A stretch of 64,000 nucleotides of DNA, taken from Tachypleus tridentatus (taxonomy: Eukaryota; Arthropoda; Merostomata; Xiphosura; Limulidae). The notes beneath the pieces were generated by a model that worked only from the letters and a program-made list of their open reading frames with translations, had not been told where the DNA came from and ran no database searches. Below, piece after piece: positions 1-64,000 of this stretch. Numbering within the stretch: position 1 is the first letter of the stretch; each line of letters opens with the position of its first letter. Location: the NCBI RefSeq assembly GCF_004210375.1, contig NC_134834.1, positions 152,553,009-152,617,008 on the forward strand, given 5' to 3'. The translations under genes were made by a program, and so were the position numbers.

Positions 1-2133
1 ATAGTAATTTTTAAGACATGTTGGTTTTGTGTATATCAATATTTTGCATCCTAAATAGCAAATTTGAAGAAAAAAAATTTTATACTATAAACCTGCTTAC
101 CAAAAAATAGGATTAAGGTACATTGGGACATCAGTTATTGAGAATAAGAGTCCTTACACAAGTTATGAATTTCCTATTTTTTTATTTATGCATATAAGTG
201 ACTACAATATAAACATTAGAAATTGTTAGATAAGAAAACTGAAAGGAAAAGTAAAAAATATGTTTGAGGAGAGCACAAACTGCTTCTGTGATATTTATTT
301 CAATACTTTTAACTTGCACTATGCTCTGGCTAGGTGAGTTATTGTTTGTTCTCTTACCCTAACTGAGCATTTAAACAGTTCAAAGAATATTAAAATAAAA
401 TTAAAGCAGTAATGAAGATGTTAGGATAAATAAGTGTAATTATGACCTAAAGAGGTTTTAGAAAAACAAGTGTAATGGGTTGAGTTTATTTCATATTTTC
501 AACTTTTACTGCAGGATGCTGTTGATACACTTAATGTTAGGATAGAGAAAATAAGTGATAAATTTAAAAGATATATACCACACTAAAACTTTTTACATTA
601 CTCAAGGAAGTCCTAGAGATTATGTAAATAAAATTTGAAAATGATAAAAATTATTTCCATGTTTAGCTTCAAATTTCCCTTTCACTCAAAGTAGTCCGAG
701 TTAGTGATTTTATTAAATTGATAGACTAATCTTTGGTAGAAAAACTTTATTAAACATTGATTTCTCATGTACAACCTCCTTGCATTGTTATTTAAAAGCT
801 TGCCAAATTATGTAAAGAACCATATAATTACTGTAAACAGTATTGTACATAGAATGATAAAAACCATATAACCTAAGTGCTTTTGTATGAAGACTTATTG
901 GACATCTATTTTTCCGAGTTTCACAGAAACAAGAGTTAGTTCAATGCACAAATGCCATGTACATATAATTGATGTGTCAAAGCAATTTAAGATAAATGGT
1001 AAATGCAAAATTCTATGAGTAATAACAGGTATGGTTAGTTAACATCTTTTCAGGAACGATACAAGCCTACCTTTGTCTGTTAAATGTCACCAGCAAAATG
1101 TTGGTGGACTGGCTTCAAAAATGTTTGTATTGGGGTTTGTAAATTGACTAACCTCATACCAATCATAAAAAAATTGGGAAATATAAATTGTTTTTCTCAT
1201 GCTAGAATGACTGCAAATTATAAAATGAAAATATGTTAAACTACTTACCCTAAAGTCTTAATGTTATATTATTTTCTATTATATTCACCTTCCAATTGTA
1301 CCTCGCTAACATTTACATAACTAGCAACATAACTTGCATTGATAAGATTCATGTGTGCTCATGTTACTATATCCAATAGTAAAAAAACTGACCTTTAGTC
1401 TTTACAACATGATCCTGTCTTGATCATGTTTTAGTGGACTAGTATTTTGTAATACTCAGTTATATTTCAGTTTCCATACATTATACATGTATTGATTATG
1501 ACTACTTAGAAATTAGTTATGGAACTTGTTTATTTATTGTTCTATATTTTAAGAAAAATACTGCTGTATATAGGTTGCTAAGCCTTCTAAAATTTTGCTT
1601 AGGGAGGATATCAAAGAATGTTTTTTAGGTTTTATATATACAGTTAAATAACCAAAATATAATAACATAGAATTCCACCATAACTTTATTAAGCATAGAA
1701 ACTAAAAACAAACAAACTTAGCAGATTAAAAATATAACCTACCTTGTTGAAATCTGTGTTGAAAAAAAATGTGGTGTGGTAGTCTTTTACAGATTAAAAT
1801 TGCTGATGAAAACCACTATGGGGACATTCTAAGCTGTTGACTGGTTATTATATTGAAGTGTATATAAAGGACAGTTTTATAACAAAATGGAAAGAGGTGT
1901 GAATGGGGCTACTGAGTTTGAGTCAGCACATAACCTATACCCTCAACAAAATAATAAAACAAAAACAAGGTTTTATATTATCTCTTTACAATATTGGTAT
2001 TTTAAGTTCCTGATTTGTACAAGACTACGACTTGAGTATTTTGAGATTACAAACATCTAATTTTAAAAAGTGCTGCATTCAATATACCAGATGACTTGCC
2101 AAAACTCTGTATTTAGGTGTTATTTTAATATCT
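1..2133. repeat. Second copy of a PRPF39 intron segment
   Basis: This stretch matches 49104-51220 almost base for base in the same orientation, by direct reading. Differences are a few substitutions, several one-base homopolymer changes, a 12-bp extra unit near 1320-1335 and some clustered changes in the last 300 bases. It holds no recognisable exon. Because it starts at base 1, the duplicated tract probably extends to the left of the window. It ends exactly at the N gap. Confidence 0.95.
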
Positions 2134-2633
2134 NNNNNNNNNNNNNNNNNNNNNNNNNNNNNNNNNNNNNNNNNNNNNNNNNNNNNNNNNNNNNNNNNNN
2201 NNNNNNNNNNNNNNNNNNNNNNNNNNNNNNNNNNNNNNNNNNNNNNNNNNNNNNNNNNNNNNNNNNNNNNNNNNNNNNNNNNNNNNNNNNNNNNNNNNNN
2301 NNNNNNNNNNNNNNNNNNNNNNNNNNNNNNNNNNNNNNNNNNNNNNNNNNNNNNNNNNNNNNNNNNNNNNNNNNNNNNNNNNNNNNNNNNNNNNNNNNNN
2401 NNNNNNNNNNNNNNNNNNNNNNNNNNNNNNNNNNNNNNNNNNNNNNNNNNNNNNNNNNNNNNNNNNNNNNNNNNNNNNNNNNNNNNNNNNNNNNNNNNNN
2501 NNNNNNNNNNNNNNNNNNNNNNNNNNNNNNNNNNNNNNNNNNNNNNNNNNNNNNNNNNNNNNNNNNNNNNNNNNNNNNNNNNNNNNNNNNNNNNNNNNNN
2601 NNNNNNNNNNNNNNNNNNNNNNNNNNNNNNNNN
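2134..2633. other. Assembly gap of exactly 500 N
   Basis: The gap length is a round 500, which is typical of an arbitrary scaffold join and not a measured distance. On its left is duplicated intron sequence and on its right is a tandem array, so the true distance and even the adjacency are uncertain. Confidence 0.99.
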
Positions 2634-5600
2634 AAAATAACACAACAACATTTAAAATAACAGAGAGAGGTGATAAAATTATTAAAAATAACACAAGAAC
2701 ATTTAAAATATCTAAAAAAGTGATAAAGTGTAAAAATAACACAACAACATTTAAAATACAAAGTGATAAAAGGTATTAAAATAACACAAGGAACATTTTA
2801 AAATACAAAAAAAGAAATTATAAAAGTGATTAGTAAAATAACACTAAGAACATTTAAAATACAAAAGTGATAAAATTAGTAAAATAACACAACAACATTT
2901 AAAATACAAAGAAATTGATAAAATTGTAAAATAACACAAGAACATTTAAAATACAAATTGATAAAATTAGTAAAATAACACAAGAACATTTAAAATACAA
3001 TGATAAAGTGATAAAATGTGTAAAAGTAACACAACAACATTTAAAATACAAAGTGATAAATGTAGTAAAATAACACAAGGAACATTTAAAATACAAAGTG
3101 ATAAAATTATTAAAATAACACAACAACATTTAAAATACAAAAAAGTTGATAAAATTAGTTAACCACAACAGAACATTTAAAATACAAAGTGATAAAATTA
3201 TAAAGTAAAATAACACAACAACATTTAAAATACAAAAGTGATAAAATTAGTGTAAAATAACACACAACAACATTTAAAATACATAAAGTGATAAAATGTA
3301 TTAAAATAACACAAAGACATTTAAAATACAAAGTGATAAAATTAGTAAAATAACACAACAACATTTAAAATACAAAGTGATAAAAGTGTAAAATAACACA
3401 ACAACATTTAAAATACAAAAGATAAAATTAGTAAAAAACACAACAACATTTTAAAATACAGAAAGTGATAAAATGTTAAAATAACACAACAACATTTAAA
3501 ATACAAAAGTGATAAAGTGGCCAAAATAACACAACAACATTTAAAATACAAAGTGATAAAAGTGGTAAAATAACACAAGAACATTTAAAATACAAAGAAA
3601 TGATAAAGTGATAAAAAATAACACAAGAACATTTAAAATACTGAAAGTGATAAAGTGTAAAAATAACACAAACAACATTTTAAAATACTAAAGTGATAAA
3701 GTAGGCCAACACATTAAAATAAATACAAGAACATTTAAAATACACAAAGTGATAAAATTAGTAAAATAACACAAGAACATTTAAAATACAAAGTGATAAA
3801 GTAATTAAAATAACACAACAACATTTAAAATACTGAGAAATTGATAAAAGTTTTAAAATAACACAACAACATTTAAAATACAAAAGTGATAAAATTAGTA
3901 AAATAACACAACAACATTTAAAATACAAAAGTGATAAAATTGGTAAAATAACACAAGGAACATTTAAAATACAAAGTGATAAAGTGTAAAAATAACACAG
4001 GAACATTTAAAATACAAAAAGTGATAAAATTAGTAAAATAACACAAGAACATTTAAAATACAAAGAAAGTGATAAATTTAAAATAACACAGAACACCAAA
4101 ATAACACAAGAACATTTAAAATACAAAGGATAAAATTGATGATAAAGTGTAAAAATAACACAAGAACATTTAAAATACAAAAGTGATAAAATTGTGCCAA
4201 AAAATAACACAAGAACATTTAAAATACAAAAGTGATAAAATGTGTAAAATAACACAACAACATTTACATTTAAAATATAAAATGAAAAATTGAGGTAAAA
4301 TAACACAACAACATTTTAAAATACAAAAGTGATAAAGTGTAAAAAATAACACAAGAACATTTAAAATACAAAGTGATAAAATTGGTAAAATAACACAACA
4401 ACATTTAAAATAAAAAAGTGATAAAGTAATAAAATAACACAACAACATTTAAAATACAAAAGTGATAAAAGTGTAAAATAACACAACAACATTTAAAATA
4501 TACAAAAATTGATAAAATTAGTAAAATAACACAACAACATTTAAAATACAAAAGTGATAAAGTATAACACAAAATAACACAACAACATTTAAAATACAAA
4601 GAATTGATGATAAAATTAAAAAATAACACAACAACATTTAAAATACAAAGTAAAAGCCAAAATAACACAACAACATTTAAAATCTAGAAATTGATAAAAA
4701 AGTGATAAGGAGTGATAAAATAAACTACAACAACATTTAAAATACAAAGTGATAAAAGTAAGTAAAATAACACAACAACATTTAAAATACAAATGAAAGT
4801 GATAAAATAGTAAAATAACACAACAACATTTAAAATACAAAGAGGTGATAAAAGGTAAGTAAAATAACACAACAACATTTAAAATCTAAAAGTGATAAAA
4901 GAATAGTTAAGCCAAAATAACATAACAACATTTAAAATACATTTAAAAAAATTGATAAAATTAGTAAAATAACACAACAACATTTAAAATACAAAGTGAT
5001 AAAAAATAAAATAACAACAACATTTAAAATACTAAAGTGATAAAATGTGGCCAAAACAACAACATTTAAAATACAAAGTGATAAACACAAGAACATTTAA
5101 AATACAAAGTGATAAAGGTAAAATAGAAAACACAACAACATTTAAAATACAAAGATGATAAGTTAATAAAAAACACAACATACATTTGAAAAGAAATAAA
5201 AAGTTTAAAATAAAATAACATTTAACAACAACATTAAAAAAAATAACTAAACAAATTGATAAAAAAAAAAATAACACAAAAACATTTAAAATACAGCAAA
5301 TTGAAAATACAAAAAATAACACAACAACATTTAAAATACAAAGTGATAAAAAAAATAACACAACAACATTTAAAATACAAAGTGATAAAAAATAACACAA
5401 CAACATTTAAAATACTAGTGATAAAAAAAATTGATAAAAAAAATAACACAACAACATTTAAAATACAAAGTGAGGTGATAACAAAAAAAATAACACAACA
5501 ACATTTAAAATACTAAAGTGATAAAAAAATAACACAACAACATTTAAAATACAAAGTGATAAAAAAAATAACACAACAACATTTAAAATACTAAAGTGAT

Positions 5601-8293
5601 AAAAAAATAACACAACAACATTTAAAATACAAAGTGATAAAAAAAATAACACAACATTTAAACATTTAAAATACTAAAGTGATAAAATTATTGAAACAAT
5701 AACATTTGGTAACAACATTTAAAATACAAAATTGATAAAAAAATAACACAACAACATTTAAAATACAAGAGTGATAAAAAAAAAATAACACAACAACATT
5801 TAAAATACAAAGTAAATGATAAAAAAAATAACACAACAACATTTAAAATACAAAAGTGGTGATAAAACAACATTTAAAATACAAAAGTGATAAAAAAACA
5901 AACATTTAAAATACAAAAATGGAAATTAAAAATAACACAACAACATTTAAAATAAAATTGATAAAAATAACACAACAACATTTAAAATACAAAGATTGAT
6001 TGATAAAAATAACAAACAACATTTAAAATACAAAAAGTGACAAAATTAGTAAAATAACACAACAACATTTAAAATACAAAGTGATAAAAAATAACACAAC
6101 AACATTTAAAATACAAAGTGATAAAAAAAATAACACAGCAACATTTAAAATACAAAAATTGATAAAAATAACACAACAACATTTAAAATACAAAGTGATA
6201 AAGTGTAAAAATAACACAACAACATTTAAAATACAAAGTGATAAAGTAAAAATAACACAACAACATTTAAAATACTAAAAGTGATAAAATTAGTAAAATA
6301 ACCACAAAAACATTTAAATTTACAAATACAAAGTGATAAAAATATTAGTAAAATAACACAACATTTAAAATACAAACAAAAATGATTAAAATAAAACAAC
6401 AACAACATTTAAAATACAAAGTGATAAAATAATAAAATAACATTTAAAATACAATTGATAAAATGTAAAAAAAAACACAACAACATTTAAAATACAAAAG
6501 TGATAAAAAAAATAACACAACAACAACATTTAAAATACAAAGTGATAAAAAATAAAAACACAGCAACATTTAAAATACAAAGTGATAAAAAATAACACAG
6601 CAACATTTAAAATACAAAGTGATAAAAAAATAACACAACAACATTTAAAATACTAAAGTGATAAAAATAACACAGCAACATTTAAAATACAAAGTGATAA
6701 AAAGTAAAAATAACACAACAACATTTAAAATACAAAAAAAGTGATAAAGTGTAAAAAATAACACAACAACATTTAAAATACAAAAGTGATATAGGTAAAA
6801 TTGATAATAAAATAACACAACAACATTTAAAATACAAAAGTGATAAAGTGTAAAAATAACACAACAACATTTAAAATAAAAATTGATAAAATTAATAAAA
6901 TAACACAACAACATTATAAAAAAAAAATAACAAACAATTGATAAAGGTGTAAAATAACACAACAACATTTAAAATACAAAAGTGATAAAAAGTGTAAAAT
7001 AACACAACAACATTTAAAATACTAAAAGTGATAAAAATTAGTAAAATAACACAACAACATTTAAAATACAAAAGTGATAAAAGTGGTAAAATAACACAAC
7101 AACATTTAAAATACAAAGAAGTGATAAAAGTGTAGCCAAAATAACACAAAAATAAAACATAAAAATTGATTTAAAATAACACAAAGATAAAGATGAAAGT
7201 ATTAAAATAACACAACAACATTTAAAATACAAAAGTGATAAAGTGGTAAAATAACACAACAACATTTAAAATACAAAAGTGATAAAATTAAGTAAAATAA
7301 CACAACAAACATTTAAAATACAAAAGTGATAAAATTGTGTAAAATAACACAACAACATTTAAAATACAAAAGTGAAAGTGATAAAATAAGTGAAAATAAC
7401 ACAACAACATTTAAAATACAAAAGTGATAAAGTGGCCAAAATAACACACAACATTTAAAATACAAAAGAGTGATAAAATTGGCCAAAATAACACAACAAC
7501 ATTTAAAATACAAAAGTGATAAAGTAACCAAAATAACACAAACAACATTTAAAATACAAAAGTGATAAAGTGGTAAAAATAACACAACAACATTTAAAAT
7601 ACAAAAGTGATAAATTGGTAAAATAACACAACAACATTTAAAATAAAAGTGATAAAATTATTAAAATAACACAACAACATTTAAAATACAAAAAGTGATA
7701 AAAAGTAAAATAACACAACAACATTTAAAATACTAAAAAGTGATAAAATTAGTAAAATAACACAACAACATTTAAAATACAAAAAAGTGATAAAATTAGT
7801 AAAATAACACAACAACATTTAAAATACAAAAGTGATAAAAAAAATAACACAACAACATTTAAAATACAAAGAAATGATAAAGTAGTAAAATAACACAACA
7901 ACATTTAAAATACAAAAAAAGTGATAAAAGTGGTAAAATAACACAACAACATTTAAAATACAAAAAAGTGATAAAGTGGTAAAATAACACAACAACATTT
8001 AAAATACAAAATTGATAAAGTGGTAAAATAACACAACAACATTTAAAATACAAAATTGATAAAGTGTAAAATAACACAACAACATTTAAAATACAAAATT
8101 GATAAATTATAAAAATAACACAACAACATTTAAAATACAAAGTGATGTAAAAAAATAACACAGCAACATTTAAAATACAAAAGTGATAAAAAAATAACAC
8201 AACAACATTTAAAATACAAAGTAAAATACAACAACATTTAAAATACTGAAAAAGTGCCAAAATAACACAACAACATTTAAAATACAAAGTGAT
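2634..8293. repeat. Large AT-rich minisatellite array, 36-45 bp units
   Basis: A conserved core (AACACAACAACATTTAAAAT followed by ACAAA) alternates with a variable linker built on GTGATAAA. There are well over 100 units in direct orientation. Core variants include ACAAGAACA, common before about 4.4 kb, and ACAGCAACA. From about 5.2 to 6.6 kb the linkers are short (36-38 bp period); elsewhere they often carry ATTAGTAAA and reach 43-45 bp. Open frames across it, such as the minus-strand ones rich in Cys-Val-Leu-Phe, are a by-product of the repeat and are not genes. The scatter of small indels suggests either real divergence or uncorrected long-read sequence. Confidence 0.95.
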
Positions 8294-8527
8294 AATACTT
8301 GAAACATGCATTTATCAGAATTATGATAAACAGAAAAGCAATTAAAAGGATTAGAAATTTAAAGAAGGATGCATTTTCAAATATATGAAATATGCTGCTT
8401 GTATTGTTGAACATATAATTTTCTATTTCGTCTTCACTGTTCCGATCTTCCTTCTCCATTGGCAGTTCCTTTTCGTATATTGTCATGTTGATTTTCTTCC
8501 AGGAGATAATAGTTTTGTGTTTGTCAT
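8277..8527 (-). pseudogene. Tandem paralogue (copy 1) of a terminal exon for a short membrane protein
   Basis: The minus strand encodes a peptide ending in a hydrophobic segment (FFKFLILLIAFLFIIILI) followed by a short tail that stops inside the first minisatellite unit. It aligns along its length with copy 2 at 9284-9537: acidic Glu/Asp-rich region, FENAS motif, membrane segment, ACFKYY tail. The ATG homologous to copy 2 is at 8527, but a one-base deletion near 8486-8492 breaks the frame, so the open part starts at an internal ATG at 8486. Upstream a segment of about 280 bp, absent in copy 2, separates it from the splice-acceptor-like sequence at about 8829. It is either a decayed copy or affected by a sequencing error. 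I do not recognise the family. Confidence 0.5.
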
Positions 8528-9063
8528 CGCATGATAAATTTCTTCATATGAAGTTATGGTTTTTTTATGTTATGATATGTCTTTCTTATTTCGAGAATAA
8601 TTCTTTGTTATCCTTGGCTTCATGAAATGTTTCAAGGGGTGTTATAGCTGAAGGTTTCTCTGTGATTTATGAGAATAATATCTTTAATATACAAATATGT
8701 TCAGTTTTAATACAAGCAAATTAGTTAAATAATGTTATATATAAAGACTAAAATTTTATAAAGGATGGTTACAAATAGTCCTTGAAAAAAAATAGTACAA
8801 TCGCAAAGAGAAACTACCACATTCTGTAAAAAAAAACACGCATCAAATTAATGAAATAAGTACATGTGAAAGCTATTATAAAATATATCTTCAACTGCAT
8901 CATCTCTAAAAGTTAGTTTTGTACTGTTGAAATCATCTGGACTTTTCCACTTGAATGATTTAATCATATCCAGAAAAGCATCTGAACTATATTGCGTACA
9001 AATCAGTTAAATTAACTACTGCACGAGCTACTAATAATTTATTCAACATCAACAGTAGGACAT
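8285..9063 (-). repeat. Tandem duplication module, copy 1
   Basis: Most of this block recurs at 9290-10025. It includes the terminal exon, the splice-acceptor-like TTTTTACAG tract and about 200 bp upstream of it that are nearly identical in the two copies (8826-9040 against 9556-9762). Copy 1 carries about 280 extra bases at 8530-8810. Confidence 0.85.
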
Positions 9064-9195
9064 GATTGGATAGTTCATTCTTTAGTATAAATCATTAGAT
9101 CTTCATATCTATGTGGGTGTGAAAGACCATTCACTTTGTGACGTTCTCCTACATTATATACAATTTTCGTGAACCTAAAATTTATTGGAATAAAA

Positions 9196-9296
9196 AACAC
9201 AACATATAAAATATAGTAATAACATGATGAAAATTACACAACATTTAAAACAGAAAGTGATTAAATGATAAAAATAACAACATTTAAAATACAAAA
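9196..9296. repeat. Three degenerate minisatellite units beside copy 2
   Basis: About three diverged units of the 2634-8293 minisatellite lie directly 3' of the copy 2 stop codon. Pieces such as ACACAACATTTAAAA and AACAACATTTAAAATACAAA are recognisable. The same sequence relation to the stop codon is seen at copy 1, where the array is huge. Confidence 0.75.
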
Positions 9297-9537
9297 CGAT
9301 AATACTTAAAACATGCATTTATTAGAATCATCACAAACATAAAAGCAATAAAAAAAATTATAAATTTAAATAATGATGCATTTTCAAATAAACGATTTAT
9401 GTTCCTTCTATTATTTTCTCTTTCGTATTCAATGTTCTTGTCTTCCTTCAGCGTTGGTAGTTCCTCTTCGTATGTTGTTATGTTGAAATCTTTTCCACGA
9501 GATGACAGTGTTGTTTTTGTCATCGAACTACCACGTT
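9284..9537 (-). CDS. Terminal exon (copy 2) of an unrecognised short membrane protein
   Basis: The exon starts after a strong acceptor (long T tract then ACAG) and is open for 254 bases to a TAA stop. It encodes about 83 residues: a polar, charged N-terminal part (SSRGKDFN, TYEEELPTLKEDKN), a basic stretch (NNRRNINRLF), then one hydrophobic segment of about 20 residues and a tail KYYRFVF. The layout fits a single-pass protein with a very short C-terminal tail. Phase fits the upstream candidate exon at 10573-10707: one base from that exon plus two here makes a Glu codon. The tandem paralogue at 8277-8527 supports coding, because the peptide pattern is largely conserved despite many base changes. 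I do not recognise the family, and no function can be given. Confidence 0.45.
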
Positions 9538-10025
9538 CTGTAAAAAAAACAAAAAAAAACACGCATCGAATTAATGAAATAAGTACATGTGAAAGCTATT
9601 ATAAAAAATATCTTCAACTGCATCATCTCTAAAAGTTAGTTTTGTACTGTTGAAATCATCTAACCTTTTCCACTTGAATGATTTAATCATATCCAGAAAA
9701 GCATCTAAACTATATTGCGTACAAATCAGCTCAATTAACTACTGCACGAGCTACTAATAATTGTTGGTGAAAATAAATGAGTTAAAGGTTTATTATAATG
9801 GAGAAGACAAGAACACTTTTAACGATAGGATATTTGAAGATTATTAAATTTTCATTATTTTTGCACAGATCATTGGCCAACTTTACATCAATACTGATAT
9901 ATTTCTCACAATCATTTTTATTGAAGTTCCACGTTAGTCCCCCGGCTTTTCATTTCAGAACAGATCAAAACAAGAATATGTATTGGTTCTTGTATGAAAA
10001 TTTATTCAACATCTACAGTTGGAAG
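9290..10025 (-). repeat. Tandem duplication module, copy 2
   Basis: This is the homologue of 8285-9063. It has a 238-bp segment at 9763-10000 that copy 1 lacks; both copies resume at TTTATTCAACATC. I recognise nothing in the extra segment. Confidence 0.85.
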
Positions 10026-10572
10026 GTATCGTATCATCCTTAGAAGAATGTTTACCTGATAAACCAACTTTGTTATAAACCATGATAATGCGGTCTTGGT
10101 TACGAATTACCTAATTTAGTACGAATGAAGTTGAGTTATTCAGTATATCGATATATAATTCAAACGCTCAAACAATGATCAGTGTAATATATTTGAAAAT
10201 CTTGTAAGTTAATATTTTTCAATTCAATGACAAAAATAGTGAAAGTTCATGCTATCACCAACGAAACTAACATTGACGTGTTATATAAATTACTTTGGTG
10301 AAATATATATAGGTAAACTTAATGATAGTATCACTAAACTTTATGATTTATTCGCCTAAATACTTTTGTGAAACGCCGATTTCTAGTGTTAATTCCTCAA
10401 AGACATTTGTGTTCCACTGGGGCCGGTACATATGTATATTATAACGGGACGCACAATCAGACCAAACTGAAATCATGTGACAGGTAAAGAATATAATCAT
10501 TATTGATTGTCAGGTTGGCTAAAACACTGCTGGTTCCTAATAGATTTAATATAGGAAGAATTGGTTTTTTAC
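10026..10572. other. No recognised feature (probable intron)
   Basis: This is sequence of moderate AT content with ordinary CpG frequency, between the candidate exons of the minus-strand gene. I see no repeat or conserved coding in it. Confidence 0.5.
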
Positions 10573-10707
10573 CTGTGTTGGTTAGTTTCCGTATGAAGAC
10601 CCGCCATTGGGAATTAGACATCGGAGTATAAGTGTTGTTCTTTTCATCTAAATCATAGATTTTTCCTTTCGTTGAAGTATTTTTTTGAAATATAATGTTC
10701 TGGGTGT
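10573..10707 (-). CDS. Candidate internal exon, unrecognised minus-strand gene
   Basis: This is a 135-base open segment between an acceptor (TTAAAACAG) and a donor (CACAG|GTAAAA). It encodes about 44 residues of ordinary globular composition, including KGKIYDLDEKNNTYTPMSN and QWRVFIRKL. It begins with two bases and ends with one, which fits both the candidate exon upstream (10955-10999) and the terminal exon downstream (9284-9537). The open frame also continues past the donor to 10457, so an unspliced ending is possible. I could not assign a domain. Confidence 0.35.
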
Positions 10708-10954
10708 CTGTTTTAATAACAACAAACAGACACACCAGAATAACTCCGAAAAGATGTTAGTTTTGGAACAAACGTTTTCAACATGTCAAGTGTTTCTCTC
10801 TGGCTTTCGAACTATTTCAAATTGAACTCATTCTGCACAAATCCGTTACTAACGGTTAATAAGAGAGTAATGTTGTAGGGTAGACAATATTTATTGCAAT
10901 AATATGCTATGATAGTGCTTTCATATCTAAACAATATTAGTAAACTGATTTTAC

Positions 10955-10999
10955 CAATTTCAAATAAGCGAACAGCAGTAACTTTGAATTTATTTAACT
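10955..10999 (-). CDS. Candidate upstream exon, unrecognised minus-strand gene
   Basis: This is a 45-base segment with acceptor TTATTTTCTAG and donor ATTG|GTAAAATC, encoding LNKFKVTAVRLFEI in the frame that joins the 10573-10707 exon in phase. It is short, so chance is a real possibility. Exons further 5' were not found before the SINE at 11.36 kb. Confidence 0.25.
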
Positions 11000-11034
11000 C
11001 TAGAAAATAAAACGACCTATATATTAGAGATGTA

Positions 11035-11061
11035 ACTATATATATATATATATATATATAT
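11035..11061. repeat. (TA)n microsatellite
   Basis: About 13 uninterrupted TA units. Confidence 0.95.
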
Positions 11062-11359
11062 AGTACACACATATGAAGGTATTTTAAGATTTAACAAACC
11101 TTTCAATTTACTGCTTCATTAGGGTTAATATACACAACTGTATGATATTAGAATATTCATTACCTGTAATGTTCTATCTCTCGAGCCTGTGGTAACGTGC
11201 GTCTAACAATGTATAAATTACAACTGCTGTTCTCATTTTACGCTAACTTATACAGCGATACTAACATCTGATATATTGTTACGTATTATAATTTGAAATA
11301 ATGGGAAATTTTAATTTAGGATTTAATTAAATATTAATATGTATGAAATTTATGATACT

Positions 11360-11603
11360 TATTACTCGTAATTTCGGGATGATGGATTCGAATCCCTTTC
11401 TCAAAAAACATGTTCTCCCTTTCAGCCGTCAGGTCGTTATAAAGTTACGGTTTATCTCACTATTCGTTGATAAAAAAAAAGTAGCCCAAGAGTTGGCGGT
11501 GGGTGGTGATGACTATCTGCCTTCCTTTTGTCTTACACTGCAAAATTACAGACGGCTAGCGCGGATAGCCCTCTTGTAGCTTTGCACAAAATTAAAAACA
11601 AAG
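11360..11603 (+). mobile_element. tRNA-derived SINE, head-truncated
   Basis: A tRNA-like head remains (ACTCGTAATTTCGGG and a B-box GGATTCGAATCCC), followed by the body shared with the 11.9 kb copy: GTTATAAAG, TCACTATTCGTTG, AGCCCAAGAG, GGTGGTGATGACTA, and a tail with AGCTTTGCACAAAA. The 11343-11579 open frame across it is fortuitous. Confidence 0.85.
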
Positions 11604-11639
11604 AACCAACCTATCCATTTAATGAAACTAGCTGGATGG

Positions 11640-11885
11640 AAGTCATGTAAATTCATGATTAATAAAAAGTTATCTTAGGACATGAAAGTTATTTATATTT
11701 ATAAGTTACATATATATTCTTTTAAAACCGAGAACTCTCATAGAAAAGGCAAAACACAAAATATGAAACTGTAAATTTACATGTATCTCTTCATGGAAAC
11801 ACATATCTTCATGTTGAATTTGGTGAAGATCCATCAACAGAGGCGAAGTTGTGGTAAACAAAACAAACACTTGTATATCCACACC
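11640..11885. repeat. Unclassified interspersed repeat
   Basis: The stretch from about 11750 (AAAACACAAAATATGAAACT ... TTGAATTTGGTGAAGATCCA ... CACACCCTAC) matches 58830-58975 in the same order with many differences, so it belongs to a dispersed family. Its class is unknown; it might be the tail of a retroelement. Confidence 0.6.
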
Positions 11886-11887
11886 CT

Positions 11888-12134
11888 ACGAGGTTTGTTT
11901 TTGTATTTCGCATAAAGCTACTCGAGGGCTATCTGTGCTAGCCGTCTCTAATTTAGTAGTGTAAGACTAGAGGGAAGGCAGCTAGTCATCAGCACCCACC
12001 GCCATCTCTTGGGCTACTCTTTTACCAACGAATAGTGGGATTGACTGAACATTATAACGTCGCGACGGGGATGCGAACCCGCAACCCTCAGATTACGAGT
12101 CACACACCTTAACACGCTTGGCCATGCGAGGCCT
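11888..12134 (-). mobile_element. tRNA-derived SINE, near full length
   Basis: Read on the minus strand it starts with a tRNA-like head: GGCCTCGCATGGCCAAGCG, an anticodon-loop-like ACTCGTAA, and a B-box GGTTCGCATCC, resembling a Thr tRNA with anticodon CGT. The body and the tail (AGCTTTATGCGAAA) follow. The head is diverged from a functional tRNA, so this is a SINE and not a tRNA gene. Confidence 0.88.
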
Positions 12135-12399
12135 CGGGGAAAAGACTGTACTACGAAAGATAAGCTAATTAAGGTCATAATTGAGGTGTGGAACCGCGAT
12201 CAAAATTATTTAAGATTGCAGACAACTCGTGGACTCGATGCCAAAGCGGATTAATGATCTGAAAATAAGGACGGTCATATCATGTAGAAATTTGTGAGTA
12301 ATTTTTGGATTCTCAGAAATAAGATGCAAAAAATTGAAAAAATCGCAATTTTCCGTCTTGTTACAATTAATTAGCACAAGGGTGTATCATGTATGTCAG

Positions 12400-13212
12400 T
12401 AATATACCACTGTCGGACCTAAAGGTTTTGCATCACAATTTGCTGACGATGTAGCGGTCTGGAAAAGTGTCCCCACTCCTCCAATAGCAGCAACGAACCT
12501 CCAACCAGTCCTGGATAGTTTAGAAGAATACTGCCAGAAATATAGAATAAAAATAAATATTCTGAAAAACCAAGTAATACCATTCACCAGATTAAATAAA
12601 CTGAAAAAAGATCCACCAAAGTTATACATGAATGGATCAATTTTACAGACTGTTACTATGGTTCAATTTTTAGGATTAACTTACGATATCATATTAACGT
12701 GGATACAACATACTAACAATATCCTGACTAGAATCTGGAAAAAAAAGCAAGTTGTGCAAGAAGTCTGTCAGGTAAAATCAAGGTACATCACCTGATAATG
12801 TAATAAAATTTACAAAACATACATTAGACATATAATAGAATACGCATGTCCAGCCTGGATAGACATAATACAAAATTCAATCTTAACTTCAGCTTATAAA
12901 GTACCCGCAATACTTCATTCACATTTATGCACAAGTATGCAAACACAGAGACAATATCTATAAGACTCTTGCATAATGCACTAAATTATTTTTTTAAAAT
13001 TTGGCATAAAATGATTTATTATGTGATCTCGACAGATACCACGTACGTGATGAACAACATAGTCCTAAGTACCTCTCCTATGAATATATATTTAAGAAAT
13101 ATAAATCAAGCTGGCCACCATGCACTAGACGCCTAGAACTGGTATAATAAGAGGTCTGTTGCACCTGATCCTCCTAAGTATCTAAAATCCAACATACCCA
13201 CAAAGAAGAAGC
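12400..13212 (+). mobile_element. LINE (Jockey-type) reverse transcriptase remnant
   Basis: Plus-strand frames give the C-terminal half of a non-LTR reverse transcriptase: QFADDVAVW (the FADD catalytic box), then VLDSLEEYCQKYRIKIN, QFLGLTYD, and KTYIRHIIEYACPAW. Several frameshifts and stops interrupt it. The order matches the better preserved element at 16.9-20.6 kb, but it is only a fragment, with no ORF1 or endonuclease. It is presumably inactive. Confidence 0.85.
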
Positions 13213-13845
13213 GAATTAGGGACGGCTATTATAGAAATCTGTAGTTGTCTTGCGCAAGATTCTGATATTGTAGGTATAGGTGTTTGTGGATAATAGTATT
13301 TCGCTTTTTCATTTCTGAAGATTGAGACAGTGAAACTTTACACTGAAATAAAATCAGATTAATCTTCGTGAAATAAAGTGAAATTCTGAGAGCTTTGGAA
13401 ATTCTCAGTGTGTTGAAATTAGAAGTGATGGTTATATCCATTCTAGGTATGTATATATGTGTATATATGTTTTAATTAATACTCGTATGGTAGACAGAAC
13501 ATGGTTGCATTTTAAAGATTTCAAAACAAAATTGTACAAATGTGTTTCTGAGCTGTATGTTCTGAGCTCTGAACACTAAAATTAGGGGTTTTATCTATAC
13601 GATATGGAAAGCACAGGTAGTTCGTTATATAGATTTTCGCTTAATGAATAAAGCAATTTATCTTTGTTTTTATGACCGTATAATTTATTTATTTTATGCT
13701 TGTGAAAAAGTACTTCAAGAAAAACGTTTTGTTGCCAGATGTACTGTGTTTAAAACAAATCGTTCAATGCACAGTGTTACTTGAAGTACGAGGCTCCAAA
13801 GGTTTTGTGTGTGTTCTTCAAACCATAGCGTTATATCAGTATTCC
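13213..13845. other. No recognised feature
   Basis: Between the LINE fragment and a degenerate SINE I see no coding, repeat or signal I can support. Confidence 0.5.
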
Positions 13846-13849
13846 TTCC

Positions 13850-14068
13850 TGATGGTTAGGACGATCGCTTCATAACCTACAAGTCGAGGAATCGAAACCT
13901 GGTGTCGAAAATGCTCGCTCTTTCATTCGTGGGAACGTTTTAAGGTTGTCGGTAAGTCATACTATTTGTTGGTAAACAGCACCCAAGAGTTCATTTGCCT
14001 TTGATTGGCAGTTCAAAATTAGGAGTAGCGGCAGATAGACCCTACTAGTTTTGCCACAAAGAGATAAT
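13850..14068 (+). mobile_element. Highly diverged SINE relative
   Basis: The order of pieces is SINE-like: a tRNA-like head with GAGGAATCGAAACC at the B-box position, then TTTCATTCGTGGGAACG, CACCCAAGAGTTC, AAAATTAGGAGTAGCGGCAG and TTTTGCCACAAAGAGATAA. It is much more diverged than the copies at 11.4 and 11.9 kb. Confidence 0.55.
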
Positions 14069-14292
14069 ACGAGGGACTTAAGTCCGCCTGAAATGCCGAT
14101 GAAAAAAACCAAATTCGTGTGTGAATTTCTAGATCCTGGGAATATATATTGTCAACGAAAGAGCTTTATCCCACATTATCAATTTGTATTTCCGTATCAT
14201 CAAACCTTGGGTTACTAAAGTAATGAACGTTATTCCGAAAGCTAGAGACTAAATAATCGTTTTACCATCCTTTTATAATAAAGCATTTTATT

Positions 14293-15586
14293 AAAAAAAA
14301 AAATACACGGACTGACGTCATAAAACAAAAAGTACTTTATTTAGAAGTTACAGTTCTGGGACCCCTTCAAAGTACTCTCCTCCCCAACGCACACACTTAT
14401 CCCAACGGTGTTTCCACTTGTTGAAACAGTTCTGGTACGCTTCTTTTGTAATGTCCTCCAACTCCTTCGTCGCATTTGCCTTAATCTCGGGAATCGTCTC
14501 AAATCTTCTTCTTTTCAAGGGTCTTTTGAGTTCGGGAACAAGAAAAAATCGCAAGGAGCAAGGTCAGGTGAGTAGGGGTGGGGAAGAACAGTGATCGAGT
14601 GTTTGGCCAAAACTCGCGAGTTCTGAGGGCTGAAGCGTTGTCGTGATGGAAAAACCAGTCGCCACTCCTCCACATTTCTGGCCTTTTGCGACGGATGGCG
14701 TCCCTCAGACGTTTCAGAACTTCAATGTAGTAAGTCTGGTTCACTGTGGAGCCTTCGGGGAGGTACTCGTGGTGAACAACACCCTTAGCATCGAAGAAAA
14801 CTGTCAGCATCACCTTGACCTTGGATTGAACTTGGCGAGCTTTTTTTGAGTCTGGGGATGTTTCACCCATCCATTGGGACGATGGACCTTCGTTTCAATG
14901 TCATAACCATAAACCCATGATTCACCACCTGTTATGATCCTTGACAAAAGTTTTCATCTTCTTCTGAACGATCAAGCAGTTCCTGACAAACTTGGACGCG
15001 ATGGGCTTTTGTTCGTCCGTCATCAGGCGTGGCACAAATTTCGTAGCAACGCGGTGCATCTTCAATTTTCGGTCAAAATCTCGTAACAAGATCCAACTGA
15101 TATCCCACACTCGTCAGCAAGCTCCTGACAGTCAGACGTCGATTTGCCCGCACCAGGGTGTTGATTTTGTCGATTTGCGGGTCGTCAGTTGACGTGGAAG
15201 GACGTCCAGGATGCTCATCATCTTCAATGGACTGTCGACCATCCTTAAAACGTTCATGCCACTTGAAACATGCCGTACGATTCATAGCAACATCACCGTA
15301 AGCCGTGTTAAGCATAGCAAAGTTACAGTCGCAGATTTTCCAAGTTTAACACAAAATTTCACAGCAAGTCATTGCTCCTTCAGGTCATTCATTCTGAAAT
15401 CCGCCAAACGAAAAATCGCACTTCACTTAAAACCGCGTAGCTAATTCACAAATGAAGATATCTGCAATCGGGAAATGGCGTCGTAATCAGCTGATTGTGC
15501 GAACCTAGCGACACCAAGCGGATTCCCCTGGAACCAACTGGAGCCGCGCAATTCAAACAGTCCGCGTATTTTTTGAACAGACCTCG
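14293..15586 (-). mobile_element. mariner-family DNA transposon, broken
   Basis: The right terminal inverted repeat (15557-15586, ending before a TA) reads inward CGAGGTCTGTTCAAAAAATA then CGCGGACTG. At the left end only the inner part survives (AAAAAATACACGGACTG at about 14297-14314), preceded by an A-run. The transposase lies on the minus strand. TA dinucleotides at the borders fit mariner target-site choice. It is non-autonomous because of transposase frameshifts and the damaged left end. Confidence 0.88.
14348..15392 (-). pseudogene. mariner transposase pseudogene
   Basis: A DDE transposase of the Tc1/mariner superfamily catalyses cut-and-paste transposition in the nucleus. Recognisable parts in order are an N-terminal helix-turn-helix region (WHERFKDGRQSIEDDEHPGR and PSTSTDD), a linker (VRANRRLTVRSL), the first catalytic region (VYGYDIETK, NGWVKHP), the second catalytic motif (FFHHDNA), and the third (SPDLAPCDFFLFP, across a frameshift), then KWKHRWDKCVRWGGEYFEG to the stop at 14348. 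These lie in different frames and several stops interrupt the N-terminal region, so no intact protein is made. The motifs and spacing are those of mariner elements with a D,D34D-type site. Confidence 0.88.
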
Positions 15587-15589
15587 TAC

Positions 15590-16811
15590 TCATCGCTACT
15601 AACCTAAAATGCAACGGGTATTTCGATAACAACTGACGCTAGAATAATTTCTGCAGTAGACCTGGAAACCACTAAACAAAATCAAACCCCTCATATATGA
15701 TAGGAGTGTACTGTTGCACCCTGAGAACCCCTAGTATTTGTGGTGTCATGTAGAAGTAGTGACTCAGTAAATAGATTAGGCATCAATGTCATTTTTTTTC
15801 AATAAAATTCACGTTTTGCTGAATAAGAGAAATTAACAACTAAATACATACACAGTTAAGCTGCTGATTAATAATAGATAATTAACTGCGACATTATTTC
15901 CCATGTTATTCAAACATCGAAAGTATTTTATGGTTGGGCTATACATAAAGAGTAAACAAAATAAAGCTTTCTGGCAGAAGACCAACCAACAATGCTTATC
16001 ACATGATGACGTGGAGATCCACGAAGACGATATTTATATTATTGAAGCACAATACTGTATCCATGACAATATTTTTTGATCGAGGATTAAATTTAAAATC
16101 ACGAACAAAATGATACTGATTAATAGTTCACATAAGCGCGTGAAATATTCTGTCGTTTTAAATATCTCAAAATTAGTTAAACGGACAAATAATTAGCTAT
16201 GGACCAATGGCCGGTTAAATTACTTAACGATCAACCTAGTACGTCAACAAACTTTGCTCGGATAATAATGCCTGAGGCACAAATTTTGTTACAACATGGT
16301 TATAAATTAGGAAGACTTATTGAGAGGGATCGTACAGTAAAGTGAGGTAAACTTAAAAGGAAAATACATCGAGTTTGTGGAGTTAAGACAGAGAGGCGAA
16401 ATTATAATGATTTGCGTAACATATAAACTCAATTCTAAAATTTTAGATTTGTATGAATAATACTATAATTATTTCAGGTAAAAATAATTTCGTGTTAAAA
16501 ATAAACATCGATATAGAAAATCACGAAGCACCAACAGGCGTATTATTCATTAAACCATAGAAGATGTGAATATTTGCAATTTTTTTAACCAAATAGTGAT
16601 TTCAATTAATGATATTTTATCTTTTGAATTTATAAAATGTTAGAACGATTCATTTACAATTACTCTCAAATGTTTCTTGGAAGAGTTTTAGCGAATTTAT
16701 AGCACAACAATAATTACCAAAGAGAATTGAGATTTTAGTAAGATGTACATGATCGTAAATTTAAAACCACAACATATTCTTATAACAGAATTGCTTTATT
16801 TATTTTTTAAA
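15590..16811. other. No recognised feature
   Basis: About 1.2 kb with ordinary CpG content. No coding or repeat is supported. It may hold diverged transposon remains. Confidence 0.5.
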
Positions 16812-16925
16812 CCATCGCCAGGCATGTCCAGGTGGTCGTGGGTCTGAATCCCCGTCACACCAAACATGTTCTCCTTTTCAGCCGTGGGGGCCTTATAATG
16901 TGACTTCATCCCATTATTCTTTGTT
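16812..16925 (+). mobile_element. SINE head fragment, cut by LINE
   Basis: The tRNA-like head (CCAGGCATGTCCAGGTGG, B-box GTCTGAATCCCC) and part of the body (AACATGTTCTCCTTTTCAGC, CCCATTATTCTTTG) are present. The copy stops abruptly where LINE ORF1 sequence begins. Confidence 0.75.
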
Positions 16926-19900
16926 CGCCACTAATTCTAAGAACACCACCACTGTCACACAAACACAAGATTCTCCTAACTACAGAATTCCAACTCTGTT
17001 CATCGAAGGAGTAAATAACACAACACGCATTCCACAGATTGTCAAACAACTGAGGGCCTAGGTTTAAAGACATCAAACGTCTTCCTAATGGAAGAATCAT
17101 GCTTAAACGTTCCGAACCGCAATAGTTTGCAAATATTTTGGCCAACTGGCCCAAGGATGCCTTTGGGGTTCAAGCCACTATCACTACACCAAAAACCAAC
17201 ACACCAAAACTAACAGTCATAATCAGAGGTGTCGATTTCGACATCGAAGATCATGAAATCACTGACGAACTAATAACTCAAGGCTTTGACATTGCATCAT
17301 CAAACAGAATTATCTCATTCAGAACGAAACAAAAACGCCACTGATCAAGGCAACCGTCAACAAAAAAAGACGATCAGGACAAATTATTAAAAAAACGGTT
17401 GCTTTTTATTTTTCAAAAGACACACGACCGAACCGGAAAAACACACCAAAAACCCATTATCCAATGGTACAAATGTCAACGGTTCGGACACACAAAAACT
17501 AATTATATGGCCAAGGACAGATGTGTTAGATGTGGCGGATCTCACGAGGTCGCTCAGTGTCATAACGAACGTAACCAAGTGAGATGCGCTAACTGTCAGG
17601 GCCCCACGCAGCCAGTTACAAAGGCTGCCCCAAATACGCAACAGATTCCTTTTCAAAACCACGAACAATAATCAAACCCACGGCACCCACATCACCAAAC
17701 AACCTTTACTACCAACTCCAACTGACTCGCAAATCAAACACACTCAACCTCAACCAACACGTACTTACGCGGACGTAACACGCCCGAAAACAACACAAGC
17801 ATTCAACCCCACAGATTTCACCACAAACTTGCTAGCAATGCTGATAGAATTGAGTGATCTCCCCTCATTCGAATCGAGGCACGAGTCACTCAAGGCTGTT
17901 TGCAGCCTTGCAAGTTATTATTTTAACCTTCCTCACCTCAAACCACATCATCTTTCACTCAAAATTCATGCAAGGGAAATAAAACAACACATTAAAATCT
18001 TACACATCAACTGCCAAGGAAATCTCAAAGACAAAAAAATAGAAATATACAACATAAACAAACATATAAACGCCAACATAATCATCGTTTCAGAAACACT
18101 TTAAATAGAGAAACAAAACACCACAATCCCAGTTCATTACACACAGCATACCTCACTCAGAAAACAACAGGTATAATAGCTTACTTTAGTACGAAAATAT
18201 CGCATTTAATCTCGATAGAAGATTCCTTTAAATCTAACATCAATGAAACCATTTTTTGTAATATGCACGGCTAACTATTCCGATTCTAGCCATATATTGC
18301 TCATCAACCAAAGATATCGACATTAACTTCCTTCAAAATGTGTTAATCGTAAACCCAAACCAATTATTATTGGAGATGTTAATTCACCACACACAGAATT
18401 AAGGGGTAACAGAGACACACGCAGAGGATCGTGCATAAAATTTTTATCTCTAGCAATAAAATGCACCTAATTAATGACCATACACCTACACACTTCTCAG
18501 CCGCTAACGGCTCATACGATGTACTCGATTTCATCATCGCACCCAAGTCCATGGTCAACAGAATATCTAACTTTAAAGTGCATGATGAAATCACCAGTGA
18601 CCACTTCCCCATGTCATGTATGATTCACCCGCGCCACCCTGCTGTGGCGTACGTGACTCCTTCCGCATACACCTACACTGAAACCGACTGGCTCACTTTT
18701 AATGCCTCTCTAGACTCGTACCTACCCCATCAAATCGAACATGTAAATAACAAAACAGAACTAGACAACTATGTTGATCAAATTACAGAAGCCATAAAGA
18801 AAGCCATAAAAAACACAATTCCTAAATCAAAGAGAAAACAATCACTTATTCAATGGACTCTTAACACCAGAAATTCACGCACTAATAATCAAACGCAGAC
18901 AATTAAGACGAACACACTACGTCACACGCGATCCACACACTAAAACAGAAATCAATAGAACAAATACAAAAATAAAACAAGAAATTAAAAAAGTCAGAGA
19001 AAACAATTGGCATAACTTCTGTAAAAACTTAGAAAAAACCAAGAACAATCCAAAAGAATTCTGGAAAAAATTCAAGAGTATTGCTTCAGACAAAAACACA
19101 AATCACATGCTACAACATATCACACACAACAATAAAATCGCAAGGACGGACGAAGAGAAAGCTGACTTGTTAGCTGACTATCACAAATCCTCTTTTAGCG
19201 ATTTAAACTCGACACACAACACCAACACCATGTCAACAACTTCATAAATACAAACCAAGCTACATTCTCACCAGGATTCCCCAGCGAGACACTAAAAGCA
19301 TACTCAAGTTCAATCAATAGAAAAATAACCATAACCGAACTAAAAATTAATATCAAAAACTTTAAGAACACTTCCTCCGGACATGACCAAATACCAAATA
19401 TTATTCTGAAAAAAAGTTCCACTCTCCTACTACACCTCACAAACATCATGAACATTTCACTAGCGACCGGGTATTACCCTGACACGTGGAAAAAAGCCAT
19501 CATAACAACGATCCCCAAGAAACAAACTAATAGAACAAATCCAGATAATTTCTGCCCCATCAGTCTGTTAAGCTGCCTTGGCAAACTGATGGGAGAATTA
19601 TCTCAACAGTCTTCTCCATTTTGCGAATCAAACATCCTTCCAGAATCTCAAAATGCCTCCAGAAAAATAGACAAACAACAGATCACCTCACACGACTCAC
19701 CGAATCAATCTACAAAGCTTACAACAACAATCAAGTAACCATCGGGTATTCCTAGATGTAAAAAAGCATTCGACAGCGTTTGGCACAACGCCATCATATA
19801 CAAACTAAATCACCTACAAATAAATCCCATGATAGTCAAATGGATTTCAAATTTCTTAACCAATAGAACAGCACAAGTAAAGTCAATAAAACCATATCCA

Positions 19901-20615
19901 AATTATTTAATATAACGGCATGAGTGCCCCAAGGATCAGTCCTCTCTCCACTTCTATACATAATTTTCGTCAGTGACATACCTTTTCCAAATCTAACATA
20001 CACACACAATTGCAATGCATGAGCGACATCGCAATCTGGAGCACCTCCAGAAACCCAGTAATGGCCATGTCTCGCATACAAGAATCACTAGACAACGTAT
20101 CAACATGGAGCAACAAGTGGAGGGTCGTGTTAAATCCAACAAAAACACAAGCAATCACCTTCTATAGAAAACTAAAGAAGCAAAGAAAAAATCTAGAAAA
20201 ATAAAACTATCACTTGGAAACACAACCATTAACATGAGCAAAAACATCACATTCCTTGGCGTCACTTTTGACACAAAACTAACATGGAAAAAACACATAA
20301 ACAATATACACTCATCAATCAGAAAAGGATTTCATATCTGAAGACTATAACTGGTAAACAATCAAATGCACCAAACACCATTATACAAATATACAAGGCT
20401 TACATCCGTCCACTAATAGAGTACGGATGTCAAGTAACATACAATATGTCAAACAACACACTCCAGAAAATCCAAGTGCAACAAAACAGAATATTAAAAT
20501 CCGCATTCAGCCTACCATCATTTACGCCAACAAATTATTTACACCAAATTAGTAATTTACCAACTATAAGAGATAGAATAACAGAACTTTCTCTCAAATA
20601 TTATCTAAAAGCAAG
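16926..20615 (+). mobile_element. Jockey-type non-LTR retrotransposon, 5' and 3' truncated, degenerate
   Basis: Modules appear in the usual order. ORF1 is a gag-like nucleic-acid-binding protein with KLTVIIRGVDFDIEDHE and a CCHC cluster (CQRFGHTKTN, CVRCGGSHEVAQC, CANCQG) at about 17140-17670. An APE-type endonuclease follows, from about 17995 (ILHINCQGNL) to about 18625, with GDVNSPH and a C-terminal SDH motif in TSDHFPMSC. The reverse transcriptase runs from about 18960 to 20610 (FWKKFKSIASD, YYPDTWKKAIITTIPKK, FLDVKKAFDSVWH, GVPQGSVLSPLLY, TFLGVTFDTKLTW, IYKAYIRPLIEYGC). Frameshifts and stops break every module. At the FADD box the sequence reads CMSDIAIW, so one catalytic Asp is lost. The 3' end is missing; a different sequence begins at about 20616. 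Confidence 0.92.
17138..17671 (+). pseudogene. LINE ORF1 remnant (gag-like, CCHC zinc knuckles)
   Basis: Two overlapping open segments in different frames, 17138-17344 and 17399-17671, together give the ORF1 protein C-terminal half. The second has three Cys/His knuckles between about residues 25 and 75 of that segment. In this class the protein binds the element RNA. A frameshift near 17345-17400 separates the two. Confidence 0.8.
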
Positions 20616-20661
20616 TTGTTCCTCACCTGGTACTTGGTCTGTTTCAGTCTTCAGTTTTTGA
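19448..20661 (+). pseudogene. LINE reverse transcriptase remnant
   Basis: Three open segments (19448-19738, 20010-20204, 20284-20661) carry the fingers, palm and thumb of the reverse transcriptase. The first Asp box (AFDSVWH, near 19770) is present; the second is altered to CMSD near 20010-20025. The last segment runs through the element end into unrelated sequence. Confidence 0.8.
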
Positions 20662-21890
20662 CTCAATGAAGCTCAGCCTTCTGATATTTTTTTTTATTTA
20701 AGGAATGGAGTGTGTAGTTCCCCTGACTCACTATTTCCTTTACAATAGGTTTTATCTGTTAAATTTCTCTCTTAAATACCTTGTCCCTTTAGGCTCAGCT
20801 TATGCCAGTCTTCACTGTATTTTGAGCAACCAGTAGAATCTCTTTCAATCCTCTGTTCCTTTCTTGTGATGCTGCCATCTTCTCAAGGATCTATCTTGTT
20901 GACTGGATTGTGTCAATGCTATGTTTGGCATTCCACTACTTCAACCAGGTCTGGATCTCTATCTCTGGTCCTTTTTATCTTTGTCTGCAGTTTGAGTTTT
21001 CAGGCATCATTAAGTGTACACAACTTCATTTTGAGGTTCATCCAGTTTATTTTTGCCATGAAATGTCTCATTTTCTAGGTATGTCATCTTCTGTGCCTAC
21101 TGGATGGTTTAATCAACTCTTTGCATTGTATATTTTTCTCTGGATAGAGATGCCAACATTCTCATGTTTCATCACATCAGATGCACCAATTGTCTCATTC
21201 TCTGGCTTCATTATTTTGATGACCTTTGGGTGAGATCCTTCAGACTGGAGCGTAGGTTACATCTAAAATCTTCATCTCCAGTTACCTCTATCTCTAGTTA
21301 CAATTTGCCAGTTTACTTTGTCTTTTAATGGTAACTGCTTCTTTTACTTCCTTACCCATTCATAATGTAATGAAGTTTGCTTTTCTGGACCAACTCATTG
21401 GTAGGTGGGGTGTACTTAATCTCCTATATCTCTTTCAAGACAAGGGTAACATGAAGTAGTGTGTGTGTGTGTGTGTTTCATTCTCCATTCCAGACTGTAT
21501 CTTTATGGACTAGCATGTAAATAGCCAGTACCAGGGGTTTGTGCCTACTTCCTTTGCTTGTGCATGCTGGCTTTTAAAATTATGTTTTGCAGTTGCACGT
21601 TCCCACTTTCCCAGTGGGATTCCTTTCACTTTTATCAGTGGATTATGGAGAGATCCTTATTGCTACCATTTCTAAGGTGTAAGGGATGTTGACTTGAAAG
21701 AGTTCCTCACTGGTTGTGCAAGGCTCAATATATATATAACACAATGAAGTGAGAAGCTGTGCAGGAGTGTTCATGTCATTGTAGTGTAGGTCACTGCCTC
21801 TTACCTCTGACTTAAAGGGATAGGTGCATTGCACTTACTATGTAACCACCAAGTTAATCATGAGATTAATCATACTATAACTTTTGATGA
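20616..21890. repeat. Pyrimidine-rich, CpG-poor repeat-like sequence, unclassified
   Basis: The + strand is rich in TCT/CTT runs, in the style of the DIRS-like element at 34.5-37.3 kb. I found no certain alignment with it. Short open frames (20866-21078, 20910-21233) resemble no protein I know. It starts abruptly at the LINE break and includes a (GT)n at 21459-21476. Confidence 0.4.
21459..21476. repeat. (GT)n microsatellite
   Basis: Nine GT units. Confidence 0.9.
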
Positions 21891-21959
21891 TGGAAGAGTA
21901 TTTTAATTAAATTTTACAGTGTATGGGTAAATGTGACAAGGTATCTATAACAGAAAATA

Positions 21960-22090
21960 TTAGTTTTATTTAAGCACAGGTACACCACCAGTTTTCCAGC
22001 ACCTTCGGTTCCAAAACCTTGTAGGATTATCCATTTTGCTGGATCATCAGAGGTCATGTAATAATAATTCAACAAATATACCTCTGACCC
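21960..22090. repeat. Possible DNA-transposon end
   Basis: The phrase GGATTATCCATTTTGCTGGA followed by TCATC resembles the ends of pogo/Tigger-like transposons as I remember them. No transposase is visible next to it. Confidence 0.3.
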
Positions 22091-22287
22091 ATCATGTCTA
22101 AAGCACCATGAACTGCAAGAAACTTAAATAAAACAAATATTAAATGTGAATTAAATTATTAATGAAATACATTAGTACAGACATAACTGATACAGGTTTA
22201 TTAGCACAGTATAAATGGAAAAGCTTTATTAGTTACTGTGCTTACAAAAAAAGGTAGCAGTAGTACTGCTTCTAAAGTGGCAAATTT

Positions 22288-22724
22288 TTATAACTTTACT
22301 GGAATTGTGGAGCTAATAACAAAAACCTGTTTCATTATGGATTTGTGATGTTGCAGGGGAACACCTGGAGTACTTGAAGTTGAAGCCACAGAATTATCAG
22401 ATATAGGCATACTGCTCTGACACACATTCTTCTTGGCTATATTTTTAAACATTTCATCCAAGTAAAGTTGTTTTATGTGCTTTGATCTTTCCCTGTGTAA
22501 TTTTTCATACAGCAAATGAAGAGCCATTAGCTTTTGTTCTGCCACAAAGGTACATTGTTCCAGCTTACTGATTAATTCATCCATCAACTCAATAGTAAAT
22601 CTTTAAGCTACCACTACCACCATTTACCTACCATACCTACATTTCAGTGAGAAATTCAAATGCATAGCCAAGAAATTCAATATAGAAGTCCGATGGAAAT
22701 CTTGTAATACTTTTAAGGTCCATT
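22288..22724 (-). CDS. Possible small coiled-coil protein, unrecognised
   Basis: The main open segment (22600-22288) encodes an amphipathic, leucine-rich helix region (LMDELISKLEQCTFVAEQKL, LHLLYEKLHRERSKHIKQLY) then a Ser/Thr-rich tail (SVASTSSTPG). A 5' piece at 22724-22641 starts at an ATG after an acceptor-like sequence and reads MDLKSITRFPSDFYIEFLGY. It joins in phase across a 40-base interval with GT...AG ends (22640-22601). Such an intron would be unusually short, so this join is uncertain. The codons look coding-like, but I cannot name the family. It may instead be a retro-derived or transposon-derived fragment. It lies upstream of PRPF39 on the opposite strand. Confidence 0.35.
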
Positions 22725-24005
22725 CTGGTATTTAAAAAAAAAAGCAAACAAATGGTGATCTACCAAAGAGAATCTCAAAACATCATCATGTTCCTGAAAC
22801 GACACGTCACGTTGGAGAAATGGAAAGAAAACTCGTGACAAGAACAAAAAAAACAGAAAAATAGTACAAGACTCATGAAAACAAAATTCAGCCATTGCAG
22901 AGCACACCATGTCAACTGGACACAGAATAAAGTGGGAGAAAAATAGAATAATTGACACAGACAAATTCTAGAAGACAAGAAAAATCAAAATCATTTTATA
23001 TTAGCACTATTAAACCTTCACCAAAGAGAAATTCCAGATTAGCGGTGTCACCTGTGGCCACCATTGGTTGAATCTACAGGAAATCTCTCCTCCAATCAAA
23101 AACAGTGATAGTCCAACCAATCATAACATGTTCTCCACAATCCACCAGGACACTATAATAGACCCACAACACCTTGCACGCTAACCTGAAGATGAAGGTT
23201 GGAAGATTTTTGAAATGGCATCTTCTACACTTGTCTCCACAACAGGCATGTGCCATCCATTCTACAAAGTTGCATCATGAATACTCTTCCTAACAATCTA
23301 TCAAAGAAAGATCATTTATTCTTTTGGTGCACTGATAAGTACACCAGTCAATGTTTTTTTTCTTTAAGCAGACTTTTAACAGGGCTGTTTTAACTGTCTA
23401 TTCTATTGCCATATAATTAAACATTTAGCAGTAGTGTTTTAAAATTGACTTGTTTCTTGCATCAGTTGGATGATATCTTTGCATTGTAAGTTGGGTTTTA
23501 GGTTAGGGTTATGGATTGTTTTAAATATATACAAGTTTGTAATTCTTTCTGAAACTTCGTAACTTAAGTGGCATGGTGAGTTACACACATAGATGGGAGC
23601 TATGGCAATTATTAACCATTTATCTCCATCCATGTATTTACCTATGCTAGATGTCATCTCCATCAGCACACTTACACCAATTATGATTATGGAAAAACAT
23701 TTCTTGGATGGTAAAAGGATTAAAATCCTTACCAATGAAAAGCATAGTGAAGGTTGTAATTAAAACAGATTTTGTGTGTGAACAGGTAAATTACGTGTAA
23801 ACTTAAGGATGAATGTAATAGCAATAAGCTTATTGTATATTTTTCTTTAAACTATATTAATACTTGGTATTTTGACTTAAAAGTCATTTAATCTTTTATG
23901 GATATTTATTTTATATTTTCAAGGTGTTTTAAATTCATCCAAATTGAAATTGTTTGCTGATTTATAATAACTGTCATTAATTTTATATTCATTGTTCTGT
24001 TGTAG
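22725..24005. other. Upstream region of PRPF39, 5' exon(s) not identified
   Basis: The promoter and first exon(s) of PRPF39 are expected here or further left. I see no clear start exon, TATA element or CpG island. Confidence 0.4.
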
Positions 24006-24103
24006 AGACTGTACTGGAAAATAAGATGCATCCTCCAGAAGGTGAGGAGGACTTAAAACCTCAAAAGGTGATACAGCAAAACCTCCAAAACCTGAGGCTA
24101 CAG
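24006..24103 (+). CDS. PRPF39: PRPF39 exon 1 (first recognised), with a frame break
   Basis: This encodes [12 protein letters not shown], then after a +1 correction near 24062-24068 [12 protein letters not shown]. The second frame is required to join exon 2 in phase. The simplest explanation is one missing A in the run CAAAAGG. It is a low-complexity acidic/Pro N-terminal region. Confidence 0.7.
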
Positions 24104-27100
24104 GTAAAGCAGATATGATTTGTTCAGTGCAAATTTTACATATCTTTGTGATTATATTTATATTAATTTATTTGTTTTTTTTTATATTTCTGTATGAACA
24201 TAGGTATTGCAAAATAAATTTGTGTGGTATAAGCTCAGGTGATTTTACAGTTAATGCTTTGTCATGATCCACATCTTTCCTGAGTTTCAAGTAATGTCAG
24301 TACAGTTTTGAATTAATTACAGTTTGTTTTATAAACACACAAATCTGTACTTGTTGTATCTTTTTTATATTGTATTTATTAGTTTTAGCATAAAATCTGG
24401 CAGTTTTTTCTGTTTTATGCACCCTCATATCTTTTGGACAATTACAAACCAAATTGGCCTTGAATGTGATCTTTTACTGAGACTAACAAGTCATGATCTC
24501 TTTGTGCAATAAGTTCAATTTTCTCAGTTTTCTAGTTTCAGCTGTTGTTAGTTTGTTGATATCCTCGTAATCATAGGATAAGATATTTAATTGTTTATAC
24601 TGACTGGTCATTTAAATATCTGCTTGGTGCCAACTTTAAATTCATTAAGTAAACATTCTGTAGGTTTTCTTCAATGTAACATCTTGTTACATTGTGAATG
24701 TTATATACCACTGCTTTTGTGTCTCTTTCTAATATTTTTCAGTCTCTTATGATATAAGTTCAACCTTACTGATTCTGTATGATTACACTACATAACACAC
24801 ATTTTGTTCCTGGATAGTGTGTAATTTCTTAATTGCTTATGTTGTAAAAGTACAGAAATTATTACCTTCAAACTTTGCTTTTGTGACCTGGATAATGAAA
24901 TTTAGAAATTAACCTATCTGTTAAAAAAAAATGGGCAAATTTGCACATTTTCACTTACATAAGGTCTGAATAAAACAACATATGAATTAAGATTTACGTG
25001 TATTTATACTAAAGTTACACAAAATATTTAGAAGTGAGTAGTTTTTCAAGATTTGCGACTGTAATGTAAATCTCTTTAGCATATCAGCCTCTAAATAGTC
25101 TCCTGTCATGTTTTTATTATACACTTCCACATCACAAAAGCAAAGTTTTGAAGAGAAAAATGGGTCTTTTCCATTTTACTTTAACCATAAGTAATTGGGA
25201 AATAACACTTTCTGCTCAGGAACAAGAAAAAGTAAATGTTTTATTACATAGTGTTATTTGGCATGGTGTTTTGATAGAAGTGATTATAATGTGTTCTTTT
25301 CTGTCTAAAACTTCTTGTTTGTATTAAATGCAAAACTGATAAAATAAAATGAGTTAATTTTATTTAGATAATTGTGCTTTTATTTTTATGATTTACTGTA
25401 TTTCACTTTGGTTTTGCATTGTTTACCTCTCCACATAGGCTCAGTCTCTTTTGACTTACCAGTGACCTTTTCTATTTAGATTTTACATATTTGATAATAC
25501 TGAGTTTTGGTATAGTGTGAATATCTTCATGACATTTGACAGTCATTCAGAAAACATTACAAATGTTTACATTTTGAAAAATTACTTTTCAGTGAAGTAG
25601 TTTTTAATAAACTAAAGATTTTTCCTTGAGTGTATTAAATGTTTTGAATAATCTATGTATAGTGATTTTCATGTTAAAATACTTTTCAACTCAAATTTCA
25701 TTTATGTGATCTCTCAAACCTCCTAAATACGCTTGAAATATTTGTTTTCAGTGAAACTATATTTTATTTTCTCTTCCTCAATTATGTAGTGTTAATCTGT
25801 TTGACTGATCTTATCACCAAACAAAAATTGAAATAAATCTAAATTACCCTCCTTTTCTTTCTACAATGACTTCAAATGTATCATGAAACTATTCATTGAT
25901 CCTAAATAGCTTTAAACTTGTAATGGTATAAATATATTTATAATTAAAATTTATTATTGTATTTCCCTTTTGATTACCCTTTGAATCGTGTCTAACTACT
26001 ATTTGTACCATTATAAGTTGTAAATCACTTAATGTGCAGCTGATGCTATGTTATTGAATTTCATTACCTCCAAGCTATTTACTTACTTGCCTTGTAAAAT
26101 ATTTGTTATCATTATTGCTTAATTACCTATTTTTAACTAACTTAGAGAGACCTCTATTTTTACATTTCAGTTACTTTTATAATAATAATAAAAAGTAGAC
26201 ATAAAGCAAACTTTTTTTTTCTTGGCTATTGATGACTATTAACTTTACTCTTTAAACTAATGGTAGTAATTCATTAAATAATTATTTAATTAAGCAATGC
26301 AACAAAGAACATAGACTAATGACAAGCAAACAATTTCCTCTAACAATAACAATTTTTGTGGCTATCTAACTATTTGACAGGAGCTATCAGAAATGCATCC
26401 AAGCTAACCATTGATTCCCATGGGAACCAGAGTTGAATTAGAAGTGAAATTGATTATTCTGTCTTCAGAACACGTTATACAACACATCATAATTAAATGC
26501 AAGTGAACTAATAACAAATCCTCTTTCAGGATGTGACAGTTTGGTGTAGCAAGAGGGATCTTGGTTTCTACTTCACAGTTCTGTAACTAAATGAAATTGA
26601 AGGCTATTAAAATTATGGATTGTCTGTGTAATGACTATTTTGTAGTGAATAATTTATTTAATATCATAATTTTTGAAGGGTGAAGGATAAAGTGTGAAAG
26701 ATGATGTGCTAAGAAAAGTCTAGTTTCACATTAGAGGATTTTCTCCAATATTGCCTTGGAGAATTAACACTTGTAAACTACTAAAGTATGGATTATCAGC
26801 CAAAATTCTGTTATGCTAATTGGTTTAACATAAATGAAAAGTAGTTTAATAAAATAAACCTGTTATGCTCAGTAAAGGATACCCAGAGCAAAAGGTTAAG
26901 GGATAATGCAATTTTTCATATATCCTATTATAAGAATAATTTATTGTTTAATCATATTTCTCAGTGGTTAAAGTAGTTATTGTTATAACAGCTGTTTTGT
27001 CAGGATTGCAGAATGTTTGTGCATGTGTACAGTTTGTGCTGAAGGATTTGATTTGTTGGGACCTGAAGATTTTACTGTGGAACTATCATCTGTCTTTCTC

Positions 27101-30100
27101 CACCTTGAATCTGAGTATATTGGCAGTGTTGCAGCTGTGAAATATGTGAAGTTGGTTTTTCATTTACTGAGTGTTATGTCATTGGAACATGACGAATTTC
27201 AAAGCCAGTTCTATTTAACTGCCAAGTCAGTATACACTTGAAACAAACAGAAACTTGTGTACATTATTTTTTATGGTGGCATTACATTTGCCGAGATGGG
27301 TGTTATTTTTATTTACTACTTAATAGGTCGAACTACATGACTATTTGTCTTTGACTGTTAAAACAAGGTTTGGTTCAATTAGACACTCTTATACACAGCT
27401 TTCAGAAGGTTTGGTGTCTGTACACAAAGATTTTAGACATTCTTCTAACCTTTGCTTTATGAATACAATGTCACAATACTAGAACATAACTGCTTGGCAT
27501 TATGTAGGTCATGTTTAACTTGAATTACCTTCTGTTTGCATGCATAATCTACTCATGATGTTTCATGAGACTTTTATTTTTATCATATTATAGCTAATAA
27601 TTATGCATTAATCTGAATTCTTTTAACCCTTAATAATATAGGAGGGATTTTTTTGGATCTAGTTGTCAGGTTTTCTTATAGCCACTTCTATTTTTGTTTA
27701 AATGATTCTCTTGTTTTATATTATCCTTGATTAACTATCCTTAAACAATGTTTAGTGATACTGAATTCAAGAAAATTAGATGCTCTACATTTAGTATTTC
27801 ATTTACAAAATTGAAAGTAGTGTCATCCATCTATTATTAGGTTAAATGTGAAAAATATTACTTATCTACATATAACTTTTGGTGCTTTTGTATTTTTAAG
27901 TATCTTGGTTATAGTTGTGAGATTTTGAAGTGTTTTGGTCTTGTATTAGCGAGTTAAACTTTTTCTACTATCAGAAATTGCTGATGGTCCAGAGTCCTCT
28001 AAGAGTAAAACTGTGAAGAAAGGACTGAGTGAATTAGAAAAGTATTGGCAGGCAGTTAAGGATAATCCAGCAGACTTTACTGGATGGACTTACTTGCTAC
28101 AGTTTGTCGAACAAGAGGTAGGAAGTATCTGGATTTAAAACTGTTTTTTACCTTTTTAAATTATTAGTGGAGGATTATTATTAAATTCCATTATACCATT
28201 GTTTGTTTTATTAATGTCTTAACCATGAGTAATAAATATTAATTAGGTTTAAGTATTATTCCCGATGATGTTGCATGTTTTTTTTATTGCAAACTTTGAA
28301 CATTTAACTTGATTTATGCGAGTTCTTGTGTTTTGTCAGTAATGTTAATGAAGTAATTCATAATTCTAATAGATGCCATTCAAATTTTCTCTCAAGTAAT
28401 CTTTGTGTAATAGAAAAAAGAGGATGCTTAGACATTCATTTTCACAATAACCATTACAAGTTTCGTTTTCTTCTAGCACTATTGTTCCCAGATTTTATTG
28501 TAAATAAAGACCAAAAAAATTTGATAAAAATGTATTTCACTTTCTCATCACTATTTTCTAAGATGAGTGGAGACACCTTACAGCTGTTTCTCTGTCAATG
28601 AAACTACATCAGAGAAACACGTTTTTATCCGAGTTAACTGTAAGTGTGTTTTGAAACACAAATTTCTGAAATTTCCTTCAGAAAGAAATACTGTATTGTA
28701 TCTAAAGAATTTGACGTTTTCAGAATGACTTGGTGGCAGCTAGGGAGGCTTTTGACAGTTTCTTCAAATATTATCCATATTGTTATGGTTATTGGAAAAA
28801 GTATGCAGATATGGAAAAAAAATGGAATACTGCAGAAAAAGCTGAAGAAGTAAGTAACATCTTTGTACAACATTTTATGCTGTGTAGCTGAAACTTGAAT
28901 ATATTGTCATTTAAATAGGGTGCATTAATAAATTCATTTGTCATATTTAGTGTAACTTCAGGTATTACAGTTGGAAAGCTTATATAAAGACATACTTAGT
29001 CAATATTTTGTATTTTAAAGATTGTTTTTTGATAAGTAAGTATTGGATAGCTTGTACAAGGCAGTTTGCTTGAATTTGCAGTAATTTTGTGCACATATTT
29101 GTAACCAAGTAGTTTAAATTAAGATCTTTTTAATGATTTGTTGTAGAAAAGACATATATGGATCACTGTTTAATATATCTTAGAATTGTAAGATTTAGAT
29201 GATAATTTGATGCACTTTCTTTGGAGCTTGAGCAGTTTTTCTTATTTAAACTGACTTATTTAACATTTTCAGGTATTTGAGCAAGGATTGAAAGCTATTC
29301 CTCTTAGTGTTGATTTATGGATTCATTACCTCAACTTCTACAAAAATCAACATAAGAAAGATGAAGATTACTATACAAAAGTGAAAGTGTTAGTGTATTT
29401 TTTTTGTATTATGTATCACTGTATGATCTTTTTATCTGTTGTTGTCTTATTTTTTCCCTCAAATGACTTGTAATGTGATCAATGTTTGTCATAGTGTACT
29501 TGTAATGGTATTATAATAAAAATGTGAACCTTGATAAAAGAAAGTCTGAAATATTGTACATTGAAAAAAAACAAAAAACATTTGTACTGAAAGATTAAAT
29601 GTAGAACTAAAAGATGGCTTTAACCCTCTCTGCTGAACTTAGTTTGGTTAATGCAGAATTGCTTGTCACTGATATGTTAGCATGACAAAAAATTATTTAT
29701 CAGACATTATGTAATTAAATTTATAATTGTATTGCTATAATGGTAAATTGCCATGAACACAATGTATTCAACAAAATGACAAATATGATCCATTGGGATA
29801 TTGAAAAAAAGGGGTTCAAAAAAAAAAGCACAGAATTTGACATGCTTGTATATGATGCTGTGCCCAAATTGGGATGAGGGGGCACTTAACTTTGTCCAAG
29901 GTAGCTGCCAGAAAAGTTACTCAAAAATGTTCCTGCCATTTCTGAGATGGATATTGGAAAGTTGTTCATTTTTGATATCTTGTGTACTGTTATAGTTTTA
30001 TTTACTGTGAATGTGGAATTTGTTTTAAGACATACTTGTAATCCATAAATAAAATAATCTTAAAATAAATAATAATAAATATGTATTTTTTTTTTGCAAG

Positions 30101-33100
30101 TGACTTCTATAGCTTTTAACATCATATATATACTAGTATGGAACTATAATGATGCAGATATTTTATATATTACTTAGATAAAATTTGCTGTCATAAAGAA
30201 AACTGTTTTAATATTTGATGATAGAATCTTCATTGTTGTAGTTTGTACCACACATTCCAAATGACAAATTTAATATCTTCATTAAAACCAAGTAATGTTA
30301 TTTCCTTGCTTTTGAGCTTGTAAAGTCCCCAACATTGTTGTTGAATTATGTTATATATGACATGCAATTTCTTGTTAAGTTGCTCCAAACATGATGTATG
30401 TTTTTGCAAGGCCTACCAAAGTTAATTTGATTCTTTTCTATAAAAACCACAAATATTCCCAAGAGTATTTTATTTTTGTTGCCTACTACCTTTCTGAAGG
30501 TTTTGTGACTTGTTTCTTTATGCAACAATTTTGGGCATGTACCATGATATGTTGATGCTTGCAAATTTCATGTTGTCTACATCAAAGTTAGCTAGCAATA
30601 ATACAACTTGCAACATCAGTGAGCATTTTTGGATTTGCTTGTCAGAATTAAGGGATTTTCATGTAGAATCACTGATGCCTTGTCTCATAAGCATTTGTCT
30701 TGTTGTACATACAACACTAAGCTGAGTAATGTTTGTGAATTTACCATTATCACGTAGGTTGTCTATTTTGGCCCTCTGCAGTTTTGTGTTTTTGAATTTA
30801 ACTTTGCACATTGTCCTAATTTTCCTTGCATCACATGAATGTTTCAAATTATCTTCATCTAGCTTGGATACTCTTAGGTTTACTGATAACAAAGTTCATG
30901 GAATCTCATGATAGTTCCAGCTAAGTTCTCATTGCTGGAGTGAGTATCAACATTTCATTACTTTGTATTAATAGTTAGACACTGCAGATGTTCTACTGTT
31001 GTTTTCTAGTAAATTATGCACCTGTTCTTGTAGTGGGACATCTGGATCTACTATTTTGCAAGATTTGGATAGTTTACAACTAAACGTATAGTTGTATAAA
31101 ATAATTGCCAATGTTTAAATGAACTAATCTTATGATTAATAATAATGACAATAAATAACACTTTACATATAAAATTTTGAAATTATTATTTTTGTCAAAT
31201 GACTGAAATCACACTTAACATATCTATATTTGTATTATAATGATACACATCACTTTTCTATAATCTATAAATAAGAAGCCACATTGTCAAGAGTTTGTTG
31301 GTTATATTGTTAGTAATGTAATACAAAAATGTGAGGTGGTAGCCATTTTGAAAAAAAAAATGGTTTTGATCCTTATCCAGAAATTATCAGTGGAGCAGTG
31401 TTTATCATAGAGCCAAATTTCATGCATTTAAGATGGAACTCTCAGTTCATCTGATTTAATGTACACTATGGGAGGCTGTGATATGTATGATTTGCTGTTC
31501 AGTACTGACTGAAACCTACTCTTAATATTTTGGAGATCATGTAACAAGTATTTTACTTGAATGCAGGTCAGGGACTGATTAAACTAAAGTATTGTGTTCA
31601 GTTTTTAGTTTTGTTATGAAAAGTTACTTCTATTAGGCATAGTTTAAAAAATTAACTAACTGAAGAAACTTACATTATGACTGCTGTGATGCAGAAAAAC
31701 AAAGGTTTTATGTTTGTTAAGGCTTGGATAGGTTAGTCACAAAGTATTTTGTATTACTAGTCTTAGAAGGTTGGTATAAAGGTAACTTTACTTTTAGATG
31801 TAATGAATACAAAACTTATGAAATAGTTTATCTGACGATATGCAAGTGTCGATAGTTTGAGTATTTTAATGCATTATAGTAAAGTATATATTAGTTTTTT
31901 GGTATTTGAGTATTTGGAAGCTGAGTGAATTAGTGAGATATGTTGTAAAAGTACAAATTTTTGATATTTTATGTATATGAAAGTAAAGTTAAATCTTGTG
32001 TGTTAGTTATTTCTAACATTTAGGTTGTGTATGAAAAATGAAATTCAATAACATTTATAATCCCAATTTATATTTTTGTATATTTTTACTTTTCATTTAA
32101 TAAATACCTCCACCTTTTCATTTTAGTTGCAATAACCAAACAAACTATTTAGGCACTCTTGTTCATAACTCATGTGATGTTATTACACACTAAAATGTAA
32201 ATTAGTATGGATTACACCGTTTATTTAGAGACTGAATACAAGCATGTAGTGCGTATAAGAGAATTCAACTATACCTTGCTTGTTGTATGCTACCAAATAT
32301 TTCTGTCAGTCTGTTTCAATTACAACATGCAAAACCTGCTTGAAACAACAAATGTTAGTGTATAAGGTCTAAACTGGTGAAGCATAATTCATTGGCTGGT
32401 AATTGATGTGATTTTAAATCTGAGTGAGACAGTAAATTTACTAACATCAAGTTATTTTGATGCATTCCCATACTAAATAAAATCTATATATAAATCCGTA
32501 ATTTGATATCTTTGTTTTTAACTGGACATCTGTATTGAGCAAATAAAGAAGGATGTAGTAGCAATCATTATAGCCTCCTTATAATGCTACATTTTTGTAA
32601 TTACTAACTAAATGGTCATGCTTTGCAACTTTAAGTAGCACAAGTCATGAAACAATGTACTTGAGAATACTGAAGACTTGGCATAGTTTTTGGTGAAAGG
32701 TGTTCTGTGGCTAATTCATAATAAGATGAAGTTTTATGCTCTTTTAAGTTGTAGATAATGATTTTAAAGTAGTAGAGTTCTGTTTTGTAATCAAAGTGAG
32801 AAACGGCCTCCAACTTTGCATTTCTTTTTTATATAATGGCAAATAGTAAAAGTTTTAATCTTTTTGAAAGCTAATAATCTAATAGTTAATAATTTAATGA
32901 TTAGTCTAATAATCAGTTCTTGTATTATTGTTAGGTAGGTTTAATCTTCTTTTAAAATAAAAATACATAAGCAGAGTATTGTTTTACCTACTATTAGCTC
33001 CATTTTTAATATTTAAGTAAAAGGTAATGGGCAAGATACCTCTTTGTAACCAACCAGTTGTAGCAAACTTAATGCTCTTCCTGGTTTAAATTCCTTTATA

Positions 33101-36100
33101 AGATCTTATTTTGTGTAATTTGTAATGTATGCATTAGTTCCTGATATTTATTTTTAACATAATGCCAAAAAATACTAATAAATGACCAAGAAATATAGTT
33201 TTACAACACTTGTGGAAATTGGTCAAAATGGATCAGTATCATCATTCATTGTTTTTTGGCTAAGTTTATCAAGCAGTATGGTGAAATGAGTCTTGAAGTT
33301 AGTTTGTTTAAAAAAAATGTTCTGGTAGGGCTGGTTGGAGAAAGAACTAGAAAATTGTTTGTTGTTAGGAATAAATCACAAGTGAAGTCAAAACTAGGAG
33401 CAGTCATTAAAAAAGGTTAATTTGACAGGAAAAGCTTTATTCATGATATGTAATAAATTTGTAAGTTGTGCATCTTAGTGTTGCTCTACAACTTTGACAC
33501 ATGAAAGTAGTACAGTAACACAGAGAATTGTCAAATGATTGACCAGACTAGGCTTATTTTTCGTGAATTTTAAGGTACTGATATTTATAGAACATTTGAA
33601 AGCGAAAGGACAAGAGAATATTTCCAGGGAAGCATAACCTAAGACGGATGCTTCAGTGACCACTGAGACTCAAAATATATTTCAATTTTTTTTTTCCTTT
33701 GCCAGTAATAGTTGTAGACCCTGAATTTGAACTGACAGTTAGTTTGGTAGAGTTCACTTAAATAGCAACAGACACAAGTGTGAAGTTTGATTTATTTGAC
33801 AAACAAACTATCTTTTAAATTTCTAGGCTTTTGAACGAGCTGTTGATTCGGCAGGACAGGAGTTTCGATCTGATCGATTGTGGGATTTATACATCAATTG
33901 GGAATTGGAGAATAAGCACCCAAGAGAAGTTACACAGCTGTATGATAATCTTCTGAACATTCCAACACAACTTTATGTTCATCATTTTGAAAAGTAAGTG
34001 AGAACCTAACTGTCCATGTTGTGAACAAGAACGGATGCTGATGCATTTATTGTTTCAACATAATATGTAATAATATTTCAAATACAGCTTTAACCCTCTC
34101 ACTATGGTTAGAAGTACATGTCATGACATTTTAATCAAGCTATTGTTATCAATGCATATAAATAAACTTGGCATCAAAACATAGTTTAATAAATAAAATT
34201 TTAATATTACATAAGTTTTAATTTCAAAATAAAATCTCTTCTTCTATGTTTGCTACAGTTTTTGTTTTATACTTTTTTAATCATCTTTATTCTAATTTTA
34301 ACATAAGTTACTATTTATAGTACAAACATTACTAAATCCTAATCAGATTTTTCCAGGCTTCAACATTATTTATTTATAGGGAGATTAACTTGCAAAATCT
34401 CAACCATTGCCATGACAAATTATTACATTCTCTCTTTCACAAAATTATCAGTAATTATTTCTGTTTGCTGTTACAATTCATATTCCTTCTCAGGATTTTT
34501 TGTCATGCCACTGTCTTTCCTAGGTCGTACAAGATTTCCTGACACAACAGACTATTGAAACTGCCTCATGCAGTTCTGGGGAGTTTTACTGCACATATTT
34601 GTGGTTCCTAAAAGACTCATCTCAGTCAATATGTTCACTTCCCATACTTCGTTATGGAATCTTACCTTACTCTTTCATGAGTTTTCCTTCAGGTGTCTCT
34701 TTGAAGATAGATATTTCCAGTGCTTATCTGGGAATTATCGTGTGTTCTTGTCCTTTCATTTGGTTTGTCTGTTATAGGGTGGTGTACCAGTTATGTGCCC
34801 TACTATTTGGGATAGCTTTGTCACTGCAAATCTTTGTCTTCATGCCTGGGGTTGCTCTTTCACTGGTACATGGATATTCCTTTTCTTGCTCATACTGTCA
34901 TCTTTGTCAACACTGGAAGTGGCTCAGTTGGTCTAGTTCATCAAATTGGAGAAGTCATTTCTTCATTCTATCCAGTACCTTGTTCATTTGGGCCCAACCT
35001 TTTCTCTGGTTTTGTTCTATAGAACTGGCCATTTGGAATGCCTTGTCTGCTCATTCACTTTCTACTTGAGGTTCTATCACATTAGGAGATGCAGTCTTTG
35101 ACTTTTCTTGTATTTATCGATTGGGCTCATGTCTCTTCAATGGGTTCTACACAATCAGTAGTACCTTGCTGAGGATTCTTCATTGCCACATTTACATCTG
35201 GTCACAGATGCATCCCTATATTGGGATCGACTACTGAGTGGCTTTGGGTCATTTGGTCTATAGAGGACCATTTTTTTTCATGTTAACGTCCTGAAACACC
35301 TTGCTGTTTGTTGGTCTATAGATTATTTTCTTCCTGTCTCCAGAGATTTTATCCACTCCAACATTTTCAACAGTGGCATTCAATATCAGTCACCAAGGGG
35401 GCACCTGGTTGAGATCTCTTTTGTATTCTTACCTTTGATCTTCTCTTTTGGGCCCATCATGTTTATTTGATGGCATTTCATGTTCCTTGTGTTTTCAACC
35501 TTGTGGTGGATTGTCTTTCTCAAACAGACTGGCTTTAACCCAGTGGAGTTAGAGTAGTCCCTTCATCCCTTTGAGGGAGGTAGCAGATGCATTGAGACAA
35601 GGAGTACCCTACCAATCAGTCACCAAAAACAATCACCATTTACCTTTTGTTTGGATTCCCTGTTCCCTATTCTCAGGTAATGGCTATAAATATCTTCAAC
35701 TAGGATTGGAAGAACAAGTTTCTTTGTTTATCCTCCTATCTGATTACTTCATTGGGTAGTCTCCCTCACCAATGCAGAATCTTTCTGATTGCACCTTATT
35801 TTCCTGCTCAACTGTGATGTTTTATGGTTGTTGATGTTTCCAAGTTTCTTTTATGGCATTTTCAGAAGAAGGGTTTGGTCTCTATTGGGCAGCCCTATCC
35901 CATATTTTCCATTTTTCATTACTGCTGGATTCTCGTCCCTGTCCTTACACTTTTGATCCATTCTTTCTGGATATGCCAACTGCCTAAATGTCTGGCACTT
36001 GTGTATTAGGACACTAATGTTGTACTCACCCTTACTTTACCTCTGTTTGAGCCCAATGCTCTGTGCTCTTTGTTTCACCTATCCCTTAATGTGTATTTCT

Positions 36101-39100
36101 TTCTTCTCATGGATAGCGGGCATTGTCAGTCAGATATATTCACTATAGATGTCACTTGCACTCTGTACTACCCAACATGTGTACTCCTTTATCCAGAGAC
36201 CTTGGTGGCTTGTGAGGTTAACTCCTCCTTTTCTTCCATTTCCTTTCTTTCTATTTCTTACCTCTTCCTTGTCCTGATCTGCATAAACTTCTGTGTCCAA
36301 TGTGTGTCTTTCATTGCTATGCTGCCCATACTCTTTTCTGCAGAAGTTTCTGTTCTTATTAGTTAATTCTTGGCAACTCTCTTCTGGACCATCCCACCCA
36401 TGGATGGCATGGGTAAAGCAGAAAGGAAACTGCCCATTCCTGCCACATCTAGATTGAATCATTTGATATGGTGTGCTTTTCAAAATTGGGTTTTGTTATC
36501 ATCCATTGCACTATCTAATATGTAGTAGCCCCTCTGAACTCTAATGCTATTTTTGCCCTCTTTCTTTCAGTGGAGTATGAGAGTTCTTATCACTTATCAG
36601 TTTCAAGCTAGTGGGATGGTAGACCTTGGAGGTATCCCACTAGACAGGTTCCACATAGATGGCTTTAAACATTCAGTTCAAAGTACAGTGGTAGTTTTCT
36701 GCCAGTGTAAAAGTCTTACTATCCACTATATTTAATGACGTGTACAACAGAGTGGGATGTCTCAATACAGTTCACCACTTCAGTTGGATGCCTCTTGTGT
36801 GGATGTCGGTACCCTGTGGGCTGGTTTTGGATATCGAGTAAACCAATCAACATAAGCTGTTGTACAGGTTTGGGGTTGTCCATCGTCTTCACTCGAATCT
36901 GTGTTGTAGGTCACAGAGGGAATACGTGGGTTTTTTCTCTGTCCTGGATGTTCCCACCATTTATTTGATGATATAATTGACCTTTTGGACATTTCAGACC
37001 AATCTCAGTTGCAGGAGTTGATTTACATGCAATGGACTTCCCTTGGATACCAGATGACACATTTCTGAATCTCCTGGCTCAGTACAACTTTTCTTTCATG
37101 CTCTGGAGTTTGTTGTTTCCTTACATCTGTGAATTTATGGCTTGTGGTGAAGACAATATTATTCTCATCCTATCCTTGCAAGGATGTTGGTACTTAGCAA
37201 GAAAGTTTTGGATACACTTGACTTAACAAGTACAGTCTGCTGCACTCTAGCCATTCTACACCAAGGGATGCATCCTCTTTTAACCACTTTCCTTTTGTGG
37301 GATTAAATTGTTTATCTGATTGGGATAACTTTCCTGACTTGGATGTGTTTCCTTCATTTTCTGTCATGTTTGTTCATAATTGTTCACAATGAGAAGATAC
37401 CTGGTTTAGAAATGGTGCAGTACCTTTTCTCAGATCATCTGACCTGTTTCCCTCGTTCAGGTACGTTTGAGGGGTACATCTGTTCTTCCCTTGCACTGGT
37501 TCCTACTCCTTTTTGGTGTGATATTCTAGCTAATATTCTGAGAAGAGAGAAGTATCATACTAAAATTTGTAATTTTCTGACAAGTTTAGGGTTATGGTTA
37601 ATAGTGGTGCCAGTAGGGAGTCCATGTATCGTGATTTGCATGAGACATATTGAAATCTTTGATTCCAAAGGGGGTATGAGGAAGGCTTATGGCATATGTT
37701 GTATAAATTTGCATTTAGAGGGCAACACTAAATGGAAAAATGTAATCTATTAGAAATATATTTTCAGTTTAGGAAGATTATAACTGAAAATTTCAGATGA
37801 AGAAAAGTATTTTTAATCTTAACATGAAAATTGCTTAACACTTGGAGTAATCATCATTTTGACCTTGTATATTCATGGACAAATCTTTATTAAAAATACG
37901 TACTAAAAATTTGATTTTGTTTCCAAATAACTTGTAGTTTGTACTAAAAGCATGTCAAATTTTGTCAAGGTACACATACTAAATTAGTTGTAGTATAGAA
38001 ACTCGTTACTTTATTGTTACAATGTCTTGCATCAGCTGACCCAATGTGGAAAGAGGTAATGTGGTCTGGTAATTTGAAACAGTTCTGAATATATTTTATG
38101 AACAATTTCATTACAGCAGTATTTGATCAGGAAACTAATTTAAGTCATTGTTCTTGTGAGTTAGAGGGAGTGAGGCTATATTACAGATGACATGGTTTAC
38201 ATTTTAAAATTCATTAAATTTTTGTATTGCATATTAGAGTACAAAATATCTTAATTTTAGAAGGTGATCATATAACACCATTTATTTATTTTTTAATTAG
38301 ACACTGTGCTTTATTTTAGAGCATGCATCTTCAAGAGTGTTCTATAGAAAACTGTAATTGACTATGCAAAAGTTCAGTTGGTTTGTATGAAAAATTCTAA
38401 TCAATCCTGTAGCACAAATATATTTAATTTTTCAATACATGTAATTGATGAAATTAGCTTCAGAAAGCTAAAAACAAGCCTGGAAATTGGCACTGTCTGT
38501 TAAAGTTACTAAATGAACAAGTTTAATTCTCAGAAGTATATTTTCAAAGAATTGCATACACAGGAGAACATCTTTATTTCTTACAGTGTAATTTGCAGGA
38601 AGTCAGTGTTGTATTCCATTCTAGTTTCACCAGTGTATCTGTGATGGCAGTTGCAGATAAAATTTAAACTAATTTTTGGTTATATAAAACAATTAGAATT
38701 TCTTCTGTGACCCAATTAAAGTTTTCTACTCTTAGCTACAGTTTGTTTTAGCAGAATGCTGCAGATGAAGCTGTATAGCAAAGTATACTCCCTAATTCAG
38801 TAACAGAATAAAAACAAAATGGGTGTTGTTAGTTCTTATATTATTAAGACAGAGAACAGGACAAAAAGAATATTAAAGTGTATTTTAATTTTTCTGAAGT
38901 AATTGGTATAATCTTTTGCCAGAAGAACTGCATATTTTCTAGTATCGTAATCTGTTTTTTATGAAATAAAGTTAAATATATAAGTTTGTTCTTTGTTATG
39001 CTGTTTTACTTTAATCCTAACATTGTTTTACTGTGCAAAATGTTCTTGTTAACTGGGATACATTGTAATACAACAGAATTATCTTATTTTGTATGTGTAT

Positions 39101-42100
39101 TTTTGTAATTGTGATAAAATATTTCTATAGATTCCAAGAACATGTTAAAAAACACCTACCAAAAGATTCAGTCTCAACAGATGAGTTTCTGGAATTCCGA
39201 AAAGAGTTTGTAACTATTAATGAGAAAGAAAAACTGATTCCTCCATTAGAAGATGAAGAGGAGGAGGCTCCTGAAGAGTCGGAGATGGAGATGCTGGTCC
39301 ACCTGGTGATGAAGCTCCCCCTGGTTTAGAAGATCCAGAGCAAGCTGACAAAGAAAAGGTTTATAAGATATTGTATTGTAATAATAATAATAAAAGTATT
39401 TTTAACATGGTGGTGGCAGAGAAGCAAGGTAAAAAAAACAACAACAAAGTAGTTATTTACTAGTTTGAAATTATATTTTTCTGAATTTTGTGATATAAGG
39501 CTAGGTGAACTGACATCCTTAGTATTAAGTTATTTAATGCTGGTTTGTTTGTTTTTTTCAAATTGAAGTGATACTTAAATTGAAGGTTAATTCTTTTGTG
39601 AAGACACTGCTCATTTTAGTAATTGTTACTCACACAAAGGATTAATCTTAGCAAAATTAAAATCAAAAGCTTTACAAGTTGATGACTCCTTCTATACTTG
39701 GTCATGAGATTTTATATTTGTATAAATTTCATCTTCAGATGAATGATGAAGAGACTAAGTTTTTGAGGGAGAAAATTATTGAGAAGAGAAAAGAAATATT
39801 CAGGAAAAATGAAGAGGAGGTTGGAAAACGATGGAATTTTGAAGAAGGTGTAAGTAACATGTTTTTTACAATAACTTTTCCTTAAGTTTAGAACTTGAAA
39901 TATCTTTACTTGGGTTATAACTAGTATGTTTATCAGGCCTTTAAGTATTCAGTTTATTAGAAATATATTAATCTGAGTAAGGTAGAATTGGTAACAGAGC
40001 CAGTTTATGCTTTTTCTTAGTCAGTGATACAGTTTTGGGTTAATATGGGTTTCTGATTGTATGATTTTGCTTTGTGCATAGTTTTTTTTGTCAACCTGTA
40101 TTTTTTTAGCTTTTATGACATGATCTAGATCTGTTTGGGTAAATTTGTATAACCATAAGATTTTTCTGTATATAATCCACCTGTATTTTCTGTAGTTTTG
40201 TGATAGTTCTGCATACTAGAAAAGTATGGGTAACATAAGTAGCTAATGTAATTTTGACTTTTCTTCACATAAACTCTATCTTTTAGATGAGTAGCTTACG
40301 TAATGTTGAGACTTCTGAATGCAACCTAAATCTGTAAGATGATTAATTTGCATTGTCTAGTGACTTTTTTGTAATCTAGATCTGCATGATGGTGAGCTTG
40401 TCATTTTGCACATAATTCAAATCTCTTAAGATACCTTGTGTAATTATATTCTTCACTTTTGTTCTGTATGTAATCCAAATCTATTAGATGGATACAATCT
40501 TGTGATTCTTCTTTATGCAATCTAGGTCTTTTAAGGTGGGTAGCTTTTATTGTTATGTGATTATTTTTATAAGTGACATAGCAGCTCCTAAGATGGCTGA
40601 GTTTTTGTTTTTTCAGATGTAAACTTTCAGCACATAGTTAAATCATTTCTTGGCTGATTTGATATACAATTAAAGTTTTGGACTTAGGAAGTTGAACCCT
40701 TTTAAATGATGTATTTGACCATGCCTAAGGTCTTGTAGGTTAATTTACTGTAATTCTACCTAAAAGACTGGTAGAGATCCTGATGAGTAATAAAATTGTA
40801 TTGAGTGTATGCTTTTGTATTCCTGGTGTACAAGATACATAGCTAATAAAACAGGGAAAAAAGTCTCGTATATTAGATTTCTCTAATCCTGCCCAAAAGA
40901 ATTTCAAAGGCCATGGCTTTTAAGGATTCCTTCTTGTTTGTATTAGGTCTGTAATATGGTATTCTTATGTTTTGTACATTATTTGTATTCTATATGTAAA
41001 CTCAGTGTATAAGATCTTTGTATGCTTACTTTCTATATTATAACACTAATCTTTCTTCCCTTCATTATTAGGCAACAGTACAATTTAACAGATTATCAGT
41101 AAGAGATGTTTGATTCTTGTTTTTTCAGATTAAAGGCCATATTTTCATGTAAAACCATTGGAGCGGGCTCAGTTGAAGAACTGGAGAGAATATCTAGATT
41201 TTGAAGCTCAGAATAGCACACATGAAAGAACTGTTATTTTGTTTGAAAGATGTATGATAGCATGTGCTCTGTATGAAGATATGTGGATGAAGGTAGTGTT
41301 TGTTTGTCTAAATAGGAAATTATTTCTGTTGTGAAATTTTTAAAGTTTTAATCTTAAAGTGGGTTTCTAATTTTACCTTAATATTTTTAGTTAATTCTCA
41401 CATTTGCGATTTGTTTTAAGAAAAATACTTCAGTTATAAATGAGATCTATTTAATGGGCTACTTACAAGTTAAGATTTGTTAAGAGTTCAAAGTATTAGA
41501 AATATTGTCACAAATATTGATGAACTTAAACATCAAATTCTAGATAAAAGCCTTTGGTAGTTGGGGGTACTTAGCTTACTTACTGCCTTTCTTCTGATCA
41601 CTAGTTAAAATTAGTTGTAAATGTGTACCTAAAGAACATTTACCTCATGTTTTATAGTTTGTTATTAAAATTTAAAAAATATAATTTTAGATAAACATTT
41701 TTAACAGAAATTACATTAAATTACTTACTTTTGTAATAATTGTTTACTGTGATTTAATTTGGTGATTTGGTTAAATGTGCTGGGATAAGAAATGGCTAAC
41801 ATATTTTTAGTATACTTAGCTAAGATTAAGTGCATGATTATGGAAACTTGTGTAATCTGTTACAAACAATATTTCTTAATAGGTGGAAGACTTTTGTAAA
41901 AACAAAATTAGTCATTTTATTCAGTTGGTCTTCAACCTTCTCACCTTTTTTAATTTTGAAAATAATGTTACAGAAAAATGTATCAAGACTATTCATTGAT
42001 CCAAGTGAACAAGTGCTTGAGATTTTTTTTTTTTTTGAAGTGGCTATAAATTGTATTTTGAACATTGCTTTAGGCTAGTATTTAGTGTTTTATGTTGTAA

Positions 42101-45100
42101 GGTATTATCACCAGCATGATATTTAAATATAAATCAGTTGCCCTACATTTGGAGAAACGTCTTGGTTTTGAAATATTTAGGCTTAAAAATTTGTACATGT
42201 TATGGTTAATAGTAACATTGCAGTTTTAACTGGGAAAAGTTTAATATTCATTTATATCATGAGTGTTCACCAAATGATTGAACATTTGGTTTAGTACTTA
42301 GATTACAATATATCTTTATAAATATAGTTACAAAATTGTAAAATAGTTCATATTAATAGTATTTTTTTTAATGCAGTTGTGTTTTGTGAAAATGTATAGT
42401 TGAAATAAAAGCCATTGTTCTTTGTTTCACAGTATGCACGATACATGGAAAAACATGGACCAGAAGCTGTACGGGATGTTTATAGGCGAGCTTGTACCAT
42501 CCATTTACCAAGAAAACCAAATATAAATCTCTCTTGGGAAGCCTTTGAAGAAAAATATGGTGAGATATAATGAGGGTGTTCAGAAAGAAAGAGAGCTTTA
42601 TTTCTTATAGACAAACTGTAAAGTAAAACAGTGCAGGTGCATTTAAGTGTTGCACATTATTCCATTGTCTCATGAAATTTTTCTTGCCAGTTATGTACTT
42701 GTTGATGTGGTGTTACAAATGCAGCAGCAGTTAGGTGTTTTAAAAGTTTCAGATGTTTGGAAGTGTTGTCTAAACAGATGGTCCTTGAAAGGATGGAAGC
42801 ACACAGTTCTAGGACAGGACTATATATTGGATAGAGAACACGTGTGTGTGTGTGTGTGTGTGTATACATAAAACATTTGCAATTTTAATATGATGAGCAG
42901 TAAAGCCTTGCAATATTATTGTAAAGGGCATAATGTAGCAGTTTGTGGATATTGAACTAATAACAGTACTTCGTAGTTACATATCTGTCCAGTGTAAAGT
43001 AAAAATTGTTTTTGTGAATGCTCCTCAGTTTCAGTTGTGTGAGGGGAAAGAGATACAGGTATTAATAAATTCTTAGAATATTAATGGTATCATAAAACAG
43101 TTGCTTTGTGTGATATATTGCATTACATGACAGCACACTGTGCTATAAATAATGTTTAATTATATTCATAATGGCAACTTTTATTGCTATCACAGTATAG
43201 ACAAAGTTAGCATTATTTAATGATGAGAGCACATTTCTAGTCTCGCACATATTTGTAAAGTTGTTGCTTCAAACTCGTATACAAATATTTGTGAAGTGAC
43301 ATTTGATTTGCAGAGTTTCAAACTTTTGTAGCTGTAAGAAAAGAAACTTGATGCAAATAAATGTCATTTTTATTTTTTAAAGTGGTCTAAGTAAAAAGTT
43401 TGTTTACCTTATTACCTAATATAAATTTCACTTTAATTTTAAAATACTAAGAACAATATTTCCAAAATATTAATTTCTCTACTCTGATTTTATATCACAA
43501 ATCCCTAAAATAGAGATCACATTACACTAAAATTAACAAAATCAAAGCATAAGAGCAAAATGCTAGCTTGTGTGCTTTTCATTTGATGAGTCATGTTTTA
43601 TGTTGGAAATTTTGTAGTCCAAATAATTTGGGACATCTGTTTAGTGGCATGTACAGTATCAGACAAGTCTGCAGTATTCTTATTTTTAGTTGGTTGTGTA
43701 CTGATATGCAAAGTTGTGTATTTTTGGAAATTTCTAATATATTTATTTCAAGGATGTGTTTCTATAATATAAATTATTAATATGGTAAACAAATTTAACT
43801 GAGGCATAAAAATAGTAACTTGCTGATTTCATTAATATTATCAGTTGTAAGGCCATAAAACAGTTTACTATTTTGCATAATTTTCTTAAAATGAGTTATA
43901 TAAAAGAAAACTGGGTTATAACTGTTGCTGCAGCTTCAATCTTTCCAGCTATTTGTGTTTGACACAAAGCTTGATCAAAACCAACTTTTAATAGCCTGAG
44001 GGTAGCAGTGCTGTGGTATTTGAGTCATATTTCTAACTTCACAACTGCTTAGTGACTACAACAGCATAAATTAACAATATGTCACAAAAGAAAAAACCTG
44101 TTTGCCCAGTGGATGTTACATTCTGGTTCATTTTATCATAACATTTGAATGGTTTAGAAAAGTATGTAGTAAATCAGAATATTTTTTCTACAACTAATAG
44201 CAAGAAATGCTAACTTTTCCAGGCCTGTTTCCTTGGCTGTGGTTTTGCTAGATAGTAGGTAGGGACATTGGGACTCTCATTAATCAACATCGTAACAAGT
44301 CGGTGTTCTTTATTATATAGAGGTTTATTGAATATGTAAGTCTTCTAGATTATGATATCTTCCAATTGCATATTTGTTTTTCCTTATTTTGAAAATTTTA
44401 TTTTAAGAATAGTAGCTGTAATATAAACATTGCCATTTTTTATTATTTTCTTCACTACAGTTGAATAAGAAGAGTTGTTCAGTGTATTTGACTTACATTT
44501 ATTGTTCAGGTAACTATGAGGAAGCTTCAAAAATTCTCTTGAATCTTGAACTTAATATACCAGACCTGCTAGAGGCAAAACTTAGAAGGATTAATGTTGA
44601 GAGGAGAAGAAAAAATTACAATGAAGTGGAGTCTTTGTACAAAGAATGCATAGAAAAAGCAAGAAATACTCGCATGGCCTCCCATTTTGCAGTAAAATAT
44701 GCCAGGTTTTGTTACAAGGTAAAAAAATTCTTGTGTGATTAACTTGAATACAATAAAGCATTAGTATATTGCAGTCAAGTGCAGTGTTTAACATATGTGA
44801 TATTATGGTGAATTTTTGTACTTGTTAACTAAGGTGTCAGTTTCTTAATGCTCATATAGTAAGGTTTTAACTGTGTTGTCTGGATGGGTGCATTCCACCC
44901 TGATGGAAAAATCACATCATTGAATTAAATAAATTATAGAGAAAAAGATTTATAATAATTCTTTCAGATTTGAAGGTTATTCAGTAAAAAGGTTTTAATT
45001 TGATTTTGTGCATGTATTTGGACTTAGGGTTGATTTCAGTGAAAATAGTAGCGTTTATAAATATCTGAAAAATTTTCTGTTGAAAATTAAATAGTCTTTA

Positions 45101-48100
45101 ACAAAGTAGCACTAATTCGAATCTTTTGCTATCATTGTAAATATAGTTTTATTCATTTTATCCAGTTCCTGTTTCTCAGCCTTGACTGTCATAATGGTGC
45201 AATTGTCTGTATCTCAGCTTTAAAAATTTATAGTATAGTAACCTAAATATAGTGACAGGTGTTTTTTGTTCTTTTCAGTTGTATAAGCCAGTGTGGCTTC
45301 TAGTGCAGCAGAAACAAAAAAAATAATAATAGCTTAGCTTGGTGATGTGTTGGTAGAGGAACAGATGTTTGTCCTGATTTTTGTAAAGCTTGCTTCATCA
45401 TTGTATAATTTGAATTATGTTGCAGAATGATAGGAAAAAAGTTGGAACAAGCTATTTTGTAGGTCACTTTTTGCACAACTGTATTGTATTTAAATTATTT
45501 TTTTTACAGCGATTCTTGTATTCATTAGGCCATGTGTACAATGTAACTGCTTCAATGAGTAAGGATATATCAAATGGGCATAGATATTTATATATGTATT
45601 AAATAATTTTTTAAACTGTGTAAACTTTGTAAGAAAAGTTTTTTTTTTTACAAGGTTCTTAGGAAGACAAAAAAAATTGACGTGTACAACAAAGATAATC
45701 ATTTCTAATTGTCTCTTAAAAGCATCATGATGAAATCTTCAAAATTTCAAAGCTGCAAACTTGTAGAAATGTTATGTATAAAAATATTTTAGAGAAGCTA
45801 CACAATCTGTAGGAGATCAATCTCAAGTTTTAAATTATTTCATCCAGTAATTTTTTTGGAATTCAATAAAACAATACAACAGGTTAACTTTCTCTCCACA
45901 GGCCCTTTTTTCCTTTCTGCATGTCACAGGGTTTTAGTTACATTCAAAATCTAATTAAACTACTTTCTTTTTATGGTACACCAATAAATAAGCATACATT
46001 TTAAGTAATAATCCACATTTTAATATTATGCAAGTTTTAAGTTTTTAATTGTACAAGGCAATGTAAAAAAAAAAAAAAAAATTCTTTGTATGACATGAGA
46101 ATAGGCATATTCTTCCAGACAGTCCTCTTTATTTTACATATTACCCTCCAAAACATCCAAAATGTAACGTAAAGTACTTACTATAATGTTGTTATTGCTT
46201 AGGTAAAGAATTTTTTATAACCTTCAATCTTATTTGGTTATTGAACCATCAAATAGAAAATTAGACTCCTCTTGCCATGTATATCTGACACCTCCTTTCT
46301 TGCAGAAATTGCCATTAGTTTTATTTAAGATTCAATACTACAATATTTATAACCAATAGAAAAACCAGTGTTTTACTGTATCAACAAACTTGTATAGAAA
46401 ATTTTTCAGCTCAAGCATTATTACTACTCTGAAACATATCTGTGAACTTAAATGAAGTTTTAATGCCTCTTGTTGCATATTCAAAGCCAAATATTGTGAT
46501 AGTTATGGAACATGGTCTGTTTTTTGCATGTTGCTACCTTGTGTTTTTTGGTGCATTATTTTTAACTGAAACAATTTAGAGCATTACTACCATTAGTATT
46601 AAAGCAGGAATAAGTTTCATTGACATTTAAAAAAAAAAAAAAAAAGAGACCCAAGTAAGTAGTTTATTTCTTGTTTTTCATGCATGGTGTTTATTATAAT
46701 AAAAGTAAATTGTAAACCAAGGAAAAATGTCAGGTTAGTTAAGGTTACATTAGGTAAAATATAATAAAATTTTCATAAGGCACTTTTGTGTGCAGCTCTT
46801 GCATGATGTAATCTGATAGCATAGCATGAGCTGTATATTTGACAACTGATTTACAGCTTATAATGGCATGAATAGTACTTAGACATAGTTCAAAGGCTAT
46901 AAATTTTAAATATTTAAATAGTTGTATACTGTTACAAGTTTAAAGTTATTTAGTATAAACAGATAGTTTCATGTTACAGTTTGAGATCATTCTAGAAGGA
47001 AAAATGAAGTAATGTAGATTTGTGTGTGTGTGGGGTTACAATGCAGAGTGTAAAGTTAGGGTAGAGAAAATAACATAAAATATAGTTTTACTGAAAAAAG
47101 TTTGAGATTAAGATCAGTTTTTTTTTTAGTGGTTATGCAAAGGAAGTTTGAGATTTTTTAGATAAAAGTATTTTTAATCTTAACATGAAAATTAAAATAC
47201 ACTCAGACTAGTCAAAAAAGTATATATTTACAGACAAATGTTTAGCAGACATTTCATTAAAGATCTAATTTTTTATGCATAGAAAACTTATAATGTTTAT
47301 CAGAAATCTGTCAGTTGAGGTTAGTTGAATTGACAAACCTTGTTGTGAGAGGGTTAAGTCACTGTTAAAGTGAATGTGAGATACTGTGAAAAAGGATGAA
47401 AATATACTGTTAAATATTTATCATGTACCATATAAGAAGTATCAATGTGTTGATTGAGTAGCAGATTATAAGTAGGTTAACTTAGTGTAATTGTTTGCTT
47501 ATTTTAATAAGTATTTGAAGTATAGAAATTCTATATTTTTGGCCAAAATTATTTTCTTTTTATCTTGTAAACATGCTTAGCTGTTAACTCAGCTGATAAA
47601 CACATTCCTTTTTTATATTGCCTGTGTTTTAAAAATTATTTTTGAACTAGTCTGCATATTTTTTACCTTTTTAAATCTCTGATTAAAGACCATTTGATAT
47701 TTTATTTCTGTGAATTAGTGCAGTGTGTCAAGTAATTGATTATATAAACTGATATAATTTAACTGCAGGTAAAGGGAGACTATGGCAAGGCTGCAGAAGT
47801 GTTAAATGAAGCTGTTGAGAAAGATGCGGTAAGTGCAGAAAACAGGTTTTCACTTTTAGTTGGTATTTCAAAGATCCGGCAATTCTTGAAAAGTTCTTAA
47901 CAGTAAGTTGGTAATTCTAAGGCTATGATAATTTGAGTAACAATCATTAATTTTTCTAGCCCTTACAGACACACAGATGATCAAGGGGAACCCATCCTTT
48001 AGCTTATTACAACAAGGAAGTGGGGTGGTTTTACAAAAGAGGTTTGAACCACCATTGTTTTAGCTGAGGTAAATCTTCTTATATATGAGTATTGCTGGCA

Positions 48101-51100
48101 ATTCAGTCTCCAATTTTCAGAGAATATTTCTCCTTCGTAACTGGAAGACTTTTGTAGACTTAACTAATCAATATGTTTACTTGCTGTGTTTTACAGTCCA
48201 ACCCCCAACTCCACATGCAGCTGGTTGATGTAGGGTATCAGCAGTCTCCACTTGATGAAGATGGAGTAATCCAGGCTTTTGATAAGGCTCTGAATAGTCA
48301 GCTGACATTGGAACAAAAACTGACATTCTGCCAGAGAAAACTGGAGTTTCTGGAAGACTTTGGGAGTGATAGTAACAGGTGAATATTCCACTAGTCTGAG
48401 ATTTAAAGTACTAAGGTGTCTGACTACTATAACAAATAGTGTAGTAGTTTTGTCTGTAAATTACTGGAATTTATTTTATAATTTCTCATTGAATAATAAT
48501 TACATATGAAAGTGTTTTGTACCATTTTATTCAGTAAAAATATTGAATGTTGCAGAACTCAGGAAGCATTTGAAGAGTATGGAAAATTGTTGAAGGCTCA
48601 CATTGCTGCCAGCAGAAAAAGGCCTGCTGAAACAAAGTAAGTTACAAAATGTTATTCTCCTTACAACAAGAATAAATATCATTGAAGCAAAGATTTCCTC
48701 TTTAGATAAAGCCAGTATTCCCACCAAAATGAAATAAAACAAATTGTTATTGATATGTGATATATTATTGAACAAGGTTTGCATTACACAGTTGTCATCT
48801 AAATATTTCATCTAAACTTTTATCATTTACATTTCTTGCTTTATTGAGATGTTTAGAATAAAGTATCATATCCTGTCTTTTAAAAAATCTTATTTTTTTT
48901 CTGATGTTTGTTATTGGATTTTTCAAGACCAATGTAAAGGGAAGATTTTTATTGACTTCTTTCTACAAGGTTAAACTAGTTTAATCAGGTTTTAAAGTAT
49001 TTAATTTCACTTTCTTTTGTTGCCATTATCTGAATTAATCTCATCTTGCTTTAAAAAAAAAGTTTAAACCCAGTAATATTATAATTAGAAAGCCAGTGAA
49101 ATTATAGTAATTTTTAAGACATGTTGGTTTTGTGTATATCAATATTTTGCATCCTAAATAGCAAATTTGAAGAAAAAAAATTTTATACTATAAACCTGCT
49201 TACCAAAAAATAGGATTAAGGTACATTGGGACATCAGTTATTGAGAATAAGAGTCCTTACACAAGTTATGAATTTCCTATTTTTTTATTTATGCATATAA
49301 GTGACTACAATATAAACATTAGAAATTGTTAGATAAGAAAACTGAAAGGAAAAGTAAAAAATATGTTTGAGGAGAGCACAAACTGATTCTGTGATATTTA
49401 TTTCAATACTTTTAACTTGCACTATGCTCTGGCTAGGTGAGTTATTGTTTGTTCTCTTACCCTAACTGAGCATTTAAACAGTTCAAAGAATATTAAAATA
49501 AAATTAAAGCAGTAATGAAGATGTTAGGATAAATAAGTGTAATTATGACCTAAAGAGGTTTTAGAAAAACAAGTGTACGGTTGAGTTTATTTCATATTTT
49601 CAACTTTTACTGCAGGATGCTGTTGATACACTTAATGTTAGGATAGAGAAAATAAGTGATAAATTTAAAAGATATATACCACACTAAAACTTTTTACATT
49701 ACTCTAGGAAGTCCTAGAGATTATGTAAATAAAATTTGAAAATGATAAAAATTATTTCCATGTTTAGCTTCAAATTTCCCTTTCACTCAAAGTAGTCCGA
49801 GTTAGTGATTTTATTAAATTGATAGACGAATCTTTGGTAGAAAAACTTTATTAAACATTGATTTCTCATGTACAACCTCCTTGCATTGTTATTTAAAAGC
49901 TTGCCAAATTATGTAAAGAACCATATAATTACTGTAAACAGTATTGTACATAGAATGATAAAAACCATATAACCTAAGTGCTTTTGTATGAAGACTTATT
50001 GGACATCTATTTTTCCGAGTTTCACAGAAACAAGAGTTAGTTCAATGCACAAATGCCATGTACATATAATTGATGTGTCAAAGCAATTTAAGATAAATGG
50101 TAAATGCAAAATTCTATGAGTAATAACAGGTATGGTTAGTTAACATCTTTTCAGGAACGATACAAGCCTACCTTTGTCTGTTAAATGTCACCAGCAAAAT
50201 GTTGGTGGACTGGCTTCAAAAATGTTTGTATTGGGGTTTGTAAATTGACTAACCTCATACCAATCATAAAAAAATTGGGAAATATAAATTGTTTTTCTCA
50301 TGCTAGAATGACTGCAAATTATAAAATGAAAATATGTTAAACTACTTACCCTAAAGTCTTAATGTTATATTATTTTCTATTATATTCACCTTCCAATTGT
50401 ACCTCGCTAACATTTACATAACTTGCATTGATAAGATTCATGTGTGCTCATGTTACTATATCCAATAGTAAAAAAACTGACCTTTAGTCTTTACAACATG
50501 ATCCTGTCTTGATCATGTTTTAGTGGACTAGTATTTTGTAATACTCAGTTATATTTCAGTTTCCATACATTATACATGTATTGATTATGACTACTTAGAA
50601 ATTAGTTATGGAACTTGTTTATTTATTGTTCTATATTTTAAGAAAAATACTGCTGTATATAGGTTGCTAAGCCTTCTAAAATTTTGCTTAGGGAGGATAT
50701 CAAAGAATGTTTTTTAGGTTTTATATATACAGTTAAATAACCAAAATATAATAACATAGAATTCCACCATAACTTTATTAAGCATAGAAACTAAAAACAA
50801 ACAAACTTAGCAGATTAAAAATATAACCTACCTTGTTGAAATCTGTGTTGAAAAAAATGTGGTGTGGTAGTCTTTTTACAGATTAAAATTGCTGATGAAA
50901 CCACTATGGGGACATTCTAAGCTGTTGACTGGTTATTATATTGAAGTGTATATAAAGGACAGTTTTAACAAAATGGAAAGAGGTGTGAATGGGGCTACTG
51001 AGTTTGAGTCAGCACATAACCTATACCTCAACAAAATAATAAAACAAAAAACAAGGTTTTTATATTATCTCTTTACAATATTGGTATTTTAAGTTCCTGA

Positions 51101-53688
51101 TTTGTACAAGACTACAGGCTTCGTATTTTGAGATTACAAACATCTAATTTTAAAAAGTGCTGCATTCAATATACCAGATGACTTGCCAAAACTCTGTATT
51201 TAGGTGTTAATTTAATATCTATTTTTAAATTAAGAAGTTAACTCATAATTCAAACTTTATTTTATTATATATAATCTACAATTTGATACCAAACTTATTG
51301 ACATAAATTCATAAAAGTGTTTCAATAAAATTGATTGCAAGTCAATAAAAATATGGTCTTTGACACATGACCTTGAGAGGAAAGGGTTAGCCAAAACACC
51401 AGTGCAGAGGTTAAATCTTTCTGTAAAACATTTGTTTGGTCTTTTTTTAAAAATCATGGCTATATAAATTCACCATCCATTGAACCTGTGAATATTATTA
51501 ATCTTTTTTTCAAACCTGTTACTGAAATTAAGAAGCTTTTAAAAATCTGCTTGGAGTTGCACGTTATTTGCCTTGTTCGAGGTTTAAATATGTATTTTGA
51601 CAACATTGACACTGATTTGGTACCAATCCCAATGGTAGTTGACTTTTACTTTAAGAACTTTTATTGAACAGTTATGATACTCATTGTAATTTTTGAATAT
51701 TTAATTCATCAGTTTCACTGTTTGGAACTTTTCCAAACTGTCATGTACACGTTAGACTAAAAAAAATTGTACTTAAATTCTATGAATATTTTGTATATCC
51801 TTTTCAAAGAATGTGCATATTTTGTAAGAATTACTGGCCCTAGGGAAAAAAAAGGTACTCACTTTGGTTAGATTTGATTAGTTGGTGACAACTGTTAAAA
51901 ATGGCTATAAAATATGATGGAAAGTCAACTTTAAGTAGGTTACTTTTTACACAGCATGAATGTTAGGACTAAAAAGCCCATTGTCTAAGGGAACATATTT
52001 CACATATGTTTAAAGTTAAGAAGACCAAGACCAGTTTAAATATTTTTTATAAAACCATTAAAGCTTGATTTTAATTTAACTTCACAGTATCAAATGTAAG
52101 GCTAAAATCCTTTGTTAGGTAGTTTTTTGCATAGTTCTCAGGAAATAAATAAAAAAAAAAAGCAGCTTTTGCATGTATTTCTAGGGAAACTACTTAGAAG
52201 TACAAAACTCAGCTGCTAAAACTATATAGACCACTTAAGCTGTAAACAGGCTCTATGTATGTTCATAAGTGCCAACTGATAACTGGTACAAACATTTTCT
52301 ATGGTAGTTTAAACCTTTATGATAATCCACAAATAGATATCTTGAACATCTTACAAAAATGAAAAGCGTTTAACAACTGATGCTATACTATAGATTTCTT
52401 AATGAATTTCTGTAAAGTATGTTAATTTGCACAACTTCATACTCTCTTTAGATTTATAGTATTAACCATTCTAGCATTCCACTTTATTTCCATAGATGAA
52501 TACTTTTACTGAACAGTTTAATAGCTGCTTAGTGATGTGTTAATCATGATCAGTTTCAAGTGTAAGCTCTATAAATAACTTTTGGTTAGTCCCCTTTATA
52601 TAGGGTGTTTGGAAAGTCACTATGATTACAAAACTGCACAGTGACTTTCTGAACACCCTGTATATCTAAACAGTGGTACATGAGGAAGCTTGATTCAGCA
52701 ATAATTACTATTCTCATAACTTGAAAAAGAAACTGTATTATCTTGGATGCATTAAGGCACTTCTTAGTTTGTATTTGTAAATTTAAATTCCTTCAGGCAT
52801 AGCTGCATGACATCAAGCATACTTCTATATCAACAAGAGTTAAACTAATTTCCTGACCTATTGATGTTTTTTTCCTAGTGATGAAAGTTCTGTGGAGAAA
52901 AAAGTCAAATCTGAAATCAATGGTTCAGTATCAGTATCCACCCCACCTGCTCCAGTAAACCCTCCTGCGCCAGCTCCAGTTCCTGTCCCTACTCCTGTAC
53001 CTACTCAGCCGGTTCAGCCTGCTCCTGCACCAATGGCTCCTGATCCATCAGCAGCTTATGGTTACCATCAGGCTTGGCCAGGAGCTTACCCTCAGGTATG
53101 GACAGTACATCAACTTGCACGTAATACCTTTGAAACTTTTTAATGAAATTCCCTGACATTTGAAGAAACTTTGCATGAACCTTGTCATAATTATGTAAAA
53201 TATTTTCATAAGGTGTAACTATGCACTTGTACTGTAAATTATTCTTGCATATTATGTACATCTCTGTATGTGCAATTCTGAAGTTTAAATGAATGGAGGG
53301 TAATTTAGTGGAAATTGTTCCATCCTGTTAATTTGAATATTTATTATTTTTCATATAATGCTTATACAATTATTGACTTTATAAAATCAACACATTTTTA
53401 AAAGTTGTATTATAATAGCACCACTTGTATAAATACAATATTAAGCATGAGATTTTTTTTCTTTCTTTCTTCACACCCCATGAGATATTTTAGATTTATT
53501 TTGCCACTACACTGTAGCAGGTTTAGGAGATAACGAGAGAAAATACTCTAAATTCACTTATTTTTGGAGGTATTAAAAATTAATGTGCTTTAGAAGTGTT
53601 AGATTTATCTTTTTTCTTCTTCTTCTAGAATCCATATAATTACCAACAGCCATGGACAGGATACCATCCATCTTACTATCCTCACTGA
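24006..53688 (+). CDS. PRPF39: PRPF39, pre-mRNA processing factor 39 (15 exons, 5' end uncertain)
   Basis: PRPF39 (Prp39 in yeast) associates with the U1 snRNP and helps early 5' splice-site recognition in the nucleus. Coding exons are 24006-24103, 27975-28117, 28724-28849, 29273-29386, 33827-33993, 39131-39358, 39739-39849, 41129-41292, 42433-42559, 44510-44718, 47769-47828, 48197-48378, 48556-48636, 52879-53095 and 53629-53688. All have GT donors and AG acceptors, and phases agree throughout if three one-base deletions (exons 1, 6 and 8) are allowed for. The product is about 695 residues against 669 in human. HAT (half-a-TPR) repeats fill exons 2-12, with family signatures such as [36 protein letters not shown] and [12 protein letters not shown] Pro-rich then Tyr-rich C terminus (exons 14-15) is also typical. 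The initiator is unsettled: the ATG at 24026 is possible, but the frame is open upstream of it. Confidence 0.95.
24104..27974 (+). other. PRPF39 intron 1 (3.9 kb)
   Basis: AT-rich, CpG-poor intron sequence. I see no exon or recognisable transposon. The open frame 27017-27241 has no splice or family support. Confidence 0.6.
27975..28117 (+). CDS. PRPF39: PRPF39 exon 2
   Basis: Start of the HAT-repeat domain: [20 protein letters not shown] then LLQFVEQE, the first conserved block of the family. Confidence 0.95.
28724..28849 (+). CDS. PRPF39: PRPF39 exon 3
   Basis: 42 codons in phase 0, with [20 protein letters not shown], a typical HAT repeat with its aromatic residues. Confidence 0.96.
29273..29386 (+). 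CDS. PRPF39: PRPF39 exon 4
   Basis: 38 codons with [17 protein letters not shown]. The donor needed for phase is AAA|GTGTTA, a weaker than usual match. Confidence 0.92.
29387..33826 (+). other. PRPF39 intron 4 (4.4 kb)
   Basis: Mostly featureless AT-rich intron. Minus-strand coding-like fragments at 30346-30892 may be a decayed transposon. A TTTAACCCTCTC motif at about 29620 recurs at about 34089 and, reversed, near 47346. Confidence 0.5.
30346..30892 (-). pseudogene. Coding-like fragments, possible decayed transposon
   Basis: Two adjacent minus-strand open segments (30892-30659 and 30564-30346) have normal amino acid composition, with many Lys, Asn and Cys ([33 protein letters not shown]), unlike the surrounding intron. 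I could not match a family. They lack an intact frame together. Confidence 0.25.
33827..33993 (+). CDS. PRPF39: PRPF39 exon 5
   Basis: Encodes [20 protein letters not shown], then [20 protein letters not shown] and [11 protein letters not shown]. Strong donor GTAAGTG. Confidence 0.97.
34560..37340 (+). mobile_element. DIRS-like retrotransposon, heavily decayed, in PRPF39 intron 5
   Basis: Plus-strand frames give a reverse transcriptase ([14 protein letters not shown], then [20 protein letters not shown], against the usual pattern VYQF.ALPFGL..AP..F) at 34600-34850. RNase H-like sequence follows at 35200-35530: [16 protein letters not shown], then a degraded HVP.VFN.V.DCLS, which is the layout of DIRS1/tyrosine-recombinase elements. 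Downstream, 35.6-37.3 kb is more degraded and would hold the recombinase and gag or terminal parts; I could not identify them firmly. Many stops and frameshifts are present and no YADD-like box remains. It sits in the sense orientation in the intron. Confidence 0.7.
37803..37960. repeat. Interspersed repeat shared with 47164-47290
   Basis: The 30 bases from 37803 are identical to those from 47164, and both are followed by similar sequence (GGACAAAT/AGACAAAT and so on). They are two members of an unclassified family within the same gene. Confidence 0.55.
39131..39358 (+). CDS. PRPF39: PRPF39 exon 6, with a frame break
   Basis: Reads [20 protein letters not shown], then an acidic stretch. Near 39277-39282 (GAGTCGG) the frame must shift by one to give [20 protein letters not shown], which resembles the family and fits phase 0 with exon 7. 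The length of 228 bases is one short of that expected. Left uncorrected, the frame stops at 39329. Confidence 0.9.
39739..39849 (+). CDS. PRPF39: PRPF39 exon 7
   Basis: 37 codons: [20 protein letters not shown] then NFEEG, matching the conserved segment before the second HAT block. Confidence 0.96.
40075..40615. repeat. Degenerate tandem repeat, about 50 bp units
   Basis: Diverged copies of a phrase like GTAATCTAAATCTnTTAGAT with variable spacers occur at about 40120, 40325, 40375, 40420, 40470 and 40520, inside PRPF39 intron 7. Units are old and uneven. Confidence 0.55.
41129..41292 (+). CDS. PRPF39: PRPF39 exon 8, with a frame break
   Basis: The family sequence after exon 7 is a conserved [11 protein letters not shown]-like stretch. 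Here ATTAAAGGCC lacks one A compared with what the frame needs, so an uncorrected reading stops after seven codons. After correction it gives [20 protein letters not shown] and [20 protein letters not shown]. The length of 164 is one short of 165. Confidence 0.92.
42433..42559 (+). CDS. PRPF39: PRPF39 exon 9
   Basis: Reads [20 protein letters not shown], then [20 protein letters not shown]. Donor TATG|GTGAGA. Confidence 0.97.
42565..42835. repeat. Possible decayed DNA-transposon fragment
   Basis: It starts with GAGGGTGTTCAGAAAGAAAG, similar to the arms of the hairpin element at 52.6 kb and to mariner-like ends. The following 250 bases have an open frame (42647-42871) of no known family and end in a (GT)n tract. 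Confidence 0.35.
42842..42863. repeat. (GT)n microsatellite
   Basis: About 11 GT units in PRPF39 intron 9. Confidence 0.9.
44510..44718 (+). CDS. PRPF39: PRPF39 exon 10
   Basis: Reads [20 protein letters not shown] and [20 protein letters not shown], two HAT helices, ending in ARFCYK. Confidence 0.97.
44719..47768 (+). other. PRPF39 intron 10 (3.0 kb)
   Basis: AT-rich intron with A-runs near 46065-46081 and 46629-46645 and one copy of the repeat shared with 37.8 kb (47164-47290). No exon is seen. Confidence 0.6.
47769..47828 (+). CDS. PRPF39: PRPF39 exon 11
   Basis: A 20-codon exon: [20 protein letters not shown], in phase 0 on both sides. Confidence 0.96.
48197..48378 (+). CDS. PRPF39: PRPF39 exon 12
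   Basis: Contains [20 protein letters not shown] and [16 protein letters not shown], the most conserved C-terminal HAT block of the family. Confidence 0.97.
48556..48636 (+). CDS. PRPF39: PRPF39 exon 13
   Basis: Reads [20 protein letters not shown] then KRPAET, in phase with exons 12 and 14. Confidence 0.96.
49104..51220. repeat. PRPF39 intron 13 segment duplicated at 1-2133
   Basis: This is the partner of the copy at the left window edge. The match ends at 51220 only because the other copy runs into the N gap. Confidence 0.95.
52598..52665. mobile_element. Short hairpin, MITE-like
   Basis: Arms of about 24-26 bases (ATATAGGGTGTTTGGAAAGT... and ...ACTTTCTGAACACCCTGTAT) are inverted repeats around an 18-base loop. 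The arms look like the ends of a mariner-like transposon, so this may be a minimal deletion derivative. Confidence 0.65.
52879..53095 (+). CDS. PRPF39: PRPF39 exon 14
   Basis: A charged start ([16 protein letters not shown]), then a Pro-rich run ([20 protein letters not shown]), then [15 protein letters not shown]. It is a disordered linker as in other family members. Confidence 0.95.
53629..53688 (+). CDS. PRPF39: PRPF39 exon 15 (terminal)
   Basis: Reads [19 protein letters not shown] and stop, the Tyr/Pro-rich end typical of PRPF39. Acceptor TTCTTCTTCTAG. Confidence 0.95.
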   Translation, partial: NPYNYQQPWTGYHPSYYPH

Positions 53689-53896
53689 GTTTTTGTGTCT
53701 GAGCTTAACCATTTAGATAAAAGTTTGCATTTGTTTTATATTAGTGATTTTTGTTTTTCCTGAGAAATTTGTCTGATTGGTACATCCAATGCACAGCTGT
53801 CCCATGAGAAGTGTGACCTTTTTCTAAAATCTGCATAGTCAGTTCTTTATTAAGTGTACTGGTAACTGTATAAAACATCCAGAGGAAAATTTATTT

Positions 53897-53916
53897 AATA
53901 AAGATTTAAAAATAAA
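53897..53916 (+). terminator. PRPF39 polyadenylation signals
   Basis: AATAAA at 53897-53902 and again at 53911-53916, about 210 bases after the stop codon. Confidence 0.75.
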
Positions 53917-55112
53917 AAATTAAGATTTGAAGTTACTGTTCTAAAGACATACACAATATTTTTCCCTCAGTCAAGAACGTTTCAGGAAACAAAAAACAGA
54001 TATTGAGCTTAATATTTTGAAAGCAATAGCACACTGCTACTGAAAAATTCATTGTTTAAAAGTTAGCTACCACTTATATTGATTATATATAAATTTTTGT
54101 GTAATGCTTTTTTTAAAATATCACAACTATTCTCAATTAATGTAACAATTATTTTAATTATTTAATAGAAGCTAAAAATAGGCTATTTTTCTCTATTATA
54201 CCCACAAGCTGAAATTTATGCACACCCTTACACAAATGTTATGGTTTAAATGCCACTAAAATGTACTATTTGTATTCATCATGGAAAAATCAAGAGGAAG
54301 ATGGAGAACAACCTCTACAGGTTACATGATTTTTAAATTATTTTGTCCTGTGGGTCAGAGGGTAATAAATCAAATGAGTTCAAGTTGCAGGCTCTATCCA
54401 AATTTAATGAGAGCCTTCTTCCATTAGAAATAACTGATGTGAAAACTCCAAAGAAGATTAATCTTATTCTGACATTAATGTTTTTAGCCCAAATTGTTTT
54501 GGTAACATTATTTTTATCCAATATTTAGTAAATAAGTGTCTCATAGCTGCTGGGTAATATTTGTTTATAAATATCAAAAGATGGAATCTTGTTATAATGA
54601 TTATAGTTCTACAAACACTCTAAATCAGAAACTTCTTGCTTATCCTAAATACAATTGATGGTGGAAGGCTGTAGCACTAGCTTTTTAATTTAAATATCAG
54701 CCAAGTAATAAAGCAAACAATGGATGTAGATTTAAATCAAACATGTTTGTTGAAAAACCTGTGCATACTTTTATGCTTCTGTAAACAGTTGTTCCTTTCA
54801 CATATTAATAGAAAAATGTTATTTAGAGGAGCAGGGATAGGTTTGTGAAAAATGTACAGTAGGGAAAAGTATATTGGCTTTTCATCACTCCAAGAGCTAA
54901 CTCTAAATCAATGCTCAATTTATCATAGAGGCATACAAGTAACATAAACTTTACTCTTTACAAACAGAAAACTCTTGCTACCTATACTGTCACATATCTG
55001 TGAATGGTGGGTAAGAGCAAGGTAGCCACACAATTGTAGATTATCCTTTCTATAATTTCATCTGCAATAAACATAGTAGAATTTATGTACGTGCTTCACG
55101 ATGTTGCAATGA
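53917..55112. other. Region between convergent PRPF39 and GOLGA5 3' ends
   Basis: About 1.2 kb that must hold the GOLGA5 3' UTR on the minus strand. I did not find a convincing AATAAA for it close to the stop codon. The open frame at 54343-54528 has no support as a gene. Confidence 0.5.
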
Positions 55113-55202
55113 TCATAGTGTCTTGTTCGGGTGATAGTTTGGGCTGTGAATTTCTGGTTGGTAAGTACACAGAACTACCATCACCCAGAAATGAAGCAAG
55201 AC
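55113..55202 (-). CDS. GOLGA5: GOLGA5 terminal exon (membrane anchor)
   Basis: Reads VLLHFWVMVVLCTYQPEIHS then PNYHPNKTL and stop. With the previous exon it forms the transmembrane helix and short lumenal tail, as in animal golgin-84. Confidence 0.94.
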   Translation of the reverse strand, partial: VLLHFWVMVVLCTYQPEIHSPNYHPNKTL

Positions 55203-58200
55203 CTGTAAAAAGGTAGAGGTATTATATTCAATAATAATAATAAAAAAAAAAAGTACAAAATACATATTATTTGGGGTGGAGGAGAGGTTACATAAATACG
55301 AACCATGTTTGTAAAAAAACGACCACTATCAAATTACTTAGACCAGTTATTACAATGTGAAAACTATTTCCAACCTTGAGCGATAAGATTATATAATTAA
55401 TTATACTTGTCACAACATCCCAGCTATCCTCAAAAGCTAGGGATTGAGAGAAATCCCACCATCTGCAATGAGTATATAATGGTTAAAATACTATTATTAT
55501 ACACATTTCTAATTCTTCAAAATCCACAAGGGATTAGATTAAGAATGTAGTGTTAAATATATGCTTGACTTAAGATATTATGACAAGTATAATTGATTAA
55601 AATAAGGTTCTGCCTGTAAAAGGCATTCATGCTATTACAATATCAGTGTTGTGTAGTCTGTGCTAATGATGTAAGGACAAGGTGGTAACAAAAAGTTACA
55701 AACCAACAACCCACAGAATGATAGTGTGATTTCAGAAACTTACCATGTAAAATATCATAAAAACTCTTGCCATAGGATAGCGTCGGAGAAAGACACCCAG
55801 TCGAATACTGAAAATAACAACACTATATGGTTGTATTGTTCATCATTAAACAAAATGTTCTCTATAAAGTAAAGCTGTAGAGGGTTTTGTCTTTAGCTCC
55901 TCCTAGAGTAAGCCAAATTAGAATCTTGCAGTTTTATTTCTGGTGAAAGAAGTTATTTGTATACAGTCCAAGTTTATGTCAAGTGTGACATGTATACTTC
56001 AAAATATCCTTGCACTGCTTAAGTCTACATTAATCAATAATTAAAATTAGGTAATTGTAGTGTTTTTATTACTAAGCTAGTAAACATGATTATGGATAAA
56101 TTATTACTACAACTTTGTCATAAGATTAGTAAGTAGTGGATCTATGAATTTTAAAGACTTGTTTTAACAAGCTACTATAAGGAAAAGTAAGGTCTAAAAT
56201 GAAAGTATACATGTATAATACAACACTGAACTTAGTCTTGCATTAAAATTAACAAATTGGAAAAAAGTAGTTTCATCAGAAAAGTATAAACACACCTAAA
56301 AGAATCAACTACTCCATAAACTTTTTTCACACGGCGTGTCATTGTTCCATCATATGGACTTTCTGCAAAGAACCCAGACACTCGAGACTTCGCAGCTAGG
56401 TTAAACAGAGAAAGAATACTGTTTCAAACTGAAAGGAAAGGTAATTTTATGTAATAGTTTCACTAAAATCTTAACAAGATAAAGCATGTAGAAAATTTAT
56501 TTTAAAAGCTAATTACTGTTGTGATACAGGAAAAGAGAACAGGGATTTGAAACTCCACTTCTATGTCAAAACAACTTTTTACTCCTTCAATAAACATTAA
56601 GTTAACCAACTACCCTCTCAACAACTACTTCCATTGATAAAACCGTTTGGTTCCACAATGCTCTCTGTATTGATTTAAATTACTTCTCATATTCTGGTCA
56701 ATCATAACCTAAGAAAAGCACTACGAAAATTAAAATCTATGATGGTGGGAGCAATCTAGTGCATAAGAAAGTTTTAATTTTATGGGCCCTTCCATCTGTA
56801 GTATACTACTACAAAAGATAAAATCATAAATTATGTAATTAAAGCTTCTCTTTACTAATAGTTTGTACTTTGTAAAGGTAAGTTAGACATTCAAAATACA
56901 TACTGGATGTTCAAGGTGTATTCTTAATTTAAAAAAAAAAGCTTATAAAAATGTAACCATTTTGGTTATGCTTGCTTAAGAACAAGCAGCATATTAAACT
57001 TTATAGTGTTTGGTTTGAATAATCTATAAAGGGAGTATTTCATTATTAATTTTACTGCACAGCTAGCTGAACTCCTAGAGCCTGATTACTAACACACAAT
57101 AATATAGAACTAAAATAAATCACTGCTTAACAATGTCAGGAATTGGTATGCCATTGCGATCGTAATACTTCCAAACATGGTCTACTCTGTGACATATTTA
57201 AGATATTTTATAAGGAATTTTACAGTGGCCACCAAAACAAAGCCACATCAACATTTACAAGACACAACTTACACTGAAGATTATTGTCATCCGAGTGACC
57301 AAGCCCTACCACTGTTGTGGGTCCTCGTGGTGTGAGAAACTGAGAGTCTTTCATCTGTTGCTGTAATGAAGAATTGTAATTTTGTTAAAGGGTCAGTCTG
57401 GTTCATCAACACCACTAAAATTAAATTATTAGAAAGATATTACCAAGCACTAAATCCTAATTCAAGTCAAAATTTGTGTTAACCTTTTTTTTTCTTTACA
57501 AATAAAGAATATTTGTTTGAGAAGAGTAACTGAAAATACAGCAAATGACTTTAACTAATATTCAACATCAATTGATTCCAGTATGTTAAATAACAGAATG
57601 AAAGTAACAAATTCAATTAAGCTGATGTTAATTATACTGGAGTAGTTGAAGATTTATTTTTCATCATTGTTTTCAAAACTATCCAGTACTTAATTATACT
57701 AATTAAGGGTTGTTAAAGCAGGGTTCATAAATCTCAGAAGTTCTGTATAAATGCTAGTTATGGAGAGATCTTTTGAGAACACAATTTGATATATAATTTA
57801 AAATGTATAGCTCAGTTTTGTTTGCTGGTTTTTTTTCATAAGGTTTATAGAGTTAATGTTGTCTGGGAAGAGATTGCTATTAAATTAGACTTAGAGCTAT
57901 AATGACTATTCACACCAAAAGTTCATTAGAGTTACAAATCTGTTATCATTATTCACAAGTGTGAAAATATTCACAATATACAAGAACATAGCTATAAGAT
58001 TAACCTAAAAAACATCTTCCATCTTGCAGTCCCACACAACCCACCTCCAAGCGTTCCAGTTGTAGGACAAGAGAATGCTTTTCAGTGCTCAAAGCTTCTA
58101 CTAACGTTTGTTTTTGGATTAAGTTCTCGGTTAATGTACGTAGACGTGACTCCAGTTCTGTCTGAGTGTGTGTATTGAGAGCCCTGGCTGTCAGCTATGT

Positions 58201-58677
58201 GAAACACATACAAATATAATCAGAAACAGTCACCACACAAAAATATTTTCACTGAAATGCTAGATTTTTACAAAGGATTTCTGGGTTGCGAAGATGATCT
58301 GTTTTGATAATATTTATAAGATGATGGATTAACCCTTACTGAAGGCAAGCATAAATGCAACATATTCTTGATGATCTTATCTTTATAGTAACACAGGAAG
58401 AAGATATTTCAACTACAATACATATATCACAATAAGATTACTGATATATTTTGTCAGAATATTTTTCCTATAAAGCAACTGTACAGCATTGAAGGTTAGT
58501 GTAGAATGAAATTACAAACCTGCTTCCTTAGTTTATCAATTTCTAGCTCCCTGTCATAAATTTTGCCTTGCAGGGTGGTTTTGGTGTGGGTTAGGTCTTC
58601 GCTGAGGTATTTTAATTCCTACAGCAACCAAAAAAAAATTCACAAAATTGCATTATTATAATCTTTTTCTCTCTCTG

Positions 58678-58716
<39 letters not shown>

Positions 58717-61700
58717 TAGCTGGTGCACTTGTTCCCTGAATGGAAGTTGTTTAAATTTATGATAAATGAAAGGTCATCTTAGGAAAAAAAAGATTGCTTC
58801 ATTTACACATAACAATAAAAAATGCTTATAAAAACTACAAAACACAAAATGTGAAGCTGAAAATTTGTATGTATCTTGATATGGAGAACCAACCTTCATG
58901 CCAAATTTGGTTAAAATCCACCAACAGGAAGTGAGGTATTACTAAGCATGCATAAACACCCATCCTACACTCTATAAAATAGTTACATGTAAATACAACA
59001 GACAATGAAGAGTAGCATTATGTACATATATATAACATTGCTCGTTGAGAGAGGAGGCAATACTTCTAAATTTCAACCTTTCACACTGATATTTTGTGAC
59101 AGATCTCAACCACCATCAGCATCCATTCTTCGTCTTCCTCCCAAGGATGTCAGAAGGGGTGTTACACTTGACCCTCTTATGTCATTCCATAGGGGACCAC
59201 TCTCCACTTTTAATAGATCTAGTTTTTCAACAATTACAACCAAATTTGTTATGCACCTGAAAGTGTTATGGGGCATGGAGGTGACTTCTTTGTTAGTTCA
59301 TTAAATGTGGAAAAGCTGGTGTCAGTTGAGTAAAAATATTTGTATGTACTGTTTACTGAAAGTTCTGATAATAATTTCATGTTTATATTTATTTTACCAT
59401 CATCTGTTAAAATCTAAGTTATCTACAAAACAACACATTTGGAAACAATTCAGTAAATATCATTATTCAGATAACAATAAAGTCAGTTACATGAATTTTA
59501 ACTCTGAGAATATTTTGAAGGTTATAAGTTTTGGATATCCTACACTGTTTTCTTACTTGTTATTATGATTATTAATCACTTTCTTCAGGGTTCAAGCCAC
59601 AAGACTACACTGTAGTACTATATTCTAAACAATGATATCACAAGGTACAGAAGTTATTGCTACTACAAGTAACTAATAAATATGAACACATCAAGAACAA
59701 CAAGACAGTTACAAATAGACAGTTAACTAAATTCTAATAACTTAAAAGGGAAAGTAGTAAAGAACATAATATGTAAACCAAACTATACCTGTTACATCTA
59801 GTGTTAGTGAGGCTATCTGACCAACAGCAGGACTTGTAAGGCCAGCTGTGATACAATTGAATGAGCAACAACAGTTACAGTGTACACTAAGTTAAGATTG
59901 GTAAATTTTAATTATTATCCAAGTAATTTACAAATTAGTATTATGGTAAAAACTACAACAGTACATAATTAATGATTTCCAGCCTTGATCTTAGTTTTTG
60001 CAAGAGCAACTGACACCATTAAGTTTTAAAAAATTCTGTTTGCTCTTTCTCATCAAATTACTTGCAAAATAAAACTATACCAGAAAATCCATATTTACAA
60101 TGTTGTTTTGATGTACATTTTGTTAGCATGTGTTCTACACAGAGTATTATACAAAATATTCAAACAGCTTATCATAATTTAGACTTTTCCCCACACTTTT
60201 AACTGGTATCTGGGGAATAGAAATATTTGAACTTCCCAAATGTGTACATAAAACTTGTCAACACATCTATTTACGTTAGTTTTACTTTAATGATATACAT
60301 CCCATTACATTGCAAAATTTCTTTCAACAAAGGGGGCAAGCACATTTTGATAAGACCTGTGATTGTATTTTGCTAATAAGCATGTATAAAACTTTCAAAT
60401 CAATCATTATGGCTGTGCTACATAATGGAATCAACAATAATCATACTTTTTTGTTCGACATGTCTGTTTCAGATACATTTTCATTTATGAGTTATGATTT
60501 TTATAAGTGCAAACTCAATAGTGTCCAAAGACAATGAGTCAGAAATGGTTTAACATTATGTTAATATTTGTTTACAAAAAACAGAATTCAAATAGCAGAT
60601 TGGACATTTCATGTACATGTAAAACCAATACTTGTGTATTGAGGAAAGAATTCAAACAGTAAAATACACAATTCAGCTAAATGTCAAATCAATACTTGTG
60701 CACTGATAAAGAATTCAAACAGTAGAATACACAGTTCAGCTCAATGTCAAATCAGTACTTGTATATTGATAAAGAATTCAAACAGTAGAATACACAGTTC
60801 AGCTCAATGTCAAATCAGTACTTGTATATTGATAAAGAATTCAAACAGTAGAATACACAGTTCAGCTCAATGTCAAATCAGTACTTGTATATTGATAAAG
60901 AATTCAAACAGTAGAATACACAGTTCAGCTCAATGTCAAATCAGTACTTGTATATTGATAAATAATTCAAACAGTAGAATACACAGTTCAGCTCAATGTC
61001 AAATCAGTACTTGTATATTGATAAATAATTCAAACAGTAGAATACACACTTCAGCTACATGTAAAATCAATACTTGTGAACTGATGAAATAGTTCAAACA
61101 ACATACTGGCTATTACAATTTACTGAAACTTGTGTAAATGCTCAATTTTCAATAAACAATATATTGTGTATTGTTCCCAGTCTCAAGAATACAGTAAAAT
61201 ATGAAATAATTTATTGTACAGAATAAAATAAGCCCCTAAAGAGAGTGGAAACAATGTAATACACTCAACATGTTTTAACATGTTTACTGCATCATCTTCA
61301 GAAGTTCAATGTCTTGGAATAATCAGATTTATTTATGCCCTTTCAAAAAAATAACAATAATACATAATACATTTTAAACCTACAGTTAGTAATATGGTAG
61401 AAAAAATGAATAATAAAATATACACATTTACCTTTTAAAACCTTTATTATTCATTTAGGGGTTATGCATTCAGTGAAAAAAATTTTTAAACTTAAAATGA
61501 AAATCACCTTGAACTCAAATTATTCAGATTCTGAGTACAAACTACTAGAAGCAAATAACATATTTTTAGTAGAAAGATGTAATTAAAATACTATCATTCT
61601 TTTTATACAAAACACAATTTTTTATCTTTAACAAAGTCTTACCAGGTTTTGTGAGAATACCTCAAGAGTTATTATGTGTATTGTTGCATAAATTTTCTTC

Positions 61701-63229
61701 CCCAAACGAAATACATCAGTTCATTGCATTAAGACTTGTATACTAATTTTGGAAACATTTAAAAATTTAGAATGAACATCCATATTCTTTTCCAAACAGT
61801 GAGAACTTGAACTATGCATTAACATAAACAATCATCATGCTAATGGCTTTTCAACTTCTATTGTAAAGATACATTGATTGATCTTTTCACCCAGTTTGAC
61901 AGTTTTATATCCTTCTCTTTCAAATGTAATCTTACTCTTTGTCTACTAAATACAGTCTATAAATGCACCTCGTCCTCTCTAGAATTTCAAAAAGAAATTA
62001 CTTCCATTCAAAATATTCTCTTTTGAAACAGCTACCTTATGCATTTCATGGGGAAAATAACTTCCTTTTTCTTAACTTATTTGTTTGTCAAGCTACCTAA
62101 CATATCTACTGTTCCCAAACTTCCCTAATAATATCTCGAGAGACAAAGCTCCATTGTCATGAAACAGTGAAAAAAAGTGAAGTAACACTTGCTATCACAA
62201 GATTTACCTAAATGTTACCATGAAACTGAATTGAAGAATCAAAACATTTTTTCACCTACAAAAATTATTTGCCAACTGCCCATTGTTCACATCTCATCTA
62301 CTTATACATATGTGAAGGCTTCCAATATTGTTGAAACCAAATGTCATTTTAAAGTATGATCATATATGTGGGCATATCTATAAACCTGGATGGAAGGTTA
62401 TAAACCCTCCCACATCTGCTACCAATCAGTACAAAATAGAAAGAGGATATCTGATTTCTCTTTCCAACTTTAAAATTCTCTCAACAGTGAAACAAGATAT
62501 TGAACTTCTTATAAAAGAATTGTTATACATAAAACTTCTCTTTCTGTCCCTAATTAATACACACTTTTCACTATATTTGAACTTTTTTTAACTACTTCAA
62601 CAATACCACACCTTCATATTCTCGTCTTATATTTGTATATTCAAAACTGTTTACTCCTTATGTAAATATCTGTTGTAATTACGAATATTGTTTGTTTGTG
62701 TTGTACCTATGATAATGGAATTGTGAGGATTCCAAAACATTTAATAAACACTTCCTATTATCACATTTGTATTTTATCATCAAGTTACTTTTTCTTAAAA
62801 ATAAATCAACTACTAATTTAATGTTGTTGTTTTTAATTCTAGGCATTTAAATATGTATATATACTTTGGTTTGATTTTGGGTTATAACTTTTGAAACTGA
62901 CAATGTACCTCAGTGTTTTGAAGATTTTCTTGTTCCAAATCCACTCTATGTTGATGTTCTTGCTCAAGCTGTTCTTTTAATAACCTTAACTGCTCTTCAT
63001 TAGATTCTACTTCATTCTGGAAATTTTCTCCCATTTCTTGTAGTTCTGCTTTCAAAGCTTCTATGCTTATTTTGGCATTTTCCAGTTCTTCTCTCAACTG
63101 ATCTCGTTCCTGATGTAGTTCTTCAAGTTCTGCTTTGTAAGCTGCTGCTGTTGGGTTAGACGTGTTCTCTAAGTTTTCGTTATTGATACCTCTGGTCTCT
63201 TTTAGACTTGTTATCAGTCGATCTTTAGA
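55113..63229 (-). CDS. GOLGA5: GOLGA5 / golgin-84, C-terminal part (7 exons, 5' end outside window)
   Basis: Golgin-84 is a coiled-coil protein anchored in the Golgi membrane by a C-terminal segment; it tethers vesicles and binds Rab GTPases. Exons in transcript order are 63229-62909, 58618-58520, 58194-58045, 57360-57273, 56395-56296, 55807-55744 and 55202-55113, with consistent phases and GT-AG borders. The first three are heptad-rich coiled coil (LRLLKEQLEQEHQHRVDLEQ; ELKYLSEDLTHTKTTLQ; LTENLIQKQTLVEALSTEKH). The last three hold the family signature RVKKVYGVVDSF, IRLGVFLRRYPMARVF and the membrane segment with VLLHFWVMVVL. The N-terminal half lies to the right of the window. A possible donor at 63993 (TTCTTCAG|GTACC) may end the preceding exon. 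The 4.3 kb intron between the first two exons might hide another exon, though phases fit a direct join. Confidence 0.93.
55744..55807 (-). CDS. GOLGA5: GOLGA5 exon, start of membrane domain
   Basis: Reads IRLGVFLRRYPMARVFMIFY, almost identical in pattern to the family (IRLGIFLRRYPIARVF). Donor GTAAGT. Confidence 0.96.
56296..56395 (-). CDS. GOLGA5: GOLGA5 exon with the conserved pre-membrane motif
   Basis: Encodes AKSRVSGFFAESPYDGTMTR then RVKKVYGVVDSF, the segment linking the coiled coil to the anchor. Confidence 0.94.
57273..57360 (-). CDS. GOLGA5: GOLGA5 exon, linker
   Basis: 29 codons plus one base: QQMKDSQFLTPRGPTTVVGL then GHSDDNNLQ. Low conservation is expected here. The strong donor GTAAGTTG and the phase fix the borders. 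Confidence 0.88.
58045..58194 (-). CDS. GOLGA5: GOLGA5 exon, coiled coil
   Basis: 50 codons with ELESRLRTLTENLIQKQTLV and EALSTEKHSLVLQLERLE, matching the best conserved coiled-coil stretch of golgin-84. Confidence 0.96.
58520..58618 (-). CDS. GOLGA5: GOLGA5 exon, coiled coil
   Basis: 33 codons: ELKYLSEDLTHTKTTLQGKI then YDRELEIDKLRKQ, corresponding to the family's EDLYRTKNTLQ region. Confidence 0.95.
58681..58715. repeat. (TA)n microsatellite
   Basis: About 17 TA units in a GOLGA5 intron. Confidence 0.93.
58740..58980. repeat. Interspersed repeat related to 11640-11885
   Basis: Shared ordered pieces are CAAAACACAAAATGTGAAGCT, CCAAATTTGGTTAAAATCCA, CCAACAGGAAGTGAGGT and CACCCATCCTACAC. It is bounded on the left by the (TA)n tract. 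Confidence 0.55.
60584..61088. repeat. 63-bp minisatellite, 8 copies, in GOLGA5 intron
   Basis: Units start at 60584, 60648, 60711, 60774, 60837, 60900, 60963 and 61026 with the phrase GAATTCAAACAGTAGAATAC (last two AATTC after TAAT). Central units are identical; the outer ones are diverged. Because 63 is a multiple of three, the plus strand carries an open frame (60766-61092) repeating a 21-residue unit; this is not taken as a gene. Confidence 0.95.
61089..62908 (-). other. Remainder of the 4.3 kb GOLGA5 intron
   Basis: AT-rich intron. No exon with acceptable splice borders and phase was seen. The open frame 62328-62591 (+) has no support. Confidence 0.5.
62909..63229 (-). CDS. GOLGA5: GOLGA5 exon, long coiled coil
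   Basis: 107 codons from SKDRLITSLKETRG to LEQENLQNTE. Heptad pattern throughout (ELEELHQERDQLREELENAK; KEQLEQEHQHRVDLEQ). Acceptor TTTCTTAG, donor GAG|GTACAT. The frame continues past the donor to 62882, but splicing to the next exon fits in phase 0. Confidence 0.88.
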
Positions 63230-64000
63230 CTAAGAAATCAAAAATTTCTATTACTTACTAATTCAATGATATTAATATTTTTATTTAGTATAAAATGAAT
63301 CAAAATATTTATTACTTCCCCAGCACGTAAATGGATCAATTTACATCAACAAGAGTTTGATATTCCCCTCAAATTACTCTTCTGTGTTTGCATAGAATAA
63401 AGTATTTGAAAAAAACGCTTTTGGAAGCCAACTAGTATAGGTTTTAAACTTTCAATGATAATATAACAATCACATTTCAGCAAAGTTTTGACAGTTATGA
63501 CAGTGATTTTTTTAATAATATTTATATAAAAGGAGGGTTATAAATAATGCGTTCTTAACTTGCCATATCTTATATAAAAGTGTATTACATGCTTGGTTCT
63601 GTCTGCTATGTTACATATACGGAACAAATAACAAACTAGGTTCTGTTTTCGCTGCAGGATAATACCTGCAGACTCAAGCTGCAATATAAACAGCAAGGAT
63701 CAAAGGAATATTTTATAATCACCCATTTCATTTTTCCAAACTAATTTGTTAAAACTCAATTTAAAGGTTCATTTTTTATGGTGATGACAGATAAGATAGT
63801 CATGGATATTGTACTTGATATAACAAATTAAATTCCAATGTCAGATTTAAAAAAAATCCATTAAGTTATGGATACTTTCTCTCAAAGACTAAACAATTAG
63901 AAGTAAAACAAGTGCATACTAACACAACTTACATACTAAAGATAAAAGCATTGTACTTCTGTTACTATTTTTTTATTATAATCCTTTGGTACCTGAAGAA
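63230..64000 (-). other. GOLGA5 intron running to the window edge
   Basis: No coding is seen until a possible donor at 63992/63993, where only eight exon bases are visible. Confidence 0.5.

Follow-up and report, generated by a model that had tools for sequence, protein, structure and literature searches.

The window analysed here is a stretch of 64,000 nucleotides in which two contigs meet at a gap, with predicted exons of a PRPF39 gene to the right of it. It was read together with 100 kb on each side as a region R of 264 kb (G000:C10:152453009-152717008), within which the window occupies R100001-164000; positions below are those of the window unless prefixed by R. Repeats across the region were found by 24-mer chaining over the joined 264 kb, and R contains three gaps of 500 N each. 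One stretch is present in three copies: copy 1 in the left contig (R53643-102133), copy 2 in the right contig (R102634-151220, which is window 2634-51220) and copy 3 outside the window (R214227-239586, which is G000:C10:152667235-152692594). A 44-bp satellite array lies upstream of all three. The main features are as follows.

R46642-59080: satellite array before copy 1, 12.4 kb, 44-bp period
1-2133, + strand: end of copy 1, up to the final base of the left contig; 98.55% identical to 49104-51220; copy 1 starts at R53643 (window -46357)
2134-2633, no strand: scaffold gap of 500 N between two overlapping contigs
2634-8295, + strand: satellite array opening the right contig, at least 5.7 kb; aligns with the end of the copy 1 array, degraded
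8296-51220, + strand: copy 2 to the right of its satellite, carrying the detected PRPF39 exons, from alignment to copy 1
50232-51349, + strand: old dispersed element, relatives at 73-79%; the points homologous to the two contig ends (51220 and 50633) fall within it
R180930-214230: satellite array before copy 3, 33 kb, also scoring at a 132-bp (three-unit) period

Matches to Pfam HAT_PRP39_N and HAT_PRP39_C were found exon by exon in copies 1 and 2, and also in copy 3 except for the first exons. The joined exon peptides match the solved PRPF39 structure 6g70 (E 8.4e-66). These HAT-repeat exons identify the gene in the copies as PRPF39. The exons detected in copy 2, with their state in the other copies, are listed below.

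28010-28120, + strand: PRPF39 exon, HAT_PRP39_N, start approximate; copies 1 and 2 the same, absent in copy 3
28721-28852, + strand: PRPF39 exon, bounds approximate; copies 1 and 2 the same, absent in copy 3
29270-29380, + strand: PRPF39 exon, bounds approximate; same in all three copies, the deletion in copy 3 stopping just 5' of it
33827-33997, + strand: PRPF39 exon; copy 2 lacks one T of the run at 33828, a frame shift relative to copies 1 and 3
39754-39858, + strand: PRPF39 exon, bounds approximate; same in all three copies
41131-41292, + strand: PRPF39 exon, HAT_PRP39_C; copy 2 lacks one A of the run at the exon start (41131), a frame shift relative to copies 1 and 3
42430-42573, + strand: PRPF39 exon, bounds approximate; same in all three copies
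44509-44736, + strand: PRPF39 exon, possibly with the first intron bases; one A missing from a run in copy 1 (44654), shifting the frame relative to copies 2 and 3
48194-48380, + strand: last detected PRPF39 exon, ending at a GT donor

N-terminal exons of PRPF39 are matched a second time on another contig (G000:C13:7512979-7514307), with exon spacing like that in the window and an in-frame stop in one of the three matches.

Contig overlap across the gap

Window 1-2133 is repeated in direct orientation at 49104-51220 with 98.55% identity; the 2137 aligned columns contain 7 mismatches and 24 gap bases in 11 gap openings. The repeat is real and far beyond chance. A preliminary description of this DNA had put the identity at about 98% and placed the end of the left copy at the gap, and both points are borne out. 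It had also described the differences as mostly single-base indels, together with a 12-bp unit and a clustering near the gap, and this too is borne out; the unit is that at 1315-1326, and about a dozen differences fall at 1762-2123, next to the gap, compared with five at 1-1700. Its assignment of the repeat to a PRPF39 intron is plausible but unproven, as the last detected exon ends at a GT donor and a terminal exon was not found when sought by a motif. Extension of the sequence to the left, which it had suggested as a way of finding PRPF39 exons, placed the detected exons in copy 1 as well. No exon preceding the one at 28010 was located.

The match at 1-2133 is part of a far longer one. R53643-102133 and R102634-151220 form a single colinear alignment of 49,011 columns at 97.2% identity (446 mismatches and 452 gaps over 49,007 columns under other gap costs), so that 48.5 kb preceding the gap aligns with 48.6 kb following it, both gap-flanking bases included. 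Since the alignment uses the last base before the gap and the first base after it, the repeat at 1-2133 is the tip of an end-to-end overlap between the two contigs. The joining of these bases in one alignment argues for a false duplication, although the same exact overlap to both contig ends would arise if a gap interrupted a true tandem copy.

No comparable overlap was found at the two other gaps in R, neither of which is crossed by a chain of at least 60 low-copy 24-mers; within the sequence read, this also favours false duplication. At the first of them BLAST gave a 794-column match in opposite orientation (75.6%) and two matches, of 130 and 169 columns, that reach 90% identity or more. At the second, matches extended only up to 276 columns at 78-89% and look like dispersed repeats.

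The genome (2.17 Gb, 205 contigs) was searched with window 1-2133, the best 40 of 5511 first-look candidates being scored, which makes the list of matches a lower bound. Besides itself and the right copy, the query found a third place, G000:C10:152691065-152692594 (98% over 1-1544). The remaining matches listed (at least 59 in all) are at 63-77% identity, except for pieces of 35-37 bases at 92-95%.

Differences between the copies

Between copies 1 and 2, the 41,162 columns outside the satellite array contain 76 substitutions (0.18%). There are also 175 indels, of which 143 are single-base; 106 of these 143 lie in runs of 5 or more. So low a rate of substitution, with indels outnumbering substitutions, is evidence for false duplication. 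Copy 3 allowed the differences to be polarised. Over 24,999 three-way columns, private substitutions number 200 in copy 3, 38 in copy 1 and 15 in copy 2, so copies 1 and 2 are much closer to each other than either is to copy 3. The ratio of private one-base deletions to private substitutions is 21:38 for copy 1 and 41:15 for copy 2, compared with 16:200 for copy 3; tested against copy 3, the Fisher P value is 3.5e-7 (copy 1) or 3.9e-23 (copy 2). Private indels of all kinds total 38, 49 and 51 in copies 1, 2 and 3, respectively. Unpolished long-read consensus carries errors of the one-base-deletion type, and the excess in copies 1 and 2 may be read as such. Poorly polished but true near-identical copies could also yield such deletions. 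Homopolymer spectra give no visible sign of shorter runs in copy 2 (runs of 8 or more per kb: X1 0.91, X2 0.93, X3 0.87), which counts against false duplication, and the deletion excess is thus a result of the aligned comparison alone.

Not all the differences have the appearance of errors. Of the 53 private substitutions of copies 1 and 2 together, 45 lie more than 10 bp from any indel (32 in copy 1 and 13 in copy 2), as would also be seen in a recent paralogue. Three indels longer than 5 bp separate copies 1 and 2 outside the array: the 12-bp unit, a (GT)9 run and a 6-bp unit. These, like the substitutions distant from indels, look like true variants rather than read errors, and they too would be seen in a recent paralogue.

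Over nine stretches of PRPF39 exon (1,349 columns), copies 1 and 2 show no substitution but four one-base deletions, all of them within runs: those at 33828 and 41131 are in copy 2 and those at 44654 and 44721 in copy 1. The base is present in copy 3 at all four. Three of the deletions (33828, 41131 and 44654) are coding, while that at 44721, a second missing A just after a possible GT donor, may be intronic. This pattern favours false duplication and counts against a true recent tandem duplication, as both copies carry frame shifts in detected exons.

The satellite is the most divergent part of the alignment, with about 370 of the 446 substitutions between copies 1 and 2. That the copies differ far more here than elsewhere stands against false duplication. 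The array opening the right contig is degraded, matching its own 44-bp consensus at only 75% with 14% indels. The aligned part of the copy 1 array matches at 88% with 7% indels (85% and 9% over the whole array) and the copy 3 array at 89% with 4% indels. Such degradation where the right contig begins, and a clustering of differences towards the end of the left contig, are both consistent with false duplication.

Copy 3 is 25 kb long and lies on the contig of copy 2, 63 kb past the end of copy 2 with no N between them, and runs right up to the next gap. A stretch of 15.8 kb is missing from it, and with it the first two detected PRPF39 exons; the junction is clean and falls immediately ahead of the following exon. 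The order of array then PRPF39 is repeated here, at a spacing of 89-104 kb. Its position on the same gap-free contig as copy 2, its own substitutions and its own breakpoints are marks of a true duplication, and copy 3 is probably a real, older, partial tandem duplicate, a chimeric contig being a possible alternative. Its divergence is uneven: 91 of its private substitutions fall within the first 3,684 columns, while the remaining 21,315 hold 109. Its exons have no private substitution in 1,106 columns, where 8.8 would be expected from its overall rate, so they may be constrained or converted. This is a weak sign, as constraint on the lineage of copies 1 and 2 or gene conversion would give the same result and the divergence is uneven.

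Origin of copies 1 and 2

The preliminary description had offered two options for the repeat, a large tandem duplication containing PRPF39 and continuing to the left, or a second haplotype kept by the assembly as false extra sequence. As the first option predicted, the match extends leftwards and takes in the detected PRPF39 exons, but the evidence favours the second: the overlap of the contigs is exact to their ends across the gap, the differences are error-like and homopolymer deletions occur in the exons of both copies. False duplication, whether of two haplotypes or of one haplotype assembled twice, is quite probably the explanation, judged on the sequence. Copies 1 and 2 would be two assembled versions of one place that were left unmerged, most likely two haplotypes, and set end to end with a 500-N spacer, so that 48.5 kb including PRPF39 would be counted twice. 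The assembly path may have split at the satellite array and rejoined at about window position 51220, so that the left contig would end in one branch and the right contig begin with the other. The overlap across the gap, the near-identity of the copies, the error-like indels and the frame shifts were observed, whereas the history of the assembly graph, the use of Hi-C scaffolding, half depth and allelism of the two versions are inferred.

A true recent tandem duplication is unlikely but accounts for some of the evidence. It would consist of two or more units of about 100 kb (array, PRPF39 and downstream sequence), with the downstream part of copy 1 collapsed into that of copy 2 and the gap hiding tens of kilobases. 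Copy 3 suggests that real duplication has also happened at the locus, and its repetition of the array-then-PRPF39 order at 89-104 kb, on the contig of copy 2, is what such units would produce. Furthermore, the left contig (ending in copy 1) and the right contig (ending in copy 3) stop within 587 bp of the same homologous point (R151220 and R150633), as collapse of a repeat would give. Both points count against false duplication. The two contig-end points lie, however, within the dispersed element at 50232-51349, which might by itself break an assembly; relatives at 73-79% among the sequence examined indicate that the element is old. A young high-copy repeat as the cause of the shared contig end is a weak candidate, given those relatives. 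Tandem duplication would also require at least about 30 kb to be hidden in the 500-N gap, the very site at which the junction from copy 1 to copy 2 is expected, and the copies differ mainly by error-like indels.

There is a smaller chance that the false duplication is of a single haplotype, error-rich reads having given a second, unmerged version of the same molecule. The degraded satellite with which the right contig opens would follow from this, as would the many one-base homopolymer deletions. The substitutions distant from indels in both copies and the three longer indels that look like true variants would not, and they favour two haplotypes over a single one read twice.

A genuinely expanding tandem array at the locus, built of units of about 100 kb (satellite, PRPF39 and downstream sequence), is quite improbable. 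It would hold two very recent copies and an older one that lacks the first detected exons and whose remaining exons are held by selection or gene conversion, in which case a core splicing-factor gene would vary in copy number.

In the available text of Ko et al. 2022 (PMC9516828), the marks of false duplication include a gap that separates the two members where they share a scaffold, and such a gap separates copies 1 and 2, which speaks for false and against tandem duplication. The false heterotype duplications described there resemble the present case in their near-identical adjacent copies on one scaffold, colinear here, with a gap between them and an inflated gene copy number. They differ in that an older partial copy is also present here; half read depth on each copy and haplotype-specific single-copy k-mers would further be expected of such a case. 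In Aedes aegypti AaegL5, according to the part of the report available (PMC6421076), contigs overlapped through undercollapsed heterozygosity after Hi-C ordering, and gaps were taken as 500 bp for scaffold statistics. The overlap of contigs after scaffolding is alike here, and the likeness in pipeline consists of the 500-N gap size alone. A 3D-DNA assembly with 500 Ns between contigs is likewise described in the accessible text of PMC10320752, and the gap size suggests that the present assembly may have been built by Hi-C/3D-DNA scaffolding of this kind. Tandem segmental duplications are matched by copy 3, a diverged and rearranged copy on the contig of copy 2; copies 1 and 2, in contrast, have no sequenced junction between them.

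If the duplication is false and left uncorrected, one false PRPF39 gene and about 48.5 kb are added to the assembly, and the frame-shifting differences in both copies could be misread as those of pseudogenes. The case illustrates how a contig overlap can be told from a duplication by polarising the differences with a third copy. Copy 3 itself is worth a normal annotation note.

Other features of the window

A direct repeat of 212 bp (8828-9039 and 9551-9762, 96% identity) lies immediately to the right of the satellite, with a matching pair in copy 1. On the minus strand, 14502-14894 encodes a transposase fragment (Pfam Transposase_1), which we take to be of mariner type. The open frames at 17583-20661 resemble a non-LTR retrotransposon, with one weak endonuclease match below the cutoff. 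No tRNA or Rfam match at gathering score was found within the window. Downstream of copy 2, a 63-bp tandem repeat is present at 60617-61100 (7.7 copies, 94% match), one frame of which is open for 149 codons.
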